Assembly: GCA_012862575.1 (NCBI GenBank)
Contig: BLSF01000075.1
Span: 115,370 to 179,369, forward strand
Length of the DNA stretch: 64,000 bases
From: Parietichytrium sp. I65-24A
Taxonomy: Eukaryota > Sar > Bigyra > Thraustochytrida > Thraustochytriidae
Reading direction: 5' to 3'
Shown here one piece after another: positions 1 to 64,000 of this stretch (position 1 is its first letter; each line of letters starts with the position of its first letter). A model generated the notes under the pieces. It was not told where the DNA came from. It did no database searches and worked only from the letters and a program-made list of their open reading frames with translations. Position numbers and translations under genes: made by a program.

Positions 1-89
1 GGATTCAGTGCTCATGTTGAGGCCACCTTCCATAAGTGACAACAGCTGTGAGCGAATAGGCCCCCCACTGACGGGGATCGTGCTTTCTT

Positions 90-2771
90 TTAAACTTGAT
101 TGTCGAATTCGCTTCCATATCCGCTTACTTGAGACACGTAGCCGTTACTTTGCTTTCGCGAATTCACGATGAAGCCAAAAGAAGCTGAGTTGCGAACGTC
201 GTGCTTAAACCGCGCCCAACGAGACCCATAGTGGGACGTCGCTTGCGTATCGCCAGCATCGTCCGTGACTGTGCGTTTAGTAAACAAGAACTCTTTCGCT
301 TTCTGCGCGACGCTGCCTATCTGTGATTTTTCATGGTCTTGTGCAACGGGCGGCTCAGGAAACTGATGGGCGAGTTGATCCACGTCAGCAATCCGGCCTT
401 GCGTACTTCCATAGCTCCGAGAGCGCCTCCAATAAATCAGGACGCCTGCGCTTAAAACTAATCCGACAGCGCCTGTCAATCCGCCAAGAATGAATCCAAA
501 ATACTCCCCCACGACGCTCACCTCAGGGTTTTCCTCCGTGACGTTTACCTCATTTGGTGCCAAGACAAGAAGCCCCGATGCTCGAGAGGCGAACAAGCTG
601 CTATTCGCACTCGCGCCAGCGAAACTGACTGTTGCAGAGTACAAGCCGGAAGTATCCGTCTGATTGCTGGGCTCATGAAACGAAATTTCGGGCGTGCAGT
701 TCTGCGCGACACAAACATATAGGTCGTACTTCGCCGCCACCAAAGTCTTCGCGTTCAGGGTCAGTGAACCGGAAATATCGACGATGCCCGAACCCATGAA
801 TACGTGGGGCTTTGTATGATCCTCGCTATTCGCATACGTTGCATTGGAGCCGGTAGAGTCCGGAGGACGCTCAATGAATACCCCCACGACCTCCGTTTCC
901 GAGAAGTCGCCAACAAGGTTGCCACATTTATCACGAAGCCTCCAATTCCAGCTCGCAAGTGATTTTCCGTCGGCAAAAATTCGCCTCTGTACACCCCAGT
1001 CCAACGGCAATGTGTTCTCATGAGCGGGACGTGCTGTGGTCACAACAACGTTACGGATCAACTGTGTCGCAGCGGTTGGACTCACAGAAGACTGAAAGCC
1101 CACGTACGCTGGAACGACATCTGGTATCGTGTAGACGACCGCTTTGCGCAAATACAGTGAGTCGTCCACATACACCATCAACCAGCTAGAGCCCGCTTTC
1201 CCCGGCGGTGTAGGAATGTATTCAATTCTCACCTTGTGCCAGCGATCGTCTTGCAGAGTGAAAGGAAGATCGTCCTCCACCGACTCTATGAAGAACGCAG
1301 AAGAGGAAACAGAGAGCCTGATGATCGGACTGGAGCAGGACGTGACTGGAAATGTTTTGGACGACCCACAAGGGACCACCGTTAACATTGCGACTCCATC
1401 ACCCTCTTGCACCGGGGACCCGAAGAGGTCTTGACTGAGAGAAGCGACAACCCTGAACTCCGCTGGATCGCCCGCTTGTGAAAATTGAAACTCAAACTCA
1501 ACGCGAAGGCCAGCATGTAGGAAAACATGGTCGCTCAAGAATGCGAATGTGTCCGCCGTCCCAGAATAGTTGGCAACACTAAGAGCGAAAGACCCATCTT
1601 CGCTCTCCTCTCTAGGGCCAAGTGCGGCCGTCACATTATCTCGAACAATACTCTGCAGATTTTGTACGCTCGTGATGCTCTGATCAGCCCGATAAATGCT
1701 ACAGGCGCTCTCCAGGTTCAGTGATAACTCAAAACCAGAGTCGACTTGATTCCGTTGTGCCAGAAAAATATTGACTGCAACGGTCCCTCCTGCTTGTAGG
1801 TTAAGCATGCCAGCAACCGAGCCCATGTTGACCACCCGGCGGATGTTGCCGTGTAAGCCACCAGCCGACAGAGCAAGCTTGTTGTTAATGAATACCCAAA
1901 AGTCCCCGCTACTGGAAATCTCTATGAACTCTGCCGAGTCGCCGCTGTACACCAACAGGAGGAAGCTTTCTGCCGTGTACCAACTTTTTCTGCCAAAGAC
2001 ATCGTCGCTCGAGATGTCCAGCAGAGAATTTGGCCAAAATTGAGTTACCTGGGCTGGGAGAATGGATTCTTGCGACAGAAAGCGCAAGTCTTCAAAAGGC
2101 GAGAACTCCTCTTTCGCCACATAATCTCCGGTCCCAGTATGCTGTAATGTGTACGCGAAGGACGACCGTTTGTTGAAGAGCGCGTCGTCCCGAAACCAGG
2201 ATCCAAAATACTGCTCACCTGAGGTCGCGAAGAGATCAGCGTCCAGCGTGCTTTGACCGCACCGTTCTTCTAAACAATATTGTGGCTTACTGAGGCCATT
2301 CTTATCCACCACAGCCAATTGCTGAACAATGCTCGAAACGCTGCAGGTTGCTGAGGCGTTGTACACGTCGCATTCCTCGCCCGATGAGAAAACGGTTTCG
2401 TCCACGGCAAAGTCCGGGTGACCAGATATGGAACCCTCGCGAAGGAGAGCAAAATAAGGGCAAAAGTTTACCAAGCTCAGCATCGACTTGTTGAGCCAGT
2501 CAAATGGCACATCGAATGCTGCGGTGCCAGCCACGATCCCATTCAACGAATCAAGCGCCTCTGCGCTCATGTGGATCAGCTCCGTAGCCACACCATACGT
2601 AGAAGTTGGCGTGCTCCACACTTGCCTCAGCAAAACGCGATCCATGCACGCAGAAGGCAAGAAATCTCTGATCGTCCACCTCGTTACTAGCTCCGCTGTC
2701 GGCTCTTGCGCTGAGCACCGACATAGCAGCACCGTCCACGCCACCGCTAATAGCATTGACTCGCGCCACAT
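90..2771 (-). CDS. Membrane-anchored fibro-slime / lectin-like surface protein
   Basis: Single-exon frame of 893 residues from the ATG at 2771; the frame is open further upstream but only from a non-ATG codon. The first ~22 residues form a signal peptide (LLAVAWTVLLC core). Residues about 180-355 resemble the fibro-slime domain: a WVFIN..L....GGLHG core, followed by a strand ending in SGFELSL. Residues about 395-580 look like a legume-type (L-type) lectin or LamG sandwich, with DGVAML, DDRWHKVRIEY and VYVDDSLYLR strands. A transmembrane helix lies at about 758-780, followed by a basic stop-transfer YWRRSR and a ~110-residue cytosolic tail. There are many N-glycosylation sequons. It is therefore probably a type I cell-surface protein binding sugar or matrix; the ligand is unknown. 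The domain names rest on motif resemblance, and the lectin part is the less certain of the two. Confidence 0.75.
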   Translation of the reverse strand: MWRESMLLAVAWTVLLCRCSAQEPTAELVTRWTIRDFLPSACMDRVLLRQVWSTPTSTYGVATELIHMSAEALDSLNGIVAGTAAFDVPFDWLNKSMLSLVNFCPYFALLREGSISGHPDFAVDETVFSSGEECDVYNASATCSVSSIVQQLAVVDKNGLSKPQYCLEERCGQSTLDADLFATSGEQYFGSWFRDDALFNKRSSFAYTLQHTGTGDYVAKEEFSPFEDLRFLSQESILPAQVTQFWPNSLLDISSDDVFGRKSWYTAESFLLLVYSGDSAEFIEISSSGDFWVFINNKLALSAGGLHGNIRRVVNMGSVAGMLNLQAGGTVAVNIFLAQRNQVDSGFELSLNLESACSIYRADQSITSVQNLQSIVRDNVTAALGPREESEDGSFALSVANYSGTADTFAFLSDHVFLHAGLRVEFEFQFSQAGDPAEFRVVASLSQDLFGSPVQEGDGVAMLTVVPCGSSKTFPVTSCSSPIIRLSVSSSAFFIESVEDDLPFTLQDDRWHKVRIEYIPTPPGKAGSSWLMVYVDDSLYLRKAVVYTIPDVVPAYVGFQSSVSPTAATQLIRNVVVTTARPAHENTLPLDWGVQRRIFADGKSLASWNWRLRDKCGNLVGDFSETEVVGVFIERPPDSTGSNATYANSEDHTKPHVFMGSGIVDISGSLTLNAKTLVAAKYDLYVCVAQNCTPEISFHEPSNQTDTSGLYSATVSFAGASANSSLFASRASGLLVLAPNEVNVTEENPEVSVVGEYFGFILGGLTGAVGLVLSAGVLIYWRRSRSYGSTQGRIADVDQLAHQFPEPPVAQDHEKSQIGSVAQKAKEFLFTKRTVTDDAGDTQATSHYGSRWARFKHDVRNSASFGFIVNSRKQSNGYVSQVSGYGSEFDNQV

Positions 2772-5010
2772 GATTCTATACGAGCCGCGGCCCAAAGGCC
2801 GCGCTCTACCTGTGATACGCCTTCAGCCAAGGAAATCTTGCACGCTCAACACCTAAACGCGACACAGCCGACTGTCGCGTGCCAAGCTTTCACCTATTGT
2901 CTCCGTGCACCAACTAACTCCTCACAATCAGAGATCCAGAGATCCAATCCTCCGCAACCTTCACAGCCTCCACGTTATCCCAATTGGCGATATGACGATA
3001 CGACGATATGGCAATTTGGCGATATGACGATATGACGATATGGCAGTTTGGCAATGTGGCGATATGACAATATGGCGAGATGGACACATGGACTGTTGGA
3101 CAGCCGGGCGCAGTTGCGCAGTTGCGCAGTTGAAAGGTGTCCTTGCCGCGTACTGCCTGCGAGTACCCCTCCGTATTGGCGTATTGACGTATTGGCGTAT
3201 TGACGTATGGACTTTGCGTACGCTCCTTTCCCTTTCCTTTTCTGCACTTGTCTCAGTCACAACAACAGTCAATCAATCAATCAATCAATCAATCTCAATC
3301 AATGATCATAACCAATGCATACTTTGTCCTTTTAAGCTCTGCCCCATCTCGACTATCGTTTATGGCATATGGTGCTTACACCTCTCCCACGCTATGCTTA
3401 AACCTTGCTCGATCTAGCACGGTTCTACGGTTTTCGGTAGCGGTGGCTACGGCGCGGATGGTAAGATTTGACTAAGGACTGGTAGAGGGTGAGTTTGGGA
3501 TGTGCTATATTTAAGTGTAGTTGTGTCTATGGGTGTTTGGTAATGCGCTGGTAGGAGTGGGATATGGCGGTGCACTTTTCGATGGCTAAGACTCACGTGA
3601 ACCGGTACACAATCTCTCAAGGTTTTTGATGAATGTGTCTTATTATATTCTAATGTCCCATGGAAAAGCTGTTCCGTGTAAAGTTGACTCACAAAAGGCA
3701 ATTCACAGGTGCACTTTCTAGTCCTAGCCTTTGCAGTAGCACTGATAGTATGAACAGGTGTGCACACGACTCAAACAAACAATCAAGAGAGTTGAGCTAG
3801 TAGCTCGAATAGAGAAATATATAGAGTGCCGTGCCAGTTTTTGCAATCAATAATCTTGAGGCAATTGTGTGCTCTTCCTTTTGCATTCTTCGTGTTTCCT
3901 TTTTGATGTTCCTTTTTTTCTAAAGATGAAAAACCGTTCATTAGTTGAAAAGTTATGATACGTTTTTGTCCTGCAGCGCATTGACAGTAAATTACAATGT
4001 CTTGTGCAATTGTTGCGTGCTTGCACAGCGAAAGATGCGAAAGACAAGCACATGTCACTGCACAAGCTCCCAAAGCCAAATGTTGAACGTGCAAGACCAT
4101 CTGACTTAACGAAGAAAGATGAAATGCAGCGCAACTTGAAAACCGTGACGTGGGATCGTGAAACGTAAACAGCGCGAAGGATGCGAAGGCATCCGATCCT
4201 CTGGCAAACCTTTGAGAGCACACTTTCGAACCGCTTGCAATTGGAAGTGAACAGCGCTGGCGATGATCGCGCACCAAGCGTTGCGGTCGATCTACTGTTT
4301 AATCGACGTGGGAGAGGGGGGCGCCGGGCCAAGAGGGTGTCAAGATGTGCGAATGAGGAAGCGGAAGGGGGAAGGGAAGGATGGTTGGTTGGTTGGAGGC
4401 ATTGGAATTACATCGACGATGGCTGGGGCTACGGGACTGCACGAACTTCGAAAGTGTTGTCGCAAGCAAGCTTCGAATGGGTTGGGACTCGCGATGCGAG
4501 GTTGGCCAATCTGCATGTCGTTATTTGCGGCTTCAAAGATGCTGACTCATCGGATTGGGCGTCTAAAGTAACGTGAAAATAAGTATAACTTAATGCTCGT
4601 TCCACTTGGTGCGACGTGTACGAAAAATAAACTGAGCGAAAGTGCGTGTTACGCAATTTAGATTGTTAGATTAAAACCTGCTAAAGAACGCAGATTTACT
4701 TCCACAAGCAACAACTAAACTAAACCTACTAAACCACTGCCGATGTCGATAGAGGCTGAGTCCGTACGATCATTTCTTGACCTCTCAGTCCGGATGTCAT
4801 ACTTGGGCGGGAGCAGATAGGGGGCGTCAAGGCGGTGCAAGATATATCTGATACTCACTTTGTTGGAACAAAACCCTCGTTTCAAGTTCCTTTTCTCGGT
4901 AGAGGAAGGTCAGTTTTGCAATTGGTTATAAAAACGGTAATGTACAGGGGAAACTCGGGATTCGCTCTCGCCGGTGTCTCTTGCGAGGCAGCAGGACCAA
5001 AGAAGGCTCG
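2772..5010. other. Intergenic region with short-word arrays
   Basis: No credible gene seen. It holds an array of 9-10 base words of the gatatgac/gatatggc type (about 2985-3080), a second array of cgtattgg/cgtattga words (about 3170-3215) and a (TCAA)n tract (about 3270-3303). Reading frames here are short, overlap on both strands and have biased composition from the arrays, so none is called. The rest is plain unique sequence. Confidence 0.6.
2985..3080. repeat. Short-word array, gatatgac/gatatggc
   Basis: Roughly ten imperfect copies of a 9-10 base word (gatatgac, gatatggc, caatttggc). It lies about 210 bases upstream of the start codon of the minus-strand fibro-slime gene, so it could sit in that gene's promoter region. 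Confidence 0.7.
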
Positions 5011-5726
5011 CTACAACGCCTTCCGGCCCGGGAAACCTCTTTCTTGCATGATTGTTTCCTTCCAAGGATCGAGATGGCCGCTCTTCGATTCCTGTCCTGA
5101 ATTTTCGTCAACAAATCCGTGAGGTTTAAAGTAAACGGCGTTGTCGCGCATATATTCGCTGACGAGTGGAGAATGCTCGTGCCTTCCCTGTTTGACATGG
5201 CTTTCCCTGGCTCTCTCCCTCATCTCCTGGTAGTTGCTCTGCATTGGGGTCGCATGCTTGTGCAGTATGTAGTGCAAGGTATGCGAGCAGTTCCTGCATC
5301 ATAATGCGTGTCAGCGGGATTCGGCAGAAAAGGCCACCCATTTCACAGCCACGATCGAAACATTCAAAGATTGTTAACTCACTTTGCAGAAGTCATTGAG
5401 CCAACCATCATTCCGAACGCTCCAGTCAGCAGTGGCGTAGCGAATTTATGCGTGTTCTTGAGCTTCAGTTGCTTCGTCACCGTGGGAACCTTCTCCGCAA
5501 CTCGATATCCAACAACGCCGGCAAGAAACCCAGCCGCGCCGCCCTCTGCGCCGCCCATCCAAATCAGCTTTCGCATTTCACTCAGCGCCACTCGATCAGA
5601 GTCCGAGAACCGCTCATTGATATCTTGGTCAACCTGTTCATCACGCAAAACCTCAACCAACTCAGTGACTCGCTCCCCGCATATTTGTCGCTCTCGCAAA
5701 CTTGCTTCTTCTGCGCGACTGCTCAA
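5011..5726 (-). CDS. Small membrane-associated protein, unknown function, with introns
   Basis: Two exons are well supported. The upstream exon runs down to 5383 and encodes a charged helix followed by two Gly/Ala-rich hydrophobic stretches (GGAEGGAAGFLAGVVGY and FATPLLTGAFGMMVGS), likely membrane hairpins. A GTGAGT donor at 5382 and a ..ATGCAG acceptor at 5294 define an 89-base intron. Splicing (phase 2) continues smoothly into a His/Arg/Glu-rich exon from 5293 to the stop at 5011-5013. The 5' end is unresolved: the frame has no ATG. A tiny first exon (ATG at 5764, donor at 5746) is possible, but its only frame-compatible acceptor is poor. The glycine-rich double helix distantly recalls small mitochondrial inner-membrane proteins such as the OCIA family; I do not assign it. 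Confidence 0.6.
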
Positions 5727-5764
5727 TGAAGATTGCTTGCACTTACCCTGGCACGGAAACTCAT

Positions 5765-6978
5765 TTTCGCCGATCTCCTCTCTCTTTCTCGTTTCTCGTT
5801 TCTATTTTCTATTTTCTCTTCTCTCTTTTCGTATGCTCCGTGTGCTCGTGAAATGTCTTCGGAGAAATAGGCACTGCAGGCACGTCCCATCCGGCCAATA
5901 ATTGACGCTAGACTCGCTGTCTGATCGAGCGAGGAGATGCCAATAATAGAAGATGTCATAAGTTAGATGCATACATACTCTTGTATTGATGATGATAGCT
6001 GAGTGCTACTACGAATTAGCTAGCCCGCTTGACCCCTTAAGAGGCACGTAGACCTTATGTATTTGATTCAGGCAGGCAACTAAGGAAGCGTAGGATCCGT
6101 ATAGTACTGAGTACCAGGATACTGGACAACACTAGCCTCCTCACCCTTTTCGCTAGAACCATAGAGGTCCTACCTCATTGGTAACCCCATCTTAATTCGT
6201 AGCGAAACCTAAAGGTGCTGTAGATTCAATAGACTTCAATAGTCCACTCCTGACCCAGCAACGCTACAACCTCAGCTATGGTATATACTAACCTTTGTGT
6301 TCGAGCCACCTGAAACGTTCAATCAATCAGTTCAATCAAATCAATCAATCAAACACAGGAAAATGATGCAAGTCACCAAAAAAAGACATAAAAAGGAGTA
6401 GTAGGTGACACTGATGACATGGACAAAGACAAAGAAAGCGACGAAAGACTATACTATGTTTTCGAGCCACCTGAACGTTCAATCAAATCATTCATTGAAA
6501 TCAAACATCAAACAACAAACACAGCTAAGTTATGCAAGTTTCCAAAGAAAGCCATAAAACGGAGTACTCAGTACTAGGTGACACTGATGACATGGACAAA
6601 GCAGAGACAAAGCAAAGACAAAGCGACGAAACGCGAAAGACGAAAGAGTTCTCAGTACAGCGCGAGACGATACAAAGACTTGCGAAGGAAAGTCAGAAGG
6701 CAAGGTATTGCGTGTGCGTTGTATGTGCTTTGCCGCTCTGAGCAGCGGATTGCTGATTTAGAAGTGAAGTGGTTTTGGAGTTTGCTGTTTGGACTCGTCG
6801 GCGTGTACTGCGCGAACGCACCGTGTGCGGGATTGGATTGGACTGGACTGGATAGTTGTGCGTTGGAAGGCCTAGATTCACGGAGAATTGGTGCCCCTGC
6901 TCCTTTTTTTTCAAAGCTCAAGCGGAACGTTTGTGTGCGGTGTGTGGTGACCTCGGAGCATGCGAGAGGGCTAGGAAT
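5765..6978. other. Intergenic region with imperfect tandem duplication
   Basis: No gene seen. 5960-6290 is rich in tag/cta words with no open frame. 6296-6640 is a ~165-bp unit present twice. 6700-6978 probably contains the leader of the MscS gene. Confidence 0.55.
6296..6640. repeat. Imperfect ~165-bp tandem duplication
   Basis: Both units begin with ttcgagccacctga, carry an A/C-rich (atcaa)n stretch, then (in order) atgcaagt, ccataaaa/acataaaa, ggtgacactgatgacatgga and a caaagaca/gacgaaag tail. They start near 6300 and 6463. Many small indels separate them, so the duplication is not recent. No open frame is shared. Confidence 0.65.
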
Positions 6979-8619
6979 ATGCGGCTTCGCTCGCGCTCAT
7001 CCTCTGCCGAAACCTCGCCGCGCAGGAAACTACGCGGATTGTCGCTGTTTTCCTCGTCGCGCAAATGTAGTCAGTCGCCCGAGAGACACGGCCCAGAGGT
7101 GGCGGAAATGGGACCGGAGAATGCGGCAGACAAGGCTTGGAAAGAGCAAGTGGAGGAGACAAAGAGCTTAGAGAACGAAGTTCAAGAGAAGCTTCCGCGC
7201 AAGGTGGAAGGCAGTCGCCCACTCACTCGCTCGAAAATTGTGGCACGCAGGATTACCGTGGCCGCAATGTGCTTTCTGATGGTGTACGGGGCAATTCATT
7301 CGCGGCGCTTTCAATACCTCGTTACAAGAGACGCCAAGCTTCTCGGGAAAGACGGCCGGGTCGGTAAATTCTTGCAGAGCAATATCGGCCCTGGTCCAGA
7401 AAACCTGGTTATCGACTACATTCGTTGGGCGGTCGTTTTTGCATTCCTATCCTTTGCAGCAGTGTGGCTGGACAACAGCGTGCATTCTTACGCCATAGCT
7501 ACCGAGAAACTGATCAACGAGAGAAGGTCGAGGAACCTAACACTAAAGCCAAAGACATCTCAGTTCTTCCTCGTTGACCTCATGATTGTGCGGCTCCTAC
7601 TGGTGTTCTTTCCGAGTATCAAGGTCCAAAGACTCTCGTTCGCGCAGGCGGTGCGCGCGGCAACTCAGAAAACAGAACTGCAGAATGCGTCAAGATCCAT
7701 GCGAGCAGGTGTTCATTTGATCGAGTTTCACAAGGACCTTGAAAAAGCCAATCCGCCTCTGTCTCTCGCACTCATTTATTCTTCGACGGCGGTGATTATA
7801 TTCGTAATGGCAACCCTGGCAACGATAAACATGTCAGAAAACTGGAACATCAGGCTTTCTGCCGTTCTGAATGCTGCTTCGATTTTGCGCGTTTTCGCTC
7901 CGTTTGCTTCTGCAGCTAACGTCATCATCTCTGATTTAATGGCAAGAGCAGGCGCCGAAAGCACCGACTCATTCGGCGTCGTTGCCAAGGGGGTGCAGGT
8001 GGCTTTTTGGCTCATGACCATCTTGTCCGTTCTGAGCGCCCTTGGGTTCAACATGAGTTCGTATGTAACTGGTTTGGGAATAAGTAGTATCGCCGCTGCG
8101 TTCGCAGCGCAGACTACGCTCAAGGAGATCTTCTCTACGGCGTCTCTGTTAGCTGATCGCCCGTTCAGTGTTGGGGACAAGATCGTGTTTGAAGGCACGG
8201 AGGCGGTCGTCAATCGAATAGGGTTTCGATCTACACATCTCCAAACCGTCTATAATGGTGAAAAGATGGTGATCCCCAATAGCGATCTGGCTCAAGGTGT
8301 GGTGTTGAACCGGAGTAAAATGGAGACACGGAGAGTAAAGTCTTTTCTAACCTTTTCACATTCATGCACGAGCGAACAAATCACTCTTGTGGAAGGCATC
8401 ATTGAATCCGTCGTGACGAAGGCACCGAGCACCACATTCGTCTATTGCCATTTGATGGAATTAAACCTTGAAGGATTCCGCTTTGAGTACGTGTATACCG
8501 TGCCGGGCAAAGACAGCAAAATTTATAAGGACGCGCAACACTTTATTAACCTAAACTTGCTCGCGGAGTTTGCGCAGCAGGGACTGAAACTCGCACGACG
8601 TAAGCAAGCTATTGAATAA
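6979..8619 (+). CDS. MscS-family mechanosensitive ion channel
   Basis: 546 residues from the ATG at 6979 (an in-frame ATG at 6856 is also open, but the extra N-terminus is Cys-rich and unconvincing). A basic/acidic N-terminal tail of ~75 residues precedes about five to six hydrophobic helices. The last helix is the Gly/Ala-rich pore type (VTGLGISSIAAAFAAQTTL), running directly into the MscS beta domain: LADRPFSVGDKI, then a short beta region containing NRIGFRSTHL and the IPNSDL signature, then an alpha/beta C-terminal domain. Known family role: tension-gated release of ions and osmolytes from the plasma membrane or an organelle. Single exon. The family is firm; the membrane it sits in cannot be read from the sequence. 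Confidence 0.9.
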   Translation: MRLRSRSSSAETSPRRKLRGLSLFSSSRKCSQSPERHGPEVAEMGPENAADKAWKEQVEETKSLENEVQEKLPRKVEGSRPLTRSKIVARRITVAAMCFLMVYGAIHSRRFQYLVTRDAKLLGKDGRVGKFLQSNIGPGPENLVIDYIRWAVVFAFLSFAAVWLDNSVHSYAIATEKLINERRSRNLTLKPKTSQFFLVDLMIVRLLLVFFPSIKVQRLSFAQAVRAATQKTELQNASRSMRAGVHLIEFHKDLEKANPPLSLALIYSSTAVIIFVMATLATINMSENWNIRLSAVLNAASILRVFAPFASAANVIISDLMARAGAESTDSFGVVAKGVQVAFWLMTILSVLSALGFNMSSYVTGLGISSIAAAFAAQTTLKEIFSTASLLADRPFSVGDKIVFEGTEAVVNRIGFRSTHLQTVYNGEKMVIPNSDLAQGVVLNRSKMETRRVKSFLTFSHSCTSEQITLVEGIIESVVTKAPSTTFVYCHLMELNLEGFRFEYVYTVPGKDSKIYKDAQHFINLNLLAEFAQQGLKLARRKQAIE

Positions 8620-11600
8620 AATAAAACTACTGACAAGAAGAACAAATGTAGAGATTTGTGAATCTTTTTACATCAACTGTACAGATAAATACATGAATAC
8701 GCAAACCAAGATGTGCAACATTCATTTATTTGTAGCACACCCTGAGCGTCTGGTGTCGCAAGCGGCCATAAAGTAAGATTGCGGTCTCGCACTGTGTACA
8801 ATGAGACATCAAGTTAGTGGTGTACTCCCTTCCCTCACCCACTCGCACTTCACGACACGACCAGAAGAGATAACTCAGGGTTCCGTTATTCTAATCAGTG
8901 GTGATAGGTCAAATAAATGCCCGCCCCAATCATCCGAACGAGACCTACAAATGTAGGAGACATCATCGTTATCTAGTTTGGCCGTGGCTACAACCCAACA
9001 ACCCAACGCGGAGCATTTGAATCAGCACTGCAGAACGCCCTTCGCTCTGTATCGAACCTTCTCAGAAATATGAATGGATATACTAGATGGTTTCGTTTCA
9101 TGACGGGCATGCACTACACATGCCCTCAACTGACGCGCATGAGTCGATTTTTCATCTTCGAAGGAAAGCCAACGCAACAATGCTCCGCTAGCTCGTACAA
9201 GCACGCCTGCCTCCCTTCCAATCCTCCGAATCCCCTAGAATTTGTAACGTACGTTGCCAGCATCGCGATAATGGAGAAATAGGCGCATTTCAAATCGTGC
9301 TCGAGAACGGAGGCCTGCTCTGTCTGGACAATTAAACGACTCAATGTCAGTGAATGATCACCTTGGTCTAAATATCGGTCTCCCGACACAGGAGACTTGA
9401 TGACCAAATGGAACAGTATGCGACTCTGAGTAGCATCATCAGAGAAAATTGTCGTCACAAGATTTCCGACCCTTAGGAAAGCTGATATTGCTCATCTGCT
9501 ATTCATACTGCGGAACAAACAATTCGTGGATTGTGTTAGAAGACGAGACTTTCCATCGCAAGTGTTACCGCTCACTTCCCCGCAAACCCCCTTTGCTCCC
9601 ACACCACCGAATCTCTAAACAGGTTTTCAGAAAATTGTCCGCAAGCACTAGGATGAACTTGGCGCCGGAGCCGCCAAATTTCAAATGTAGCACAAGCGAC
9701 GCTGTCCCGAAGGACGCGGATAGACGGTTGTTCAGGCCAATCTACCCACAATGCTGTTTCTCCCTGGAACGGGGAAGCATCTACTGAAAGAAAGATGCCA
9801 ACCAACTAATAGAGAGATAATGGTGTCGCCAGATGCGACGACGGAGCAACCTCCGATCCTCCTCCCTCCACTCCTCGTACTGCGCGTTGTACCGCTGCAC
9901 TCTACTTCACCAACGAAGCTGCATCGTTTAGTGGGTTGTGTAGAACGTAGCGGGAGTCGCTTTCGCGGGGGTGCAAAGCACGCGAGTAATTGGCCTTTTG
10001 GGGCCTCCAACTTTGTGCGATCGATAAAACCCGCACAACCTTCGCCTTCTCCACACCACCTTTGCTATATGCTTTCGTTCTTCACTTACCGTAATACGTC
10101 CATTTGATCACCATGCTCCATAACGGGGGCTGAAAGGCGTGCGCAAGATCCATCCAAATGAAAGGCTGGTAGCTGGGTCGACGTGACTTGCGCCACGAAT
10201 GGCATTCACGAAGACACACGAGCAGCTGCCAGCTCGTGGGTAATCTTGCATTACTTTTGACCGAACAGAGCCAGCAAGGCGTCTCAGCTGGAGATACCGA
10301 ATGCGTGGCGCACGCCTTGGGCAGCCTCTCCCACCACCCCTCTCCACAACCCCCACTCCCCCTCCCCACAGAGCTCAGCCAAATTGGGTATTCGGAATAG
10401 CCTCTCGTCATCATTTATACGACTGGGGCGGCAAACCGATCATCACCGCTCTCCCCTCCGCCTCCAACCGAAAGTTGACAGAACATGGCTCACTTACATA
10501 TCTCACGAAATTCTCGTCACAAAGCACCAACACTCGCGCAAGAGAAAAGAATCATCGAACCGCCCGGCCGGGCTTTTCAGCAGAGCAATCAACTCCGCAG
10601 ACCAAGACGACGCTGCATGGCCCATCAAGCCATTGCGCAAAGCCGTGATGAATTCGCGTCACAAGAGCGTCACCGGCCGCGCAAGAAGGAATGAGGAAAG
10701 AATCCTTCACCAAAGCAAGCCCATGTCCCCATGTTGGCGACCAAGCCACTAGCCCAACAAGCCATCAATCCATTGCAACGCAAGAAGGAAAGTGGACGCG
10801 GATGTGAAACCACAGACCAGTTTCACCAAAGCCCATGTCCCCATCTTGGCGACCAAGCCACTAGCTCATCAACCCATCAATCCATTGCAACGCAAGAAGG
10901 AAAGTGGACGCGGATGTGAAACCACAGACCAGTTTCACCAAAGCCCATGTCCCCATCTTGACGACCGAGCCACTAGCCCATCGACCCATCAAGCCATTGC
11001 AACGCGGATGTGAGACCACAGACCACGGACTACTGACCACGCAGTCTGCGACGGTCTCGCACAATCGGACACAACCTATCGCATGTGCTCAACGTTAGTT
11101 CAACGCGTTCAATGCGTTCAATGCGTTCAAAGCGATCATCGCGTTGAAGGTTTGCTGACTGTGTTTGACATTCCTTCACTGTCAATCAACTTAGCTCCTT
11201 CCTTCGCTTACAGTTAATACATCTTTATACCCATCATGCTCAGTTCTTGCCCACTGCCAGTGTAAAGCTTAGCTGGCTCCCACAGTTTCGCTAGTCGCAC
11301 TGTGCTCGAGGCGAGCCTCGCTTGACTGGAGCGATTGGCATCCATCCACGTCGGGGTGCTAATGTTTGTAGTAGTTGTTATTAATGGCCCCGCTGCCACT
11401 CATTTCACTGGATAGTGCTTGGTACGCTTGCCTATCTACGGAGGTGTTAGTGATTCTGCTGTTGATGAGAATAGGGAAATGAGCAGAACTGGAAGAAGAT
11501 AACTTTATTCGTCTGATTGGGGTTCTTCGGTTCTTGGCGATGGTTCTCACAGTCTCTCTCCTTCTGGTTCTGGTTCCGGTTCTGCTGTCATCTTTGGTTG

Positions 11601-11870
11601 AACATTGCAAGTTCTGAGCACGTTCGATCGAGTTGGTGCCTTTTCGGAGACTGCAAAATGTAAACCTTCGTCAACTTTGCACTAAACATTTCATCAAAGC
11701 AGCCTGGAAGCTAGATAAATGTAAATGGTGGAACTGTGCCGGTGAGCAAGCAATGTAAGGTAAGAGGAAGTGAGGAGAGGAAGAAAGGGTAAAAGAAGAC
11801 AATACAAACAGAAGATTGAGGTTACACTTGAGAATAAAAAAGTTACAAGCCGCAATTGAAGCAAACTAAA
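8620..11870. other. 3.2-kb intergenic region with a 112-bp minisatellite
   Basis: No convincing gene: frames are short, occur on both strands and none shows recognisable motifs. 8620-8720 is AT-rich and is probably the 3' UTR of the MscS gene. A 112-bp tandem repeat occupies about 10660-11030, and a ten-base array (ttcaatgcg words) lies at about 11098-11140. 11700-11870 is the downstream flank of the GH5-like gene. Confidence 0.55.
10660..11030. repeat. 112-bp minisatellite, about 2.6 copies plus a degenerate lead copy
   Basis: Unit boundaries at 10739, 10851 and 10963 are exactly 112 bases apart. Each unit begins gaccaagccactag or a close variant and carries a cccatgtccccatcttg segment near its end. 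The last unit is cut short after gcaacgcggatgtga. 10660-10738 is a degenerate partial copy. Overlapping open frames through the units arise from the repeat itself. Confidence 0.85.
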
Positions 11871-13721
11871 TTAGACGGAAGGGGATCGTGCCCGCATCTC
11901 GAAACTGCCCCGCGAAAGATAAGGGTTCGGGGGTGGGTAGTTCGTCGGCGTCACACTTTCATGCCGGAGGAACGCGAAAACTGGGGCACGAGTGGAGATG
12001 TAGTTCCTTGCTCGGCCAATGAAATTCTGGGACTGAATCGGGACGGCATAGATGGTGTCGTCGGAAGCCACACGATGGCCAAGTGGAGGAGATGGAAGAC
12101 CACCACTATTTGGACTAGATGGCACCGCCATGGGAGTGATGGACTTGTCCAAGCTGTTGTTCCAGCCCCCAGTGCGTGGGGTCTCCTCTTGCACACCCTT
12201 GACGCGCCATGTGATCAAGAACGCCATCACGGCGAGCAAACACGTCCCACCAACCGCACCTCCGATCAAAGTTCCGGTATTTTTGGAAGGCTCCTCCCCT
12301 GCCGAAACAGAGTTGGAGGTGGGAGGGCGGGGCGCTGGAGATGGAGCCACAGCGAGCACAGTGGGTGACGCCGTCGTCGGTGATATCGGTGTGGGGGCGA
12401 TATTCTTTACGGGCGAGGCTGTGGGGAAATTTGTAGGTGCATTTGTCGGCATCGTAGGTGCCCCTGTAATTCCCGGAGGGTACGTTGGCTGCATGGTGGG
12501 CTTTTTTGTAGGCTGCATGGTGGGCTTTTTTGTAGGCTTGAGGGTGGGCGAAGCAGACCCGCCGCGATGCACATCGCGCATGTAGGCCGATATAAACGTA
12601 CCGAGGCAAGTTGGCTGTGCAATGTTGCTGCAAGATGTCACGGTCGCATATTTGCCCCCATCATCAGTGTGCGCTTTCATCACCCAACTGAACATTCGAC
12701 CGCTCAAAACTCCTGTGCTATATCTATCCAAAATCTCTTTGGTGCGCGTGTAGTTTGGGCCGTATTGAGCATCGTGTGTGGTCGCTTTCCATCCAAGAAA
12801 CATGGCCGGAATCGTCCCAATGTGAGCATCCACCCTGTCTTTGACAGTGTTGAGTGGCTCATCGCCCGAGGCAAATAGTACGCCGTAAATAACATTGGTC
12901 GGATTGGCCACAGGATTCGCCTTTGGGGCTTCTAAATTTTGATTCCATCCCGGTGTTGGAACCACGATTACTGTACTAGAGTCGATTGCTCTAATTGCAG
13001 TTATGATCGCATCCGCATAAGCCTTGAGGCCGCTCGCGCCATTCCAATCACTTGTGGATGGTTCTCCCGCAATATCATAAAGAACGTGAGACTTGCTTTG
13101 GTAAAGGTTTGCCATGTCCTGCCAAAAAGTTTTCAAGTATGTCAAGCCATCATACGGATTCCCGGTGTGATACGCTGATATTATGACATAGATGCCTGCT
13201 GATTCGGCTGCGCTCACAGTGCTTTTAAGATTTTCCATGGCTGTGTCATCGGGATAGCCAAAATCGACCGAAACAATTGCACGAATCACATTCATTCCCC
13301 AGCTCGCGGCAAGCGCTGTGATTCGCGTCGAGGTGTAACATGATGTTGAGGTCTCTAGTTGTTCTGTCTGAAAACCAGTCAGGAGCACTGGATTACTGTA
13401 TTGGTCAACAAGATCAAGCCCACTGAGCTTTAACTTGCCATGGGTTGTAGCGAAATTTGTGTGATCCAATGGGAGCCCTTCTGTCATTCCATTTGGCAGA
13501 CAGCTCACCTTGGTACATTCCCAGCTCGACTCACAACTAGAGGCACATTGCGCAGCGTTCGACAAGCTCGTGTAGCAGGTTTTCCCCGTCGCGCAGCAAT
13601 CAGGCGCAGCAAAGCAGTCTGCGCCGTCCGCCAGCGTTCCTGTGTAACACGTTCCCTCCGACCTCCTCACCGAGTCCAGACAAACCAGCAACAGCCCCGT
13701 CAAGCTCGAAACCCCCCTCAT
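11871..13721 (-). CDS. GH5-fold membrane-anchored surface protein, probably catalytically dead
   Basis: 616 residues from the ATG at 13721, which opens a signal peptide (SSLTGLLLVCLDS). A Cys-rich segment at about 24-75 (~10 Cys) precedes a glycoside hydrolase family 5 (cellulase-type TIM barrel) domain at about 90-375. Supporting motifs are GMNVIRAIVSVD, AGIYVIISAYHTGNP and HVLYDIAGEPS. In active GH5 enzymes the acid/base Glu follows Asn (NEP), but here the triplet is GEP at 219-221. The nucleophile strand (normally ending in E-W-G) here reads PAMFLGW at 305-311, with Gly in the Glu position. A Lys/Pro/Thr-rich stalk, a transmembrane helix (GGAVGGTCLLAVMAFLITW) and a ~110-residue tail follow. 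Probably a carbohydrate-binding or structural pseudoenzyme at the cell surface; the loss of activity is inference from my alignment by eye. Confidence 0.75.
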   Translation of the reverse strand: MRGVSSLTGLLLVCLDSVRRSEGTCYTGTLADGADCFAAPDCCATGKTCYTSLSNAAQCASSCESSWECTKVSCLPNGMTEGLPLDHTNFATTHGKLKLSGLDLVDQYSNPVLLTGFQTEQLETSTSCYTSTRITALAASWGMNVIRAIVSVDFGYPDDTAMENLKSTVSAAESAGIYVIISAYHTGNPYDGLTYLKTFWQDMANLYQSKSHVLYDIAGEPSTSDWNGASGLKAYADAIITAIRAIDSSTVIVVPTPGWNQNLEAPKANPVANPTNVIYGVLFASGDEPLNTVKDRVDAHIGTIPAMFLGWKATTHDAQYGPNYTRTKEILDRYSTGVLSGRMFSWVMKAHTDDGGKYATVTSCSNIAQPTCLGTFISAYMRDVHRGGSASPTLKPTKKPTMQPTKKPTMQPTYPPGITGAPTMPTNAPTNFPTASPVKNIAPTPISPTTASPTVLAVAPSPAPRPPTSNSVSAGEEPSKNTGTLIGGAVGGTCLLAVMAFLITWRVKGVQEETPRTGGWNNSLDKSITPMAVPSSPNSGGLPSPPLGHRVASDDTIYAVPIQSQNFIGRARNYISTRAPVFAFLRHESVTPTNYPPPNPYLSRGSFEMRARSPSV

Positions 13722-16610
13722 CTCGTGGAAGCTCCAGGGCGCTTTCGGGCACTGCGGGATCCTCAGCTGCAGCAGTGAGTGCAGGCAAGCGCGGAGCAAC
13801 ACAGTCTTCCCCAAGACCGATTGCTTCCTTGGTGCAAGGGTCACAACAAAACGCTCACTCAGGGTGATTGCGATATGGTGAAGCTCGCTTTTCGGAAGAT
13901 GGGTAATCGCTAGCGGTTATAAGAACCTGCCTATAGTTCCCGATGGCTCTGACGAAATGTGAAGCGAGAATCTGCGGGTGCATGTCCAGAAGTATTGACT
14001 GTGTGTCTGTAAATCAATGAATGCATGGGGAATGCATAGAGTAGGAAAGGAGTGTCGAGAATATAGAGCAAACCGCCTTCGCAACGAGTAACAAGAGCTT
14101 GGAACTTTCAGGCTCAAGCCGTCCCTGGGCCTCCTGAAAGTTTCCCGACTTGGAAGTCGATAGTCATTGCCGTTCCAATTGTCATAATTCGTGGTAACGG
14201 CCCTTACCAGGGAAACAAATTCACAACCTCAAAATTGGTCTATAATTCTACAAATACTACTATACCGATGTGTGCACACCCTCTTTGGGGCACATAACTA
14301 TTATTTATGCATTCATGTAGCAGCCAAGTTTAGTGTATTGCGCTGATAAGTCTGATAAGCGTTAGACCTTCTGAAAGAGGGATGCTAGTGAGCACTGTAA
14401 CTGCCGCTACGGAAGCTCACAATGCACCCATTTTTTTTTTTCCAGGTGGAAAGAGGCCTATGTGACATTAGGTAACTTGCTTAGCACTGACTGTGAAAGG
14501 ATAAAGCTCAGCGACTTTCGAAGCGGGCAAGAAATTCGTTCACCCATTTCTCGCCGCCCTAGTTTCATATTTCACTCAGAAATCACGGTGCAGACGAGGG
14601 TCGTCACCGTCTTGAAATGAAGCCGCATGCGTTTCTGCGATCGAGAGTAACATATTGGTTCACGTGTCCCTCCCTTCCTTCGACTTCATCATGCTACAAA
14701 ACGCTCCTGGTATGATGATTGTGTTTGCGAACAATCAAATCAGCCCTGATCGCACGCTTTTAGTACACTCGCACATATGCTTTAGCGCCAAAAATAACAC
14801 CATCAGCACTGTTGCACCAATCTCAGTCCCTGAACAGCTTGACAGTCTTGACAGATGCACGAGCCCAAGAAGTAGAAAAACGTTTCGTTCCAAGGCGTCG
14901 CCTCCACAGGGGTCCATGATATTCATGACATTCATTATGGCTACACATTTCTAGCTCCGAAATCGCGTCCAAAAGCGTTACGAACGCCAAAATCGAATTG
15001 CCAGAGCAACGTGTCGCGCTGCCCTTCTCCTTCACATAAGTTTACTTTCTGCGAGCACGTTCAGATGGCTTTGAGGAATCAGTCGGGGCCTGTGCAAGTT
15101 GGATGTCTACGAAATCTCACATTCCGTGTGTTCTGTCACTTGACACTTGTCTTGTCCTTCAAGCCAGCTCGACACTGACTACACTGACTCTGTGAGAACG
15201 CTGAGTCGCAACTAGAAGTCAAGCATCAGCCTGGCCCTCCTTACCCAATTCATTGAGTGCTGAGGAAGAGGGGAGAGCGAGGGAAGGGGGGAGGGGGAAA
15301 GGGAAAAGGGAACTCGAGAGGAAAGTTTAGAAGACGCACACCAAGCCACCGTGTCATATCACCCTCCCCGTGGTGTCTGACTTTTGTCCGTCCGCCCTGC
15401 TAAGTGTGCACATTTCCCTGACCGCCAAGCCTGACTTGGAATGATATGAATCACGGACAAACGAGATCGAGGGTTACGAGTCACCACGGTCACGACGGAT
15501 TACGACCGACTGGCTACAGAGGCTTCCAACGAGATTTGGACCCGGCAGTAGGTCTCCTTCATCTCGTTCGTCTCGTTTTCCTCGAGCTTTGCCTGCAAGG
15601 ATCTGCAAGGAGCGAGCTCCTTCCTTGAGCAAAAACGCCAAGATGGTCCACCAGCAGCAATGAACTCGGCAGTCTAGTTGCCTCGATGGCTTTGGGGAAA
15701 AGGTCTCTGGACCCTCCAAGCATTTCCTCGCGAACACACAACGCATGAATTCCATGTCAGAACTGGACACAACACGCCAGAACACGCCAAATCGCGCGAC
15801 TTTGGTCCGCTGTGATTTGTCTTGGCAAGTGTCGGTGTCACAGGCATTCCTAAAACAGAGATTTCGTTTATCTTCTTCTTCTTCTTCTTCTTCTTTCGGC
15901 AACGTCTACTGAGTACCCTTTGTAGAGTCGATCAAAGTTAAATTAAATGTACATCCACAGGGACCAGTGACCAAAGTCACAATTTGGGTTCGTGCCAATT
16001 TACGCATTCGTTGACAAGACGCTATGAACACATACACAAACTCTCCAACCAGCTCTAACGCCAGTTACTAAGATCGCTATGCTGGAACCGTAATGGGTGT
16101 GCTACTGCCCTTTCCTATAGAACAGGGGCTACCTCCGATCAGCACTGTTCACCACGTTAAACACTACAATTTACTTACGCCGTCCAGTAAGAGCAGGCGA
16201 ACAAACCGATCATTCTGGTCACGAACAAAAGCGAACAGAACCGAAGAACCGCAGAGCGTCAGTGGGGAGGAACCGAGAGAACGGCCGGTTCTCCAACCGT
16301 TGCGGCGGAACAACATCTACATCAACATCAACAACTACTACAACAACAACAACAACAACATATCACAACGTTGCGCAAGGGAAAGAAAGGAACACTGACC
16401 ATCTCTCTCTCAGCCCACTCACCCGCTCGCGGAGGACTGTAGATCGCTGCGAGTTGTGTGAGATTGTGAGATTGTGAGATTGAGAGATTGTGAGATTGCT
16501 GTCATCACTTGCAAGGGAGATCGTGATCGTGATCAGCAACGTTGGAAAGTTGCAAAGTTGGAAAGTTGCCAAGTTGGAAAGTTGCAAAGTCAGAGCGGAG
16601 AGAACGCAAG
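13722..16610. other. 2.9-kb intergenic region
   Basis: No gene called. A (TTC)n tract at about 15868-15897 produces a spurious poly-Glu start on the minus strand. A CAA/CAT trinucleotide-rich stretch lies at about 16315-16365. Two short-word arrays sit just before IFT122: gagattgt words (16457-16500) and gttggaaagttgcaaa words (about 16538-16590). A G-rich purine run (gggagagcgagggaagggg) is at about 15270-15300. The rest shows no structure. Confidence 0.55.
16457..16595. repeat. Two short-word arrays immediately upstream of IFT122
   Basis: (gagattgt)n, about five copies, at 16462-16500. Then (gttggaaagttgcaaa/cca)n, about three copies, ends roughly 20 bases before the IFT122 ATG at 16611. 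The second array would lie in the 5' leader. Confidence 0.75.
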
Positions 16611-19600
16611 ATGAAGGTGAGCCCAGCGTGGGCGGACTCGGTACCAGAGCGGGATGGTGAAAAGTCGACGATCTGGGACCTGGCCGTGAGCCCCGATGGA
16701 GGACGCGTGGTAGCGGCAGCTGGCAGCCGCGTGCTGGTGTACAATGCAGTGACCGGGGATTTGCTGCACTCGCTAAAGTCGCATAAGGACACGGTTTACT
16801 CGGTGGACTATGCTTCCGACGGGGAGCACTTTGCAAGCGGAGGCGCGGACTCGACGGTGATTATTTGGACGAAGAAAGCGGAAGGGATGCTCAAGTACAG
16901 CCACACCGACTCGGTGCAGAAGCTCAAATTCAACCCGGTGACCAAGCAGCTGGCGTCGTGCACTGCCAATGATTTTGGCCTGTGCGTGCCAGAGGAGAAA
17001 TCCGTGACCAGGACAAGAGTCCCGGCCAGGATTTTGTGCTGTGACTGGACGCACGATGGACAGTACCTCGCGCTCGGCCTTTTCAACGGCCAGGTCTCCG
17101 TCAGGGACCAGACCGGCCAGGAGAAGGTTTGCATTGAGCGCAACGCGCCAGTCTGGAGCCTCGCTTGGAACCCATCGCGCACTGAGCAGGTTCACACCCT
17201 CGCCCTCGGCTGCTGGGACGGCACCTTGTCATTCTACCAAATCAGCGGAATACAACTCGGTAAAGATCGCAAATTGGGCTTTGACCCGTGCACCGTGTCG
17301 TACTTTGACGATGGCAAATATTTGCTCGTGGGCGGCAGCGACCGTCAGGTGACAATGTACTCCAAGGACGGTATCAAGCTCTGCAAGTTGGCTGACACGG
17401 ATGACTGGTGCTGGACTGCGAAAGGTCGTCCCGGGCACCCGTACATTGTTACAGGAAGTAACGCAGGCACGATTTCTGTGCACCAGCTCCGCTTCAACCC
17501 AATCAACGGACTCTACCAGGACAGATTTGCATACACAGAGGGGATGACGGACGTGGTCGTGCAACATCTCGTCTCTGAGCAAAAGGTACGCATCAAGTCG
17601 CGAGATTACATCAAGAAAGTCGCCTTGTACAAAAACAGACTAGCAGTGCAGCAACCCGACAAGATTGTCATTTACGAACTCACCAATGAATCTGACCCGT
17701 ACGACCTCCGCTACCGCGTTCGCGACAGGATTCATCAGTCCCTCGAGTGCAATCTTCTGGTAGTCACCTCTCTCCACATCATTCTTTGCCACGAGAGAAA
17801 GCTGCAGATGTTCGACTTTTCGGGCACCAAGCAGAAGGAATGGGTCATGGAGTCTCCGATTCGCTATATGAAGGTTACAGGCGGTCCTTCTGGCCGTGAA
17901 GGCCTCCTTGTTGGGCTCAAATCGGGTATGGTGCTGCGTCTCTTTGTTGATAATCCGTTTCCAATTCAGCTCCTCAAACACACCGAACCGATCCGATGCC
18001 TGGACCTCAGCCTCTCCCGTTCCAAGCTTGCGATAGTGGACAGCAAGAGCGACTGTGTGGTGTATGACCTCGAGTCGCAGCAAGTGCTTTTTTCCGAGAA
18101 AGGAGCATGGAGCGTTGCCTGGAATGCTGAGGAAGAAAACATGCTCTGCTTTTCTGGTGACGGCGTCTTGAGCATCAAAACCGGGGACTTTCCAATCCAT
18201 CAGCAACCTATGCAAGGCATCGTCGTCGGCTTTAAAGGATCCAAAGTATTTTCTTTGCAAGCGCTGGCGATGGAGACCATCGATGTGCCGCAAAGCGCCA
18301 GCCTGTACCGATACTTGGAAAACAAAAACTATAAGATGGCCTACAAGGTTGCTTGCCTCGGCGTGACTGAGACGGATTGGCGATTCCTGGCAATTACCGC
18401 ACTGCAAGATATGGAGTTCGAGATGGCGAGAAAGGCGTTCATCAGAATCCGAGATTTGAAATACCTTGAGCTACTGGGGTCGATGGAGCAGATGCATCAG
18501 AGTCGCGGGGGCTCAAATCAAGCAGCGCTTTCGGAGGAGGAGTCAAAGCAATTCAAGCAGGAGCAGAGCTTGTTTTTGGCGAAAATATTTGCTTTTCAGG
18601 GCAGATTTCAAGAGGCGGCAAAACTGTATGCCAAGCTGGGCCGAGCTGATATTGCTGTCGACATGTTTTCCGACCTTCGGCAATGGGAGGAGGCCAAGGT
18701 TTTTGCCAAAAACTCGGGCAACATGGACGTCAAGCAACTCATCCAACGCCAGGCCGAGTGGGCTGAAGAGACAGGCGACTGGAAGCTTGCAAGCGATATG
18801 TACAGCGCGGCTGGGCAATATGATCGCGCAATCGAGATCGTCGGAGAGAATGGCTGCCTGGACGAGCTCATCGAAGTTGCACGCGTGATCGACAAACAGG
18901 ATGTCAACTCGCTCAAAAAGTGCGCAGACTACTTTCGCGAATATGGCCACCACCAGTACGCAAAGGAGGTCTACTTGAAGATGAACGATATAAAGAGCCT
19001 GATGCGCCTTCACGTCGAGCTTTGCAAGTGGGATGACGCATTTTTGTTGCTGGAGCAGCACGGAGGCAAGCATGCCGAGGAGGTCTACCTCCCGTATGCT
19101 CAGTGGCTGGCAGAGAACGACCGCTTCGATGAGGCGCAGGTTGCCTTCAAGAAGGCCAAACGCCCGGAGAAGTCGATGCTCATGCTGAAAGAGCTCTCTC
19201 AGTCGGCAATTGTTGAGCAGCGCTTTGACGATGCGGCTTACTACTTGTGGCTACTCTCAGAAGAGCGTCTCAATCTCGCTTCCGACGGGGAGTCTTACTC
19301 TGCGAAGAACTATGTCCATCTCGAGGCGTTTCAAAACTACCGCAAACTTGCCAACGTCTACTACGCCTATTCGTTCATCTCGAAATACACTGACGAGCCT
19401 TTCACTTCCTTGGAGCCAGAGTCTGTGTTCAACGCTGGCCGCTTCCTTATCAACGCAATCGGCAGCGAGATGCCATTCGGAATCTCCAGGGCGGCAATCC
19501 TTTGGGCCGTTGGCAAGCAGGGTGAGACATTTGAAGCATACAAGCTTGCACGCCATGCGTTCGACAAATTGTCCCATCTTCGCGTTCCAGAAACTTGGCT

Positions 19601-20240
19601 TCCACAGATTGACATGGACACGCTCATGATCCAGTCCAAGCCGTACTCCGATCGCGAAGATCACCACTTTATCTGCTACAGATGTTCCACTACCAATCCT
19701 TTGGTAAACACGACCCAGGAGGGAGACGACGCGTGCATTCAGTGCGGTCACCCATTCATACGCTCCATGAAGTCCTTTGACCTCTTGCCCCTTGTGGAGT
19801 TTACGCCGGACCGTTCCCTGTCTGACGACGAGGCGTACAGTCTCTTGAGGTCTGAGCCGGTTTCCTCACCAAATCCTACAGGCGGAGAAAGCAAGGGTGT
19901 GAATCGAATCAGTTTTGATGAGCCACACGCAGACGGATCGATGGATGCATTCTCCTCCTTCCTTCTTGGTTGTGATTTTTCGCAGTTTGCAGAACGAACG
20001 TACGAGCCGATCCCAGTTCCGGAAAAGGTTTTAAAGCAGACTTCCCTCGACGAGGTTTTTATTGTAAGGTGGCCATGCAACGGAAAGCGGTGGCAATTCT
20101 TCAAAAACATCATTCCAGACGTCAAAATCTCAAAGTGCCCACAATGCCACTCCTTCTTCCACGAGGAAGATCTGGAGACCGCTTGCTTGGCTAACGGTGG
20201 CAGGTGCCCAATGTGCAAATGCTCCATTCACTTGGGTTAA
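16611..20240 (+). CDS. IFT122: Intraflagellar transport protein 122 (IFT-A complex)
   Basis: 1209 residues from the ATG at 16611; the open frame upstream of it is only the short-word array. The N-terminal half is a WD40 beta-propeller array (repeats such as STIWDLAVSPDG, KDTVYSVDYASDGEHFASGG and ILCCDWTHDGQYLALG). The second half is a helical TPR-like array (FQEAAKLYAKLGRADIAVDM, MYSAAGQYDRAIEI). The C-terminus carries two zinc-binding modules, C-x2-C...C-x2-C at about 1021-1047 and CPQC....CPMCKC at the very end, as expected for IFT122. Length matches the family (~1200). Role: core subunit of the retrograde IFT-A train in cilia, which also imports ciliary membrane proteins such as GPCRs. Single exon. 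Converges with the next gene, whose stop lies about 230 bases away. Confidence 0.95.
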   Translation: MKVSPAWADSVPERDGEKSTIWDLAVSPDGGRVVAAAGSRVLVYNAVTGDLLHSLKSHKDTVYSVDYASDGEHFASGGADSTVIIWTKKAEGMLKYSHTDSVQKLKFNPVTKQLASCTANDFGLCVPEEKSVTRTRVPARILCCDWTHDGQYLALGLFNGQVSVRDQTGQEKVCIERNAPVWSLAWNPSRTEQVHTLALGCWDGTLSFYQISGIQLGKDRKLGFDPCTVSYFDDGKYLLVGGSDRQVTMYSKDGIKLCKLADTDDWCWTAKGRPGHPYIVTGSNAGTISVHQLRFNPINGLYQDRFAYTEGMTDVVVQHLVSEQKVRIKSRDYIKKVALYKNRLAVQQPDKIVIYELTNESDPYDLRYRVRDRIHQSLECNLLVVTSLHIILCHERKLQMFDFSGTKQKEWVMESPIRYMKVTGGPSGREGLLVGLKSGMVLRLFVDNPFPIQLLKHTEPIRCLDLSLSRSKLAIVDSKSDCVVYDLESQQVLFSEKGAWSVAWNAEEENMLCFSGDGVLSIKTGDFPIHQQPMQGIVVGFKGSKVFSLQALAMETIDVPQSASLYRYLENKNYKMAYKVACLGVTETDWRFLAITALQDMEFEMARKAFIRIRDLKYLELLGSMEQMHQSRGGSNQAALSEEESKQFKQEQSLFLAKIFAFQGRFQEAAKLYAKLGRADIAVDMFSDLRQWEEAKVFAKNSGNMDVKQLIQRQAEWAEETGDWKLASDMYSAAGQYDRAIEIVGENGCLDELIEVARVIDKQDVNSLKKCADYFREYGHHQYAKEVYLKMNDIKSLMRLHVELCKWDDAFLLLEQHGGKHAEEVYLPYAQWLAENDRFDEAQVAFKKAKRPEKSMLMLKELSQSAIVEQRFDDAAYYLWLLSEERLNLASDGESYSAKNYVHLEAFQNYRKLANVYYAYSFISKYTDEPFTSLEPESVFNAGRFLINAIGSEMPFGISRAAILWAVGKQGETFEAYKLARHAFDKLSHLRVPETWLPQIDMDTLMIQSKPYSDREDHHFICYRCSTTNPLVNTTQEGDDACIQCGHPFIRSMKSFDLLPLVEFTPDRSLSDDEAYSLLRSEPVSSPNPTGGESKGVNRISFDEPHADGSMDAFSSFLLGCDFSQFAERTYEPIPVPEKVLKQTSLDEVFIVRWPCNGKRWQFFKNIIPDVKISKCPQCHSFFHEEDLETACLANGGRCPMCKCSIHLG

Positions 20241-20467
20241 ATTTTCTGCCCCCGCTATATATTCTCCGTCGAGACAAGTTCTTCAGTAATCTTAAAACAT
20301 TATCTTTTCACACGTAAGCTTCGTCCTTTTTTTTGTTGTTTATATATGTTCAACCAAGTTGATAATGCACAGCCTTGCACCGCGGGACTGCGCCGCACCC
20401 GCCTTTGCGAGACCACGGTGTCAAGAATAAACTAATCCAATGAAAGCGCTGGTTTAGAGCTAAACTT

Positions 20468-21286
20468 TTAAATCAAACCCAAAATCTCTGACAATGCCCG
20501 CACGGTTTCCTCCTCAAACAGGCCGTGCTGAACAAGTCTGTCCTGGGAGATGGCAACACTTAGCTGCGCTGCAGAACGGACGCCGACGGACTCAAGTTTC
20601 GATTTTATCTCCGTGATTGCGATGGGCATTTTCCATGGATCAGACCTCCTCGAGTTGGCCAGGACCAAGAGTGCCGGGATAGCTAGCTCGTGAGATGATG
20701 GGGCGTGGTACACATGGAGCTTCATCGTAAATCCGTTTAGCAGGCCGTATATTTCTAGCGGCGGCTGCACTGCTACGTGACCGAGCGGATAGGTTTCCGA
20801 CAACATGAGCCTGATGGCCGCCAGGTAGGCTTCGGACGGGAATCCAGTCCACCCTGCGTTGTTCGCAACGTACGCTATCGCAGTGTCATGGCGCTCGTCT
20901 TCAAGCCCGAGCACCACTGGCACCTGCACCTTGTGATAGCCGCCCTCAAAAGCATCCAATCGTTCCAGCTCCGCGTCCGAAAGCCGGACCACAGCACCGA
21001 ACACAGCAGCTGGAGGTGTTGCGCTGCACTCTTGTTGCGCATCCTCTGCACTAGGACCAGACCCGACATCGACCTGATGTTGCGAATGCGGCTGCTGAGC
21101 GGCGTGCTCGGCCGCCGGAGAGTACGGCATTATGGAAGCCACCGACCCTTGCCAGTGCACGGAGTGCAGGCAGAAGATGCGCACGTAACCATCGACTCTT
21201 GCGGGCTCGCTCGCGAGTTGCGAGTTGTGAACGCGCCCGCGCAGCTGCGTGAGACTGTTCGAGCCATAGCAGAATACCAGCGGCAT
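20468..21286 (-). CDS. Gamma-glutamylcyclotransferase-like protein
   Basis: 272 residues from the ATG at 21286, chosen because the family motif FCYGSN starts at residue 5; an upstream in-frame start would add 21 residues. FCYGSNSL is the GGCT/AIG2-fold substrate loop. LDAFEGGYHKVQV supplies the conserved Glu, the expected catalytic residue. A Gln/His/Ser-rich insertion at about 55-90 separates the two motifs, and a helical C-terminal extension of ~90 residues follows the domain. Known family activity: conversion of gamma-glutamyl amino acids or peptides to 5-oxoproline. The substrate here cannot be told. The leader starts inside the repeated DNA that begins near 21303. Confidence 0.75.
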   Translation of the reverse strand: MPLVFCYGSNSLTQLRGRVHNSQLASEPARVDGYVRIFCLHSVHWQGSVASIMPYSPAAEHAAQQPHSQHQVDVGSGPSAEDAQQECSATPPAAVFGAVVRLSDAELERLDAFEGGYHKVQVPVVLGLEDERHDTAIAYVANNAGWTGFPSEAYLAAIRLMLSETYPLGHVAVQPPLEIYGLLNGFTMKLHVYHAPSSHELAIPALLVLANSRRSDPWKMPIAITEIKSKLESVGVRSAAQLSVAISQDRLVQHGLFEEETVRALSEILGLI

Positions 21287-21302
21287 CTTCTGCGTCCAAC
21301 TG

Positions 21303-21498
21303 TGCGCTCTCCGCACGCAAGCCAAACCAAATACCAAACAAACCAACAAACCAACAAACTTTCAATTGAACGTGCCAAGTCAATCAATCAATCAATCAAT
21401 CAACATCATCAAAAGTCACATCAATCAGCAATCAACAATCAATCAACAATCAATCTTGATTGAGATTGACAGTGAGATCATTGATTGAGATTGACAGT
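21303..21498. repeat. Partial copy of the 5' end of the large repeat
   Basis: gcgctctccgcacgcaag at 21303 recurs at 21499, and the following (accaaata)-(TCAA)n-(tcaacaatcaa) segment is shared. Offset is about 196 bases. It lies in the 5' leader of the GGCT-like gene. Confidence 0.8.
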
Positions 21499-21516
21499 GC
21501 GCTCTCCGCACGCAAG

Positions 21517-24193
21517 TCAAACCAAATACCAAACAAACAAACTTTCAATTGAACGTGCCAAGTCAATCAATCAATCAATCAACATCATCAAAAGTCACAT
21601 CAATCAGCACAATCAACAATCAATCAACAAACCAATCTTGATTCATTGAGTTGATTGATCTTATCAATCAGTCATAATCAGTCAACAATAAACCAAAACA
21701 ACCTATAACTAATCTATATACTATACCGTCCGCGAGATTCATCGAGAGACTTTCCTCGACATTTATGCCGAGATGTTTTCCCAAGTGCACGAAGTATCCT
21801 ATCTAGCTACCGTCCTGTATGTCCTGTAAGCTTAGCTACAGTGAATACTCGGGACTGTGGCTCCTGGTAGGCGAGGATAGCAAGTGTAGTTTTTGCCTAT
21901 GTTGACATCGCAGAGCATTCACATCGCAGAGCGGATGCATCGCGAAGCAACCTTGGGGTAGCGGTGGATAGTGGTAGCATAACCTTGATAGCACTGCGCC
22001 TACCGTAAGAGCAGTCCAAAAGCCACTAGCTGTCTTGCGGATTCGTCGGGTGCTAGTCCATAGCTTATGAATAATTTATAGTAGTGGTCCCAACACTGCA
22101 CTCCCTGCACACGCGTTTCAAAACCTACTTGTTCTAAACTTGTGGGTGATTGGCGATGTGGTAGTACTCACGTAGTAAAAGTAGGAGCCCAAACCGGCGT
22201 GATATGGCCCCAACACCTAGCCCTTCAGCTAGCCCATCCGCATAAGACTCCCGCCTTCGCTAGTGCGCCATAGTGCGCCTACGTTATCGTACCAGTCACC
22301 GAATACTCTAACCACATAAAAAGTATATGAGACCGTCCTATCGCCCGCTAACAATCGAAGCCCACTAGCATAAACTGTTATAAGATACTATAGTAAATGT
22401 TGGAACCTTTGATTCGTGTTCTACCAAGTTCTATGCCGCCACAAAGAGTGTGCCCCGTAGTATCACTTAGCGTAAAAGGTAGTCCGGAAGGAAGAGAGGC
22501 GTGACGAGAGAGGGACTGAAAAATATAAAGAAGAGAAAACCAAAGAAAACAAAGAGAAAGAAAGAGAAACCCCTCACAAGACCACGTACGCCGATCCCTG
22601 TGACCCTCAGTACGCGCACTGAACTCACGTACGTGGACCTACTGCGTCCCACCGCGCAGCCATAACCTAACCCGTCCCACCGCCTCCTTCTCGCCCTGAG
22701 CTCATCGTCCTCTTCCCCGTGGTCGCCATACTTTGCATACTTTGCCATACTTTGCCATACTTTCCACCGTTGCTCCTGGCGCTGTGCATGTGTCAATTCT
22801 GCTTGGTTCTGCGCGCCCCGTGTTCAAGTTGGTTGATCGANTCAAACCAAATACCAAACAAACAAACAAACAACAAACAAACTTTCAATTGAACGTGCCA
22901 AGTCAATCTCAATCAATCAATCAACATCATCTAAAGTCACATCAATCAGCACAATCAACAAACCAATCTTGATTCATTGAGTTGATTGATCTTATCAATC
23001 AGCCAAAACAACCTATACTAATCTATATACTATACCGTCCGCGAGATTCATCGAGAGACTTTCCTCGAGATTTATGTCGAGATGTTTTTCCAAGTGCACG
23101 AAGTATCCTATCTAGCTACCGTCCTGTATGTCCTGTAAGCTTAGCTACAGTGAATACTCGGGGACTGTGGCTCCTGGTAGGCGAGGATAGCAATTGTATT
23201 TTTTGCCTATGCTAACATAGCAGAGCATTCACATCGCAGAGCGGATGCATCGCAAAGCAACCTTGGGTAGCGGTGGATAGTGGTAGCATATCCTTGCTAG
23301 CATATCCTTGCTAGCACTGCGCCTACCGTAAGAGCAGTCCAAAAGCCAGCCAATATCCTATAATTTCTCCTGACTATCCATTGGTCTGGCACTAGCTGCT
23401 TGCTGATTCGTCGGGTGCTAGTCCATCGTCTATTAATATCTATAGTAGTGGTCCCAACGCTGCACTCCCTGCACACGCGTTTCAAAACCTACTTGTTCTA
23501 TACTTGTGGGTGATTGGCGATGTGGTAGTACTCACATATTAAAAGTAGGAGCCCAAACCGGCGTGATATGGCCCCAACACCTAGCCCTTCAGCTAGCCCA
23601 TCCGCATAAGACTCCCGCCTTCGCTAGTGCGCCTACGTTATCGTACCAGCCACCGAATACTCTAACCACATAAAAAGTATATGAGACCGTCCTAGCGCCC
23701 GCTACCAATCGAAGCCCATCAGCAAAAAAGTTATAAGATACTATAGTAAATGTTGGAACCTTTGATTCGTGTTCTACCAAGTTCTATGCCGCCACAAAGA
23801 GTGTGCCCCGTAGTAGCACTTAGCGTAAAAGGTAGTCCGGAAGGAAGAGAGGCGTGACGAGAGAGGGACTGAAAAATATAAAGAAGAGAAAACCAAAGAA
23901 AACAAAGAGAAAGAAAGAGAAACCCCTCACAAGACCACGTACGCCGATCCCTGTGACCCTCAGTACGCGCACTGAACTCACGTACGTGGACCTACTGCGT
24001 CCCACCGCGCAGCCATAACCTAACCCGTCCCACCGCCTCCTTCTCGCCCTGAGCTCATCGTCCTCTTCCCCGTGGTCGCCATACTTTGCATACTTTGCCA
24101 TACTTTGCCATACTTTCCACCGTTGCTCCTGGCGCTGTGCATGTGTCAATTCTGCTTGGTTCTGCGCGCCCCGTGTTCAAGTTGGTTGATCGA
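21517..24193. repeat. Imperfect tandem duplication, copies of 1324 and 1352 bp joined at an N
   Basis: Copy A runs 21517-22840 and copy B 22842-24193. Both begin tcaaaccaaataccaaac and both end gttggttgatcga. The offset is 1325 at the left end and 1353 at the right, because copy B carries extra segments, notably about 40 bases near 23346-23390. Scattered substitutions distinguish them, while the last ~400 bases look identical. The single unknown base at 22841 is exactly the junction. No terminal inverted repeats, target-site duplication or transposase is visible. Confidence 0.9.
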
Positions 24194-24209
24194 GGCTTTG
24201 GAGATCCTG

Positions 24210-24430
24210 AAGACTCGCTGCCAGTTGCTTGTATCGGACCGTGAATTGTTTGAATAGTTTGGAGAGCTGGGGCAGCAGTCATTTTGTCACATTGTCGCAT
24301 TGTCGTTGCCAGTTGCTTGTATCGGACCGTGAATTGTTTGAAGAGTTTGGAGAGTTGGGGCAGCAGTCATTGTCACATTGTCGCTGCCAGTCGCGTGTCT
24401 CGGGCCCGAGAGTGGCGGACTGTGAATAGT
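24210..24430. repeat. About 85-bp tandem repeat, three copies, upstream of the GPCR
   Basis: Three imperfect units each start cgctgccagt or cgttgccagt, and contain a ggaccgtgaattgtttgaa-type segment and gggcagcagtcatt. Units start near 24219, 24304 and 24382. A related fourth remnant (gaatagtttggggggtcga) follows to about 24460. Confidence 0.8.
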
Positions 24431-24600
24431 TTGAATAGTTTGGGGGGTCGAGACAGGAGTCATTCTCGAGAAGGGGCGTCTGGCCGGCGCTCACGCTGTA
24501 CCGGTCGGTGGGGAGCCGAAAGCTAGGCATAGACCAGACCCGGAAATCAGCGTGTAAGAGGGGGTCGTTCATGATGGCGATTCGTTTCTGTGAGCGGGGG

Positions 24601-27468
24601 ATGGGGCCCTGTTTGGTCAGGCGAACATGTTTGTGGTTGGTGATTTTGAGCCTGATGGCAGATGTGGGCTCGTGTTTGTCGTTTGCAGATTTGGGTAATT
24701 GCGAGGTGGGTAGCAAGGAGATGAGCGTGATGTCAGCGCCAGTGGAGCCGTGCGTGTTGTATGACTTGCAGGACCAAACGGGAGAAGATGAGAATGTTTA
24801 TACAATAACATTGGTACAGGTAACCCCATCCGGGTGCAGGGATCATCGAGATGGGGCTTTCACAGCGGTGAAGAAGGAGAATGCGAGGAATGGCGGCAAA
24901 GGGCGCGAAGTCGGTTATTTTGGGGGATATTATATCAGGTTTAGGCTCATATCAGCCGTTGCTGGCAACGCAGATCTGGATGTAGAAGAGTACGCAAAAA
25001 ATCATTCTGCATTAATTGGGAGCATGTTGAACGAGACACAGTCTGGCATTAGCGCACACTTTGTGATTGGCACTTGCTCGACCGCCAGCGCATTCGAGCG
25101 CGCGGAGATTGAAGCTGCTAAGCGGATAGTCTTGGCCCAAGTCGGCCCGCCGTCCTATTATGACACCGCCTCAAAGTATATTTTCGGGATGCATATTTCC
25201 TCCGACGAGTATGCAGTGCCTGCGCTTCAGGGCATCAGTTTCGCGAGGCCTAACGCAACCATAGCCGTTGTAAGCAGAACGGCATCTGAATTCTTCCGCT
25301 CGACCTGCTCCGCGGTGACTACCAAAGCGCAAGCATTAGGCTTAAAAGTTGAGCAGCAGGTGTGGTACGACCCTTTTGCTAGCCAGAGTGGAGCCGTTCT
25401 GACGAACGAAAACAATGTGAGCTTCCTGGAAGAGTTGGCAGACAAAATTTGCTCTGGCCCAACTCACTTTAGCGGCGCTGTATTCGCTTGCGTCTCAACA
25501 GATCTTGAGGCGAACACCTTGCTCGGGAGATGGGCACAGAACGGGTGCGCTCTGAGCGGGCTTTGGCTCACTTCAGCGACTTGGGCTTGGGGTGTGAAAA
25601 ATCCCGCAGCTTCAGCGTTCATGCTTGGAGGGTCACAGTGGCACGAGCAGTTTGGCTATTCAGACGACCACTTTGTTTCTGGGCAGGCGCTGCTAGACTA
25701 CCAACGCGGCCTATTCAATTACTCCACCATTTACGACACTGTTGCTTCGTACACAACAGTCCAGGTTTTCGGTTCTCTCTTGGAGTTTTATTTCCGCGGA
25801 TCAAACGTTCCAAACGCTGACGACACACTCAAGACTGATTACGAGGGCTTGCGAAGAACGCTGCTGACTCTGACATCGGACACGATATTCGGTCGAGTGT
25901 CGTTTGATTCCAACAAGCGCAATGTCGGCCGAGCTGCAGCCGGCTCTCAATTCCTCGTCTCTGGCCGTCCGTCGTTTCCATACCCTTCGGAGGCTGACAC
26001 CTTTGAAAGCACATGTATAAGTCCGCAGGAGACTGCTCGGGCGACAATCCTCTTTCCAAGCCCGGTGAGCCTTGAGTGTGAAGATGGCTATTTTAGGAAT
26101 TTGACCGCGATGCGGAACGCAGCGTCCTCGGTGCTGGGCAGCGTGTGCGCTCGGTGCCCCGCCGAAACCTTTACGCGAGGAGCTCCGTTTGCTACGGAGT
26201 GCACGCCATGCCCGGACGGCTCAAGTACAGACGGAGCGGAGGGCTCGACATTCTGTCTTATGCATGATGAACACCTAATCTCGGCACAACTTGTCGGCCT
26301 CGCTTACGTATTCGTGGTTTTCAATTGGGGCCTCTCCGCTGTGTTTGCAACCTGGGTCTATTTGCATCGCAAGGATCCAGTAGTTCAGATCAGCCAAGCT
26401 CCATTCTTGTATTTGGTGTGTCTTGGGGTTTTCTTGAGCACTGCTGCCATCATCCCGCTCTCCATACAGTCCGGCACATCGGAGGTCCGCCAATTCCAAG
26501 ACTCTGCATGTGTCCTTTCGGCGTGGCTATATTGCGTTGGGTTTGTTGTGCAATTCAGCAGCTTACTTGCCAAGACCATTCGCTTGTATCGGTGTGTCCA
26601 TAATCCGCGTTTGGAGCGAAAGAGTGTAACGGCTCGTGATGTGGGCAATATCGTGTTTGGGGCAGTCTTCTTGGACGTCATTGTGCTTACACTTTGGACC
26701 ATCTTCGACCCCCTCCACTGGGAACGAGTCAGTATCAGCAGCACGATCGTTTACTCCACCAACCTTCTAGTCTTGGAGTCAAGAGGCGTCTGCGTATCTT
26801 CAACCTGGATTCCGTACATCGTCAGCCTCGGAGTCCTTCACTTTTCTCTTTTGGCGGCAACAAACGTGACACTGTACAAAGTACGGAAGCTGAATTGCAG
26901 GTACCAAGAGTCCAAGTACATCGGTTATAGCTCCATCTCCTCTTTTGAGCTTTTGCTGCTTGGAATCCCAGTCCTGGCAGCTGTTGGCGACGGACCTTCT
27001 GCAAGGTTCTTTGTCTTGGCAGGAATAATATTTCTGAATGACTGTGCGTTGCTCTGTTTCACGTTCTTACCGAAGATTTATTTCACGAAAAAGGGGCTCA
27101 ACGGGCAAACCGTCGTGGAAACTCTTCGAAATGGGAGAAGTAAGACGCAGTATCACAGAACGATCTTGGACCCAGAGAGCATCTCCATGTCATCGCACCG
27201 TGTGAATAAAATTGTCCAGAGCCTTCGGAATGCCAACGACCGCGTCGGTGACTTGCAGCTCCAGGTGGGTGAGATGGAAAAGGAGATGGAAAAGTTACGT
27301 CTGATAGCCGATTGCAGATGCCCAGAGTGCGCCGCTTTGCGGAGCATAACGTCGGATTCTGCAGAATGCGACGACACCGTACTCGCAGAGGACGAGGAGA
27401 ATTCCTCAAGCTTTAGAGCTTGCAAAGATGTTGAGGCTGGAAAGGCTTTCTCGCTTGCACTGTCATGA
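24601..27468 (+). CDS. Class C (GABA-B-type) G-protein-coupled receptor
   Basis: 955 residues from the ATG at 24601, which opens a signal peptide (TCLWLVILSLMADVGSC); ATGs at 24571 and 24574 would extend it by about ten residues. An extracellular Venus-flytrap, periplasmic-binding-like ligand domain (about 100-430) is followed by a Cys-rich linker (CARCPAETFTRGAPFATECTPCP region, about 490-560). Seven hydrophobic helices then span about 565-830, with family-like SQAPFLYLVCLGVFLS and CVLSAWLYCVGFVVQFSSL. The cytosolic tail has a heptad stretch (VNKIVQSLRNANDRVGDLQL) suggesting dimerisation, as in GABA-B receptors. Known role of the family: sensing amino acids or related small ligands and activating heterotrimeric G proteins. 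Ligand unknown. Single exon. Confidence 0.88.
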   Translation: MGPCLVRRTCLWLVILSLMADVGSCLSFADLGNCEVGSKEMSVMSAPVEPCVLYDLQDQTGEDENVYTITLVQVTPSGCRDHRDGAFTAVKKENARNGGKGREVGYFGGYYIRFRLISAVAGNADLDVEEYAKNHSALIGSMLNETQSGISAHFVIGTCSTASAFERAEIEAAKRIVLAQVGPPSYYDTASKYIFGMHISSDEYAVPALQGISFARPNATIAVVSRTASEFFRSTCSAVTTKAQALGLKVEQQVWYDPFASQSGAVLTNENNVSFLEELADKICSGPTHFSGAVFACVSTDLEANTLLGRWAQNGCALSGLWLTSATWAWGVKNPAASAFMLGGSQWHEQFGYSDDHFVSGQALLDYQRGLFNYSTIYDTVASYTTVQVFGSLLEFYFRGSNVPNADDTLKTDYEGLRRTLLTLTSDTIFGRVSFDSNKRNVGRAAAGSQFLVSGRPSFPYPSEADTFESTCISPQETARATILFPSPVSLECEDGYFRNLTAMRNAASSVLGSVCARCPAETFTRGAPFATECTPCPDGSSTDGAEGSTFCLMHDEHLISAQLVGLAYVFVVFNWGLSAVFATWVYLHRKDPVVQISQAPFLYLVCLGVFLSTAAIIPLSIQSGTSEVRQFQDSACVLSAWLYCVGFVVQFSSLLAKTIRLYRCVHNPRLERKSVTARDVGNIVFGAVFLDVIVLTLWTIFDPLHWERVSISSTIVYSTNLLVLESRGVCVSSTWIPYIVSLGVLHFSLLAATNVTLYKVRKLNCRYQESKYIGYSSISSFELLLLGIPVLAAVGDGPSARFFVLAGIIFLNDCALLCFTFLPKIYFTKKGLNGQTVVETLRNGRSKTQYHRTILDPESISMSSHRVNKIVQSLRNANDRVGDLQLQVGEMEKEMEKLRLIADCRCPECAALRSITSDSAECDDTVLAEDEENSSSFRACKDVEAGKAFSLALS

Positions 27469-27485
27469 GAAAAAAGTCCTGAGCA

Positions 27486-28040
27486 CTAGTCGTGTCCGAC
27501 GTTTTGGTGCTCCAATCTGTTCATTGAATGTCTTTTTTTTTCTTTGGCGCACTGGGGCGAGTACTTGGCGAAGCGATCGCCCATGATGGCCTGGTTGACT
27601 TTGTTCAAGTCCATGGTCGCGATCTTGGCAATGGTGGTGTCCATCTTGCGCACGAGCTCGTCGTCGCCGGACGCATCTGCTGCAATTGACACTTGATACG
27701 GCGGGTCAGAGGCCGCCGATTCCGATAGAACCTGGCCATCGGTGTCGTCAGAGGATACGCTGGACGAATCGGACGCGTCGCTCGGAATTCCGTCAAAGAA
27801 TGCATTCATCTTAGATGGTGCGCTTTGGTTGACTGGAAGGTTGTCTTCGTTCGGTTGTTGGGGTCTGGTTGCTTGGACGTTTGGGGTCTGCCGCATCGAT
27901 TCAACAACATGGATTGTTGACAAAGATGCATTGTACGGGAACGTAGGACCCCCGGTACAATTGTCTAAGGTTGCCGTTCTCGACTTCCAGACTCCCATGT
28001 TCGTATTCGAGAAACGTAGCGTATCAGGTATTGTACGCAT
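27486..28040 (-). CDS. Unrecognised Ser/Asp-rich ORF
   Basis: 184 residues if started at the ATG at 28040; the frame is open upstream only from GTG. Its middle is a Ser/Asp cluster (DASDSSSVSSDDTDG), and the C-terminus is a short helix with basic residues (AKEKKRHSMNR). No domain recognised. It converges with the GPCR gene 17 bases away and lies on the same strand as, and downstream of, the nuclease-like ORF. It could be a degenerate gene or a chance frame. Confidence 0.35.
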   Translation of the reverse strand: MRTIPDTLRFSNTNMGVWKSRTATLDNCTGGPTFPYNASLSTIHVVESMRQTPNVQATRPQQPNEDNLPVNQSAPSKMNAFFDGIPSDASDSSSVSSDDTDGQVLSESAASDPPYQVSIAADASGDDELVRKMDTTIAKIATMDLNKVNQAIMGDRFAKYSPQCAKEKKRHSMNRLEHQNVGHD

Positions 28041-28359
28041 GCCGTAAAGTGCGCTGAGAAAACAATTTGAATCGGAGACATTCACGCATGTCACGTCCTA
28101 TAGGGTACCTGCAATTTGTATCCAATTTGAATTCGAAATTCGACTTGAAAATTGGTCGAAGTTGGAAATTGATAGTTAACCAGATGAGTACGAGTAACTA
28201 TCCAATTCACATCCTAAACGAAATAATAGTTGAACTGTACACGCACACCCGTGTACCACTCCTGCAACTGGTGAAAATAGTTCAAGCTGGTGAAAATAGC
28301 ACGAAGGAACAAACGAAGAGGACTTTTCCGTTTACGATTGATATTATGTCCAGATTTGA
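28041..28359. other. Spacer between two minus-strand ORFs
   Basis: AT-rich, with (gaatt/gaaatt)-type words near 28120-28170 and no open frame with recognisable content. Confidence 0.5.
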
Positions 28360-28989
28360 TCAATTATTTCGGATGTCTGAGAGTGAGAGTGACTCATAGT
28401 TTGGCGTATCTACATGGAGCAGTGTCACATCATGGGCCTTGCAAAGTCTCTTGCACTTCGAAAGCCTGGAACACTCGTCACTATGGCAGAAGAGGGCTAG
28501 CATCCTCTTCTTTCCTGTCGCCATTCCGTAGCCCAGCACTTGCCCCACACCATGCAAATATTCGCCGCATGGCTTCACTTCTACAACGCACGTCCGAGAC
28601 TCGACGTCAGCGACTCCACACGAATTTCGGCTTTCTATTTTCCCTTTCGTAAGCAATGCAATTTTGTCGCGTAAAAGATTGTGCAACCGCTCCTCTTTGT
28701 CTTCTTCAGTCTCGATCGCATCGATCCTGCTATTGAACTCGTCGACAGACCTTTGAACTTGCGGAGTGTCCTTCACATCGTCGAAGAACATAACCAACTC
28801 GATTGCAAGCTGGACGAATGCCTTTCCAATTGGTTTGGTTGAGCGAAACAAAATGGTCAGCATAAACTTGACCGTCACAAATGCGTACTTGGCCGAGTTG
28901 GAGTTTTTCCGGTACAAAACGAATTTCTCCGGTGTTCCTGGAAGCTCATATGAAATGTATGGAGTTTCGACCCTTCCTCGAATGCGCAT
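28360..28989 (-). CDS. PD-(D/E)XK nuclease-like protein
   Basis: 209 residues from the ATG at 28989; the frame stays open to about 29088 without another ATG, so a start or first exon may be missing. The C-terminal half carries a pattern typical of PD-(D/E)XK nuclease folds: an Asp in GVADVES, then eight residues on a hydrophobic strand with E-V-K (CVVEVKPCGEY), then GQVLGYG on a helix (Q and Y in the usual place). The N-terminal half is predicted helical, with an acidic coiled stretch (IETEEDKEERLHNLL). Stand-alone nucleases of this type are common in mobile elements and large DNA viruses, which would fit the damaged surroundings, but no such origin is shown. Fold assignment is motif-based. 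Confidence 0.5.
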   Translation of the reverse strand: MRIRGRVETPYISYELPGTPEKFVLYRKNSNSAKYAFVTVKFMLTILFRSTKPIGKAFVQLAIELVMFFDDVKDTPQVQRSVDEFNSRIDAIETEEDKEERLHNLLRDKIALLTKGKIESRNSCGVADVESRTCVVEVKPCGEYLHGVGQVLGYGMATGKKRMLALFCHSDECSRLSKCKRLCKAHDVTLLHVDTPNYESLSLSDIRNN

Positions 28990-29640
28990 TCCGAGTACAG
29001 CTGCCAAGCGGAAGCAATCCTCGTTCAACTCGTGAGGCGGTCTCCGGAGCTGATGGAGCCTCTGATCGAATGTGGTTTGTTGGAGACTCTAGAGTGTATG
29101 CTCGCTCTGCCACCCGATTCTCGCCGTATCCACGGATACCTGTTGTTTTTTCGGTGCAGCGGTGTACCAGGATTCTTGGAAATATTCGAGAGACATCCGT
29201 GGTGCCTCGCCTGTTGTAGGAACATCCGTACACCATATCCACCTTTAGATGTTGTTTTCGCACGTTCAGAGGCAGTGTTGTCTCTTCTCCAGTGTAAAGA
29301 CACGGTTCCTATTCTTATGCGTTCGAACATCCATATCGATATTTTCCGCTGCGTGTTGGAAATGGATCGCAACCCATGTCTTTCGATTGATCTCCAGTCA
29401 CTTTCTATTTTCTTNGGCCATTGTGAGTTCTATCATTGAATGTACCCCCATTGTTGCTTATGGGTTTTCGGTTCTTTATTTTCTTCTAATAGTTGTTCGG
29501 AGGAGGAGGTGCGGCGCAAGGCTTGCTCTCTGTTGGAGAGGTTGAGTGCTATTGAATCGGCGCCATCCGCCTTCTTTCGTGATATCAAGAATGATCCGAA
29601 CGCTCGTTGGATGGCGATGATACGGTCGTTTATAACCTAA
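28954..29640 (+). pseudogene. Broken armadillo/HEAT-like fragment
   Basis: A coherent helical-repeat reading (LVRRSPELMEPLIECGLLET, then ERHPWCLACC and similar) runs in one frame from about 28954 to the N at 29415. After the N that frame meets TGA at 29437-29439. Helical sequence continues for a while in the next frame (IVSSIIECTPIVAYGFSVLY), then in the first frame again (EEEVRRKACSLLERLSAIES) to a stop at 29638-29640. There is no credible start; the 5' end overlaps the start region of the opposite-strand nuclease-like ORF. It is either a decayed gene or a poorly sequenced one, and the unknown base at 29415 makes the second possible. Confidence 0.4.
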
Positions 29641-29731
29641 GAGAATTGTTTTCAAATTGTGCAATTAGTGCACACCACCTGTGCTCGCCCACTCCCACAC
29701 CCATCCTCCCACGCAGTCACTGAACAACGAG

Positions 29732-31434
29732 ATGCAGGCAAGGCGCCCAGACCAGCTGCCGGTATGGCCCCCTGGCAAGTGGCCGGGCCGTCCGGGGAGC
29801 AAGAATTGGCCCGAAACATCGGCTCACCCCGAGTGGGATGCAATGATGTTGAGCTACAATAGCAGCAAGACCAGAGCGCAGATTCTCAAGGACGGTCTCG
29901 GGTGGCTGCACCCTTTAGCCTCGCCGCTGGACAGTTCGCCGCAAGCTGGGACAGGGCGCTCGCGATTTGTGGGGGATCCTCGCGTTAGGCCTTCAAAGGA
30001 AGAAGGCGTTGAGGCGGTGATGGATTACTTGCTCCCGAGAAGACAAGGGCGCAAGCTGCAGGTGTTCAGGTGCACAGAATGTGGCGTGCAAGTGGCTCAT
30101 GAAGCTGATCTCTGCCGACGCCCAGACGCCCAGCTTGGGTGGTTTGCTGCTACGTTTACACGCACCATGAACACCGTCGTCATCGAGGATCGCTCAGTTT
30201 GCTGCCTTCGTTGCGGGAGGTTTCTGTTTCCAGTGGACAAGGAGCGCGACCCAGACCGGCTCACCCTCCCACTCTACTGGAGAGGTGAAAAGCTGTTTGA
30301 GAAAACACCCGCACGAGCTGTCATTGTCATGGACGCAAACGGAAACCATCCGACCACGAGGAAATCTGATGATTCCCGGGGAAAGCCGAACTTCAAGAAA
30401 TTCAATTTCATAGAAGAGAAAGTTGACGCAATGTGCCCGAATATGACGTGGAAAGGATCTATTACATTTACATGCGGGCGACCACAAAAATACCAGAGTC
30501 AGATGCTGAACCCGGTCGGAAAGATTGGACGATCCGTTCGAGAGAGGAGTTCAATCTCGTGGGAAGAAATTTAGACGAAGCTCTGATGGTTCACCGAGAA
30601 AGTGGCGTGCAGCACTTTACCTTCTTATTTGATTTTGAGCTGGAATCTGTTTTCGCTTCTTTACCCACCCAAGACTTTGCATTTTATTTGAACACAGTTG
30701 ATTCGAAGGTCTTTGGATGGACCGACTACGGCGGGGATCCTCGTGAAGAGTTGTTTCTCAGGTTATGGATGCTGTGTGGTGGAAACTTCCTCTTTGCTGA
30801 CTGGACACGTCTTCCAGGCAGCGTCTACATTCCATTCGGTATCCCTTGGGGCGACGAAATATTCTTCGAGCGCCCAAGGCGTCTTGAAACATTTGAAGAA
30901 CATGCGAATTTGCAACCGTCTTGGGCGGCATTGATGCGTGACGGACACTTTCTCGGCACCTGGGACCTTTGCGAGGAGGAGAAGGCAGGGAGGAGTCTCA
31001 TGCCCGATAAGGCGTTGGAGGTCATTGAATCTGCGATGAAGTCTAGGCACTTGTTTCCTCGGTGGCTCTTTCTTCGAGATTACCCCGAGCCTACATTCGA
31101 GGATCTACGACGATATGAACACGTCTCTGTCATCCAGCCCTGGCATGTCCCATTTGCGGCGCTCGCAAAAGAGCGCATCACCCCACGGTACAGGCCCGCA
31201 GACCCGGACGAACATGTCAAAACAAAAAAAAAAGACTACAACTGCCAACAGCAAAAAGTGCTCGATGATGTGATTTTAATATATTTTATTCTTCTGCTAT
31301 TTAATCCAAAGGGTTTTTTATTAGACGGATCTTTCGAGCATTGTATGCCTCAGGGGAAATTTTTGAAAGACACTGATGCAAGACAGACAAAATTCGGTCA
31401 TTTTGCTCTCTCCATCCCTCTGTGTATTCCGTGA
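29732..31434 (+). CDS. CxxC-rich protein of unknown function, interrupted by a frameshift
   Basis: The first part (ATG at 29732, frame open to 30574) contains two CxxC pairs (FRCTECG and CCLRCG, about 52 residues apart), a likely zinc site. The second part (frame open from 30427 to 31434) is a compact, aromatic-rich globular sequence (FTFLFDFELESVFASLPTQD, IPFGIPWGDEIFF). The two frames overlap by about 150 bases, and I see no plausible splice donor there. One missing base would join them, so I read this as one gene with an assembly error or a recent mutation. A ten-A run at 31224-31233 decides the C-terminus: in either other frame translation stops by about 31275, instead of running into the opposite-strand GTPase gene. 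No family recognised. Confidence 0.5.
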
Positions 31435-33364
31435 GTTCATCGAAAACTTTCTGTTTCCCGTTTATAGCCTCTTCGTGTAATTTAGCCAGTTTGTTGTGTT
31501 CGTCTGGTTTGAACTCGTAATTCTGAACATCAAGAATGAGGTCGACAGACTCTCCGAGAAGATATTGTACAGTGGATTTAGCTTTCTCGAGATCTTGATC
31601 AGTGACAAGGTCGGCTTTCGTGAGCAGAGCGATGACTGGATGGCTGATGTTATCAACTTTTGAACCCGCAAGCCGACCTTTTATCGTTTTCAAAGACTCG
31701 ATATAGCGCCCGAGGATGCCCGTGAGAGGGTCGCCCGCTTCATCAGAATTCATTTGCCTAACTAGCTCACGTGCATCGATGGCGAGTGCGGTGAAATCGG
31801 GCAAAATGGTCCCTCGCCTTCCATTAGCTCGCGCGATGGCTTTGACGTTGACATCCCCCTCGAGCCTTTCACCGTCGATCCACTTGGTAATTTCATCTGC
31901 CCAGTCTACATCACCAGTAAGTCCTTGAGTGTCGTGCAGGAGTATGGAACCATTCAATTCCCCTCGTCGCTCCTTCATTTGAAATTTGAAAAAGTCGTCT
32001 TGGATACCTATTATTGTTCCACCGAACCGGAGCTCGTACTGGCGAAACGTTTGCACCCTGGTTCCGTCGTCTCGGCCTTTGTCCTTCTCTCGAAATTGCA
32101 TCATCGGTGGATGCATCCCGTTCGCCGCGCGGGCTTCTGGCGTCCCAAAACCGAGATATCCTGCAGCAGCACGAATGCATGAATATACGAACGAGCTCTT
32201 CCCGGCGGATACATCTCCGATGACGAGACCGATCAAATGAGCGCGATTCCCCATGCGATTTGGCTCTCGGGTCTCGAATAAACGCCGCGCGACACCAGCA
32301 ATCTGAGATGAGTAAGAGCTCTGGTAGAGGGTTTGAATGTCACCGAGTCGGTCAGAGCGAAGTTTGTTGATTTCTTCGATCGAGAAAAACTCAGCCTCTA
32401 AAGATATTTCCCGTTTGGATGCCTTTCCAGATGAATTGCTCACGTCCACTTCCCCGCTATTTGCACCCACACTTACTTTCATGCTATATTTTGTGGCTTT
32501 GCTGATACTTTGCTCAGAAGTAGTCGAGTAAGATAGTCTCGTGATCTGCGGGACTTGATCTTTTACCGATCTCAAAGTGAGTTGGATGAGCAGCTCCTTT
32601 TGCAAGTCGTCCGAGATGTCCAAAGAGACACCAATGTCCTTGTCGCGCAACATTTGTTTGTCACCGACTGCACCAAGCACGAGGTGGGCATTCTTAAGAT
32701 GCGCAATGTAGTAATAATCGATCGCGTCTGACACTTCCATGTCGTCCGCAGTCGGACAAGAATAACTCTCATTGTAGTTGAGTGTTGCTCCGCGCGACTG
32801 TTCAACAGACTCAGAGTAGCTTGGTCCAGCACTATTGCCAAGGGCCGATAATTGCACCGCAGAAGAGACCGCTTTGCTGCTACTGGTGTGAGCGCCCAAG
32901 ATGATCTTCACGCTCTTCGCCCACAAACTATTCACGAACATGTAAAAGTTTGAGGCAATGAAACGGGCATAGTACTCGTCGTACTCCGACGCAGGAACAT
33001 AAACGCGCTTGCCTTCCCTGGGAAGCCTCTGGAACAGCACCTGCTCTTTCGACCCTCCGCAGTTGGAAAAATCAAACTTGAGCTGCGGATCGCTTACCAC
33101 CTCGTTGGTCACTATGAAGAGCTTCTCTTCTTTCATCAGCGTCTCCAAATTTTTAGAGTATGCAAGGGCCTTACACTGGTTGTCGCGTTGTTCCACATCG
33201 TCCGAGACAACTACGAGAAAGTCGGGAGCAAAGTCCGGAAGGCAATCAGCAGAAGCAAGTTTGGTCACTTTTTGGGCGAACTCGGGTACAGGTTTGGGCA
33301 AACAGCTCAGTTCGCGCGCCCGGCTGCTTCGTCGCCGACTGAGAATGTTTTTCACTTTCTGCAT
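31301..33364 (-). CDS. P-loop GTPase with an unassigned N-terminal half
   Basis: 687 residues from the ATG at 33364. The C-terminal half is a GTPase domain: G1 GDVSAGKSS at 383-391, G3 DTQG at 478-481, G4 TKAD at 582-585, with a ~20-residue basic insertion between G3 and G4. It most resembles the dynamin/GBP/IFI44-like branch of large, membrane- or immunity-related GTPases, but I cannot place it in a named family. Residues 1-330 contain no domain I know: an alpha/beta start (DFAPDFLVVVSDD), a region rich in Ser/Tyr (SYSESVEQS, SYSTTSEQS), and a short amphipathic segment before the GTPase. The stop codon overlaps the 3' end of the opposite CxxC gene if that gene is read to 31434. Function unknown. 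Confidence 0.7.
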   Translation of the reverse strand: MQKVKNILSRRRSSRARELSCLPKPVPEFAQKVTKLASADCLPDFAPDFLVVVSDDVEQRDNQCKALAYSKNLETLMKEEKLFIVTNEVVSDPQLKFDFSNCGGSKEQVLFQRLPREGKRVYVPASEYDEYYARFIASNFYMFVNSLWAKSVKIILGAHTSSSKAVSSAVQLSALGNSAGPSYSESVEQSRGATLNYNESYSCPTADDMEVSDAIDYYYIAHLKNAHLVLGAVGDKQMLRDKDIGVSLDISDDLQKELLIQLTLRSVKDQVPQITRLSYSTTSEQSISKATKYSMKVSVGANSGEVDVSNSSGKASKREISLEAEFFSIEEINKLRSDRLGDIQTLYQSSYSSQIAGVARRLFETREPNRMGNRAHLIGLVIGDVSAGKSSFVYSCIRAAAGYLGFGTPEARAANGMHPPMMQFREKDKGRDDGTRVQTFRQYELRFGGTIIGIQDDFFKFQMKERRGELNGSILLHDTQGLTGDVDWADEITKWIDGERLEGDVNVKAIARANGRRGTILPDFTALAIDARELVRQMNSDEAGDPLTGILGRYIESLKTIKGRLAGSKVDNISHPVIALLTKADLVTDQDLEKAKSTVQYLLGESVDLILDVQNYEFKPDEHNKLAKLHEEAINGKQKVFDELTEYTEGWREQNDRILSVLHQCLSKISPEAYNARKIRLIKNPLD

Positions 33365-33901
33365 TGTCGCCCTGGGTTCCGTGCTGCTGTCGCGGGTGTT
33401 GCTGGTGGTCGCGGTCGCGGTCGCGGTGGTCGTCGTGCTGACACTGGCGCTGTTCGTGGTGTTGCTGGTCGTGGTGCTTCTTCGTCATGAAAACAAGTAA
33501 GGAAAGCTGAGCAAGATGTGTGCGATTGAGAGAGGAGCGTGCGAGGGACAAGAAGGTTAAACCAGGCTAGTAAAGATTTCTATATTAGATTAAACATCGG
33601 CTACCAGCGCACACATTGGCACAAACTTTGACTCCCCCCTCTCCCAGTTTGGTTTCGTTGAACCAGTGTGCGAAATCATAGAACGTGTGCTCTCCTCTCC
33701 GTACCTTCATCGCCAACGTGACGAGAACACAAAGCCTGTGTTTCGTTGAATGAGCGAAATCAGTTTACACAACAGTTAGCAAATGAAACGCTTTCTAACA
33801 CCGTCCACCGGGCAGTTGCGCCAAAGGCGCGTGATGAGAGAATCGCTCAGCAGACCCCAAGTCGAATGGGTTCCAGCCGAGCAAGATGACTTTTCTCACA
33901 G

Positions 33902-34392
33902 CACCATTTTACACCCACGAATCACCATATCAAAATATTCACTCGAGTGTTGCCGTGACTACCAATTTCGGTACGTCACCATTTTACACCCAGTGGGCTT
34001 CACGTCTAAATCGTTTCTCGGGTATGGAATTCATCAGCACTTTCCGTAAGTCACCACTTTACACCCAATGGGCTCCACGTCCAAACTTCTCTTGGGTATG
34101 CATTTCATTATCACTTTTCGTAGGTCACCATTTTACACCCACTGGGCTCCATGTTAAATCTTCTCTCGGGTATGCAATTCATTCATTACCACTTTTATTA
34201 GATCACCATTTTACACCCAACGGGCTCCATGCTCAAATCTTCTTTCGGATATGCATTTCCGTATCACTTTCCGTAGGTCACCATTTTACACCCAGCGGGC
34301 TCCACGTCCAAATTCTTCTCTCCGGTAAGCATTTCCTTATCACTCTTCATAAGTCACCATTTTACACCCAGCGTGCTCCGCCCGCAAATTGA
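33902..34392. repeat. 75-bp minisatellite, seven units
   Basis: Units start at 33902, 33977, 34052, 34126, 34204, 34279 and 34355 (spacing 74-78), each opening with caccattttacaccca or a one-base variant, then gggctccacgt in most, then a more variable half with ggtatgca...tatcac. The period near 75 keeps one plus-strand frame open for 169 codons (33886-34392), so the open frame is probably a by-product. Confidence 0.95.
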
Positions 34393-34775
34393 GAATGTAG
34401 ACTGTTCATTTTGTTCTTCAGGACTCTAGGAAGCTTGATGTTGTTCGTTGCAGAACTCATAGAATGCTTGTTTATTCTGTGCCAGTTGCCCTCTCCGACC
34501 TAGGTTTGGTTAGGTTATGGTTGTTCCTTTTATTCCTCGAACTATGGTTGTTGACTTCTTCAGATCTAGAGGAAGTTAACCAGTAGACTTCCGATAGTCT
34601 TCGGTGAGTCTTCCAGTAGACTTCCCAAGGATCCCATGGAGTAGAGAAGTCCACGGTCAAACCTTCACCGGACACAGTGTATTAGACACCTCTCAGGGGA
34701 ATGTCTGGGGCCATGTTCCACGCTCGGGTAGACTTTCCCCAAAGTAGAACCGGTGGAAAAACCGTGATTGTACCT

Positions 34776-35100
34776 TGATACTGACACTGTGTTGTGTATA
34801 TAGTATGATTATGAGCGTATATACCCGACACCGTCCTAACCGCTGTTAGACTAACACCGCGGTTCAACCCTTTTCAACCACGGTATTCCCGGTTAGACCG
34901 CTGTTCAACCGCGGTATAACCATTTCCATGGTCCCACATGGTGTCATAAAGTTAAAGTTAATTGTAGATAAATAGAATTTGCATCTGATTTTGCTTTGGC
35001 TTAGGTCCGGAGGACACTTTTACTGTTAGTTTTTACTGTTGAAACGATGGATGACCCAACTGTATGCACGAGAAAAGGGAGAGTCTAAAGTCAATTCATT
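34776..35100. repeat. 325-bp sequence, left copy, ending at the gap
   Basis: Identical by eye to 35144-35468. It ends at the last base before the run of N. It contains paired aaccgcggt/accgcggttcaa words that can fold back on themselves. Confidence 0.9.
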
Positions 35101-35143
35101 NNNNNNNNNNNNNNNNNNNNNNNNNNNNNNNNNNNNNNNNNNN
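35101..35143. other. Assembly gap, 43 N
   Basis: A run of 43 unknown bases. It is flanked on both sides by the same 325 bp, which suggests an unmerged overlap between contigs rather than missing sequence. Confidence 0.97.
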
Positions 35144-35468
35144 TGATACTGACACTGTGTTGTGTATATAGTATGATTATGAGCGTATATACCCGACACC
35201 GTCCTAACCGCTGTTAGACTAACACCGCGGTTCAACCCTTTTCAACCACGGTATTCCCGGTTAGACCGCTGTTCAACCGCGGTATAACCATTTCCATGGT
35301 CCCACATGGTGTCATAAAGTTAAAGTTAATTGTAGATAAATAGAATTTGCATCTGATTTTGCTTTGGCTTAGGTCCGGAGGACACTTTTACTGTTAGTTT
35401 TTACTGTTGAAACGATGGATGACCCAACTGTATGCACGAGAAAAGGGAGAGTCTAAAGTCAATTCATT
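35144..35468. repeat. 325-bp sequence, right copy, starting at the gap
   Basis: Starts at the first base after the N run (tgatactgacactgtg) and ends aattcatt, exactly matching 34776-35100. Confidence 0.9.
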
Positions 35469-35676
35469 CCCAGGCGTATCATCCACAACTTGACTGTAGC
35501 GTTTTGTATTTTATCTTAACATTGCTGGAAATGCTTTTGGAGCTGAAAACAGATGCAGACAACTTAAAAGAAGCTTGCGTGCTGTGTACTCTTCCTGATA
35601 TCGGAAATGTTCAAGAACACAAGTTTCACGATGGTCGGTTCCGTAATGCATTCCAGCCATCCACTCCGTAATTCTT

Positions 35677-37440
35677 TTAAAAGAGACCTACGATCTCGCC
35701 TTTCTCATCGACGTCAATGTCGAGCGCAGATGGACGCTTTGGCAAGCCTGGCATGGTCATCACACTTCCAGTCAAGACCACCACGAACTCAGCGCCAGCC
35801 GAGAGCCTCACGTCTTGGACGTGAAGAGTGTGACCCTCAGGAGCATTGAGTTGAGTTGGGTCGTCGCTGAAGCTGTACTGGGTCTTGGCAATGCACACCG
35901 GCAGGTTTTTGTACCCGAGGCTCTCGAACTTCTTCAACTTTGTCAATGCCTCCTTGCTGAACTCAACGTCAGCTGCCCTGTAAAGCTCCGTGGCGATGGT
36001 CTCGACTTTCTTTGTGAGCGGAAGATCGTCAGGATACAAGAGCTTAAAGTTGGAAGTACCGGAGTTGCACAGAGACATGACTTCTTGGGCAAGGTCTTTG
36101 GCACCCTCCCCTCCGTGGGCCCACTGTTCTGCAAGAACGGCTTTGACCCCGACGGCATCGCAAGCTGCCTTCACCGCAGCAATTTCCTCCTCCGTGTCTG
36201 TTGGGAAGCGGTTGATGCTGACCACGGATGGAACTCCAAACTTGGACACATTCTCGATGTGGCGCAACAAGTTTGGCATACCCTTCTTCACCGCCTCCAC
36301 GTCAGACGTGGAAAGAGCGTCGAACTGCACTCCTCCGTGGAGCTTCAACGCGCGGATGGTGGCCACTACGACTGCGCAGTCTGGTGTCAAGCCGCTCTTG
36401 CGGCACTTGATGTTGCAAAACTTTTCGAAACCGAGGTCGGCACCAAAGCCTCCTTCGGTCACCACATAGTCCGCGAGACGGAGCCCGGTCCTGGTTCCTA
36501 CGATGGAATTGCACCCGTGAGCAATGTTGGCGAATGGGCCGCCATGCACAACTCCGAGATTGCCCTCCAGAGACTGGATGACGTTTGGCGAGAAGGCATC
36601 ACGAAGCAGAGCAGTCATGGCTCCGTCAGCACCAATGTCTTTGGCGGTGATGGGGTCCTTGCCGTTCCTTCCGTACCCGACGATAATCCTTCCGAGGCGG
36701 CTCTTCAAGTCGTTGAGATCGGTGGCCAAGCAAAAGATGGCCATTACCTCACTGGCGACTGTGATGTCGAACCCGTCCTCGCGTGGAGTGCCGTTTCCAG
36801 TGCCGCCCAGGCCAATGACGATCTGGCGCAAGGCGCGGTCGTTCATGTCCAGAACGCGCTTCCATTCGATCCTGCGCAAGTCAGGCTTTGGGTCCAAGTT
36901 CCACTGGATGTGGTTGTCGAGCATCGCAGAGAGCAAGTTGTGAGCAGATGTGATTGCATGCATGTCCCCGGTGAAGTGAAGGTTCAAGTCGGACATCGGA
37001 ATGAGCTGGGCGTAGCCACCTCCGCTGGCGCCTCCCTTCATGCCAAACACTGGACCCAAGCTCGGCTCGCGCAGGGCGACCATTCCCTTCGAGCCGCATT
37101 TATTGATAGCGTCCGCAAGTCCAACGGAAGTGCAGGTCTTTCCTTCCCCGGCTTTTGTCGGGGTCATCGCAGTGACCACGACGAGCTTGCCCTTCATCGG
37201 CAAGGACTCGAGAGCGGGTGCATTCACCTTGGCCTTGTATCTCCCGTACAGATCGTAGAGCGCCGGGTCGCTCACGCCCGCTTTGGCCAGGAGCTGGTCA
37301 ATGGGTTGCAGAGTGGCCTGCTTTGCAATCTTTTCATCAGGGTTGGTCGCCGACTTTGCGGAAAACCCACGCACAGCCTGCAACTGCATGAACCCGCTTC
37401 GCGGCGCGAGCCTGCGCGCAACCATCGACATTCTCGCCAT
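35677..37440 (-). CDS. Formate-tetrahydrofolate ligase, mitochondrial, monofunctional
   Basis: 587 residues from the ATG at 37440; the upstream extension of the frame lacks an ATG. The N-terminus (MARMSMVARRLAPRSGF...) is basic and Ser/Ala-rich, a mitochondrial presequence. Diagnostic motifs: ATP loop TPTKAGEGKT at about 93-102, the signature GMKGGASGGGYAQ, and the signature VATIRALKLHGGV. It ends at the ligase domain and has no dehydrogenase/cyclohydrolase domain, unlike the trifunctional C1-THF synthase of animals and fungi. Reaction: formate + THF + ATP to 10-formyl-THF. It feeds one-carbon units to mitochondrial folate metabolism, or runs in reverse to release formate. Single exon. Length matches bacterial enzymes (~555-560) plus presequence. 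Confidence 0.95.
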   Translation of the reverse strand: MARMSMVARRLAPRSGFMQLQAVRGFSAKSATNPDEKIAKQATLQPIDQLLAKAGVSDPALYDLYGRYKAKVNAPALESLPMKGKLVVVTAMTPTKAGEGKTCTSVGLADAINKCGSKGMVALREPSLGPVFGMKGGASGGGYAQLIPMSDLNLHFTGDMHAITSAHNLLSAMLDNHIQWNLDPKPDLRRIEWKRVLDMNDRALRQIVIGLGGTGNGTPREDGFDITVASEVMAIFCLATDLNDLKSRLGRIIVGYGRNGKDPITAKDIGADGAMTALLRDAFSPNVIQSLEGNLGVVHGGPFANIAHGCNSIVGTRTGLRLADYVVTEGGFGADLGFEKFCNIKCRKSGLTPDCAVVVATIRALKLHGGVQFDALSTSDVEAVKKGMPNLLRHIENVSKFGVPSVVSINRFPTDTEEEIAAVKAACDAVGVKAVLAEQWAHGGEGAKDLAQEVMSLCNSGTSNFKLLYPDDLPLTKKVETIATELYRAADVEFSKEALTKLKKFESLGYKNLPVCIAKTQYSFSDDPTQLNAPEGHTLHVQDVRLSAGAEFVVVLTGSVMTMPGLPKRPSALDIDVDEKGEIVGLF

Positions 37441-40157
37441 TGCTCCTTCTCCGCGGCTCTTCTGCTGCTTCTTTCGCACCAAAAACGCACGGCCAGGCAA
37501 ACTATCTCTCCGCGTTCCAGGACTGCTCTTCTTCTCCTTTGTTGGCTCCCATTCACCCACTCATCCCAACAACAAACAGACAAACAATCCATTCATTCAT
37601 CTTCCAACTTCTATTCTTGTCTGTCGCACTGCCAGCGATCCATACATATCCATACATGATGCGCTACATACTAAGCTCCAGTTTTACAACTTGTAAGTAC
37701 ACATTGCAATCTACAAACTATCTATCAATTCATAACAGCAAGTACTCATCAGGGCTATCAGTCAGTCTCCTCTCGCTGTTTGCATTTACGTATTTACGTA
37801 TTTACGTATTTACGTATTTACGTATTTACGTATTTACGTATTTACGTATTTACGTATTTACGTGCACGCAAGATGTGCTAATTTATGGAATAGATAGGTA
37901 AGTGGATACCGCGGAGCCGAGCAAGTCGGCAGCAGGACCGACTAAGGCTCGCAATAGCAGTCTGCCTCAGCCTGTCTGATGAGAGAAAGAGAGAGAGAGA
38001 GAAGTTCACTCTTTCGTTAGTCCTGCCTGAAACTCTTGACCTCTACAACCTCTACAAGACTGTGAATTCTGAATTCTGAATTCTGAGGATTGGCCACACG
38101 CAGGACACACAGGCCACACACATCATACGCACTTGGATCGACAGGAATCGGCTGAGTTTGATGAACTTGATGAGTTTGATGACTTTGGATGAGACACTGA
38201 TCGATCAGTGTACTCACAGTCAGTGCATCAACTGACGCCTGCGAAGAAATATAGATAGAAAGTAAGAACGGTTGTCGTTGGTTTGGTATGTGGAAACTTT
38301 TGTCAAAATTTGATTGATGAATTTGTTTTCTCATTTTGCTTCTTAAAATTGGCAGGAAATCTCAATTGGCTATGAAAGCGAGGATGCGAGAATGCGCGGA
38401 GATGGGAAAAGAAAAGGTTGCAAGTCAATTCACAGTTATCGATCGACCGTTCTCGCCAACTCTCTCCATCGAGATGTATCAGCCGGTGCGTGGGTACGTG
38501 GTCCAAGAGCTCTGTTCGTAGATGGCGCTCGTGGCGTCTAGCGGTCGGTTCTGGTCCACAGCCTAAACAGCCAGCTGCAGCCTGTCTCAGGCTGCACGGA
38601 GGCGCAGTCCAAGTACCTGGGACACTCGACACTCCCAGTGAGAAGAAGCGGAGCTTAAACGGGGGTTCACGATAACAACAGCCAGCCTTTCGTCGGACTA
38701 CGGTGCTTTCGTGGCAAAATTCCTGCCTGCACTTGGTTACTTTGTTACTTTGTCACTTTGTACTTTTGTCTGTCTGTCTGTCTGTCTTCTCGCCCATCGC
38801 GCGTTCAGAGAGTAAATCGCCGGTACTGACAGTGAGTGTTGGAATGTTGCTGAGCTCAAGATGCCAAGCAAATGCATTGCGGAGTGCGCGTTTACGTCTT
38901 TACGTCTCCGACATGCATGCACACCACGTGAGCTGTCTTTCCATTAGACCCGCCGCCCATCTTCCATCCTGCGGTGCCTGCCAGGATGCGCGAAGAGCCC
39001 AGCTCCCGCGAACTACATGAGTTGAAGGACGAGCTTTCCAACAACAAAAAAAGGCAATGCCCAATGCGCTTGCTTCTCCAAGTCTTGGTCGCAATTCAAA
39101 CGCTCGAAGATGGAAGATGGAAAATGGAAGATCCAGCAATGCTTTCTTGAACCGTTAATTCTACAACGGCGCAGAGGCGTAACGCCGGAGCCGCACTGAC
39201 GGCCTCCTATCCGTTAGCAGTGTGGCAGAGGCTCTTATTCAAGTCGGCGTCTCTCTGCTCTCCGGGAAGAATTCAAGCGAGCCTGGCGCGCGACAATGCG
39301 GAGCAACGTCCACATTCTACGCGCTTAAAAACCTAACAATTAGTGAAAAGCGCGGCTGTTTCACCTCCCGACTTGTGGAGAACAAAGACACGCAAAGGCT
39401 CCGCCATTCTCGTTCCTGGCTCAGGTCAATCCGGGAGCCGTGAAACGAAACAATCTGAGACGAAACGAAATGAACGCTTGCGCGAGGCACTAGTTACCGC
39501 CTAGGCCTTGTGCTCGAAGACATCCATTTGTCCGTTCACCATGACATGAACTTCGAACTTCTACTTATTGAGAACTACTTCAACTTAGTTGAAGGTTGGT
39601 ATTGCGGCGCGAAGTTGAACTGACATGTGAGAGTGAGACATGACCTCTAGCTAGCTAGAGCAGGGGAACGCGGAGGTTTTTAACATGTAATCAGAGCAAA
39701 TGGTGAGAAACCCAGCTGCAAGTGCGAGCGGGTCTCACATTTGAAGGGCTCGTTGGTTCAAGTCAGTCGTCCAAGGTCGTTCTCTGTGCTGTTGGCCAAC
39801 TGGAATCTACTGTTGGTCTGCAAGTGCGCCGGTGTTAGACCGCGAGTTCGCTTCTGTTTTGGATTGGCTGACTGTGAGAGGTCTCAATTCTTGTTCCAAT
39901 AAAAGTGCCGAGTAGGAGTTCTGTATCAGCCCGCTGCACGTTTTGGCACTCCGCAAATAGAACTCCCACACTTATTTGGTTTCCGGATCACTTTTGCCCA
40001 AAGTGCCTGCTCAAGTCGTGTACATCATCTTTGCACAAAAGCAAAACCACGCACCCCGCGTCGGAGCGCTTCGCAAACTCGGCGTGACGCAAGGCTACGC
40101 AAGGCAAGGCGGCCCTGTTGGAGCGCGAGTCGAACTCGCTTCGCTTGGAGCGAAAAG
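37441..40157. other. 2.7-kb intergenic region
   Basis: No gene seen. Contains an eight-base array (tatttacg, about nine copies, 37788-37862), (gaattct)n at about 38064-38084, a (gtctgtct)n tract at about 38768-38787 preceded by gttactttg words, and ggaagatggaa words at about 39105-39132. 39160-40157 is plain sequence without a credible frame. Confidence 0.55.
37788..37862. repeat. Eight-base tandem array, tatttacg
   Basis: About nine nearly perfect copies of tatttacg. It lies about 350 bases upstream of the formate-THF ligase start codon (minus strand). Confidence 0.9.
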
Positions 40158-42959
40158 ATGATGCGTGCGTACGTGCAGCTCATGAGCAGCATCGAGGCCA
40201 AGCTCGCAAATTGGACCGCGAGCCTGTCGGTCGCTTCTGTTCGCCATCCACTTCGCACCATCGCCATCTTTATTGCAATTTGTGCAGCTTGCATGAGCGG
40301 TCTGCTACAAGTCGAAATTGTGACAGACGGAAGAAAGCTTTGGGTCGATCAGCACTCGCAGGTGTTTTACGACTTGGAATACGTTGAAAGCACATTTGAG
40401 CCAGTCTCGAGACCCAGTTACATAATTTTCACGGCAAAAGACTCGAGCTCAAACGTGCTGACAAGAGAGGCAATTTCGGAGGCATTTGATATTCACGAGG
40501 AACTCGTCGCGCTTAAGACTGACTCGAATGCAACCCTGAAGGATCTGTGCCAAAAGATCCCAGGTACAGAGACTTGTGCAATCGGGGGGGTTTTGGGGTT
40601 CTGGGGGTTCAATAAAACTGCGTTTGAGCTTGCCTGCGCAACAGACAATGACGTATCTGAGCAGTGCTCGGCCACCTTATTTCCAAATGGAGCCAAAGTG
40701 ATCCCGAGCAATTGGTTCGGTGGCTTTCAACTCAATGACGACGGTACAAAGGCGGCTGCAACCGCATCTTTGCTATTGTACTCCTTGAATGGTGCAGTGG
40801 GAGACTTGGCTCAAGCTAATTTGGACTGGGAGGAAATGTTCCTCGAAGTGGGCCTCAAGGAACGTGAATACATCAATGTATACGTGAAGGCGGAGCGGAG
40901 CATCGACGACGAGCTGGAGAAAGCTGTTGGGGGAGACATTTTCCTCATGGCGGTGGCATATGCAATGATGATTATCTTTGCGAGCTTTACTCTCGGCAAG
41001 CCCTTCTCTGCCCTGGAGGGTCGGGCGGCTCTATCGTTGGCAGAAGTGATTATGATCTTGTTTTGCGTGGGGGCCGCATATGGTGTTGCAGGTTACGTTG
41101 GAGTTCCCTTCACAAGCCTCACGCAGATCCTTCCTTTTATCCTTGTCGGCGTCGGGATTGATAATTCGTACGGTAAGTGTTTCAAAGCACTGGCGCGACT
41201 TGTCCAGATTCGTAGCTCCACTAACACCTTGCGGATCGATTTTCTTCTTCTTCTCTTTGGAAATTACAGTCGTAGCCGGGGCATTTGACCAAACGGACTC
41301 TTCTTTGCCTTTTGAGGAAAGAATGCACGAGGCGATTCATCACGCAGGCATGTCAATCACTGTAACGAGCTTGACAGACTTTTGCGCTTTCATACTAGCC
41401 TCCACCACTGCTTTGCCATCCATTCAGTGGTTTGGACAGTATGCGTGCTTTGCGGCTCTTTTCCTCTGGATAGCCCATTTGACTGTCTTTCCAGCACTGC
41501 TTGCTGTTGACTATAGGAGGCAAGAGCTGCGCAGAGTTGACTTTGCTTGCTGCATTTCAGTATCAGGAGACTCGAACAAGAAGAATGCGGCGGACTCCGA
41601 AAGCGGTCTGTCGGCGTTTTTCCGAAGCACTTACTCGCCCATTATTCTTCATCCCGCCGTGAAGGTTCTTGTGATTGTCGTGTTCCTCACAGCTACATGT
41701 CTTGGCAGTTGGCAGCTGTCCGGAATATCCACTGATTTTGATTTGCGGGAAATCGCGCCAGACGACAGTTATCTGCAAGACACGTTCAACATTCTTAAGC
41801 AACAATTTGGTGGCTCAAGTAGCGCTCTGCCAACTGCTCTCTATGCGCACGATGTTGACTTTGAAAGCGAATCCGTTCAAACGGAGTTTCGAAGACTAAG
41901 CGAGGAGCTTCTGAATCTTTCGACTATCGACCAAGACAAGGGTAAAATCGACTGGACAGTACCTTTTTCCAGCTGGGCAGCAGCCAACGCAAAGTACAAC
42001 AGCTCACTAGGTGGCGAAAACAACCAATTCGTAGTGGGCGCATCCTTCACAGCTGCTTTGCTGGAGTGGTTGCAGCTGACGGAGTCGATGACCTACCGAA
42101 AAGATGTTGTGCTCGACGAGAACAACACGAAACTTGTAGCTTGCAGGGTGTGGGCATATCACTATCCCGTGGAGGGCTCCAAAGCAAGTATCGAGCAATT
42201 TGAAACCTCGCAGGCGCTACGAGAAACGAGCTCCCTCAAAGACCACGTCTTTGTAAGCTCAGGAGAAGCTTACTTGTTTTATCACGAGTTTTCCATTATC
42301 ATCCCAGTCACGGTATCGAGCATCTCCTCTTCTCTCGGTGCAGTAGTGGTGATCTGCATGGTTCTCTTAATCCATCCAATGAGCATCATTATCACTGTCG
42401 GAACACTCGCCATGATTTTTTTGACGCTTGCAGGATCACTTCCCGGTGTTTGGGAGCTGTCGTTAAATTCGGTGTCCATGGTGAACCTACTTATGGCGAT
42501 CGGTTTGGTAAGTTTTATATTTTCTCTGCCAGAGTGTCGGCCGCTTGCCCCAAAACTAACTCTGATGGTTTGTGTTTGGTCTTGCCACCTGATGTGCAGG
42601 TCGTTGACTTCACTGCTCATATTGTGCACACATTTGGAACACAGCCTTCCACATTATCAAAGAATGAGAAGGTAACTAGAACCCTTGCGAATATCGGTCC
42701 GGCTGTGCTGCTCGGCATCTCAACAACTTTTCTTGGCGTCGTGCCTCTCGCGTTTGCATCCAGCCAAGTTTTTCGCGTTTTTTTCAAGATGTTTCTCTCA
42801 ATTGTTGTTATTGGAGGCACGTTTGGACTCTGCTTCGTTCCCGTCGTCTTGTCCATTGTTGGGCCAACTGTTGACCGCGCCACCCATCACGACGCCAAGA
42901 TCAGACCGAGTGTCATCTCCCAAGAGCACGAGAAAAACGCACAAGTGCAACAACATTGA
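40158..42959 (+). CDS. Patched/NPC1-type RND permease with two introns
   Basis: Three exons: 40158-41172, 41270-42507 and 42600-42959. Introns are 97 bases (phase 1) and 92 bases (phase 0), both GTAAGT...AG. The product is 870 residues. A first helix (IAIFIAICAACMSGLL) precedes a large extracellular loop with Cys pairs, then a sterol-sensing-domain-like block of helices with ILPFILVGVGIDNSY (the GxxxDN motif of NPC1 relatives). After a second loop comes the second helix block, with the splice-joined LVVDFTAHIVHTF motif. Both motifs hold the intramembrane Asp used for proton coupling in RND pumps. Both introns sit just after or within these motifs. It lacks the NPC1 N-terminal sterol-binding domain, so it is closer to Patched-domain-containing proteins. 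Likely exports a lipid or sterol; the membrane is unknown. Confidence 0.88.
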
Positions 42960-43413
42960 TGTCTTTAGAAGAATTTTGTTCTGCATGTCATGAAGAATAG
43001 TAAGACAATGTATTTTGAGTTTGTTTTACTCTTTCTTGTTTGATGGGTAGACAGACACAAACACACGTGAAATGCAAGACGAATCGAGGCTACATACAAA
43101 CCGCCTTTTAGAGAAAAGAGATATATTTTTTTTCATTTGTAATAAAATTTGCACTTAGTACAACGTGCCAGAGACCTATATTCATGTGAAACTGGGAAGT
43201 CTTGAGGATCTCAAATATAAGCAAAAACAAAACAAAGCCTGGCTATGCGGTGCAGTGCTGTGCTGTGCTGTGCACGGACGCCACAGCACTCGGCCGAGGG
43301 TTTGTCAGAAAAGTAAAAAAACAGTAGAAACGCTTCACAGTCCCACAGGAGGAAATGGCTCAAGTCCGGAACAGACTTTTCAACGCCTCCAGCCAAGACC
43401 TGTGCCGCGATGT
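42960..43413. other. Convergent 3' spacer
   Basis: AT-rich 3' flank of the permease gene, a short gtgctgtgctgtgctgtgc tract near 43255-43272, and no gene. Confidence 0.5.
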
Positions 43414-44187
43414 TTAGCATTCGGCAGCTATAATGTCTTCGTCTCCGTCTTCATCCTCAACGGCAGCTTCTTGGGCAGCACTGCCGCCAACGCAGCAGCA
43501 GCAAACTGTGCTCGCAATGGTCCAGCACCATCCGTCTTTGGTCTCAGGTGTCTGTGGCTTGTCTTCCTGCGTATCATGTGGGAAAATATCGGAAATTGTT
43601 TTGATTTGTGGAGGGGCCGCGACCTGCTGCGCATACTCGTCCGAAAGCTTTCGCATATCGTGTCTCCGTTCCAAAAAGTGCGCTCGGCGCTCTCCGACTG
43701 CTGGACTTACCAAGGGGGACTGATATGTAGGACTTCCGAGCTGAATCCGATCGATTGCCAAATTCCTTACCTTCGAGATTGGGTCTATTCTGACGCTCAG
43801 CTGCGGCTGGAGCTGCACATCCGGAGTGGATGCTGCAAATTGAACGTGCTTTCGCCCTGAGTTTGCGCTCATGGTTAGATCTGCCTCGAAAGGTTGGAAC
43901 CCTTCGTCGACTTCGTCCCCCTCGTCGCTTTCGTCGCTTTCAACGTCGACTCTGAGGATCGGCTTGAGTTCACCTGGGGGTTCTTCCTCTGACTCTTGTG
44001 GTTCCTCGCGATGTGGTTTGATGACCGAGCTCTTGCGACCTGGTTGCTGTATCTTTTGGGTGCCTGCAGGGAGTGCTTTCGAGCTGAGATCCGGCACCGG
44101 ATCGTCGTCGAAGCGCTGATTGAATGTTTGAGAGGTAGAAATACAGACCGGGGGATCCCAGTCGGTATTGTACGTCTGCATTGACAT
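43414..44187 (-). CDS. Low-complexity acidic protein with Cys cluster
   Basis: 257 residues from the ATG at 44187 (a second ATG lies at 44181). No domain recognised. Mostly polar and disordered, with acidic runs (ESDESDEGDEVDE). Two features stand out: a C-terminal CCCC cluster beside a small hydrophobic patch (ASTVCCCCVGG), a typical palmitoylation site, and KHVQF preceded by Arg, which fits the [RK]xVxF docking motif for protein phosphatase 1. It could be a membrane-tethered regulatory subunit or scaffold. That is inference from short motifs, which often occur by chance. Confidence 0.5.
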   Translation of the reverse strand: MSMQTYNTDWDPPVCISTSQTFNQRFDDDPVPDLSSKALPAGTQKIQQPGRKSSVIKPHREEPQESEEEPPGELKPILRVDVESDESDEGDEVDEGFQPFEADLTMSANSGRKHVQFAASTPDVQLQPQLSVRIDPISKVRNLAIDRIQLGSPTYQSPLVSPAVGERRAHFLERRHDMRKLSDEYAQQVAAPPQIKTISDIFPHDTQEDKPQTPETKDGWCWTIASTVCCCCVGGSAAQEAAVEDEDGDEDIIAAEC

Positions 44188-46048
44188 TGTGGTGGATTCC
44201 TACCTCAGACTCCAAAGAATTCTTGCGCTCCAAGTTTCAACTGATACAATTGTTTCCTCACAGGGCAGCCATTCAAGCGGAAGATAGCGATATCGGGATC
44301 GGGAATTCGTGTTCCCTCTTCTCCTCAGCCTCGGTCCTCTTGCCTCTGTGCCTAGGTACACAATCTATCTTCTTGGTCCACCTTCTGTTCCGCACACGCC
44401 TCTGAGAATAGTAAGCAAATGCCTACAGTTCTGCGCTTGTGCCACCTCTCTGTTTGGTCTTTGTCGCACCCCGTGCTAATCTTGCTTCCTTGGGGGCCAA
44501 ACACTCGTCAACCTACCTTCCTGCTTTTGCCCCTGTGTTGGACCACGGGAGCAATCAATTGGCCACTGCCGAGAATCTTCCCGTAACCAAGTTAGCGCTG
44601 CCTAGCCCCGGCGCTTCGTGACTGTCGTCGGCCTAGGCGAAGGAAGCAAGCGACAAGGGAGACCCTGTGCATATCACAGTGTGGGCTGGCTTTTGCCTCG
44701 GTTGAGGAGGACAGTTGGTTTTCTTCCTGCCTCTCGGTTGTCCGGTTTCGAACTATGCAACCGGTGTTCTTTCGGGCCACTGATCTGCCCTCCCACAAAC
44801 CCACTACCTGGTAAAGACGACTATCTGCGGTTACTTCCACCGCATGTGTCGGAAACACCAACCCGTGCATGGCCGCAAAGGTGTTAGGTGCTATCGCTCA
44901 TAATGCAAGCACCGGATACGGACGCGGATCTGACAGTGAAATCCTCCTTACTTGTGACTATGAATTTTAAGTCACGATAGACGCGTCGCGAAAGCCAAAA
45001 ACTTCACCTCCATTCAAAAATAAAGAATTGAACTACATGCCTTTTTTTTCTTCCACGTCGTTCCCTATTCACCAATTTGAGCACCGGCTTGGCATCATCG
45101 TCGCGGAGCATCACAGAGCATCACAGACTGTCTCATACACCCACCACCGATGAGCCGCCCTCAGAGATGGCAAAAGGTGGGCGATGGAGCATATCGGACT
45201 CTCTACATCCCAGATCCTTTTTGTTCTTTTGTAAACCCCCTCCCTCTCCATGCCGACCCCAGCTCCGACAAGGAAACCTCGCAAGGTACACAACTAATTG
45301 CGGCATTAACGGTGCGCATATCTCCAACGAGCAAGTCTTTCGTGCAACTAATCACCCCCCGCCGCCGCCTGCCCCCCGCGGTATACGCTCTGTGGCCTGA
45401 CTCTTAGCGGTAGAGTGGGCAGAAGGCACGTCCTCCAGGCCCTTTTTCTCCGATTGACCCGGAGAAGTAGGGAAGATTTCTTTTGTACACCCCTGTGTTT
45501 TACACATTAATGCTAGCAATAGCTGTGTGCAGAAGGAGGAGCATGTAGGCGAAGTGTAATATCGTCGGGAAATATGACTTTTTTTCCGATGACCGGTAAC
45601 GGTAACTGTGCTGATGCAGCTGGGGACGAGGGGTTGTGGGAACTGTTAAGTTTATAGTGGTCTTGGTATTGCAGAGGAGGGCGACCGATGTGGTGGAAGG
45701 GAGAATGGGTGTAAAGGAGGTTTTGTTTTGAATTGATTGCTTCAACACGTTTGACCGACGTGGGCCGAATGGCTCGCTTTAGAGTTCAGAAGAATTCAAA
45801 GTTTTCAGAATTCAGAAATTCAGAAGAATATTGTTGATTGATTGATAGGTGAGGTTGAAGGCGAGGGAATAGTTCGCGATCATTATCTCTGAACTGTCTA
45901 ATTACCGGTACCACTCTCGAAAGAACAAAGGAAGGAAGAATGTCCTCTAGTTTTAACTGTGCGGAGGATAATGAGGCAGGCCAGCATGAATTCTGAAAAT
46001 TTTTGTAGATTCATTATATTTTAAAAAAGAAAAAAGGAAAGACATTGT
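44188..46048. other. 1.9-kb intergenic region
   Basis: No gene seen. Contains agaattca/cagaattca words at about 45785-45830. 45990-46048 is the AT-rich 3' flank of the ArgD-ArgJ gene. Confidence 0.5.
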
Positions 46049-48949
46049 CTAAGAGCGGTACCCGGCATTGACGTCAACATAGGTGTGGGTCAAGTCGCTT
46101 CCAAAGACCGTGCTGGAATTTCCATACTTGATCTTCGATGGGCCTTGGAGGTTGATGGTGATGTCCACGGTTTTGTAGTGCTCTGGAAAATGTACGCCAA
46201 CTCCTAGCTCGGACTCTTTCAGGTACTTTGTCAAAGCCACTTCTTTCTTGTCATCGATGCAAAATTCGCCATTCTCGAAAACAACTTGATCGCCGACAAT
46301 GATTTGGCACTTTTGGGACACGATAGAAGCCCAGGCAGGATTGTGCTTGCCAACATAACTTCCAACAGCTGCGATGATTCGCCCAACATTTGCGTCGTTT
46401 CCGGCAATTGCAGTTTTCACCAATGGCGAGTTGACGACCGCTTTGGCGATGCCGTGAGCAAGATCATCTGTTGGCGCACTGTTCACCTTGCATCGGATGA
46501 CATGCTGTGTGCCCTCTCCGTTGCGGACGACATCTTGAGCAAGCTCTTTGCAAATGATTGACAGCGCCTCCGTGACGACGGATTCCTCGAGGCCGAGCGG
46601 CAATGCCGGCATCTTTTGGCTAGAAAGTAGCAGAATTGTGTCTGACGTTGACTGGTCGCTGTCCACAGAGATTCTGTTGAATGAGCCTTCGGCATTCACA
46701 GCTTTGCGAAGGCATTTGTCCAACACCTTTGCTGTACAGTACACAAAAACAGGAAAAAAAACCCTTGTCAGTGAGCGCTCTCTCTCCCCCAACCTCTTGT
46801 GGCCAAACACATACACATACACACACCTCCCATCAACAGCAAAGCAGCAAATGTTATAGACGATATAAAAAACCAACTTACCATCAGCAGTTATGTCTGT
46901 CATGATGTACACAAGCATCGTAGCCATGTTTGGCTCGATCATGCCTGCACCTTTAGCAATGCCCGTGAATCGTCCATACTCATTTCCGTTCTCATCCCTG
47001 ATCACACAGGAGCGCGCCTTTGGAAAAGTGTCCGTGGTCATGATTGCCTTAGCCGCAGGCAAAGCTGAGTCGGATTGCAACGTGTCCACAGCTGACGGTA
47101 AAGCTGAAAGAATCGCATCTACTGGAAGACGCCACCCAATCACTCCGGTAGAAGACGGGATTACCGCGGAGGCCTCGCCGGTATTAAGCAGCGAGCTCAC
47201 GGCATTGCAAATGCGTTCCGCGTCTTGGACCCCGGAGCCCTTGGGATGAACGTTTGAGATCTTGTTGTTGATGACAACCGCTGAAATTGGCGAGTTCTTG
47301 GAAACAATGTTTCGGCCAACCTTAACCGGGGCACCGGGGAACGCGTTGCTAGTGAACATGGCGGCGTACTTGTCGGTTGGGGCGTCCGGGACAATTAAGG
47401 TGAGCTTCATTTTTGCAGGCTTGGAGGTGGGCGTCTTTGGCAGCTCCTCCGGGAAGAACTCAAGTGAAGTCGTTCCCACTTTGAATCCGAGAGGGAGCTT
47501 GGTGTGCTCAGCACTAACAAGTTTTTGCTCAAACTCCTCAGTAGATGTCGAGGCAAGCGAGTCAGAAATTGTCTCCACCAAAAGTTTTGTGGAAGGCGCA
47601 GCCGAACTAGCGGTCGAGCTTGCGCTAGAAGTCGCGGTCGGTACGTGCAGGCTGATAGCTTCTTCAAGCACCTTCATGCACTCGGTAATCTCATCCTTGG
47701 TAATCACAAGTGGAGGGCAGAGACGGATCACGGACCCATCATCACCGGCGCTGATGACAAACACGCCGTTGTTTACACAGTGGGCGATTACCTGAGAGAC
47801 GTAAGGTCCAGGGAGCTGCAGGCCAGCGTATAGCGCAGAGTCGCCGAGCGGGCGGCGAACCTTAAGAATTTTGTCAGGCATCTTCTCTTTCATGGCGTCC
47901 AAGATCTTGATGAGGTGCGCCCCGCTATCCTTGACCATGTCGAGAAATCCAGGCGAAGTTAGTTTGTCAAGCACGACTCCGGCAGCTCTCGTCACGATTG
48001 GGTTGGATGCGAATGTGGACCCATGAGTCCCCAACCAAGCGGCTTCGGGGACCTTCGAGACCATAGCTTCGCTCAGCATGATAGCTCCGATAGGAAGGCC
48101 GTTTGCGAGAGGCTTTGCCATGGTGACCGCATCTGGAATGACTCCATACTCTTCGTATGCCCAGAGTCTGCCATTACCGTGGCGGCCGAGCCCGATTTGA
48201 ACCTCATCAAAAATGAGCATGCAGCCGTTCTCAGTGCACAGTTCGCGGGCCCGAGACATAAACTCGCGGGTCGCTGGGTTGATACCACCTTCGCCCTGTA
48301 CCGGTTCCATGATGACCGCCACAACATCGGGCCCGATGGAAGACTCCAGGGCCTCGATGTCGTTGTAGTCGACGTGGCTGACGCGCGGAATGAGCATCGG
48401 GGCGAAAGGCTCGCGAATCGCGGGTTTGTAGGTGAGTGAGAGCGCACCCAGACTGCGGCCATGAAAGGACTTTTTAAAGGCGATGAACCTGTTCCGGGAG
48501 CCCTGTCCGAGGGCATTCTGGTACACCTTGGCAAATTTAATGGCACCTTCGGTCGCCTCAGTTCCAGAGTTGCAAAAGAACACCTTGCTCATCCCCGGCG
48601 AGTTGGTAATGAGCTTCTCAGCCAGGGAGAGATACGGCGTGGTGTGATAGTAATTCGACGCATGTGCGAGCTTGCCCGCCTGGTCCCTCACCGCTTCGAT
48701 CCACTCCTTATCGCAGTGCCCGAGCACCGTCACCGCGATACCGGACGCGAAGTCCGTGTACTTGTTCCCATTCGCGTCGAACAAAGTGCACTTCTCCCCG
48801 CGCTCCAGCAGCAGCCCTTCTTTCGTGCGCAGACCGCCTTTCCCGTACGTTGGCATCACGTACTTCTTCTCCAGATCCTCCGGGCTCAATGTCGCCAGCC
48901 ACCGTCTGCCCAACACTACGCCCGCTGTCTTCCTGCGCGCCCCCAACAT
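46049..48949 (-). CDS. Acetylornithine aminotransferase-ornithine acetyltransferase fusion (ArgD-ArgJ), mitochondrial
   Basis: The ATG at 48949 opens a presequence (MLGARRKTAGVVLGRRWLATLS). Residues about 25-455 are a class III PLP aminotransferase of ArgD type: CNSGTEAT (127-133), FDEVQIGLG, and Lys279 in TMAKPLANG as the likely PLP lysine. After a Ser/Thr/Ala linker (~455-485) comes an ArgJ domain, with MTTDTFPKAR, KGAGMIEPNMATML and, after splicing, SFNRISVDSDQSTSDT. Thr677 of ATML is the expected self-cleavage nucleophile. An intron at 46881-46732 (150 bases, GTAAGT...CAG) is a multiple of three without an in-frame stop; removing it restores the ArgJ sequence and gives 916 residues. The two halves catalyse consecutive steps: N-acetylglutamate semialdehyde to N-acetylornithine, then acetyl transfer to glutamate giving ornithine. 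Confidence 0.93.
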   Translation of the reverse strand: MLGARRKTAGVVLGRRWLATLSPEDLEKKYVMPTYGKGGLRTKEGLLLERGEKCTLFDANGNKYTDFASGIAVTVLGHCDKEWIEAVRDQAGKLAHASNYYHTTPYLSLAEKLITNSPGMSKVFFCNSGTEATEGAIKFAKVYQNALGQGSRNRFIAFKKSFHGRSLGALSLTYKPAIREPFAPMLIPRVSHVDYNDIEALESSIGPDVVAVIMEPVQGEGGINPATREFMSRARELCTENGCMLIFDEVQIGLGRHGNGRLWAYEEYGVIPDAVTMAKPLANGLPIGAIMLSEAMVSKVPEAAWLGTHGSTFASNPIVTRAAGVVLDKLTSPGFLDMVKDSGAHLIKILDAMKEKMPDKILKVRRPLGDSALYAGLQLPGPYVSQVIAHCVNNGVFVISAGDDGSVIRLCPPLVITKDEITECMKVLEEAISLHVPTATSSASSTASSAAPSTKLLVETISDSLASTSTEEFEQKLVSAEHTKLPLGFKVGTTSLEFFPEELPKTPTSKPAKMKLTLIVPDAPTDKYAAMFTSNAFPGAPVKVGRNIVSKNSPISAVVINNKISNVHPKGSGVQDAERICNAVSSLLNTGEASAVIPSSTGVIGWRLPVDAILSALPSAVDTLQSDSALPAAKAIMTTDTFPKARSCVIRDENGNEYGRFTGIAKGAGMIEPNMATMLVYIMTDITADGKLVFYIVYNICCFAVDGRCVYVYVFGHKRLGERERSLTRVFFPVFVYCTAKVLDKCLRKAVNAEGSFNRISVDSDQSTSDTILLLSSQKMPALPLGLEESVVTEALSIICKELAQDVVRNGEGTQHVIRCKVNSAPTDDLAHGIAKAVVNSPLVKTAIAGNDANVGRIIAAVGSYVGKHNPAWASIVSQKCQIIVGDQVVFENGEFCIDDKKEVALTKYLKESELGVGVHFPEHYKTVDITINLQGPSKIKYGNSSTVFGSDLTHTYVDVNAGYRS

Positions 48950-49048
48950 CCTTCCCTTTCCCAGATGCCCCTTCCTCCTCCTCTTCCCCACACCTGGCTC
49001 CCCACAGTTCTCCCACAGTTCTCCCGCTGCTCTCTCTCTCTCTACCTT

Positions 49049-49082
<34 letters not shown>

Positions 49083-50307
49083 TGCTGTTACTTTAGTTAC
49101 TTTGCACCTAAGGAGACCTATGGTGGCGGGTAGCAGTGGACGGCGGACTAGGTGTTTGGCGTAGGAAGAGGTAGCGGAGTGTGCGGTGCAGGGTTGTGGT
49201 GGAAAGGGTAGCGACTGCGGTAAGAGGTGGATGTGGCAATTGCGAAAGAGAATGGATACTGAGACTGGGATTATCGTCGTCTGCTGCAAGGAAGACTTTT
49301 ACAAAATACGTAAATATGCGGTGGCCGGAAGGCTCTCTGCGAAAAGCCAGATACTGAGTTGACCTATAAACTAGATAGAGTTGCTCGTTTTGGTCATTTC
49401 ATTTTCGAATGAGCAGCTACTGTTGGAACGTCCATAGTGAAGATCATTGAAGATCCATCCCCCCGTCTGTCGGTATGTCCAGTCCTATGAACGCTTAGAT
49501 AGCCCTTAGTATTCCTCCCACCACATGTATAGTTGTATAGTAGCTGAAATTCTGAAGAACCGGCATCTCGTGTTGGTTCCACGGACGGGAACCCGTTTCA
49601 ACGGACCTTTCCAAATTCTTTTTATTTCGATGATTTCGATGATACTGATGATACCTAAGTTTTTTTCAAAATTGAAAAATATAAAATGATAAAAGTAGCA
49701 ATGAGAAGATGAAAGGACACGCAAGTGCAGTCTGCAAAAAAGTGGAAGAAAGGGCATTTTCTTTCGAGAGCAAAGGTAGCAAGCCACGTCGTGGCGACCG
49801 AGAATGAACTGACAACATCGGTACTCGACTCGGACGTGTTGCAGATAAGATAGCCCAAAGCAGTTCATGCACAAATTGGTACTCTGCAAAAGCCCAAGAT
49901 AGCGCGAGGGAAAAGTTGGCCATTTTATTTGTCATCTGCAAGAAGGCTTTGCTGGCTTGTGCGGGAAGGCGGGCAGCAAGGGTCGAGACGTGTGGTGAAG
50001 GACGTGCTCAACTTGCTCTCGAAGGTGGAGATGCCGTAAGTTTTAAAGTCAAGCGGTGGATGGAAGTCGTCCGGTTTGTGCATGTGTGTCTTTTCTGACT
50101 TGAGTTTTGTGCGGCTGGGTGGCGTCAAGTTTCCAAATCCAGTTCAGCGGGATCGACGCGAAATGTGGCGCACAGGAAGATGGGGTAGCGCAGGTGAGGA
50201 GCAGAACTACGTTCGTGGCAAGAACGTCCACGGAGGACTCTCGCCAGAGCACTCGGAGCTGTGGCCGCGACGCAGTCATCAATAAGCCTTACCAGCCTCT
50301 GGGATCC
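48950..50307. other. Divergent intergenic region, possible upstream exon
   Basis: Starts with pyrimidine-rich DNA on the plus strand, including a (tctctc)n/(tatc)n tract at about 49024-49084 just upstream of the ArgD-ArgJ start. Near 49860-50035 one plus-strand frame reads like protein (VVKDVLNLLSKVEM) and ends at a GTAAGT donor (50036). A phase-compatible acceptor at 50147 would join it to the frame of the next gene through a 112-base intron. I found no ATG for it, so it is only a candidate. Confidence 0.4.
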
Positions 50308-52392
50308 ATGCAAAGCGTGCTCCATCTGCAGATTCAGAAGGGGAGGGCCAGCGAAGGGAAGACATCGTCTCAACAGCAAGGGCAGCAACAGCAGTCTTCT
50401 GGCAAGGTGGGGCCGACTTTTGGAACAGGCAATCAGGCAGAAAGCGAGGAGCGGAAAGCAAAAGTTGATGGCAATGGAGCTCGGATTTCCGATCCTGACC
50501 CAAGTTTGCCCAAAAGCAGTCTGGGCAACGAACTATGGAAGATTAGACAACTGCACGCAAAGACCGGGAATGGAAAGGGTGGGTCCGGATATAAGGAGAT
50601 TCTCTCTTGCCTGCGCGATGGGAACGACCGAATTAAAGCTGTCAAAGCCGGGTCGACTTTGTATCAGTTCATGAAGCAGACAAATCCGATTGAAAGCGCT
50701 CAGTGGGCTGGGAATGTCGCGGTGCGCAAAGTCCAACAGAGGAGCCATCACCATCAGTTTGACAGAGAGGGCAGAAACGAGGACTCCGAAAGTGTTACTT
50801 CCGGGCGCTCTAGCGCCACGAAGATGCTCGAGGACGACTCCGTTGACAGGGGCAACGCGCAAGCGGAGCGGGCACCAAGAAGACCGCTGGGAGACGCAAA
50901 GAGAGCGTCGTTCCGAAACGGAAAAGGGCCCAACTCGAAGCATAACGCCCAGATGGTGACGACGGCGGATCGCCTCCGTGAAGAGTTTGACTCCATCCTT
51001 TTGGATGGAAAGGAAACCCTTGAGAAAAGCACAGGTGAGAGCAAGGCTCGCGCCGGAATGGGCAATCGACCTCGCAGGCGCGGCATGAACACTACTATCG
51101 GTGCTAATGCAGGGGTCAACAAGAAGGCGGAAGGGACACAGGCCCCTCGTTCCGATTCTCCGGATTCTTCGACCGATTCTTCGAATTCTGGAGATATCGA
51201 GTTTGGAGATTTGATGCAGCGAGGGTCTCAGCTAGCTCGAGAAGGCACATTTCGAAATGTGATCCGCTCAAATTTGCTGCAAGAATCCGAGAAACGCAGA
51301 GCCCAGAAACGAACTCTTGCTCGTGATCACCGCCGAAGTGTGCGTGATCAGGGTATTGTCTCTGAAGAGCTTTCGGAGGAGAAACGGAAGCATTTGCCAT
51401 CCTATATTCTGCACTTTTCGCGCAAGAGAAATATGGCTGGCCATGGAATCGGCGCAATATCTGGTCAGAAGGAGGTGGATGCAATTGCAGAGAAAATGAC
51501 GAACGCGGCCACAGACGCCAAGGCAAGTGCGTCGAGCCTAGAGCTTGAGCGGCAACACCGGGCTATCTTGGAGCGCATCCAGAATGCTGCATTAGCCACC
51601 AAGACATTGGAAGCTGCATTGCTCCAGCAAAGCGAAAGTTTTTGCCAGAGCCAAACGAAGCTTGAGCAGGATCTCGCGGATAGAATCGGTGGAGTCGAGC
51701 TCGAGAGAAGCAACGAGTATCGTCGCAAGTTTGTCGCACTGGACATTGTACTGAATCGGCAAATGTACACCACCCTCTTGGATGTGGCTGCACACAGTGA
51801 TCAGGTCGATGCCTTTGATCACGCCAAGCAACTCAAAACCATGAGATCCACCACACAGGAACTCGGTGCGGTTCAGAGACAATACAATTTGGCCAATAGC
51901 GTGTGGTATCAAACTCTCTTGACAAAAGTCAAGGATATGAACCATGTGCCTTCTGCGTCGGAGCAGAAGCTTCTTGCTGCCCTGCGGCAGCTGATTATTC
52001 AGGGCTACTCGCTGTCCGAGGAGCTCTTCAAGAGCGTGCTTGTGGAGGTTCTCGACGCCAATGACCACAAGTCTCCGCCCGTACAAAGACTTATTTCATT
52101 GATCCGTGACAATGTGCTCAAGATGGACCTGGAGAAGTACTTGGAATTTCTGTGCGAAAACAAGCTTTACGTTCCAAAGAGCATTGTCACCCGAGTCGCA
52201 GCAATGCAGTCGCATCGCGGCGAAGACATCCTCTCAGGCGGAATGCGCGCAGCCGCAGCCGCCATGAAGTGGAAGCGAATGCTTGCCCTTGAGCACCATG
52301 CTGCAAGCAGAAAAGAGGAAGATGGAGGGATCTTCTTCACTGATGATTTCCCGGGTCCCGCCGACGAACCCCCCACGCAGCAGGCTGACTAA
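50308..52392 (+). CDS. Coiled-coil protein of unknown function
   Basis: 694 residues from the ATG at 50308. The frame is open upstream to a TTG, so the protein may be longer if an upstream exon exists. The N-terminal ~400 residues are polar and low-complexity (Gln, Ser and Arg/Lys-rich). About 430-590 is helical with heptads (SLELERQHRAILERIQNAAL, ELERSNEYRRKFVALD). The C-terminal ~150 residues are a folded helical domain (QRLISLIRDNVLKMDLEKYL). No family recognised. Architecture suggests a structural or cytoskeletal protein. The start and 5' structure are uncertain; the body of the frame is secure by length and composition. Confidence 0.75.
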   Translation: MQSVLHLQIQKGRASEGKTSSQQQGQQQQSSGKVGPTFGTGNQAESEERKAKVDGNGARISDPDPSLPKSSLGNELWKIRQLHAKTGNGKGGSGYKEILSCLRDGNDRIKAVKAGSTLYQFMKQTNPIESAQWAGNVAVRKVQQRSHHHQFDREGRNEDSESVTSGRSSATKMLEDDSVDRGNAQAERAPRRPLGDAKRASFRNGKGPNSKHNAQMVTTADRLREEFDSILLDGKETLEKSTGESKARAGMGNRPRRRGMNTTIGANAGVNKKAEGTQAPRSDSPDSSTDSSNSGDIEFGDLMQRGSQLAREGTFRNVIRSNLLQESEKRRAQKRTLARDHRRSVRDQGIVSEELSEEKRKHLPSYILHFSRKRNMAGHGIGAISGQKEVDAIAEKMTNAATDAKASASSLELERQHRAILERIQNAALATKTLEAALLQQSESFCQSQTKLEQDLADRIGGVELERSNEYRRKFVALDIVLNRQMYTTLLDVAAHSDQVDAFDHAKQLKTMRSTTQELGAVQRQYNLANSVWYQTLLTKVKDMNHVPSASEQKLLAALRQLIIQGYSLSEELFKSVLVEVLDANDHKSPPVQRLISLIRDNVLKMDLEKYLEFLCENKLYVPKSIVTRVAAMQSHRGEDILSGGMRAAAAAMKWKRMLALEHHAASRKEEDGGIFFTDDFPGPADEPPTQQAD

Positions 52393-53940
52393 TAATGAAT
52401 CAATATGTTTTTCACTTCTTCATGCTCAACGTTTTCGATTATTGCCAGTCCACGCCGCCAATTGCTCCGGTTCGTTGGAATGGCCATTCCGCCCCCCCAC
52501 CCCCGTTCTTCGTTGAGATTGGCACTGCACTGACGACGTGCTAATTTGTTTGCTAGCTAGTAGAGCGCGTGAGGCATGTTTTCAGTGAACACTTGGCCCT
52601 CGTCAAAACACGACAATCAAGGCAAGGGAAATCGCATACAGAAACAAGACATGAAAACATAAATTGCATTTCGCTGCCAGAATTCTGACAGTGGAAGCAA
52701 TTTGTCTGGCAGCGAATGCATTCTGTTTTGACAGTGATTGCAATCAGTGTTCGTCTTCCGAGTTTCTGTTCATCTTCATTGTTCATACGATGTTCATGAA
52801 ATTGAAATTTCAAAATGCAATGCAAAAAGAATTAATTATTTGACAAACGTGCTGACGTACGTTGCAATTTCCTACCCACGTTAACTCTCACAACCTCAAC
52901 CATCAAAATCTCGATTGTTAGTGCACCGTGCCTACGACAAACCGTATGTGTGACGTCAGCAGGGGGACACTTTAACTCATTCTTAAGAAGATAGATAGTA
53001 TGCTCGCTTAGACTATGCCCAATGAGGTAAAGGCTATAGAAAAGCCTTACCGTTTCCTTGAGTCTCCTGGCCTCTTCCGCGTCCCTCACAGAACAATTCT
53101 CCCTGTGGCTACTAGCGTTCCACTCTAAGCGCTAGATAAGGGAGAGTTACGCAGGACAGAATTCAGACAGGAAAGAAGAAGGAGGACTCGGCTCCTATGC
53201 ATTTATGATAGATAAGAGGTAGAGTACTGGGAGCTCGTTTACGTGATGTATTGGAACGAAGGATCACCAAAGATCGCTATGAAGATTTAGCAAAGTCTTA
53301 AGCGGGAGAAAGTGAGAGAAGCAAGGCAGTGTAAGGCGATGGTACTCAGTACGCACTCTTAAGATTTCGTATATAAATTATTATTAACCGGTTAGTTGAA
53401 AGTAAACTAGGCGCGCTGCTAATAGTCCCTATGGCCAAGCAAGTTTCGAACGGTCTTCCCTCTCAGCGTCCGGGAGAACGCCACTAAGCACATTCAAGCG
53501 AAAACTCTAAGCTGGAACATTCAAGCGGCTAGTCCCCCGCTATCACTCCCTACCACCTCACCTCACTCTCACTATAATTCTATACATTTTCACTAATAGA
53601 AAAGAAGTACTCACGTAAGTTACTTGTTTTCTTTCTCATCCTCACTCACTCGCCCAATTTCCCTCACACTGGTGGCATACTTTCCCCCCTCCCCACAGCT
53701 GCCACACTCACCCACCCACCCACACTTACAGTCCTCTCCCGCAGTAGGCACTAGGCGCAGCAGTAGTGGTTCCTACTCGCCTGGCAAACCGATTTCGCCG
53801 ACGCGGAACCTCCCATTCTCTCTCTCTCTCTCACTCGGTTCTCGGTGGTGTGGGCCGACTCGCTTTTGGGGCAGGAGAAGGAAGGGCCCACAGGTAGCGT
53901 AGGTGCGGGGACGGGCGCGTCTGCAGGCGGTGTTTGGGCG
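52393..53940. other. 1.5-kb intergenic region
   Basis: No gene called. 52400-52840 is AT-rich 3' flank. 53090-53600 has the same tag/cta-rich, stop-dense texture seen at 5960-6290 and in the 21.5-24 kb repeats. (CCCA)n and (tctc)n tracts precede the Kelch-BTB start. Confidence 0.5.
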
Positions 53941-55923
53941 ATGGAGCAGCGGTCGGTGAGGCGGTGGGAGGCGGTGAACACAGAGGGTCCGCGGATCAAG
54001 AATCATACGGCGACGCTTGTGGGGAAGAAGCTGCTGATGTTCGGAGGGTACGATGGGCGGATCAATCACAATAATGTGCACGAGTTCGACTGCGAGGAGC
54101 TGAGCTGGCGCACATTGAGGATCGATGGGGACGTGCCCAAGGGGAGGAATGGGCACACGGCGACTCTGGCCGAGAACAAGATTTTCATCGTTGGTGGGTG
54201 GCTTGGAGCTGGACCACTGGCTGCGAATGACCTGTTCGTGCTGGATCTGAAGCTCATGACCTGGGTGAAGCCCGAGACGTCGGGGGAGTCGCCGGGGGCT
54301 TGCAACATGCACACGACAGACTATGTTCCCGAACATCAGGCTCTGTTCGTCTTTCGCGGAGGGGACGGGCGGCGGTACTTGAACGACCTTCACCTATTGA
54401 ACACCAAGACTTTCCGCTGGAGCCAACCTTCAGTTTCTGGCACTTTGCCAGCGCCACGCGCGAATCATAGCTCTGCTCTGATAGACTCTCAGCTGTACGT
54501 GTTTGGTGGCTGGGATGGCACGAAGAGGCTGAACGACATCCATGTGCTGTGCACCAAGACGTTAACATGGAGCGCGCCAGAAGTTCACGGACATCCTCCT
54601 TCACCTCGGGCGGGGATGTCGTTCAACTGCGTCAGAGGTCAGCTCTACCTCTTTGGCGGGTCCGGCCCTGAAGCAAGGTGCTTTAATGACTTGCAGATTT
54701 TTGATCCTAAGACAAACACCTGGCTGAATATCGAGACCCGCGAGGACCATGTAGAGTTTAGCGCCGACGAAGAGGAGGATGAGGAGGACGAGCAACCTCA
54801 GCAGGACGGTTCAACCGCGTCACTCTGGGCAAGGCCTCCAAAGTCCGCAATTCGACAGAGTCTCTGTGTTCACAACCGCGAGGCTTGTACGGAATGTAAT
54901 CACATGCCAATAGACTCTCGCCGCGAGAACCCAAATGCTACTTTCACGCGCTCCCCAAAAAGCAAATCTGACGTTGTCGTCGCTGGGAGCGGCCCTTCTG
55001 AACGCGCCGGGCACACTGCGACCCTTTTTGGAAGAAAATTGATTTTGTTCGGAGGGAGTTGCTTGGATAAGTATTTGGGCGATATGCACGTGCTTGACAC
55101 AGACTGTTTTCCTAGCATACGAGTCACCACGAAAGATTCCTCGTCAAGTCGGATCAGCTCACTCTTACCAAACTATTTTGACTCGCCTGCGTTCTCGGAT
55201 GTCACCTTTATCGTGGATGGGAAGAAAATTTACGGCCACAAAATGATCCTCTCGCTTGCCAGTGAACGATTCAATCGGATGTTCCAAATCGGAGAAGACG
55301 GTGTCTGCTTCAAAGAAGCGCAGCAGAAGGAAATCGCTATTCCGGGTATTAGCTACGTTGCGTTTCGGAAGACCTTAGAGTACCTGTACACTGGCAAGCT
55401 TGACCTAGATGATACCCACCATGTTTCAGGAATGGCCAGTGATTCGACGAGCGTCAGAGGGCTTGCCCAGACCAACGGCAGTTGCTCGCCTCAATCAGGG
55501 GGAACACCCGCGAAGTTCGCGGATGGCTCCAGCGGAGGTTACTCCTCTTTTCTGAAGGACGTTCATTCTCCTCAGTTTGGCAGCGCGCGCTCTGGCACCG
55601 ATTTTTCCGACCCCATGGATGGCGCGCCGAAATGTGAGAAGAGGGGCAGAATTATGTCGAACTCGCAAGACTTTGCACTTGAATGCATCGACCCCGCACG
55701 GATTTCTCTGTCGCTGGAGATACTTTCGGTGGCTGATCAATTTATGTTGGACCACCTGAAGCGTCTTTGTGAGAAACTGCTTGCCAAGTACGTCTGTAAA
55801 GAAACTGCACAAGAGCTTTACCGCGAGGCAGAGATTTGCAACGCGCAGCAGCTGCAGAGTATCTGTTTGCACATCATGCGACATTCCAATATCGAGCCCG
55901 AGTCTCCGTTTACATGTTATTAA
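53941..55923 (+). CDS. Kelch-repeat and BTB domain protein
   Basis: 660 residues from the ATG at 53941; the frame is open upstream only from a non-ATG codon. Five consecutive kelch blades lie at about 15-275 (LLMFGGYDG, IFIVGGWLG, LFVFRGGDG, LYVFGGWDG, LYLFGGSGP, each ending in a ..TW/SW strand). After a ~90-residue acidic and polar linker comes a sixth blade (LILFGGSC...). A BTB/POZ domain begins at about 415 (FDSPAFSDVTFIVDGKKIYG, HKMILSLASERF, FRKTLEYLYTGKL). An ~80-residue Ser/Gly-rich insert interrupts it before the closing helices (LSLEILSVADQFMLDHLKRL). Order is kelch then BTB, the reverse of animal KLHL proteins. BTB proteins of this kind often act as CUL3 adaptors or scaffolds; the target is unknown. 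Confidence 0.9.
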   Translation: MEQRSVRRWEAVNTEGPRIKNHTATLVGKKLLMFGGYDGRINHNNVHEFDCEELSWRTLRIDGDVPKGRNGHTATLAENKIFIVGGWLGAGPLAANDLFVLDLKLMTWVKPETSGESPGACNMHTTDYVPEHQALFVFRGGDGRRYLNDLHLLNTKTFRWSQPSVSGTLPAPRANHSSALIDSQLYVFGGWDGTKRLNDIHVLCTKTLTWSAPEVHGHPPSPRAGMSFNCVRGQLYLFGGSGPEARCFNDLQIFDPKTNTWLNIETREDHVEFSADEEEDEEDEQPQQDGSTASLWARPPKSAIRQSLCVHNREACTECNHMPIDSRRENPNATFTRSPKSKSDVVVAGSGPSERAGHTATLFGRKLILFGGSCLDKYLGDMHVLDTDCFPSIRVTTKDSSSSRISSLLPNYFDSPAFSDVTFIVDGKKIYGHKMILSLASERFNRMFQIGEDGVCFKEAQQKEIAIPGISYVAFRKTLEYLYTGKLDLDDTHHVSGMASDSTSVRGLAQTNGSCSPQSGGTPAKFADGSSGGYSSFLKDVHSPQFGSARSGTDFSDPMDGAPKCEKRGRIMSNSQDFALECIDPARISLSLEILSVADQFMLDHLKRLCEKLLAKYVCKETAQELYREAEICNAQQLQSICLHIMRHSNIEPESPFTCY

Positions 55924-56570
55924 AGTTTTAAAGGGCATGAGGCGCTGTGCACTAGCTTGCAGAGCCCGCTCTGTGCTCCACCAGTACATACTATACACAT
56001 TGAGCGATTTTTTTTTTCTTGCCAATCATTTCTTTTTGTGCATCCGACTTGCGTGAGGATAGATAGCCGTTGCCGAAAAAGATGGAAAGGGCAACATGTA
56101 TAGGTAGATACGCAAAAACGACAACATTTGTTTTTTCAACAAGTTTGAGTCTCGTATGATGAATGAAGAAGCAGCAAGCGAGGCTATTCCTAATCGAATC
56201 CACGCTCTCCTTTCAAAATGAAATCAAATCGCCACAAAAGCAGGCGTGAAATGTTCGTACTATTATAAAAATAAAATAACATGAACTGTGAAGAGTGAGC
56301 GCGTCTTTAGCTAGATATCTGAATTCTGTATTTTCGTAGATGCTTGCGCTTGCAGCCAAAACCGCAGTTGCCAAGTGGAGGTGCAAGCAGACAATACATT
56401 CGGCGAAGGCGATTTGCTGAATTCTGAAGAAGAAAACGAAATATAACGGGATGCGAAAATATTTAATTGTGTAGAAAAAAGTGAGGGGAGAGGTTTGCTA
56501 CGCGCGAACGCTTCGGCACGCATTGTGAGACGATGAGACATCAATGACTGGCAGCCGTGGCAGCCAACGC
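55924..56570. other. Convergent 3' spacer
   Basis: AT-rich downstream flanks of the Kelch-BTB gene and of citrate synthase. No gene seen. Confidence 0.6.
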
Positions 56571-58061
56571 TTACTTGTTTTGGAAGTGGTTGTTGATCCA
56601 GTCGCTGGTAAGACTCTTTGGGCGCTCGAGTGGGAAGGCCAGAGCACGGTCCCAGAAGAGCTGGGAGAGGGCTCCGATAGCACGGGACACTCCAAAGAGA
56701 ACGGTGTAGTAAGACTGCTCAGTGAATCCGTAGTGCTGAAGGAGGACTCCGGAGTGGCTGTCGACGTTTGGGTAAGGGTTCTTGGTTTTGCCGTGCTCGA
56801 GGAGAACCTTTGGCATAACTTCGTAGATGGTTCCGACGATCTTGAAGAGCTCATCGTCTGGCATGTACTTGAGTGCAAACTCGCGCTGAGCGGTGTAGCG
56901 TGGGTCAGTCTTACGGAGAACCGCATGGCCGTATCCAGGAATAACCTGGCCTCCGTTGAGAGTTTCCCAGGCAAACTCACGGATGGTGTCAGCGGTGACC
57001 TCCTTGCCCTCCTTCTTGAACTTTGCCTGGAGGTTGAGGATCCAGTTGAGCACCTCCTGGTTAGCAAGCCCGTGAAGTGGTCCAGCAAGGGCGTTCAAGC
57101 CAGAGCTGTAGGAAAGGTATGCGTCACTGAGAGTAGATCCCACAAGATGGGTGGTGTGCGCGCTGGCATTGCCTCCCTCGTGGTCCGAGTGGATGACAAG
57201 GTAAAGACGCATGAGCTCGTCGAACTCCTTAGAGTCGTAGCCGAGCATGCGGTTGAAGTTGGCAGCGTAGTCCAACGATGGGTTGTACGATGGCACCTTT
57301 CCGTCGTGGAACTTGCACCTGTAGATGAGGGCAGCAACCTTTGGAAGCTTGGCGATGAGGTTCATCACGTCTTCGTAGGTTGGGTCCCAGTACTTGGACT
57401 TGTGGATTCCAGCCTCGTAGGACTTTGCGAACACACTCTCGGTCTGGAGGGCGGCCACAGCTGCGGAGAACTGGGTCATGGCGTGCATGTCCTTTGGAAA
57501 GCTGCGGATCATTGGCTCGATGTGAGCTGGAAGATCAGAGCGCGAGTGCAATTCCTCGGTGAGGGCCTTGACCTGAGCAGCGGTTGGGACCTCTCCGGTG
57601 AGGAGGAGCCACAGGAGTGCCTCTGGGCCAGGCTCTGCAGAAAAAGAAAACAAGGTTTATCGGGTGATTCTGGTCAGTGAAAACATTCATAACGCACACA
57701 AAAAAACAACAGTAGCAAAATCGCCAACTCCTTTGCACTTACCATCGCCCTTTTGGCCAGAAGCAGAAGGAAGCTGTGCCTGCACTTCAGGGATGGTCTT
57801 TCCTCTGAAGCGGATACCCTCCTCAGCGTCGAGCAGACTGGTCTCCCAGATCATACACTTGACACCACGAGCGCCTCCAAGCGCCTGCTCCACGGTCACC
57901 TCTCCGAGGCTCTTGCTGCCGTGGTCCGCCTTGAGCTTCTTGAACTTGGCCTGCTCCGAAGGGATGAGCTCCTGGAGACGATCCTTCAACCCCGAAGAAG
58001 TTGCCAGACCGCGCGAGCCGGCCCACCGCCGGCTGCTAGAAACCACTCCGCGCATCATCAT
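56571..58061 (-). CDS. Citrate synthase, mitochondrial
   Basis: Two exons: 58061-57743 and 57634-56571. They are separated by a 108-base intron (57742-57635, GTAAGT...TGCAG, phase 1) whose removal joins SGQKGD to [18 protein letters not shown]. The product is 460 residues. The N-terminus ([18 protein letters not shown]) is a mitochondrial presequence. The three catalytic residues are in place: His in HSDHEGGN, His in [10 protein letters not shown], and Asp in NVDSHSG. Oxaloacetate + acetyl-CoA to citrate, the entry to the TCA cycle. Length and motifs match the eukaryotic (pig-heart type) enzyme. The intron lies ahead of the LLTGEVPT loop. Confidence 0.97.
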
Positions 58062-61000
58062 CTTTCACAGCTCTCGCACACAAACAATGCTATCTCTCGA
58101 TCGACTCGGTTGCCAACTCGCGTGCGTCTCTTGCTTCCCTTCCTCTTGTGCTGTCTAAACTAGGTTTGCTGCCACTGCAAAGTACCCTATGACCTAGCTC
58201 CACGCCCCACCTGCAATTCCGACAGAGTTCGCGAACTCGGGTCCTCGAAAGACGCTCTTGGGCTGTGGATTGCTGCAGATTTGTGACAGGCGGCGCCGCA
58301 ATACGCCGCCAGACACCGCGCAGTGCTATATTTGTATTCAATTATCCCTATTACTGAAATAGAGTCCGGTGCGAGAGGACCGCACTGGAGCGTCGATGGA
58401 GGGTCGTGGCTCGCTATGGATTTCATTAAGAAGGAAAAGATTTCCGCTGCTTGGATTTTTTTTTGTGAGGCGATGCAAGGTCCCGAGCCGAAGGGTCTAG
58501 TCCTTGCCTACCCAGCCGCTATTTCCACTGCGTAACAGAACCCTACCGGAGGCGTAGGCGTCGCATGGGCGGATCAGTAGGAGGGGCTAGTGGAAGCCTT
58601 GAGAATGACGCAGGGGTGAGCGCAGTGTGTTTTCAAAGCCATATTTTTTTCGCGATTTCATCTTCCGCTACTATAGCATGCTCGAACCACTCTCTCGTCA
58701 TTCGTTTCAAGAACGAAAGTCTACCAAGTTGAGCTTTCTCTCGGCGCTTGAGGCCCATTCGCAGTACCGGTACAGTAAATGTACAGTACTACAGTGTCGT
58801 GCAATGCAGTGTTGTTTGGCGCAGTTGCTTCCTCCTTCCCCCTGTCACCACTGTCACCTGCCAATCATTGTCCGTCTGCTCTGAAATCTGAAATCTGGAT
58901 TCTGGATTCTGACCTTTCTGACCAGCGGAAGCGAACGACAGTGAGCAGCTGTAACCCGTGCGTAGTGGGGTGGATTCTGACAGAGAAGGACTTGTGCACG
59001 CGAAATTTCATGACACCGTCGTCACCCCAAGTACGAGTACTCGAGTAGCAAGTCAATAAATAAAATCATTGGCGATGGGCTCAGGAAAGCTTGCAGCGTT
59101 TGCACACACCTCGCCACGGCGGAAGCTTTATACTTTCTGAATCTTTTCGAGCTCTTTTTGATTTGCGGCTCGAAGATAAGATCAACTTACACTGTGACAG
59201 CAGTGTGAGGCAGTTCAAGTTGGCATGATTGTCAGTGTTGTATTGTGTCCCTCTCTTAGTCTCCAAACGAAACTCTCAATGAATGGCAATGTGACGTGCT
59301 GCTTGCACAGTATTGGGAGTACGAGTATCAGAACGCGTGTTGCTCGGTTTGCAGAGTTTGCAGAGGGCGGCATGGCGTCATGGCATGTCATTGCTGTCAT
59401 GGCAAATGACACGAATGACATGAACAGCTCGAGTGACACGACCACCGCCGTCTCAGTCGGCGAATGGAGGCTTCTCGGGTGCACCGAGATTTCATTGATT
59501 CTGATTCGTCAAAAGTGAGCTGCTACTGCTTCGTTTAACTTTACGTCCATCAGTTCCCGAAAAGTCATCTATCACCATGACATCACAATCACAAAAAATA
59601 GCAGCGTGCAATCGATTCGTTACTCTAGGTACCTACCTACCTACGTGTACAGCGCTGCCTCTACATTCTTGTCTCCGCGCCTCCACATGGTGCTCAGCAG
59701 CACATTGAGGTTTGCCTGTGGTGGTCGCTCATTCTTTTTCAGCAAGCTCACCAGTGATTTAGTACTTGCACGTACACTCACAAGCCTGAGTCAGTGGAGC
59801 TGGAAAACGGATCAGGTTACTTCCGACATCTCTCAACGAACACGCATTGGCGCGCCGGGAGATAGTTTCTGTGTGCATACCACAAGGTGCAAACAGCGTT
59901 CTTGCATTGACACTGTGACACACTTGGTTCGACGAAGGCATCAAAATTCAAGTAATGTGACTTTAGCAGAATTGCTAGTCGTGAAACAGGGCCAGCCATT
60001 CATTCCGCTCTTGTCATGACTACCGAATCGTATCTGCCTTTCGGCAGCGGAGCGAGAACCAGTTAGAGCTACGGGTTCGAGCCACTGTACACAAGCACTG
60101 CGAGCACTGACTTGGATTGCAGCATGCGCGCTGCCGAGCACAAGAACCCAAGCTTCGTGTATATGCCTCCCTGCCTTGTAAGAGCAGTTTCAAGAATATC
60201 AAAGATGCCCGTCCGGACACCGCAAGACACTGTACATTTGAGTCAGAGCTAAGATGAGCCTTTCTTCTGCGCGTTTCATGAAATAAAGCTGTGAGGGAAT
60301 GCGGTTCCGGTTAAGTTCGCATGCATTTCTGAAAAAATTCGAAACTCGCAGCTCCTTCTGACAATCCAAATTGCGTGGATATTTCTCTTTTCGGAAACCA
60401 CGGAGCGAAGTAATGAATGCTTGAGCAGACCAAAGTCCGCACGTTAGCGACGAGCCAGACGGTGGAATCTCGTTATCTATCGCATACTTGACCGCAACAC
60501 GCCTCTAGTCATAGAAGGCACTTGAAGCAATTCGCAAAATACTTTAGGTCGATGAATCTGAGTTTATTTGCAAAGACTGTAAAGCACCAATTTCTTCCTT
60601 TCGCTGAGCCGCTCAAGGCCGATTCACTTCTCGTTTCTCTTCTCCTAAATTGCATCTATCGCAATGGCATGGTCGAGAAATTGGCTCCGAGTTGTAGTGC
60701 TGTGCAGCGGCGCATCCCTGTGCAATCGGAACTCCTGTCTTTAAAGACCTCCCAATTGCCTGCGAGTATGTACTCGGCGACTGTTCCCTCAGTACGTAGG
60801 GAGGTCGAACAGTCGCCAAGTCCGTGCTCATGCATAGAAACACCTTTTGGTTTTCAAGAGTTCAAACAAACACATTCTGTCGAATTTCGAAGTAAAGTTT
60901 TGCAAATCAACTTCTTGGCTTGGATCACTCAGACCGACTTCGGATGGACGCCAATCGGGCAGAATGCCAAGTCGCCGGCGACCGGCGGCAGCCCGTTATT

Positions 61001-61587
61001 GTGGTTGTGGTCGAGGACCGGCAAAGATTAGCGCAACGGAACCGATTTAAGCTGCCAGGAAGGACTAGAACACGCTGTATGAGCAGTATGAGCCATACGA
61101 GCTCCGCAGATTGAACAAGGACAGAACGCTTTTCTTACAGCTAACCAAAAAGAAGTGGATATCCAAACGCTGGCAGTCAGTCTGGCTCGCAAACGAATTC
61201 GAATGTGTTTCGGCTGGGAGATTGGTGTGGTCAAGGTCAAGGACCACTTCCAAGACATCCTACCGAGAAGCAAGAGAAATGCCTAGAAGTAACCGCCAAT
61301 CCAAGTGGGTCAAAGATTTACTTGTGGAGGCGTTTGCAAAAGAGTGCACTATTTATCGACGTAGCCCACAGTAGCACTCGAGGTGTGCACATAACAGGTG
61401 AGCTAGTACTGATGCACAAACAACACTGCACACGAACGGGACAGTCGAGGATGATTGATCGAAACTCCTTCTTTTTTGTTAACAAAGGAGGGGCATTTGC
61501 ATCAAGATTTACCCACGTTTCGAAACGGGAGAATCGAGATTCTGAGCAAGACAGATCCCCAACGCAAGAGGCTATCGGTATCGCGCA
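58062..61587. other. 3.5-kb intergenic region
   Basis: No gene called despite the length. gaaatctgaaatctgga/ttctgga words occur at about 58880-58910, and a (ctac)n tract at about 59630-59645. Reading frames are short, overlap on both strands and carry no recognisable motif. Some could be exons of a gene I failed to recognise. Confidence 0.45.
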
Positions 61588-62466
61588 ATGAAATTACTCA
61601 CCTCCCTCCTCGCCCTCACAGTCTTTGACAGCCAGCTGTCGCGATCACGAGCGCAAGACGGCCTGACAAGTTTGACGTTCGAAGCGGGAGGCACGTCAGT
61701 GGCCGTGACGAGCGACGATGGAAGTTTCGTGGTGAGTAAGAGCGGGGAAGACGACGAAGACAGTGTCAAGGTGGAGTTCATCTCAATGAAGGAAAAGACT
61801 GCAGACGGGGCGGATGTTCGAGGCAGTGCAGCATACGCCCACTCCATCACGTCTTTTGCTGGCCTTGGTTTTGAACTTGGAAGCGTGTCTGAAGGAAAAG
61901 ATTTAGATGGGGTCAGCGCAAACAAAATGGAATTTTCCGTGAAATTTGCTGACGATCGCAAGATCAAAATTACCGTCTATCTTGTCACTGGCGAAGGCAT
62001 TATGACTGTCAACAACGAATCGTTGCAGCTCCAAAAGGGCGACGTCAAGTTCGATGTGCAGGTGGAAAAGTGGATTTTCTGCACTGCCGACGGGGATGGA
62101 GCAAAGGCTTGTCAGGGTGATGTTGGGGAGTATCTCGATTTGGCCATCGCCATACAGGGAAGTGACTCGGCGGAGGAGGATTCTGACTCCGTCCGGTTCA
62201 ACCTCGGAGGCTCTGTCCAGCTCGGAGTTTTTCATAGTGCCAAGGCGGACGAGGAGTTCACATCCTTGCCTGCTGGGTACCCGATCTTGGAACGCGAGGA
62301 TGGTAAGGACATATTCACCTTTCGATTTCCGAGTTTCGAAAAGAAGCTTGTGTATGATCCCCTGATATCTCGGAGCGAAGCTGCGCCATCCTGTGTAGGC
62401 AGCAGAAATCTTTTCATAAATGCGCTTTTGACAGCCGGTGTCATTTACAGCTTCAAATTATTTTAA
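61588..62466 (+). CDS. Secreted, probably GPI-anchored protein of unknown function
   Basis: 292 residues from the ATG at 61588. An N-terminal signal peptide (LTSLLALTVFDSQLS) is followed by a beta-rich, acidic ectodomain. The C-terminus, a small-residue region (SCVGS) followed by a hydrophobic tail with no basic stop-transfer (NLFINALLTAGVIYSFKLF), fits a GPI-attachment signal. The pattern WIFC in the middle and FPSF...YDPLI near the end loosely recalls a family of secreted proteins found in coral skeletal matrix and protists; I am not sure of that. One likely disulphide pair (WIFC and the Cys of GAKACQG). Single exon. Function unknown. Confidence 0.7.
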   Translation: MKLLTSLLALTVFDSQLSRSRAQDGLTSLTFEAGGTSVAVTSDDGSFVVSKSGEDDEDSVKVEFISMKEKTADGADVRGSAAYAHSITSFAGLGFELGSVSEGKDLDGVSANKMEFSVKFADDRKIKITVYLVTGEGIMTVNNESLQLQKGDVKFDVQVEKWIFCTADGDGAKACQGDVGEYLDLAIAIQGSDSAEEDSDSVRFNLGGSVQLGVFHSAKADEEFTSLPAGYPILEREDGKDIFTFRFPSFEKKLVYDPLISRSEAAPSCVGSRNLFINALLTAGVIYSFKLF

Positions 62467-62736
62467 TAGAATCAGGAGAGTTAAATGATTAAGTTCTTTT
62501 TTCAAATTCTTGTTCTCGCCACTCTTCTAGTAGCATGTTGTGAAAGATACGGCGGTTTATGTCAGTGGGGAGATAAAATTCGGAAGATTCTTTAAACAAA
62601 TGTAAACCAAGAAATATCTCCTCTGGCTGGGTGCTGAGCAACGCAGTTGAGCTTTTCAACGTGGTAATACTTTTTTCTTCCCTCGTGTACAATCTTCACG
62701 TGTACCACTTGCTTACAAAACAAACGAAAACAAAAG
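62467..62736. other. Short spacer downstream of the GPI protein
   Basis: AT-rich 3' flank; nothing recognised. Confidence 0.4.
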
Positions 62737-62985
62737 TTATGCCTTTCTACTGCAGTAGCTGCACGGTCCGGAACCGCATCCAGTGACGTAGCCTGCGAGC
62801 GTATCGTTCTTCTCATCATCTTTCATCACCACGGTGTCACCCTTGGGGTTGAGGTAATGCGCGTGACCCATTGTATTCAACAAGACGCAGCAACTCAAAG
62901 GGATTGTACCGATACCTGGCACTCCAAATTGTACACGCACGCGACCGGGAACTTGCACGTCTTCATAGAATGTACTACATAGCAT
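62737..62985 (-). CDS. Small Cys-rich ORF of unknown function
   Basis: 82 residues from the ATG at 62985. The sequence has protein-like hydrophobic/polar patterning (VPGRVRVQFGVPGIG, LNPKGDTVVMKDDEK) and ends in a tight Cys cluster, CGSGPCSYC. No family recognised. It could be a short secreted or metal-binding peptide, or the last exon of a longer gene whose upstream part I cannot identify. Confidence 0.35.
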   Translation of the reverse strand: MLCSTFYEDVQVPGRVRVQFGVPGIGTIPLSCCVLLNTMGHAHYLNPKGDTVVMKDDEKNDTLAGYVTGCGSGPCSYCSRKA

Positions 62986-63591
62986 CCGTTCTTGGTAGTA
63001 TTATATTTCCGACAGAGCAGCATGCCTTCCAGATTTTAGAACCAACACAATAGCAGCCCCTGAGACGGAACCATTGTTCGTATCTCTTAAGAAACACAGG
63101 AACGCAAAACCCCGAACAAAAGCAAGGTCTTCAAGGGAGCAACAGCAAGGACGTTCATCGTCAAGACGACAAAATGAATTGGAGACTACTTCCTTGTTAT
63201 GCGAAATTCCTTGTTTTCTCAGGTTCCTTGTTCATTGGGTCTGCATGTGAGCACTACCAGTTCGTTTTCCGTTGTGCATGTGCATAGATAGCAAAAGTTG
63301 CACAAAATATAACATTCGAGAAAAGACCGCACGTTGTAGGGCATAGTCGCACAGTGGAGGTCGCGACGTTCACGCTCAAAGCATTTTGGAGGCTGGCACG
63401 ACGGGGAAAGATGGGCGAGAACGAAGACGTGGGAGTTTGGGTGGACTCGTTGGGCGAAGGACTGAACGCTCTCGACCGAAAGGTGGCCGTGTGGTAAGTG
63501 TGGTGAACCAGGGCCAAAATGAGCGCAGAGGAACCAGTATCTCTCTCTTTCTCTCCAATGTACCTCGCAATATGCGCGAAGGCAGTGATTT
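62986..63591. other. Intergenic region before the right-edge TPR-like gene
   Basis: No credible gene. Minus-strand frames here may include decayed 3' sequence of the TPR-like gene. Confidence 0.35.
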
Positions 63592-63989
63592 TCAACCCGA
63601 GAGAGCCTTCGCCACGTCTCTCGTATGGACATGGTTCTCGCCATACATTTTCCTTCGCAGGCCCAACAAAGAATTAAGCATTCGCCTGCCATCTCGCCGT
63701 TGTCGCCTGGACCAAGCAGAATGAGGACCTTGCCGAGCTCCAGGTGAGCAGCCTGAAATTGGGCATGTTTGTCGGACTGATTTTAGAACTGACCAGCCCC
63801 CCAAGCAGCCGCATGGAGATTTATTTTGCAACTAACAAATGCAAATCTATTTTCACCACGGTCTTGCTTCCTATTGAGAATGCGCTCCGCGATGTCAAGC
63901 TGATCTGTTGTCCTTTTTCGGCTATTCTTGTCCATCTTGCAACAGTCCGTCAGCGACACAAGTGCTTCTGCCACACTCTGATGGTCCAT
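63592..63989 (-). pseudogene. TPR-like gene fragment at the window edge
   Basis: Minus-strand pieces resemble kinesin-light-chain-type tetratricopeptide repeats: HQSVAEALVSLTDCC (63989 side), AAHLELGKVLILLG, and LGLRRKMYGENHVHTRDVAK (compare the family's YG..H....A pattern). A GTTAGT donor at 63836 and a TTTCAG acceptor at 63753 define a plausible 84-base intron. Beyond it the pieces lie in different frames and stops intervene, so the copy looks damaged. It may begin with the ATG at 63989 or continue beyond the window. Confidence 0.35.
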
Positions 63990-64000
63990 AATGCTTGCAA

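Follow-up and report, generated by a model that had tools for sequence, protein, structure and literature searches.

Acetylornithine aminotransferase (ArgD) and ornithine acetyltransferase (ArgJ) are consecutive enzymes of arginine synthesis, and glutamate is used in both steps, as the amino donor in the first and as the acetyl acceptor in the second. The known ArgD enzymes are homodimers and the known ArgJ enzymes are alpha2-beta2 particles, and members of the ArgJ family have to cut themselves in order to work. Fusions within the arginine pathway include the fungal ArgB-ArgC precursors, which are split in mitochondria, and an N-acetylglutamate synthase-kinase that reportedly occurs in Xanthomonas. 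ArgJ-ArgB frames were found among the bacterial loci of the present work (L150 and L153), and in marine gammaproteobacteria ArgH is joined to an N-acetyltransferase domain, as stated in the part of the published account used here (PMC1382215). All four are pathway fusions, but none of them joins ArgD to ArgJ. In the diatom Phaeodactylum, acetylornithine transaminase and glutamate N-acetyltransferase were placed in the chloroplast by means of separate GFP constructs (PMC6723447). The plastid ornithine cycle of this stramenopile (PMC6723447, PMC5156380) has both enzymes in one organelle, listed as separate proteins, whereas at the locus described below they are encoded as one chain.

The 64,000-nucleotide stretch of Parietichytrium sp. 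I65-24A DNA analyzed here (the window) contains a real and well-preserved fusion of ArgD and ArgJ (Table 1). An earlier note on this DNA had described a full ArgD followed by a full ArgJ in one chain at 46049-48949; the coordinates, the domain order and the completeness of both domains all proved right, and we add that the gene is on the minus strand. Translated on the plus strand, the same interval has many stops. On the minus strand the fusion occupies one open frame of 980 codons (46049-48991), which as listed opens with GTG at 48991 and has its first ATG at 48949. The Pfam domains Aminotran_3 and ArgJ both match within this one frame, each with an E-value of about 1e-97 and with zero stops between them.

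Table 1. Features of the ArgD-ArgJ fusion gene (positions in the window; residues in the spliced protein).
Feature	Position	Strand	Basis or remark
Whole ArgD-ArgJ gene from ATG to stop codon; 916 aa when spliced	46049..48949	minus	
First 21 residues, of basic character; presumed mitochondrial presequence	48887..48949	minus	localization presumptive
ArgD part, residues about 22-433, with PLP lysine K279	47651..48886	minus	Pfam, NCBIfam, conserved columns
Linker, residues 434-483, Ser/Thr/Ala-rich, without stop or intron	47501..47650	minus	
ArgJ alpha part, residues 484-676; motifs NNKISN, STGVIG, KGAGM	46922..47500	minus	
Predicted self-cleavage site A-T-M-L, residues 676-679; cut expected before Thr677	46913..46924	minus	
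Predicted intron, GT-AG, 150 nt, in frame, stop-free	46732..46881	minus	splice signals and split ArgJ match
ArgJ beta part, spliced residues 677-916; STSD, GEG, NVGR, C-terminal NAGYRS	46049..46921	minus	

The gene probably contains one intron, as splice signals coincide with a gap in the ArgJ homology. The candidate (46881-46732, phase 1) sits in the ArgJ part just past the cleavage site and outside the linker, and because it is free of stops the unspliced frame is open too. On the unspliced frame the Pfam ArgJ match (E 3e-97) falls into two stretches, and on splicing the ArgJ half gives one stretch that reaches the profile end in both NF003802 and TIGR00120. The N-terminus of the protein, MLGARRKTAGVVLGRRWLATL, has five basic and zero acidic residues, which would be in keeping with a mitochondrial presequence.

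A misassembly, or a reading that runs across a gene boundary, could have joined two adjacent genes into the fused frame, but this explanation is very improbable. Third-position G+C dips in the linker, and this is the only sign of an assembly chimera, but there are zero frameshifts and zero stops between the halves and the sole candidate intron that we sought lies elsewhere. At the dip, third-position G+C is 0.50 (linker stretch 451-500) and without excess, which is equally true of parts of the ArgJ region, and the codon make-up is therefore neutral on translation through the linker. Bacterial contamination was ruled out as well, being made unlikely by the apparent intron and by neighboring genes for IFT122, Kelch-BTB and class-C 7TM receptor proteins.

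The ArgD half carries a complete class-III aminotransferase domain (Pfam Aminotran_3, E 9e-97, profile positions 11-403 of 403), and its top model among those listed from NCBIfam is TIGR00707 argD, at 397.0 bits vs a cut-off of 410.05. The ornithine aminotransferase and GABA models are far weaker on this half (214 and 208 bits). K279, which from knowledge of the family we take to be the PLP-binding lysine, is identical, as are D248, Q251, R165 and T312, and of the 49 columns that are at least 95% conserved among 107 other ArgD sequences 46, K279 included, are identical in the window and 3 differ. The half has the full domain and the PLP lysine of known ArgD (TIGR00707; PDB 2ord and 2e54), but ArgD is a separate chain in the PDB acetylornithine aminotransferase entries among the matches listed and at the bacterial loci inspected.

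The ArgJ half belongs to the same family as canonical ArgJ, the bifunctional ornithine acetyltransferase/N-acetylglutamate synthase (PDB 1vra, 3it4 and 1vz6), and has the same self-cleavage motif. ATML, STGxIG, KGxGM and GEG are all kept; the roles of the motif residues, including that of the Thr of A-T-M-L as nucleophile, are those that we presume for the family. In all 33 columns that are at least 98% conserved among 105 other ArgJ sequences, the window has the conserved residue. Several PDB relatives of ArgJ found by sequence are deposited as alpha and beta chains, and the beta chains of 1vra, 2vzk and 3it4 start at the residue aligned to Thr677. The position given for this threonine in the earlier note was correct: it lies within NMATML of the spliced 916-residue protein, and the self-cleavage motif around it is preserved. 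The claim that both halves have intact motifs is true of the catalytic motifs but not of two others, as the ArgJ half is without the usual NSGxAN and NWGR. Canonical ArgJ stands alone and usually has NSGxAN, NWGR and STND, whereas the window protein is fused and has NNKISN, NVGR and STSD. The spliced protein also scores below both ArgJ cut-offs of NCBIfam (342.3 vs 351 for NF003802, 282.2 vs 298 for TIGR00120). The half is therefore classed in the Pfam ArgJ family rather than as the curated equivalog and, with both halves slightly under their NCBIfam cut-offs, the protein is divergent within each of the two families.

The unusual motifs are shared with bacteria. Among the best 80 of 591 confirmed loci in a scan of prokaryote genomes, the top two, L006 (Verrucomicrobia) and L007 (Planctomycetota), are stand-alone ArgJ genes with the motif changes of the window, and in a three-way alignment each is 51% identical to its ArgJ half. 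We ran a profile of these three sequences on 288 Verrucomicrobiota and 294 Planctomycetota genomes (group names of the searched phyla follow the seed genomes), of which 281 and 123, respectively, had some ArgJ match. Sequences of the same type, referred to here as NNK-type, were found in 18 of the Verrucomicrobiota genomes, at 699-862 bits with the next match at 278, and in 14 of the Planctomycetota genomes, at 545-853 bits, followed by a whole-gene match at only 283; partial matches in the latter phylum were a gene in two frames in G389 (398 and 236 bits) and a fragment in G580. In the class of G535, home of the genome that carries L007, many genomes have the subtype (16/23). With the query that gave the matches in the Verrucomicrobiota, Planctomycetota and G535-class searches, it was absent at E 1e-100 from the phyla seeded with Chloroflexi (0/201 genomes), Omnitrophota (0/145) and Gastranaerophilales (0/194), and at 1e-120 it was found in 0 of 6 seed genomes.

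By its sequence, the ArgJ half is non-canonical and is a member of a sharply separate subfamily, new here, that we define by the joint presence of NNK[IV]SN, NVGR and STSD in one clade. An alignment of 106 ArgJ rows consisted of the window and 105 of 142 distinct loci; the 37 loci left out, including the split NNK gene L134, had a matched part of less than 330 residues. All three motifs occur in 33 of 33 NNK rows (the window included; the bacterial members are L006, L007, L092-L108 and L121-L133), while among the 73 other rows NVGR occurs in 0 and STSD in 8. Identity to the window is 46-54% for the 32 bacterial NNK rows vs 30-42% for the 73 others. In a tree that combined the 33 NNK rows with 35 of the 73 others, all NNK rows fall into one clade (support 100/100), and the window lies outside the 32 bacterial members (support 98/94) on a long end branch of 0.81. 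It differs from them at 16 of the 121 positions that are invariant across the bacterial NNK rows, and from the 73 other rows at 2 of 40 columns that are at least 95% conserved there. The bacterial NNK-type proteins share all three diagnostic motifs with the window but are encoded in stand-alone stop-to-stop frames of 439-538 aa, none of them joined to ArgD, whereas the window protein is fused.

Decay of the ArgJ half as the source of its odd motifs was ruled out by the occurrence of the same motifs in the 32 bacterial rows. A related explanation, that the half has lost or changed its activity (for example, through loss of N-acetylglutamate synthesis from acetyl-CoA or a switch to another substrate) and that the fusion is mainly an aminotransferase, could draw on the replaced NSGxAN and NWGR and on the scores under the NCBIfam cut-offs. 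We consider it quite improbable, as these replacements are constant in bacterial genomes that have the NNK-type gene as their sole reported ArgJ match (18/18 Verrucomicrobiota and 14/14 Planctomycetota genomes, with at most 6 and 5 candidates scored per genome, respectively, and all 8 candidates scored in G001), and the near-invariant ArgJ columns are kept without exception. At the Verrucomicrobiota NNK loci, argB lies inside the fetched flank in 17 of 18 cases, on the strand opposite to argJ in 15 and on that of argJ in L107 and L108, and part of argD is present in 13 of 18. Another arg gene was found in 0 of the 14 fetched flanks of the Planctomycetota loci, some of which end at contig ends. 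Seven of the 32 bacterial NNK proteins were tested against the NCBIfam models and all seven fell just under both ArgJ cut-offs (318.8-350.2 bits for NF003802). Given the conserved columns and motifs, the status as only reported ArgJ match and the nearby argB and argD, the NNK subtype very probably does the job of ArgJ. The simplest reading is that it is the working ArgJ of these bacteria, a subfamily barely missed by current models.

We found no second case of the ArgD-ArgJ fusion among the bacterial frames inspected. Among the first bacterial loci, 0 of 149 stop-to-stop frames matching ArgJ (duplicates included) also match ArgD, and no ArgD was present in the ArgJ frame in 12 and a further 16 stretches with long frames, picked by eye from the match tables. 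The ArgJ frames of at least 780 aa among the matches listed (in G483, G762, G726 and G706) were fetched and ArgD was joined in none. In a further search, in which 26 of 29 genomes had an ArgJ match, no listed frame exceeded 519 aa. Plasmid records gave 1996 matches, in 16 of which a single place covers 80% of the query, and we inspected five loci (L001-L005): argJ precedes argD in L001, L002 and L004, and likewise in L003 as judged by ORFs, and in L005 an aminotransferase gene precedes a separate argJ-like gene. Three scans of viral contigs gave no relative. The open-licence literature found on this pair or on fusions does not describe an ArgD-ArgJ fusion in the portions available. The statement of the earlier note that this pair is not known to be fused agrees with the bacterial frames inspected and with this part of the literature.

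The two halves appear to have different affinities in trees whose comparison rows are prokaryotic, ArgJ to the NNK rows and ArgD to Chloroflexota. The window ArgD groups with three Chloroflexota sequences, L008, L010 and L012 (SH-aLRT 96), rather than with ArgD from the NNK genomes, in a quick tree built without bootstrap from 66 of 108 rows, the comparison rows being best hits and prokaryotic. In L010 and L012, argD lies directly before argJ on one strand, with a gap of 98 nt in the former and an overlap of 8 nt, as computed with mechanical start sites, in the latter. These are the only 2 of 83 loci having both genes in which argD and then argJ lie on one strand with matched parts at most 600 nt apart; L008 and L005 have the same order at 2131 and 630 nt. 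The match between this gene order and the order of domains in the fusion is suggestive only and, as both L010 and L012 have a canonical ArgJ, it yields no donor. A single donor for both halves is unsupported. Since the rows follow best hits and the comparison rows of the trees are prokaryotic, we claim neither donor lineages nor transfer. The non-canonical subfamily of the ArgJ half and the differing affinities of the halves had been missed in the earlier note.

Overall, the gene is likely to make one bifunctional arginine-pathway precursor, probably mitochondrial, that cleaves itself into an ArgD-ArgJ-alpha chain and an ArgJ-beta chain. The precursor would be imported into mitochondria, as the basic N-terminus suggests, and then fold. 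The N-terminal ArgD would convert N-acetylglutamate semialdehyde and glutamate to N-acetylornithine and, as the motif predicts, ArgJ would cut itself between Ala676 and Thr677. After the cut, the C-terminal ArgJ would transfer the acetyl group of N-acetylornithine to glutamate, so that ornithine is set free and N-acetylglutamate is formed again. ArgD would stay covalently held to the alpha part of ArgJ through the flexible 50-residue linker, and the 240-residue beta chain would remain bound non-covalently. Splicing, import, cleavage, both activities and their 1:1 coupling are predictions from the gene as read; the joined chain, if made in this way, necessarily gives ArgD and ArgJ in equal stoichiometry. 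Given the ArgD homodimer and the alpha2-beta2 ArgJ of known cases, the fusion might assemble into a closed two-by-two particle or into a chain of particles.

A different fate for the linker is conceivable, in which the precursor is split there by a protease during or after import, leaving ArgD and ArgJ separate and the fusion serving only co-expression and co-import. The linker is long, rich in Ser, Thr and Ala and lower in complexity than the flanking sequence, as protease-accessible segments often are, and the fungal ArgB-ArgC precursors offer a parallel for such splitting. With two lysines and no arginine, however, the linker has no obvious second presequence-like stretch, and we regard a linker split as unlikely. 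Returning to the tethered precursor, we put forward more tentatively, as a doubtful reading, that it is a eukaryotic acetyl-recycling enzyme in which ArgD and an NNK-type ArgJ form a self-cleaved scaffold that passes on N-acetylornithine, perhaps with an N-acetylglutamate synthase activity altered by the NNK motif. Channelling of N-acetylornithine is speculative. If this reading is true, both glutamate-consuming steps share one particle.

The fusion of consecutive enzymes opens metabolic coupling to direct test and, because one partner must cut itself, a single gel could show whether the fusion partner is tethered or released. The NNK-type ArgJ, which has a restricted distribution in the sampled phyla and lies just below the curated NCBIfam cut-offs in the seven bacterial proteins tested and in the window, may be overlooked and so escape reconstructions of the arginine pathway. 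That a eukaryote carries it, fused to an ArgD of other affinity, suggests that the pathway of this lineage is chimeric in origin.

In two genomes of the Planctomycetota sample (294 genomes, named after the seed title), ArgJ and ArgB (acetylglutamate kinase) share a single uninterrupted frame, ArgB beginning directly after the ArgJ C-terminus in the same frame, and argC adjoins this frame at both loci (L150 and L153). A neighbouring argB was also found at 17 of the 18 loci with NNK-type argJ (the subfamily that includes the ArgJ half of the window's fusion) in the Verrucomicrobiota sample (L006, L092-L108), and at 15 of these 17 the two genes lie on opposite strands, a layout that is recurrent in this sample. 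At one further bacterial locus, L134 (G389:C138), NNK-type ArgJ is divided between two frames, which cover positions 1-153 and 185-439 of the profile built from the ArgJ of the window, L006 and L007; a decayed gene, a sequencing error and a natural split are alternative explanations.

Features of the window and of the ArgJ-ArgB loci
Feature	Location	Strand	Detail
ArgJ-ArgB frame, L150	G483:C856		937 aa, stop to stop
ArgJ-ArgB frame, L153	G456:C403		678 aa, stop to stop
IFT122	window 16542-20240	+	
Class-C 7TM receptor	window 24508-27468	+	large N-terminal part
687-aa frame	window 31301-33364	-	GTPase-like stretch GDVSAGKSS
Formate-tetrahydrofolate ligase	window 35677-37560	-	Pfam E 6e-254

Elsewhere in the window, a Pfam search of the 687-aa frame at 0.001 gave zero matches. 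The formate-tetrahydrofolate ligase consists of a single domain, preceded by a basic N-terminal extension that suggests an organelle location. Given the presence of both the class-C receptor and IFT122, the life cycle of the host probably includes a ciliated stage.
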